In this document: piece by piece, positions 1-14,873 of the stretch
Layout of the letters: each line of letters starts with the position of its first letter
Numbering within the stretch: the stretch's first letter is position 1
Origin: Candidatus Cloacimonadota bacterium
GTDB lineage: Bacteria > Cloacimonadota > Cloacimonadia > Cloacimonadales > Cloacimonadaceae
Direction of reading: 5' to 3'
Assembly: GCA_028703735.1 (NCBI GenBank)
Contig: JAQVMI010000010.1
Coordinates: forward strand, 1-14,873
Length of the DNA: 14,873 bases
The notes under the pieces: generated by a model
What the model saw: the letters and a program-made list of their open reading frames with translations, nothing else
Told to the model about the DNA's origin: nothing
Databases searched by the model: none
Translations under genes and position numbers: made by a program

Positions 1-531
1 ACCCCGAACCCCGCCGGGGGTCATATACATGTGATAAATACGTGCTCCTGTCCATTCTTCAAAGAGATCAAGCACAAAATCTCTGTGTGCCAAACACCAT
101 TGTGCCACAGTTCCCATACCAAAAGCACCACTCTGTCCCCCTGTCCACATCAGAAAACTGGCAAGACGTGAAAGCTCTAAGTTTAGCGTACGCAACCACA
201 CAGCACGTTCGGGTATTTCCACACCCAGAAGCTCTTCCACTGCTGCGGCAAAGAGGTATTCGTTAGTATCAGGCTCCGGAACACAAATTCTGCACACTAT
301 GGGAAAACAATTTATATACCTTCTGCGTTCCATTAGTTTTTCGAAGCCACGATGCAGGTAACCTACATGTGTATTGCAATTTACCACCTGGTCACCGCAG
401 ATATCAAGCTCCAGGCTCATGTTTCCGGTAACTCCGGGGTGTTGGGGACCCTGCCACATTTTTAGGTATTTCTGGCTGTCCAGGTCGTAAACTGATTTTC
501 CGTTTACTATGGGTGGATACTTGCTTTCCAT
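1..531 (-). CDS. mbxL: NuoD/MbxL-like large subunit of an MBS/MBH-type complex (partial, C-terminus off window)
   Basis: This is the N-terminal 177 residues of the 49-kDa/NuoD family, which includes [NiFe]-hydrogenase large subunits; the gene runs off the window at base 1. The family opening WQGPQHPG lies near residues 26-33, followed by HVGYLHRGFEKLMERR (about 55-70), typical of NuoD. In hydrogenases the next motif is RxCxxC; here it reads R81-I82-C83-V84-P85-E86, so the first cysteine is kept and the second is replaced by Glu, while N89-E90 matches the NE pair of NuoD. An ungapped alignment back from AVEELLG (97-103) supports this register. The half-lost metal site argues against a normal [NiFe] hydrogenase and for an Mbx/MBS-like enzyme. 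The C-terminal cysteine pair is outside the window. ATG at 531 follows the stop of the NuoC-like gene by one base, with GAGGA five to six bases upstream. In the complex this subunit would sit at the quinone/sulfur/NiFe-type active site beside the NuoB-like subunit. Confidence 0.93.
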   Translation of the reverse strand, partial: MESKYPPIVNGKSVYDLDSQKYLKMWQGPQHPGVTGNMSLELDICGDQVVNCNTHVGYLHRGFEKLMERRRYINCFPIVCRICVPEPDTNEYLFAAAVEELLGVEIPERAVWLRTLNLELSRLASFLMWTGGQSGAFGMGTVAQWCLAHRDFVLDLFEEWTGARIYHMYMTPGGVRG

Positions 532-532
532 A

Positions 533-1060
533 TCAATCCTCGGGGTAAAGCTGTTCTTTCATATATTGTTCCGGCTCTTTGTGTTGCCGTTCGCGGTTGC
601 TATAGGTGTCTTCGCAATAAACCTTGGTATCAAAATCCCTGCGCATGGGGGGTGGACCCTGCCAGCCTTCCAAAATCATCGGTTTATAAACGCCTGGGCT
701 ACCGGGAAAATCTATACCAAACATCTCATGCAATTCCCGCTGATAAACCCTTGCCTGTTCCCACAGGTGATGCATGGAATCCATCACAGGGTTGTCTCGG
801 GGGATAAATACGAAGATGCCCAAATCAGTTTTAGTAGCGTAATTATGCAGCAGGTATGTAACCTGAAACTTGCCATCTTCCAGCCAATCCACGCAGGTTA
901 CCATTACCAAATGAGTGTATCCGTGAATATCCCTGAGGTGCGTAAGCAGGCTTACCAACTGGCTGCTGGTTGCGGTAACAAAAGCTTGATTGTCCCGCTT
1001 GGATTGGTAATCTGTCAGCTCGAATTGCTTACTTAAGGTGTTAAATAGTTCTTTCATCAT
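533..1060 (-). CDS. mbxK: NuoC/MbxK-like 30-kDa subunit
   Basis: This is a complex I 30-kDa subunit homologue of about 175 residues. The family signature is clear in the C-terminal half: RELHEMFGIDFPGSP, followed by the LEGWQGPPPMRRDF stretch. It is a structural subunit of the peripheral arm that binds the NuoD-like subunit and carries no cofactor itself. The longest frame would start at TTG 1069 and overlap the NuoB-like gene by seven bases, but no ribosome binding site precedes it. ATG at 1060 or the adjacent ATG at 1057 is preferred because TAGGA lies just upstream, best spaced for 1057. The ORF stops one base before the NuoD-like start, so the two are translationally coupled. NuoC and NuoD are separate genes here, not fused as in some bacteria. 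Confidence 0.94.
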   Translation of the reverse strand: MMKELFNTLSKQFELTDYQSKRDNQAFVTATSSQLVSLLTHLRDIHGYTHLVMVTCVDWLEDGKFQVTYLLHNYATKTDLGIFVFIPRDNPVMDSMHHLWEQARVYQRELHEMFGIDFPGSPGVYKPMILEGWQGPPPMRRDFDTKVYCEDTYSNRERQHKEPEQYMKEQLYPED

Positions 1061-1062
1061 TC

Positions 1063-1761
1063 CTACCAATTATAATCCGGCATATTCCAGTCTTTGATCA
1101 CACTTTTCTGGTTTTCTTTATACCAATCGAATTTCTCCGCATACAGGTTCTGCCCTTCGGCTTTACCTGCTTTTATCAGTTCTTTCAGTTTGGAAAAACC
1201 AGCCAATACAGCTTCCGGACGTGGCATACATCCGGTAACATATACATCCACGGGGATGTATTCGTCTATGCGCTTAACCGTGTTATAAGAATCCCAATAC
1301 ATGCCACCATTTATAGCGCAGGAGCATACTGCCACCACAAACTTGGGTCCCTGCATCTGTTCGTAGCTGCGTACTATGCGTTTTAGGGTTTTGATAGATA
1401 CATAGCCACCAATCATAAACACGGAGGCTTGCCTGGGGGTGGGACGTGGCTGCATACCCAATCTGCTTATATCGTATCTGGCAGTAACCAGAGGGCGCAA
1501 TTCAATAGCACCGCAACCTGTACCAAATGCCAATATCCACAGGCTGTTAGAACGAGCCCAATTGAAGAAATTCTCCATAATCTGCCAGCTTTTCTTAGCT
1601 GGTTGGGGACGCGCATCACAAAACCAATCCTGTTCTTCTTCCGATAATCCGGCGTTGGTTAAGGATTTATCGTCTTTGCGCCAATCCGGATAATCCGCTA
1701 TAGGTGTTTGGGATACTTCCACCGTGAGATTACTATCATTTTTTATATCGTCATCTTTCAT
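1063..1761 (-). CDS. mbxJ: NuoB/MbxJ-like small subunit with altered cluster cysteines
   Basis: This is a 20-kDa/PSST-family electron-transfer subunit of 232 residues, with an acidic N-terminal extension of about 60 residues before the conserved core. The core motifs are FGTGCGAIEL (79-88), LGMQPRPTPRQA (101-112), VCSCAINGGMY (145-155) and TGCMPRPEA (176-184). In complex I the first motif carries two adjacent cysteines (ACCAxE); here it is C83-G84, so one ligand is missing. Instead an extra cysteine, C146, stands two residues before the conserved C148; C178 completes the set. The subunit should hold the proximal [4Fe-4S] cluster next to the NuoD-like active site, either with three conserved ligands, or four if C146 substitutes. 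That resembles the site-differentiated cluster reported for archaeal MBS. The ATG lies 12 bases after the NuoH stop, with GGAG eight bases upstream. Confidence 0.95.
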   Translation of the reverse strand: MKDDDIKNDSNLTVEVSQTPIADYPDWRKDDKSLTNAGLSEEEQDWFCDARPQPAKKSWQIMENFFNWARSNSLWILAFGTGCGAIELRPLVTARYDISRLGMQPRPTPRQASVFMIGGYVSIKTLKRIVRSYEQMQGPKFVVAVCSCAINGGMYWDSYNTVKRIDEYIPVDVYVTGCMPRPEAVLAGFSKLKELIKAGKAEGQNLYAEKFDWYKENQKSVIKDWNMPDYNW

Positions 1762-1773
1762 GCATCATACTCC

Positions 1774-2682
1774 TTAAAAGCTGAAAAGCAGCACAGAGAT
1801 TATTCCCAATATAGTGGGATAGGTAAGGAAAAAGCGGATGGAATCCTCTGTTCTAAAGCGTGGATAGGCTGCCCCTACAAACACGCTAAACATGTATATC
1901 CAGAATGTCTTTAACATCAGGATGAGCAGGTTTGTGGCACCTCCAAAGAACAAGTTCATAAACAGCACCAGCTTTGCTCCGGCAAAAATGCCTCTATTTG
2001 TGGCAAGCATGCCGAGGAAGGAACTGTGATACTCTGTAGGAGGTCCTATGGGAATCTCCTGAGGAGCAATTACTACAGAGAAAGGATTATACATATTCAT
2101 GCCCAACATGGAAATCATCGCGGTAATCACAGCCAAGGGATTGGTAAAGAGCGTCCAGCGTAGAAATCCACCTTGCTGTGCTGCTACTATTTCGGTGATA
2201 TTAAGCGTGCCATATTGTGCCACCAAGCTTATCACAGACAATGCAAAGGGAACTTCGAAAGCAGTCATTTGTGCTAAGCCGCGGCTTACTGCAATAGCAG
2301 AATAGGGATGACCACCTTCTCCGGCACCCAGTGCCATACCAAGCTGACCAAAGAAGATGAAATACATCACTAAGAGCACATCGCCGCTAAGCGAGAAATT
2401 AGAGAAATATGCAGAGCCAAACAGCACCGGGATAAACATGTAGGTGCCAATGCCACCGGCTATGCGAAACACGGGACCTAAGTAGAACATAATCCCATGG
2501 GTGATGGCTGTGCGCTTGGCATTATTCTTGATAATATCTATAAAAGGCTGCCAGACTGGAGGTCCCAGCCTTCCCTGCACGCGGGCAAAGATTTTATGCA
2601 CCATTCCATTAAGGGTTAAGCCCCAAACGGTTACCACCCCCAAAGAAATGAATGCCCAGAATACCTTAAATGCGATGCTCAT
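1774..2682 (-). CDS. mbxM: NuoH/MbxM-like membrane subunit
   Basis: This is a 302-residue polytopic membrane protein of the ND1/NuoH family, the subunit that joins the redox arm to the membrane arm. The cytoplasmic loop motif RVQGRLGPPVWQPFIDIIK (about residues 34-52) is diagnostic. So are GEGGHPYSAIAVSRGLAQMT, with charged and polar residues of the entry channel, and a later loop PQEIPIGPPTEYHSSF, which corresponds to the NuoH EAELV/GY region. The family length is about 300-330 residues, so it looks complete. The start codon overlaps the stop of the double antiporter gene as TAATG. In the Pyrococcus mbx operon the M gene also follows H', whereas in mbh it lies near the end; the order here is of mbx type. 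Confidence 0.95.
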   Translation of the reverse strand: MSIAFKVFWAFISLGVVTVWGLTLNGMVHKIFARVQGRLGPPVWQPFIDIIKNNAKRTAITHGIMFYLGPVFRIAGGIGTYMFIPVLFGSAYFSNFSLSGDVLLVMYFIFFGQLGMALGAGEGGHPYSAIAVSRGLAQMTAFEVPFALSVISLVAQYGTLNITEIVAAQQGGFLRWTLFTNPLAVITAMISMLGMNMYNPFSVVIAPQEIPIGPPTEYHSSFLGMLATNRGIFAGAKLVLFMNLFFGGATNLLILMLKTFWIYMFSVFVGAAYPRFRTEDSIRFFLTYPTILGIISVLLFSF

Positions 2683-5600
2683 TACTTCACCCCCAGAAGC
2701 AGATATAGGAAGATTGTGTACAGGAAGATGTGTAGCATATAGGTTTGACCGTTGCCGGTATAGATTCTTGCCAAGGTGGCTGATAGGGAATGGAATCCTT
2801 CTGCTACACCTTTATAAAAAGCAGTCACCCGCGGTTTAACCAAGAAACCCAGTGCTTTTTCGTAATGGGCGAACATATTATAGGCAAAATGAGTTGTCCA
2901 GGGTTTATAAGGACGTTCTGCGGCAAACACTATATTGAATTGCTTCACCTTCTGTGTTCTGGCATTTACCAACAGAAGCCAAATAAGCGGAATTATAAAC
3001 ACACCCATGGTAACATACATCACCAGATTGCCGTTCCAGTTACCATGAAGGGTGGGTGAATTCAGCACTAAATTATAGCCATCCCAATTAAGCCATTCCG
3101 GCTTGGCGATATAATCCCCCACAGCCAAAGAAAGAGGCTTTGTGATAATATTGGGGAAAACAGATATTGCCATGATAGCCATAATGAAGATTCCCTGTGG
3201 GATGATAAGCCAGATTGGTGCTTCTTTCACATCCTTCTGGTTAGGTTTTGCCTGCCCCAAAAACACTGTGTGGATAAGGCGATACAGATACAGGAAAGCA
3301 ATGGCACTGGAGAAGAACACCAGGGCAGTCTGCAAATAGCGTCCTTGCTCCAATAGCGAGGTATAGATAAACCACTTAGAGCCAAAGCCACTTAAAGGGG
3401 GAACCCCTGAAACAGCAATAATACCCATTAGAACGCTGATAAAGGCAATTGGCATCTTCTTGATTAAACCACCCATTTCATACATATTGCGGGTTCCGGT
3501 TCTTAAAAATACCGCTGCCATTGCCATGAAGATAAGCCCCTTGAAGAACAGATGATTAACGGCAAGATACAGGGCTGAAACCCATCCCAAGTGTGTCATA
3601 AGCGATAAACCCACCACTATATAGCCAAGCTGGCTCATACTGGAATATGCAAGCAGCTTTTTGGCATCCTCCTGAAAAACCGCCATCAGAGCACCAAAGA
3701 AAGCAGTGAACACACCAATCCAGCCTAAAGCCATCATGCTTATGCTACTTGAAGATACAAATCTGGATATCAAGATTAACACCATTAACAAACCAAAAAC
3801 TCCTGCCTTGGAGAGCACCGAGGATAGAATGCTGCTGGTTTCGTCATCTGCCTCACTATATGCCGCAGGTAACCAGTAATGAACCCCCACTGCACCCATT
3901 TTTATCAAAAATGCTACCCCAAGAAGCAGTGCAGGAAGCCAATCTATAGCCATAAAATTCGCTTGCAGAATTATTAGATAACCCTCTACAGTATTTGGCA
4001 TCATTGAGAATCCCGCTAACATCAAATAAGCCCCAAAAGAAGAGAATACTATAAAAAGCAGTGCTGCCACTCTGGCTTTTTTCCCCTTTAGAATAAGCAG
4101 GTAGGCAGCAAGTGTCATCAGTTCCCAAGCTAAGAAAAATTGTAATTTGGTGCTTGCCAGAACAATGTTACCCAGGGCAAAAATTAACATAGTAAGTGAT
4201 GGGAAAAATCCTTCTGCTGCCCCCTGGTAACGCATAAAGGCAAATATTTGCACGATACTTCCCCCCACAAGGATTAGGGCAAATAATTGCCCCATAAGCG
4301 GAAGAGGAGGTAGAAGCACAAACCATCCCCATAGAGATAGAGCGGCAATGGCAAGAACCCCTTTCAGTTTTACGGGAAGGATGTCTATAAGTCCAAACAA
4401 AATGAAAGCCATTATTGGATAGATGCTATTAGTACCTATTTGTGGATACATCAGGGTGAGGTAATAAGATACCGATGCTAATCCAAGGGCAGATACCATT
4501 AGCGGAAACAGCTTACTGAACGGCTTTTCCAGAGTGCTTTGGCTTTCGCCCTTTGCAGCAAAACCCAGCCACCGCATAAGGTAAACCACTTCCAACAGCG
4601 AACCTATCAATAAACCCGCCATCCACATCCAGGCTTGGGAAGCTCCAAAAATCTGGATAATCTGCCATTTGGCAAAGAACGAAGGAAAGGGTGGAAACCC
4701 CATTAAGGCTACTGCGAATATTCCGAAAATTATCAGCAAACCGCTATCGGAACGCAAAACACTCCAATCCTGCAAATTATTCCGCTTTGTTACGCCACAA
4801 AGCCAAAACAAGCCGGACTTTGCGAATAAATTTGTAATAAACAAGCCTAAGGCAATTCTTAATACCATCCCCTGCGGTAAGCCAAGCAAAGACAAAGCAC
4901 CCAGGCTGAACACCAAAAGACCTGTTTGAGCAGTGGATGAATAACCCAGTAACCGGCTGGCGTTTTTCTGCCTTAAAGCGATTAAATTTCCAAAAACGAA
5001 GCTGATTAAACCTGCGCCTGTTAAAATCTCTAATAGTGCCGGAGTGAACAAGGGCATCAGTTTGTAGTATAGAAACAAGATAGCAGCAGTATTCACCGAG
5101 GAAATTAAGGACGCTACTCCCTTATCTGCAGATTGGTATAGATCCAGAGCCCATCCGTTTGCCGGAAATGGCTTTAGCTCTATAAAAACTCCAATTGCCA
5201 TCAAAAACAAAGCGACAGTATATCCGGGAGTTTTTATAGGAGACAGGGATAGCCAGGTATCTATATTTAGTGTTCCGGTATAACGATAGGCAAGCACAAT
5301 GCCAATTAGAAACAGAGTGCTGGATATTCCACCTGCCAACATGTATTTAATGCCGGCAACAAGAGAATTCTTATTCTGATCTACCGCAATAATGGCATAG
5401 GTGGCTATAGAAAGGATTTCCAGAAAAACAAAGGAATTGAATATATCCCTGGTAAGCACCAAGCCATTAGCCCCTAAAAGCACCAATAGATATAGAGCAA
5501 TCGCCTGAGCACCGCTTTGCAAAAACCGCCGGTACAGATAGCTTGCCCCCAAAAATCCAAACAGATTTAACAAAGCAACCAGAACAGCCTCTACTACCCC

Positions 5601-5828
5601 GAATTGTAAAGAAATGGATAATGGAGCAGAGAAACCTGCACTGAAAACCACTACAGACAGATTAGGGTTATATAGTAAAGTATTTAGCTGCCAAAATCCC
5701 ATACCGCTGGCAATTAGCAGAACTGCATATATGGTATAGATGCTAATTTTTCGGTGCAGTTTATCCAAAAGCGCAATAAGGAATGCAGTAATTAAGAACA
5801 TGGCGAGCAAGAGCATTGGGTTTACCAT
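2682..5828 (-). CDS. Fused double MrpD/NuoL-type antiporter subunit (MbxH-MbxH' fusion) with MbhI-like tail
   Basis: This single 1048-residue membrane protein contains two complete Proton_antipo_M modules. Module 1 (about 1-465) has the TM5-type glutamate E137 in FVFLEI, the TM7-type lysine K219 in ELKPFP, an LLGYSSTAQTG loop at 293-303 and the TM12-type lysine K337. Module 2 (about 466-925) repeats the pattern with E569 in AWEL, K643 in FLIKMG, K674, LLAYSSMSQLG at 725-735 and K763 in FFKG. Residues about 930-1048 add a membrane segment, a polar helix stretch and a last membrane segment, as expected for the lateral-helix part of MbhI/NuoL. Both modules keep the residues used for ion translocation, so two pumping units are predicted. 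Archaeal mbx operons encode H and H' as separate genes; here they are one. The start overlaps the MrpC-like gene by seven bases and has GAGGAG six bases upstream. No internal stop or frame change is seen. Confidence 0.93.
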   Translation of the reverse strand: MVNPMLLLAMFLITAFLIALLDKLHRKISIYTIYAVLLIASGMGFWQLNTLLYNPNLSVVVFSAGFSAPLSISLQFGVVEAVLVALLNLFGFLGASYLYRRFLQSGAQAIALYLLVLLGANGLVLTRDIFNSFVFLEILSIATYAIIAVDQNKNSLVAGIKYMLAGGISSTLFLIGIVLAYRYTGTLNIDTWLSLSPIKTPGYTVALFLMAIGVFIELKPFPANGWALDLYQSADKGVASLISSVNTAAILFLYYKLMPLFTPALLEILTGAGLISFVFGNLIALRQKNASRLLGYSSTAQTGLLVFSLGALSLLGLPQGMVLRIALGLFITNLFAKSGLFWLCGVTKRNNLQDWSVLRSDSGLLIIFGIFAVALMGFPPFPSFFAKWQIIQIFGASQAWMWMAGLLIGSLLEVVYLMRWLGFAAKGESQSTLEKPFSKLFPLMVSALGLASVSYYLTLMYPQIGTNSIYPIMAFILFGLIDILPVKLKGVLAIAALSLWGWFVLLPPLPLMGQLFALILVGGSIVQIFAFMRYQGAAEGFFPSLTMLIFALGNIVLASTKLQFFLAWELMTLAAYLLILKGKKARVAALLFIVFSSFGAYLMLAGFSMMPNTVEGYLIILQANFMAIDWLPALLLGVAFLIKMGAVGVHYWLPAAYSEADDETSSILSSVLSKAGVFGLLMVLILISRFVSSSSISMMALGWIGVFTAFFGALMAVFQEDAKKLLAYSSMSQLGYIVVGLSLMTHLGWVSALYLAVNHLFFKGLIFMAMAAVFLRTGTRNMYEMGGLIKKMPIAFISVLMGIIAVSGVPPLSGFGSKWFIYTSLLEQGRYLQTALVFFSSAIAFLYLYRLIHTVFLGQAKPNQKDVKEAPIWLIIPQGIFIMAIMAISVFPNIITKPLSLAVGDYIAKPEWLNWDGYNLVLNSPTLHGNWNGNLVMYVTMGVFIIPLIWLLLVNARTQKVKQFNIVFAAERPYKPWTTHFAYNMFAHYEKALGFLVKPRVTAFYKGVAEGFHSLSATLARIYTGNGQTYMLHIFLYTIFLYLLLGVK

Positions 5829-6193
5829 TTTAGCTCCTCATAATCATTGATATTCAGGCTATTACCAACCTTATACAGCCTGACTGCAAAGCTTAGAAGC
5901 AAAGCAGTAACTGCCAGCCCGATAACGATTGCAGTTAATACCAGTGCCGAAGGAACCGGATCCACTACCTTTCCAAGTACCTGAATCCCCCCTTCTGCAT
6001 TTTGGCTAATATTCACAGCCTTATCTACTATTGGGGCAGTGGCATGCTTCACATAGCCAATTGCCACAATCACCAGATGTGTGCCTGTATCAAGAATGGA
6101 AAATCCAATAATTATCCTGATGATGTTCTTCTTGATTAACATAGCCCATATCCCGATTAACATCAGCAATAATCCACAGATTAGCACCATCAT
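5822..6193 (-). CDS. mrpC: MrpC/MnhC (MbxG, NuoK-like) subunit
   Basis: This is a small NuoK-like protein of 123 residues with three predicted membrane segments (about 2-20, 25-45 and 75-105). The sequence IIIGFSILDTGTHLVIVAIGY is typical of MnhC/NuoK. A central polar insert (about 50-75) precedes DPVPSALVLTAIVIGLAVTA, the conserved DPLPQALVLTAIVI-type motif of the family. It packs between the MrpB-like and MrpD-like subunits and takes part in the lateral ion path. The start overlaps the upstream stop as ATGA, with GGAGGTA nine bases before. A second ATG follows directly, so the start could be one codon later. Confidence 0.94.
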   Translation of the reverse strand: MMVLICGLLLMLIGIWAMLIKKNIIRIIIGFSILDTGTHLVIVAIGYVKHATAPIVDKAVNISQNAEGGIQVLGKVVDPVPSALVLTAIVIGLAVTALLLSFAVRLYKVGNSLNINDYEELKW

Positions 6194-6888
6194 AATTCGG
6201 TACCTCCGTGTTGCAGGGAATCTATCACGCTACAAAGCTCCGAACCTCCCTTTATCCCGATTATGCTGTAAATTATTGGCACAGCCCCGGTAGATACAAT
6301 ATCCAGCCACTTTCCTGCAGGTAAATAGCGGGGGTCTAAGAAAGAATTTGCACCCAGTAGCACCAAACCTGCCAAACCCAATAACACATAGATAAAGCCG
6401 GATATGGATTCACTGAAATGGATCAGATTATGTGAAAAATGAAAACTGATGTTTGCCATCACAAGTAACAAAAAGCCAGAGGCAATTACTACCCCTCCTT
6501 GAAACCCACCACCGGGACTAAGATGTCCATGAGCAAAAATATACACTCCAAACAGAACTATCAGAGGTGTTAGTAGTGAGGCACCGGTACACAGAATCTC
6601 GGAGCACTTTCTCCTGTGGTTAACCATATCATGCTTGCGTTTTAGCAAAAATCCAACTCCCGCAGTAGCCAAAAATAGCACCGTAACTTCACCCAGGGTA
6701 TCTAAACCACGGTAGGTAACTACAATAGCGGTAACAACATTTGGCATATTTAGCTCATTCACCGATCCTTGAACATAGCTTGTGGCAAGCGGATTAAGCT
6801 TGGTGGGAGTGCTAAACTCCATCACAAACGGGAGAAAGATGTAGCCAATGCCAATAATAGCCACAAAAACCAATAAATACTTAATCAT
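6190..6888 (-). CDS. MbhE + MrpB/MnhB fusion protein (MbxF-like)
   Basis: This is a 232-residue membrane protein with two parts. Residues 1-85 resemble MbhE, the last segment of MrpA: an N-terminal hydrophobic helix, then VVTYRGLDTLGEVTVLFLA (about 57-75), the conserved RGxDTLGE signature. Residues about 95-230 are an MnhB domain with HGHLSPGGGFQGGVVIASG, the family's most conserved motif. In Pyrococcus mbh these parts are separate genes (mbhE, mbhF). The mbx operon lists no mbxE, which would fit a joined protein, though I have not aligned it. The start overlaps the DUF4040 gene by eight bases, within GGAGGAGAGGATG. Confidence 0.92.
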   Translation of the reverse strand: MIKYLLVFVAIIGIGYIFLPFVMEFSTPTKLNPLATSYVQGSVNELNMPNVVTAIVVTYRGLDTLGEVTVLFLATAGVGFLLKRKHDMVNHRRKCSEILCTGASLLTPLIVLFGVYIFAHGHLSPGGGFQGGVVIASGFLLLVMANISFHFSHNLIHFSESISGFIYVLLGLAGLVLLGANSFLDPRYLPAGKWLDIVSTGAVPIIYSIIGIKGGSELCSVIDSLQHGGTEL

Positions 6889-7129
6889 CCTCTCCTCCTT
6901 TTACATGCTTCATCGCATACAAAAAAACCACAGTGGTAAGCCCTGCCCCAATTGTTGCTTCGGTCATTGCCACATCTGGTGCTGCCATTAATAAATAGAT
7001 TATGGATGCGGAGAGACTTATAATCCCCGAAGCAATTAAGGCGGTTATGGTTTTTTTGGTAAACACAGCATAAACAGCGGCACCAAGGCTAATAACAATC
7101 AACAGGATTAAGGCAAATATCTCAGGCAT
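6881..7129 (-). CDS. mbxD: MbhD-like DUF4040 subunit (MrpA C-terminal region)
   Basis: This is an 82-residue protein with three predicted membrane helices. The motif APDVAMTEATIGAGLTTVVF (about residues 50-69) is the DUF4040 signature shared by MbhD and the C-terminal part of MrpA. It bears the acidic D/E pair in a membrane segment that contributes to the ion path. It overlaps the MrpG gene by eight bases and the MbhE+MrpB gene by eight bases. No full-length MrpA exists here; this and the next gene together replace its C-terminal region, as in MBH/MBS complexes. Confidence 0.93.
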   Translation of the reverse strand: MPEIFALILLIVISLGAAVYAVFTKKTITALIASGIISLSASIIYLLMAAPDVAMTEATIGAGLTTVVFLYAMKHVKGGEDD

Positions 7130-7457
7130 CTTGCTCCTCCACTTTATCGTCCGCCAAATTATCTCTGATAGATCTATCGGTTAGTTTTATTCCCGAAAAA
7201 TGCGCTGCCCTTGCCAAGGCACTGGAACTGATAGGATTTGTAAAAAGCACAAACAAGATCAATAAAAGTATCTTGGGCAGCCAGGCAGTATTAGCCAATC
7301 CAATTCCCAGCAAAGTCATCATCGTCCCCAAGGTTGTGGCTTTTGTTCCAGCTTGCATGCGATTGTAAACATCTGGCATCCTTAGCACACCCATTGAACC
7401 CAAGAATAAAAATAGGGCACCTAACAGGCTAATAATTGAAGCTATAAAAAGCATCAT
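7122..7457 (-). CDS. mrpG: MrpG/MnhG (MbxC) subunit
   Basis: This is a 111-residue MnhG-family protein. It shows the conserved GVLRMPDVYNRMQAGTKATT segment (about 23-42), then LFTNPISSSALARAA (about 71-85), both hallmarks of the family. Three membrane helices are predicted, followed by a charged C-terminal tail. The ATGA overlap with the MrpF gene implies translational coupling. It forms the sodium/proton antiporter-like end of the membrane arm with MrpE and MrpF. Confidence 0.95.
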   Translation of the reverse strand: MMLFIASIISLLGALFLFLGSMGVLRMPDVYNRMQAGTKATTLGTMMTLLGIGLANTAWLPKILLLILFVLFTNPISSSALARAAHFSGIKLTDRSIRDNLADDKVEEQDA

Positions 7458-7723
7458 AATCCACCTTCCAAGTAACGGGCTACGGAAATCACACCTAAAA
7501 AACTAAGCAGAGCATAAACCAGAGCTACATCTACATACACTATTCTGCCAGCCCTCATCGCTATCTGAATAATAAGGTTTATTCCACAAATAGTAATAAC
7601 ATCCAGGGCTACTACCCTATCGGCAGCAGTGGGACCCAGGTAAAACCTGATAAAGCTTAACAATATGGCTATTAGGGAAATGTAATAGGCAATATCGAAT
7701 ATTATGTAGGCGTATTCAACCAT
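7454..7723 (-). CDS. mrpF: MrpF/MnhF (MbxB) subunit
   Basis: This is an 89-residue protein with three membrane helices and the MnhF signature GPTAADRVVALDVITICG (about residues 30-47), including the conserved aspartates used in ion passage. The start lies inside the end of the MrpE gene, with an eight-base overlap and a strong GGAGGTGA ribosome binding site upstream. Confidence 0.95.
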   Translation of the reverse strand: MVEYAYIIFDIAYYISLIAILLSFIRFYLGPTAADRVVALDVITICGINLIIQIAMRAGRIVYVDVALVYALLSFLGVISVARYLEGGL

Positions 7724-8210
7724 ACATCACCTCCAGATGCTTTTCGAAAGTGCTTACAATTGCCACAGTAGCAGATTCGATATCATCAGATTTTATATCT
7801 ATCCAGTGAATATAGAGGTATTCACCCTTTGCTTCCACTGTCATGGTTCCCGGAGTTAAAGTAATGGAATTTGCAAGCACAATCCTACCCAGCTTGCTGT
7901 GCAATTTGGTGCGTACTTTTACAATGCCGGGGTTAATAGGTAAACTTGGGGATAACACTCTGATGGCAACATCAATTGCGCTTTTAAACAGCTCTCTTAG
8001 AAACACAAAAATAAACTTGATACTGCAAAACAGTGCCTTTGGGTTTAGTTTCACATTCTCCAGAATTGCCAATCTGGAAGAAAATATTAAACTGATCGTT
8101 GCGGACACCAACGAGCCTATAATGAACTCGTTGCGGGTTACCTCGGATAGCACAAGCCACAATCCCGTAAGGATTAGATAGCTAAGAATAAGTGCCTTTA
8201 CTCTGCGCAT
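7716..8210 (-). CDS. mrpE: MrpE/MnhE (MbxA) subunit, first gene of the operon
   Basis: This is a 164-residue MnhE-family protein. Two or three membrane helices lie in the first 75 residues, followed by a cytoplasmic domain with NSITLTPGTMTVEAKGEYLY (about 114-133) and HWID, the family signature. It is the promoter-proximal gene; the next one upstream is divergent and over 600 bases away. ATG at 8210 is preceded by AAGGGGGATAA. Its role is in assembling or forming the distal Mrp part of the membrane arm. Confidence 0.95.
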   Translation of the reverse strand: MRRVKALILSYLILTGLWLVLSEVTRNEFIIGSLVSATISLIFSSRLAILENVKLNPKALFCSIKFIFVFLRELFKSAIDVAIRVLSPSLPINPGIVKVRTKLHSKLGRIVLANSITLTPGTMTVEAKGEYLYIHWIDIKSDDIESATVAIVSTFEKHLEVMYG

Positions 8211-8239
8211 TTATCCCCCTTAGCTTTAATATTAATATT

Positions 8240-8268
8240 AATCTAACTCATCCGTGCCACTAAGGCAA
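8240..8268 (-). promoter_or_regulatory. Candidate sigma70-type promoter of the mrp/mbx operon
   Basis: Read on the minus strand, TTGCCT (8268-8263) and TAGATT (8245-8240) are separated by 17 bases. Each box matches four of six consensus positions. Transcription would begin near 8233 and give a leader of about 23 bases before ATG 8210. A run of ATTAATATTAAT lies just downstream and offers alternative -10 boxes. This is a pattern match only. Confidence 0.35.
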
Positions 8269-8480
8269 ATTAAAAAACCATAAATGCTATAATTTTTTGC
8301 AATGCCAACTATTGATGTATGTGTAATGGTGCTTATTAGGTATTTATAGGTAACGCTTTTACGGGGGATTGTGCTCTGGAGAAAGTCTGGCTCACTTTGT
8401 TAAAGAATTGGTTCCATTCTATCATTGTAGTATGTAAAACCGGCTCTCTTTCATAACGAGTTGGTAGAGATATTTCTACT

Positions 8481-8610
8481 TGTCATTCCTGCGAAGGCAG
8501 GAATCCATTTTTGGGATATTACAGTGATAACATTCTGTTAACCAACATATTACAGCAGTATCACTATGTGGGTGAAAAAAACTGGTTTCCGGATCAAGTC
8601 CGGAATGACA
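8481..8610. repeat. Inverted-repeat interspersed element (TGTCATTCC...GGAATGACA)
   Basis: The ends TGTCATTCC (8481-8489) and GGAATGACA (8602-8610) are perfect inverted repeats. Each arm is itself palindromic: CCTGCGAAGGCAGG on the left and TTCCGGATCAAGTCCGGAA on the right. Beyond these, GGAATCCA-TTTTT on the left matches GGAAACCA-TTTTT on the reverse of the right arm. The arms therefore look like two copies of one unit facing each other around a 70-base centre. Short palindromes of this type recur between genes in many unrelated bacteria. Confidence 0.75.
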
Positions 8611-8648
8611 GAGTTGCTTAGCTGTTATGAAGTGTTTTTCAGACAGTC

Positions 8649-8667
8649 TACAAGTCCGGAATGACAA
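8649..8667. repeat. Extra half copy of the GGAATGACA repeat arm
   Basis: CAAGTCCGGAATGACAAAAG repeats the right arm of the element that ends at 8610, in the same orientation and without its CCGGAT partner. It may be a remnant of a second element or a partial duplication. Confidence 0.6.
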
Positions 8668-8826
8668 AAGTTACCCACTCATCACGAAAGAGAATATCTT
8701 TGCAAATGTGCTCCGCATAGTTAGATTGTTTATTGGATAGCAGAGCCACGCCCAAAGACAATTTCCGAAATGCCCAAAATTTATAACGCTGGCTCAGGTT
8801 AACCAAGCTTGTTAAAAGGTGGAGTA

Positions 8827-10218
8827 ATGTCAGTTTCGTCCATATACAAAGTTCTAAAGCCCTGCCCTATCCCAAGGGAGCAAGTGATTACAAGATCGGT
8901 AATGCTGATCTTGGCAGCCTTTGTATGCTTGAATATTCTTAGCTCTCCCCTATCTGCCTGTGCGATGAGTGCCATGATAACAGTTCAGGGAAAACAGTTT
9001 AACAGCTTTAAACCCCAAGGCACAGCAGCAGAATATAATCTCTACAATGACCCCTGGGATTACTTTGGTTTTGTAATGGCAAATTCCACCCCTTATTCCA
9101 ATTCTGATGGCTATGGTGTAGTAGCCTACAGCGAAGGGAATCCCACCCTCTCCTCCCGAAACATGTGGTATAAAAGGATTAAAACTGCCGAAGATTTTGA
9201 TAGAGTATATTACACCGGAAGATACCTTAGTGCTGGTTCCGAAAATGCTGATTGGGATTTTGACGTTTTGGATAACGCATTATTTTCTGTGATGAACCCC
9301 CACAATCCCTTTACTATAGCCTTGTGCCATGTAAGAAATGCGAGCGGTGTTACTTATGGAAATCACCCCTTCTGGTTCAATTTCCGCAGAAAAACTTATA
9401 CTTTTATGCATAATGGCTATTGCAACTCTGCCAGAGAATTTATGATCCATCGGATTTTGGAAACTGATCCGGATTGGTTCGCAAAATACCCCAGTAATTA
9501 CTTCGAAGATATCGATCCCTTCCAATGGGTGGATACAGAAGTGATGTTTCATTACATTATGAGCTATGTAAAAGCCAGCGAGGGAAACACTCTATACGGA
9601 ATAGCAAATGCTTTACGAGGCTTACGAAGCTTTCTGGAGGATCCCAGAACCGGAGTTTATAATTTTATCATGTCCGATGGAGAACAGCTTTATGCCTTCC
9701 GCAGCACTCCCAATCAGGGAACAAATTCCTACTACAAGCTGTCCTACAAAGTTTTTCCCGACTCATTTTATGCAGTTCGAACCCAAACCCCTTCCTCTGG
9801 TGATACAGAACTGAAACAAGCAGAATTAGTGGTATTCTCTCGCAACCATAAACCACGGCATTATTCAGTGCTAAAAAGCCTGAATGCGAATCCTTTCGAG
9901 CCAGAAAATATTATCACCACAACGCGAAGTATCTTGGAATTCCCTGGGATAAACCTGATGATAACCCCTAATCCCATTTCATCTACAGTTGGACAATTGA
10001 AGGTTTCCCTAAATCTACCGGGAATTACCGGCGCGAGTAAAGGCAAGGTGAAAGTATATAATCTTAAGGGACAGTGCGTATTATCCCGGGATATTACCCA
10101 GCTTGCCGGCACTTATATGCACCAGATTGATCTTTCCGGTTTTCCCATGGGTGTGTATCTATGCAGAGTTAATCTGGCAGGGTTATCCACAGTTTCCCGC
10201 TTCACAGTGGTGAAATAA
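8827..10218 (+). CDS. Secreted class II glutamine amidotransferase-like Ntn hydrolase with C-terminal sorting domain
   Basis: The ATG at 8827 follows AAAGGTGGAG and gives 463 residues; a TTG at 8809 would add six. Residue numbers here count from that TTG. A basic N-terminus and hydrophobic stretch (about 29-50) end in SPLSA, then C51-A-M-S. Cleavage before C51 would expose the N-terminal nucleophile required of class II GATases. Family motifs follow in order: HVRNAS (174-179), GNHPF (184-188), HNG (201-203), VDTE (241-244) and SDG (289-291), closest in style to YafJ/GlxB-type proteins. Residues about 383-469 form a separate beta domain with TPNPISS, VKVYNLKGQ, DLSGFPMGVYLCRV and FTVVK, as in T9SS type A sorting or FlgD-Ig domains. 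I infer an exported amide-hydrolysing or amidotransferase enzyme; its substrate cannot be told. LSAC also fits a lipobox, so a lipoprotein is the alternative. A choloylglycine-hydrolase-like relative is a less likely reading. Confidence 0.85.
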   Translation: MSVSSIYKVLKPCPIPREQVITRSVMLILAAFVCLNILSSPLSACAMSAMITVQGKQFNSFKPQGTAAEYNLYNDPWDYFGFVMANSTPYSNSDGYGVVAYSEGNPTLSSRNMWYKRIKTAEDFDRVYYTGRYLSAGSENADWDFDVLDNALFSVMNPHNPFTIALCHVRNASGVTYGNHPFWFNFRRKTYTFMHNGYCNSAREFMIHRILETDPDWFAKYPSNYFEDIDPFQWVDTEVMFHYIMSYVKASEGNTLYGIANALRGLRSFLEDPRTGVYNFIMSDGEQLYAFRSTPNQGTNSYYKLSYKVFPDSFYAVRTQTPSSGDTELKQAELVVFSRNHKPRHYSVLKSLNANPFEPENIITTTRSILEFPGINLMITPNPISSTVGQLKVSLNLPGITGASKGKVKVYNLKGQCVLSRDITQLAGTYMHQIDLSGFPMGVYLCRVNLAGLSTVSRFTVVK

Positions 10219-10412
10219 GGGTCTTACAACACACCCAGGCACACCAGCACACCATCACTCCAGAACCCCCGCACCCCCAAACACCCTTGTATTTATACAT
10301 CCTTACACTCAAAACACCCTTGCATTTATACAAGGATAGCCCAAAAATAACCTTGACATTTATCAGCCTCCGCTATTAAGTGGTTTTATGATAGAAGGAT
10401 GGAGAAACTGCA
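10219..10412. other. Intergenic region with three 33-base-spaced direct repeats
   Basis: The first part (about 10225-10286) is rich in C and A and almost free of T on the plus strand, with many CACACC and CCCCC runs. Then the sequence AAACACCCTTGTATTTATACA (split as ACACCCTTG + TATTTATACA) recurs three times with falling fidelity up to the ATPase gene. No clear terminator hairpin follows the amidotransferase stop. Confidence 0.6.
10279..10364 (+). repeat. Three direct repeats, period 33 bases
   Basis: Copies begin at 10279, 10312 and 10345. The first two differ at one of 21 positions; the third is more diverged but keeps AACCTTG and ATTTAT. Equivalent G bases fall at 10289, 10322 and 10355, so the spacing is exactly 33. 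The second copy includes the inverted pair CCTTG...CAAGG, and the third contains TTGACA (10353-10358), a possible -35 box. The layout suggests repeated protein-binding sites ahead of the ATPase gene. Confidence 0.6.
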
Positions 10413-11759
10413 ATGTTTTATCGTAACATAGTCTCAGATTTAGAATCCTGGTCAAAATCTGCCTATCGCAAATCACTGATCTTGCGAGGTGCCAGACAGG
10501 TTGGAAAAACCACCGCTGTGCGTATGTTTGCTGCGCAGTTTGATACTTATATAGAACTGAACCTGGAAGAAGAGGCAGATAGGGCACTTTTTATAAGCGG
10601 AACGGATGTGCAGAAGCTTTATAATCTGATTAAACTTGCCAAAAATGTGGTGAATACGGGTAAAAGAACTCTGCTTTTTATTGATGAGATTCAGTATTCC
10701 GCAAATGCCATGCTAAGTTTACGGTATTTTTACGAAAAAATGCCAGAGCTTTATGTTGTAGCTGCGGGATCATTGTTGGAAGCATATCTGGCACGGAAAG
10801 GCATGGAGGTTTCGGTAGGCAGGATCGAATATCTGTGGGTTTATCCGCTTGATTTTGAAGAATTTCTGACAGCGCAAAAGCAGCAGGCACTACTACTTCA
10901 GTTGGCTGTATTCCCTTATCCTGATTATGCCTATTTACCTCTTAAAGAGCAATTTACGCAGTTTTGTCTGGTGGGAGGAATGCCGGAAGCTGTGAAAGCA
11001 TGGATCGAAACCAATGATATAATGCAGGTTAGGCATATTCAATCCAGCATCATCAATACCTATGCGGATGACATTGGTAAATATTCCAATTCGCCTGAAC
11101 AGAAAGAAGTTATCCTGCATGTAATGAATTCGGCGTATTTCAATATCTGCAAACGGATAGATTTTGCTGGCTTTGGCGATACAGGATATCGTAGCTTAGC
11201 AGTTAAACAAGCTTTCATGCTGCTCTGCCAAGTGTCCCTTTTCACATTGTTTTATCCAACTGGGGCATATAACTTGCCTGCTTTGCCAAATTTTAGAAAG
11301 AAACCGAAGCTATTGGCTTTCGACCTTGGAATTGTGAACTATGTGGCGGGAATTCAGGACAAATATTACAGTGAAGATAAGCTGCATTCCATCTTTAAAG
11401 GGGCTGCCATGGAACAGATTGTGGGACAGCAACTACTTGGCATGCAGCATAGACATTCCTTCCAACTGAAGTATTGGGTACGCGAAAACAGAAGCTCCAG
11501 CGCAGAATTGGACTATTTGATAGAGTGGCACAATCTGTTAATTCCCATCGAAGTGAAATCCGGGAAAACCGGGACTATGAAGTCACTTTTCCTGTTTATG
11601 GAAGAATCCGATTCCAAAGTGGCAGTGAGGGTTTATGATGGAACTAACAAATGGGAGACTGCCAAAACTGCTAAAGCAAAGGAATTTATCCTGCTGCACA
11701 TAAATCTGGGATTGGTAACCCGGTTGTTTTACTATTTGAGTGAAGGCGGATTTGGTTAA
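10413..11759 (+). CDS. AAA_14 / DUF4143 family ATPase
   Basis: This 448-residue protein belongs to the archaeal/bacterial P-loop ATPase family with a C-terminal DUF4143 domain. Walker A is GARQVGKT (26-33) and Walker B is LLFIDE (87-92); GSLLEAYLA (119-127) is the conserved sensor-region sequence. The C-terminal domain has AELDYLIE (364-371) and IPIEVKSGK (377-385), an ExD...ExK arrangement like a PD-(D/E)XK nuclease fold. No cellular role is established for the family, which often occurs in many copies per genome and beside mobile or toxin-antitoxin genes. ATG at 10413 has GGAG about nine bases upstream. Length is usual for the family and the gene looks intact. Confidence 0.93.
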   Translation: MFYRNIVSDLESWSKSAYRKSLILRGARQVGKTTAVRMFAAQFDTYIELNLEEEADRALFISGTDVQKLYNLIKLAKNVVNTGKRTLLFIDEIQYSANAMLSLRYFYEKMPELYVVAAGSLLEAYLARKGMEVSVGRIEYLWVYPLDFEEFLTAQKQQALLLQLAVFPYPDYAYLPLKEQFTQFCLVGGMPEAVKAWIETNDIMQVRHIQSSIINTYADDIGKYSNSPEQKEVILHVMNSAYFNICKRIDFAGFGDTGYRSLAVKQAFMLLCQVSLFTLFYPTGAYNLPALPNFRKKPKLLAFDLGIVNYVAGIQDKYYSEDKLHSIFKGAAMEQIVGQQLLGMQHRHSFQLKYWVRENRSSSAELDYLIEWHNLLIPIEVKSGKTGTMKSLFLFMEESDSKVAVRVYDGTNKWETAKTAKAKEFILLHINLGLVTRLFYYLSEGGFG

Positions 11760-11830
11760 TACTCTCTGTAGGCAGGCTCTATATCAATGCGTGGACTGCC
11801 AATACCTACCGTGGCGTCCCAAAGAAGTAG

Positions 11831-12090
11831 TGATAAACCTTAAAGCAGGAGTCATTCAGTCCCACCACGTATTTCATACTTTCCCATTAAGCAGGAGTCA
11901 TTCAGCCCCACCACGCATTTCGGGATTTTCCATATTTTCGGGGGCTGAAGGACTCATTGCGTACGGATGTAGCTATGAAGGATTCCGCATGCGTACGGTG
12001 GTGCTCTATTGGTTCCCGCATCAGTCCTTGCCACCAAAAAAAACAGAGACATTTTCAAGGCTATCAACGGTGGCAATGACTCCTGCTAAA
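11831..12090 (-). repeat. MITE-like interspersed repeat, left copy
   Basis: Read on the minus strand, the order is: AATGACTCCTGCT end box (12087-12075 on the complement), box A with GGTGGCAAGGACTGATGCGG (12035-12016), box B GAGTCCTTCAGCCCC, then two copies of box C ending in GACTCCTGCTT (11921-11889 and 11875-11843). The same boxes occur in the same order on the plus strand at 14493-14675. The two box C copies are direct repeats with period 46. AAGCAGGAGTCATT at one end and AATGACTCCTGCT at the other form terminal inverted repeats. Confidence 0.75.
11843..11921 (+). repeat. Tandem duplicated box of the MITE-like element
   Basis: AAGCAGGAGTCATTCAG(T/C)CC followed by CACCACG(T/C)ATTTC occurs at 11843-11875 and again at 11889-11921. 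Only two of 33 positions differ. The right-hand element carries one such box, so this is a local duplication. Confidence 0.8.
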
Positions 12091-12349
12091 ACAGCCTTCG
12101 TTTAACTCTCAACTAAAGCCGTTATTAATACAGGTAAGTGCAAAATCCCCAAAGGCTTCAGTTGAAAGTCAAACGGTCACCCTGCTAAGAAAGTTCTGCT
12201 TGACGAAATTATTGGGTTATTATTTTATCGGTTCACTCGCAAAAACAGTAGGTTCAGGTTAGCTAAAGATACACCAGAATTGCGTTTATTTATACAAGTG
12301 CCAAGGCAGACTAAGGATACCAGAATATCTACGGAAATAATGCACTAAG

Positions 12350-12365
12350 TGGCACTGGGATAGCA
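12350..12365 (+). promoter_or_regulatory. Sigma54-like -24/-12 motif (doubtful)
   Basis: TGGCACTGGGATAGCA has GG and GC at the correct spacing for a sigma54 promoter, and matches all but two of the fixed consensus positions. However, transcription would start near 12376, inside the AAGGAG ribosome binding site (12374-12379), leaving almost no leader. It is therefore a weak candidate. Confidence 0.2.
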
Positions 12366-12384
12366 CTATAAACAAGGAGACCGC

Positions 12385-14451
12385 ATGAACAAGGTTTTTA
12401 TTTTTATCGCCCTGATTATCTTTTGCAGCATTATTTACGCTCAAACAGAGGACTGGGTGTGGGCAAAGCAAACCGGGGGTACAGGCAGTGACCTTGGCTC
12501 TGGAATCGCTACCGACAGCAGCGGAAACAGCTATGTTACCGGGTGGTTTAATAGCACAGTAACTTTAGGCAACACAACGTATACCAGTAACGGAGGAGAA
12601 GACATCTTTATAGCTAAGTTAGATGCCAGCGGGAGTTACTTATGGGCAAAAACTACTGGTGGATATAGTACTGATTATGGCATGTGCATCGCTAATGATA
12701 GTTTCGGAAATAGCTATGTAACTGGGTCTTTTGAAGGCACAGCTACTTTTGGGACTATCACGTTAACAAGTATTGGATATAGAGATATCTTTATCGCCAA
12801 GATAGATACTCATGGTAACTGGCTGTGGGTACAACAAGCTGGTGGGATAAGCAATAGCTACAGTGGAGGAGAAGGAATCGACCTTGATAGCAGTGGCAAT
12901 TGCTATGTGACTGGGTATTTTGAGAATACTGCTACTTTTGGTTCCACAGTCCTAACAAGCAGCGGATATGGTGATGTCTTTATCACCAAGCTGGATACTA
13001 ATGGAAACTACTTATGGGCTAAGAAAGCTGGAGGAATTAACGATGAAATATGTTACTGTATTGCAGTTGACAGCAGCGGAAACAGCTATGTGATGGGTGA
13101 TTTTGGAGATTCAGCTACATTTGGTACAACTTTGCTAACAACTGGTGATTACACCAATACATTTATCGCTAAATTAGATACAAATGGAACATGGCTTTGG
13201 GTAAGACAAATTATTGGAACACAAATTATTGAGCAATTTGGTTCAGTAGCAACCGCAGGAAGAGGTATAGCCACTGACGATATTGGTAATTGTTATGTGA
13301 CAGGATGCTTTGCAGGCAATGGAATTTTTGACTCTACCACCCTAACCAGCAGTGGCCATACCGATATCTTTATTGCAAAGTTGGATACCAACGGTAATTT
13401 CCTTTGGGCAAAGCAATCCGGAGGAACTTTATTTGACGATGGTTTTGGCTTAGGTATTGCCACCGACAACAGCGGAAATAGCTATGTTACGGGGCGTTTC
13501 AGTGGCAATGCAATTTTTGGTAACTATACACTAATCAGTAACGGAGGTTATGACATCTTCATTTCTAAGTTGGATACAAATGGAAATATTCTTTGGGCAA
13601 AGAAAGCCGGTGGTATTATTGATGAAGATATTCCCATTTCCACCGACGCAGGGAGAAGCATTGCTATCGACACTATGGGTAATTGCTATATAACGGGTTG
13701 GTTTTCTGGCACAGCCACTTTTGGGAATAATCTACTCACCAGCAGTGGAGCTCAAGACATTTTTATCGCCAAGTTAGCTCCTGATGGAGTTATCGTACTC
13801 CTTAACGACAGCTCCCTTGACTTTGGAACAACTTACTTTGATCACTATTCGACATGCGATTTATGGCTTAGGAACATAGGAACAGCTACCTTAACAGTCG
13901 ATTCACTTGCCTTCATGCTTACTGACACACCCTTTGAAGTAATGGGGCTTACCTTGCCATTAAGTATTGCAGTTGGCGATAGTGTTGGTCTCCATATCCG
14001 CTTTACTCCTTCGGTATCTGGCTCAGTGTTAGATAGCCTTATCATATACAATAACTCCATTAATCTACCCCGTGCGGCTATCCGTTTGAATGGAACAGGA
14101 GTGTATATGCCACCTTTGCCACCGGAGGATGTGACTTTGGTGATGGATGGCAACAATGCCATTATCAGTTGGGATGCGGTAACCGAAACCGAATTACACA
14201 CTCCTATTGTGCCGGATTATTACCTGGTATTCTACAACGGCTCTTCTGACTCTGAAAACGGTATATACTACTATTTATGGGATACTCCCGGTTTACAATT
14301 CACTCACCATTTGGTAGGGCTCCATGCCCAACACATGTTCTACCGTGTGGTCGCTTATAAATACTACGGACGGGGTGTATTTGACCTTACTTCATTAGGG
14401 TTACAGCCTGGCATGCCGGAAGAAGAGGTGTATAAAATTTTAGGTTATTGA
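12385..14451 (+). CDS. Exported SBBP-repeat beta-propeller protein with HYDIN/ASPM-like and Fn3-like domains
   Basis: This 688-residue protein begins with a signal peptide (1-19, cleavage after IIYA). Seven SBBP repeats cover about 20-468; each has an SGNxYVTG-type strand (cores near 47, 108, 171, 232, 301, 364 and 432), then a TATFG strand, a D-IFIAKLD strand and LWAKxxGG. Seven units suit a closed seven-bladed propeller. Residues about 475-572 resemble an ASPM/SPD-2/Hydin-type 'choice-of-anchor' Ig domain (SLDFGTTY, LRNIGTATLTV, IRFTPSVSG, LNGTG). Residues about 575-665 look like a fibronectin type III fold. The short tail is not a recognisable T9SS sorting domain. AAGGAG lies five bases before the ATG. 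No catalytic residues are visible; a surface or secreted binding role is inferred. It is a single-gene unit bracketed by inverted repeat elements. Confidence 0.92.
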   Translation: MNKVFIFIALIIFCSIIYAQTEDWVWAKQTGGTGSDLGSGIATDSSGNSYVTGWFNSTVTLGNTTYTSNGGEDIFIAKLDASGSYLWAKTTGGYSTDYGMCIANDSFGNSYVTGSFEGTATFGTITLTSIGYRDIFIAKIDTHGNWLWVQQAGGISNSYSGGEGIDLDSSGNCYVTGYFENTATFGSTVLTSSGYGDVFITKLDTNGNYLWAKKAGGINDEICYCIAVDSSGNSYVMGDFGDSATFGTTLLTTGDYTNTFIAKLDTNGTWLWVRQIIGTQIIEQFGSVATAGRGIATDDIGNCYVTGCFAGNGIFDSTTLTSSGHTDIFIAKLDTNGNFLWAKQSGGTLFDDGFGLGIATDNSGNSYVTGRFSGNAIFGNYTLISNGGYDIFISKLDTNGNILWAKKAGGIIDEDIPISTDAGRSIAIDTMGNCYITGWFSGTATFGNNLLTSSGAQDIFIAKLAPDGVIVLLNDSSLDFGTTYFDHYSTCDLWLRNIGTATLTVDSLAFMLTDTPFEVMGLTLPLSIAVGDSVGLHIRFTPSVSGSVLDSLIIYNNSINLPRAAIRLNGTGVYMPPLPPEDVTLVMDGNNAIISWDAVTETELHTPIVPDYYLVFYNGSSDSENGIYYYLWDTPGLQFTHHLVGLHAQHMFYRVVAYKYYGRGVFDLTSLGLQPGMPEEEVYKILGY

Positions 14452-14492
14452 GATAATGACTGCACTTATTTGTAACTAACTAACGATAAGCA

Positions 14493-14675
14493 TGATAAAC
14501 CTTTAAGCAGGAGTCATTGCCGCCGTTAGTAGCTTAAAAAATTGTCTCTATTTTGTTGGGTGGCAAGGACTGATGCGGAACCCAACTTAGCAAACCGTAA
14601 CACATGCATAAGTCCTTCAGTCCGTTTTGGATGGAGGTAATTTGACATGCTATTGGGACTGATCGACTCCTGCTT
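14493..14675 (+). repeat. MITE-like interspersed repeat, right copy
   Basis: From left to right: TGATAAACCTT and AAGCAGGAGTCATT (14493-14518), GCCGCCGTTAGTAGC, box A with TTGTCTCT and GGTGGCAAGGACTGATGCGG (14541-14578), box B AAGTCCTTCAGTCC, and box C GGGACTGATCGACTCCTGCTT given as GGGACTGATC + GACTCCTGCTT (14655-14675). The ends are inverted repeats (AAGCAGGAGTC / GACTCCTGCTT, with AACC/GGTT outside). It is the reverse complement, box for box, of the element left of the SBBP gene. No coding capacity for a transposase is present, so it would be non-autonomous. Confidence 0.75.
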
Positions 14676-14802
14676 GGTTGATCCTTGCTCACTCTGTTCA
14701 TTATGGCTAAACATCCTGCTGAAGGCTTCGCAAAATACATTTGGGAGGGTATTGGGTGATTGTAAAGCTGATTTTGAACTTCAAGCAAGGAAGAAGGTGT
14801 AG

Positions 14803-14827
14803 ATTCCGGATCGAGACCTGTATGACA
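14803..14827. repeat. Degenerate arm of the GTCATTCC-type repeat
   Basis: ATTCCGGATCGAGACCTG followed by TATGACA matches the right arm of the element at 8585-8610 (TTTCCGGATCAAGTCCGGAA then TGACA) with several changes that break its palindrome. It shows the same repeat family on both sides of the plus-strand genes. Confidence 0.5.
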
Positions 14828-14873
14828 AGAGAGGCCACTCCTATTTTAACATATAATCTATAACGAGTTATGT

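Follow-up and report, generated by a model that had tools for sequence, protein, structure and literature searches.

Results

A fused antiporter protein in an Mbx/MBS-type operon

By comparison with known chains, an antiporter protein encoded in the window (the whole stretch of DNA analyzed here, 14,873 nucleotides) was shown to be a head-to-tail fusion of neighboring mbxH and mbxH' of an Mbx/MBS-type, Mrp-linked complex. The closest named relative of the host bacterium belongs to Cloacimonadota (HGW-Cloacimonetes-3). The HH' gene is a single ATG-to-stop frame of 1048 aa on the minus strand (5828-2682), in which Pfam Proton_antipo_M matched two stretches (268 bits summed); NCBIfam placed subunit N at residues 3-437 and subunit M at residues 443-1043. 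The initial annotation had claimed one 1048-residue protein with two antiporter modules and a tail, in an MBS-like operon whose archaeal counterparts have separate chains. The frame, the two matched stretches and the modelled tail confirmed this. In P. furiosus MBS (6U8Y), H (6u8y_H) and H' (6u8y_X) are separate chains, whereas the fused complex has one chain and is hence a variant. The features of the operon are listed below.

7716..8210, minus strand: mrpE-like subunit, 164 aa (PF01899, 130 bits)
7454..7723, minus strand: mrpF-like subunit, 89 aa (PF04066, 63 bits)
7122..7457, minus strand: mrpG-like subunit, 111 aa (PF03334, 88 bits)
6881..7129, minus strand: mbhD-like subunit, 82 aa (PF13244, 71 bits)
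6190..6888, minus strand: mbhE and mrpB in one subunit, as in MbsE, 232 aa (PF20501, PF04039)
5822..6193, minus strand: mrpC/nuoK-like subunit, 123 aa (PF00420, 78 bits; TIGR00941)
2682..5828, minus strand: fused H-H' antiporter protein, 1048 aa (frame, domain matches, homologues, loci, predicted model)
4449..5828, minus strand: module 1 (MbsH/MrpD-like), residues 1-460, TM1-TM14 in the model
4425..4454, minus strand: junction, residues 459-468 (alignment and model)
2685..4433, minus strand: module 2 and tail (MbsH'-like), residues 466-1048, TM1-TM16 and helix HL in the model
1774..2682, minus strand: nuoH/mbxM-like membrane anchor, 302 aa (PF00146, 160 bits)
1063..1761, minus strand: nuoB/mbxJ-like subunit with a three-Cys proximal cluster motif, GTGCG, CSCA and TGC (6u8y_J, 231 bits, gapless alignment)
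533..1069, minus strand: nuoC/mbxK-like subunit (PF00329, 94 bits)
1..531, minus strand: nuoD/mbxL-like subunit, first 177 aa, cut by the window end (NF004739, PF00346)

The order mrpE-F-G-mbhD-mbhE/mrpB-mrpC-HH'-nuoH-B-C-D is of the Mbx/MBS type and recurs in related loci; presumably, it is also the MBS gene order of P. furiosus. The full subunit set lies in one operon, with two antiporter modules, the H'-type one bearing TM15-HL-TM16. A stand-alone Mrp antiporter was rejected, since nuoH, nuoB, nuoC and nuoD directly follow HH'; Mrp antiporters consist of separate chains without a redox arm. P. furiosus MBS has the same kinds of subunits, and its chains were the best sequence matches for the H, H', J, L and N parts. 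We considered the joined MbhE and MrpB parts as a difference from MBS, but MbsE unites both parts too (PMC7684303). Some database entries for HH' homologues were misnamed or generic, for example 'NADH-quinone oxidoreductase subunit F', and the complex is easily missed.

In the predicted model of HH' (pLDDT 88.6, pTM 0.89), all 14 + 16 transmembrane helices appear to be present and both module topologies kept. The tail is modelled as TM15 (933-954), helix HL (1000-1023) and TM16 (1027-1045), labels given by analogy with MbsH'; P. furiosus MBS likewise has the tail helix HL. MbsH and MbsH' together exceed the fusion by 63 residues, and thus one of the helices bordering the junction (module 1 TM14 or module 2 TM1) had been expected to be missing. 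The model has both, at 437-460 and 466-480, and the length difference is predicted to fall in the loops and the C-terminal tail of module 1.

The folds of the modules resembled NuoN, NuoL, NuoM, MrpD and MrpA chains. The top Foldseek row was 6u8y_X, but MrpD and NuoN chains scored like MbsH, so that MBS was not singled out, in rows that scarcely covered module 2. In sequence, module 2 matched 6u8y_X with 205 bits (best stretch, residues 475-1041), and trees agreed. Its best match being subunit M/MbsH', the assignment of both modules to MrpD in the initial annotation was inexact, while the fusion stands. In the MBS paper, MbsH was superimposed on MrpD and MbsH' was compared with MrpA.

Distribution of the fused gene

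Other two-module proteins of about 1050 residues, which the initial annotation had proposed to look for, were found. The homologue search gave 2159 proteins at E<=0.001, and length limits indicated that many were ordinary single antiporters. Among the 120 homologues listed, 117 measured 1035-1062 aa, so that chance is not at issue. Among the nearest shorter proteins (120 listed of 159 matches), most looked like pieces, several being named 'partial'. One of 468 aa (P0123, 45%) covers all of module 1 and could be a split or a broken gene.

The best 80 of 380 confirmed related stretches represent ten named phyla, and the HH' frame was unbroken in 79 of these 80 loci. Prolixibacter denitrificans DSM 27267 (locus L027) is a carrier available in culture. 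Among the matches listed from 117 Cloacimonadota genomes, 33 genomes had a frame spanning the junction, complete in 26 and cut in 7, and 3 further genomes had close pieces short of it; no stop occurred within any of these frames or pieces. Two frames that end early (G044 and G076) run to the contig end.

A stop near residue 465, which the initial annotation had named as refuting the fusion, is absent from 79/80 loci. In L041, the sole exception, the frame is first interrupted at codon 476, not far from the junction. We read this locus as gene decay rather than a clean H/H' split, because the gene has two more stops (codons 509 and 583), nuoH has another, and the N-NfnL gene is broken. With independent genomes carrying the unbroken frame at a similar length, the probability that the fusion reflects a sequencing or assembly error or a mutation in one strain is practically negligible. 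A single chain that is cleaved, or an internal start that yields a free H', would give two chains as in MBS, and this is quite unlikely. The junction has one length, 10 residues, in 107/107 aligned sequences, and its region was confidently modelled (block means 87-93, residues 451-480). M473 falls within helix 1 of module 2, where the alignment consensus has no conserved Met.

Unfused relatives and the number of fusions

At least six Cloacimonadota genomes among the 117 (L083-L088; the count is a lower bound) carry this operon in a form whose H and H' genes are separate neighbors, and two of the six also carry the fused form. One Fermentibacterota locus (L099) has H and H' unfused in the same operon order. 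In these unfused Mbx operons, the order matches that of the fused operons as far as the contigs extend, and the MbxN-NfnL fusion is present in 6/7, the six whose stretch reaches that gene. H and H' are two genes of 493-507 aa and 618-643 aa (stop to stop), with about 30% identity to the fused modules.

In the tree of modules, fused module 1 formed one clade (SH-aLRT 100) and fused module 2 formed one clade (99); a careful tree supported the latter with 100/98. The link of the fused clade to archaeal MbsH' had moderate support (89/84) with long branches. In the J+L+M tree, support was 99 for the main fused group (fused A) and 92 for fused A together with fused B, the group of Fermentibacterota. 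From 81 available rows of fused A, the module tree used 22 and the careful tree 18, while 35 were offered to the J+L+M tree and 32 had enough columns.

The fused complex is a lineage of its own. Since all fused copies of a given module form a single clade in the trees, one fusion event is the simplest reading. Repeated fusion of H and H', for example separately in fused A and fused B, might be suspected, since fused B is distant and about 75 residues shorter, the other subunits unite A and B with a support of 92, and only seven unfused pairs were compared. Both groups, however, fall together against the unfused genes (100 for module 1, 99 for module 2), and both have Gly at MbsJ position 25, K219, and no TM8 charge in module 1. 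We regard more than one fusion as improbable.

Ion-path residues of the two modules

E137, K219, K337, E569, K643 and K763, which the initial annotation had named as the glutamate and lysines of the two modules, were each invariant in 107/107 aligned full-length sequences, that of the window included. This alignment holds 107 of 121 sequences (the window and 120 listed homologues); of the 14 omitted, three fell below 1035 aa. All six residues were thus present, but K219 is not the partner of K643. The positional partner is E217 (E in 96/107, D in 11/107), and the equivalent in MbsH is E219. Pairing of K219 with MbsH E219 was rejected by alignment count, which pairs MbsH E219 with E217 and MbsH E221 with K219. 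P. furiosus MbsH has the TM8 lysine K250 and E221, whereas module 1 of the fused clade has lost the TM8 charge and has the invariant K219 at the E221 site.

A histidine-rich TM7-TM8 loop had been claimed for module 2 only. The contrast exists, with H650 in 107/107 sequences and N224 at the equivalent position of module 1, but it consists of a single histidine, and MbsH has N226 there. The difference is ancestral, inherited from unfused MbsH, and taking it as a mark of the fused modules was overstated.

Redox subunits

Residues were counted in the fused loci with J (73/83) or a sufficiently long L (64/83) and in the unfused loci (7/7 and 6/7, respectively), leaving aside eleven loci (L001, L082, L089-L097) presumed to be copies of genomes already included. 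J of the fused loci, that of the window included, reads G-C-G-C-C at MbsJ positions 25, 28, 29, 93 and 123 (73/73), retaining the three cysteines of a proximal [4Fe-4S] cluster (C28, C93, C123). P. furiosus MBS likewise has a three-Cys proximal cluster and an incomplete Ni site, but it keeps MbsJ Cys25, as do all seven unfused operons, where the fused loci have Gly. In MBS, those three cysteines hold the catalytic cluster and the C25A variant stays active (PMC7684303); MBS reportedly loses sulfane reduction when treated with ferricyanide and regains it with ferrous iron. The nuoD gene of the window is cut at 177 aa, and the C-terminal cysteines and the downstream gene are therefore known from relatives alone. 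In these, the next gene encodes MbxN joined to an NfnL-like flavoprotein (NfnL and MbsN matches), unlike in MBS.

We weighed two other identities for the complex. The MBH hydrogenase (6CFW) likewise has an Mrp-derived membrane arm and NuoH/B/C/D homologues, but one antiporter subunit, a separate MbhI and four Ni cysteines (PMC7684303). In favor of a group 4 [NiFe] hydrogenase (Mbh), many members keep the N-terminal CxxC of MbxL, 11/64 MbxL have Cys at three of the four Ni-ligand positions, and group 4g Mbh was assigned to Tenebribacter, Stygibacter and Zophobacter in PMC8542988, possibly for another operon. The C-terminal CxxC, however, was absent from 59/59 MbxL of relatives that reach it (61 were examined, L006 and L037 being cut earlier), the MbsJ-type three-Cys cluster occurs throughout, and MbxL of the relative L005 is closer to 6u8y_L (324 bits) than to MbhL 6cfw_L (127 bits). 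A hydrogenase is thus very unlikely. A quinone reductase operating like complex I would fit the two pumps, the NAD(P)H-type module and the partial or whole loss of Ni ligands, but we consider it unlikely as well. Complex I has separate chains for its pumps, a NuoB with tandem Cys, and a site for quinone. The tandem Cys is missing from fused J, while a complex I locus (L101, with ND5, 49 kDa and 20 kDa Pfam matches) reads G-C-C-C-C. For both J and L, scores were higher against MBS chains than against those of complex I (231 vs 138 bits and 324 vs 219 bits), and in one relative, L005, Thr and Val align with two quinone-binding residues of the 49 kDa subunit, His and Tyr, respectively, whose roles are described in part in PMC7684303.

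Discussion

As a whole, the observations are probably best explained by an MBS-like complex that arose by a single fusion, is fed by NAD(P)H/ferredoxin and pumps through both joined modules. As in MBS, module 2 would adjoin the NuoH-like anchor and module 1 would adjoin MbhD, with helix HL of the tail extending back over module 1. Electrons may enter from NAD(P)H and/or ferredoxin via the MbxN-NfnL protein, known in relatives and lying past the contig end here, and would arrive at the proximal [4Fe-4S] cluster with its three cysteine ligands. The substrate reduced there is probably sulfane sulfur or polysulfide, by analogy with MBS, although the NfnL-like part could mean that the reaction is NAD(P)H/ferredoxin exchange instead of sulfur reduction. 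Substrate reduction would power proton translocation via both joined modules, and the Mrp-like distal part would swap Na+ for H+. We accept the earlier proposal that the fusion fixes 1:1 stoichiometry and the order of the modules; setting one H per H', it may also couple the pumps during assembly.

Fused NuoCD and NuoBCD are known (PMC12361115), and Thermotoga maritima Mbx was described as a bacterial 13-subunit MBS homologue and proposed sulfur reducer (PMC9431562). No report of a natural H-H' fusion was found in the open-access literature searched, which is weak evidence of absence. The exchange of Cys25 for Gly with a three-Cys cluster, module 1 without the TM8 lysine, and the MbxN-NfnL fusion in relatives also appear to be new, as judged by sequence. 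We tentatively suggest, as a possibility somewhat short of even, that these complexes form an unnamed, widespread bacterial MBS-like clade, NAD(P)H-linked, with one fusion, loss of the fourth cluster Cys without tandem Cys, and loss of the distal TM8 charge. If this is true, the clade would represent one branch in the MBH-MBS-complex I series, and its members would show a graded loss of Ni ligands, from three to none.

In modular models of complex I evolution, every pump is added on separately. The chain described here unites two pumps in 30 helices; it apparently arose once and is found in many phyla, and we agree with the initial annotation that it is a useful probe of modular complex I evolution. 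Within Cloacimonadota, the unfused form persists alongside the fused one, and two genomes even have both, so that natural paired material exists. The paired forms allow us to ask whether the pumps must move in step, what role the distal TM8 lysine has, and whether the three-cysteine proximal cluster determines the chemistry.

The fused gene and its operon

The initial annotation had placed H and H' in one 1048-residue protein. This was borne out by a stop-free frame of that length (HH'), in which Pfam found Proton_antipo_M twice:

2682-5828, minus strand, HH': MbsH-like module 1, then MbsH'-like module 2 with its tail

In NCBIfam, residues 3-437 matched 'NADH dehydrogenase subunit N' (model positions 4-443 of 494), and the 'subunit M' model covered residues 443-1043 (its positions 7-610 of 613). 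The best PDB relatives in the sequence search were 6u8y_X and 6u8y_H, both antiporter chains of the membrane-bound sulfane reductase (MBS) of Pyrococcus furiosus. The operon order on the minus strand was mrpE, mrpF, mrpG, mbhD, mbhE+mrpB, mrpC, HH', nuoH, nuoB, nuoC, nuoD; only the start of nuoD is present, since the window end cuts the gene. The divergent neighbours of the operon (8809-14451) encode a Por_Secre_tail protein that also matched GATase_4 weakly, a beta-propeller (SBBP) protein and an ATPase of the AAA_14/DUF4143 type.

Integrity and distribution of the fusion

A stop and start near residue 465, which had been named as evidence against a fusion, was not what the related genomes contained: among the best 80 of 380 confirmed stretches from species genomes, a single open frame covered both modules in 79, several being shortened by contig ends only. 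The majority of the 80 loci were metagenome-assembled genomes, and they were spread over ten named phyla, with three loci without rank.

Phyla of the 80 loci
Bacteroidota (including L041): 31
Cloacimonadota: 17
Spirochaetota: 9
Fermentibacterota: 6
Fidelibacterota: 5
Pseudomonadota: 4
Calditrichota: 2
Fibrobacterota: 1
Krumholzibacteriota: 1
Delongiibacteriota: 1

The exception was the Marinilabiliales locus L041 (HH' at 8001-11129, 754 kb contig), where HH' had stops at codons 476, 509 and 583, the first near the junction. A further stop was found in nuoH and the N-NfnL gene was broken; we read this as a decaying operon.

In 117 Cloacimonadota genomes, a junction-spanning frame was found in 33 (26 full length, 7 pieces), and three further genomes had close pieces short of the junction; no internal stop was found in any of these 33 frames or three pieces. 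Presence of HH' was patchy, because three genomes of the window's genus given as 99% complete had no match. The H-H' fusion is real.

Predicted structure and conserved residues

The HH' structure model was built from 107 sequences (mean pLDDT 88.6, pTM 0.89). Each module retained 14 helices, the last of module 1 at 437-460 and the first of module 2 at 466-480, and the junction (459-468) was exactly 10 residues long in all 107 sequences. With 14 helices, both ends of module 1 lie on the same side, and therefore a direct join would preserve the topology of both modules. The tail adds TM15 (933-954), helix HL (1000-1023) and TM16 (1027-1045), while residues 957-983 were poorly modelled (pLDDT mostly <50). 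In the fold comparison, the alignment of several NuoL/ND5 chains to module 1 extended as far as residue 1032 or 1033. HL thus seems to lie over module 1 in the model, as in MBS, where it ties MbsH to MbsH' (PMC7684303).

The glutamates and lysines assigned at the outset to the two modules (E137, K219, K337; E569, K643, K763) were all invariant in the 107 sequences, as were K387, E413, H650, K674, H759 and K818. At the TM7 site, module 1 has E217 (MbsH: E219) versus K643 in module 2, and its TM7 carries K219 additionally. The TM8 site of module 1 (residue 248) was A, G, T, S or V in 107/107 sequences and L in both proteins of a shorter fused type (fused B); its counterparts are K250 of MbsH and K674 of module 2, and unfused bacterial H had E in six of seven cases and T in one. 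Position 333 was H in 55, N in 51 (the window among them) and G in one of the 107. The lack of a TM7-TM8 loop histidine does distinguish module 1 from module 2, as the initial annotation held; because MbsH shares it, the absence is older than the fusion.

Redox site

All 73 fused loci with J (MbxJ/NuoB; 1063-1761 in the window) retained C28, C93 and C123 of MbsJ and had glycine for C25, so that the proximal cluster motif consisted of three cysteines only, whereas the complex I row has a tandem Cys. C25 was kept in 7/7 unfused complexes counted. The short MBS loop is retained in the window J, because its alignment with MbsJ was gap-free. For MBS, PMC7684303 gives the three-Cys cluster as the catalyst, with C25A still active.

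The C-terminal CxxC of MbxL (MbxL/NuoD) was found in none of 61 sequences, two of which end before the site, and the three other Ni-ligand positions carried from three to no Cys within one clade (64 fused loci). PMC8542988 gives a group 4g [NiFe] Mbh for Tenebribacter; if that label rests on the fused operon, a hydrogenase is doubtful. MbxL of the fused operon of Tenebribacter burtonii (L018) lacked the C-terminal CxxC.

Accompanying genes

In relatives, nuoD is followed by a gene in which a two-cluster ferredoxin part resembling MbsN is fused to a FAD/NAD(P) flavoprotein resembling NfnL:

L005:14420-16207, MbsN-NfnL-type gene
L018:14370-16241, MbsN-NfnL-type gene
L027:14435-16237, MbsN-NfnL-type gene
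L061:14646-16517, MbsN-NfnL-type gene

Pfam supported the join in all four scanned, and a PDB match did so in one. BLAST found the gene in 8/9 fused loci from the Cloacimonadota search (L094 ends before it), in 6/7 unfused loci and in both fused B loci. Upstream of the operon in seven loci (L007, L024, L047, L050, L098, L099, L100) lies a gene with a DNA-binding N-terminus and a nucleotide-binding domain (3/3 scanned), which we take to encode a Rex-like, NADH-sensing redox repressor.

Unfused relatives and origin

H and H' were neighbouring genes in the same operon order in six Cloacimonadota loci (L083-L088) and in Fermentibacterota L099. Genomes G019 and G092 held fused and unfused forms together, and G126 held the window's type (fused A), fused B and an unfused pair. 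Fused B was found in two Fermentibacterota loci:

L098:8590-11547, shorter H-H' fusion, 986 aa stop to stop
L100:8385-11435, shorter H-H' fusion, 1017 aa stop to stop

These proteins, about 973 aa from the likely start and 30-36% identical to the window's modules, sit in their own full operons with the Rex-like gene alongside.

In a quick joint tree of 65 module rows, whose outgroup branches were long, the fused proteins formed a single clade for each module: their module 1 clade (100) adjoined unfused H, and their module 2 clade (99) adjoined unfused H'. A careful module 2 tree recovered the fused clade at 100/98, with archaeal MbsH' nearest to it (89/84) on a long branch. The tree of J, L (MbxL/NuoD) and M (MbxM/NuoH) separated fused A (99), A+B (92) and unfused complexes (94), L088 and the other unfused rows being on long branches. 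The simplest reading, with an unfused sample of seven pairs, which is small, is one fusion that later spread through descent and transfer; as an example of transfer, Fermentibacterota were placed within a Cloacimonadota group.

We infer sulfur reduction by the fused complex with NAD(P)H as donor, and likewise a role for the H-H' fusion. The HH' protein is a real and widespread fused-pump variant of the Mbx/MBS kind.
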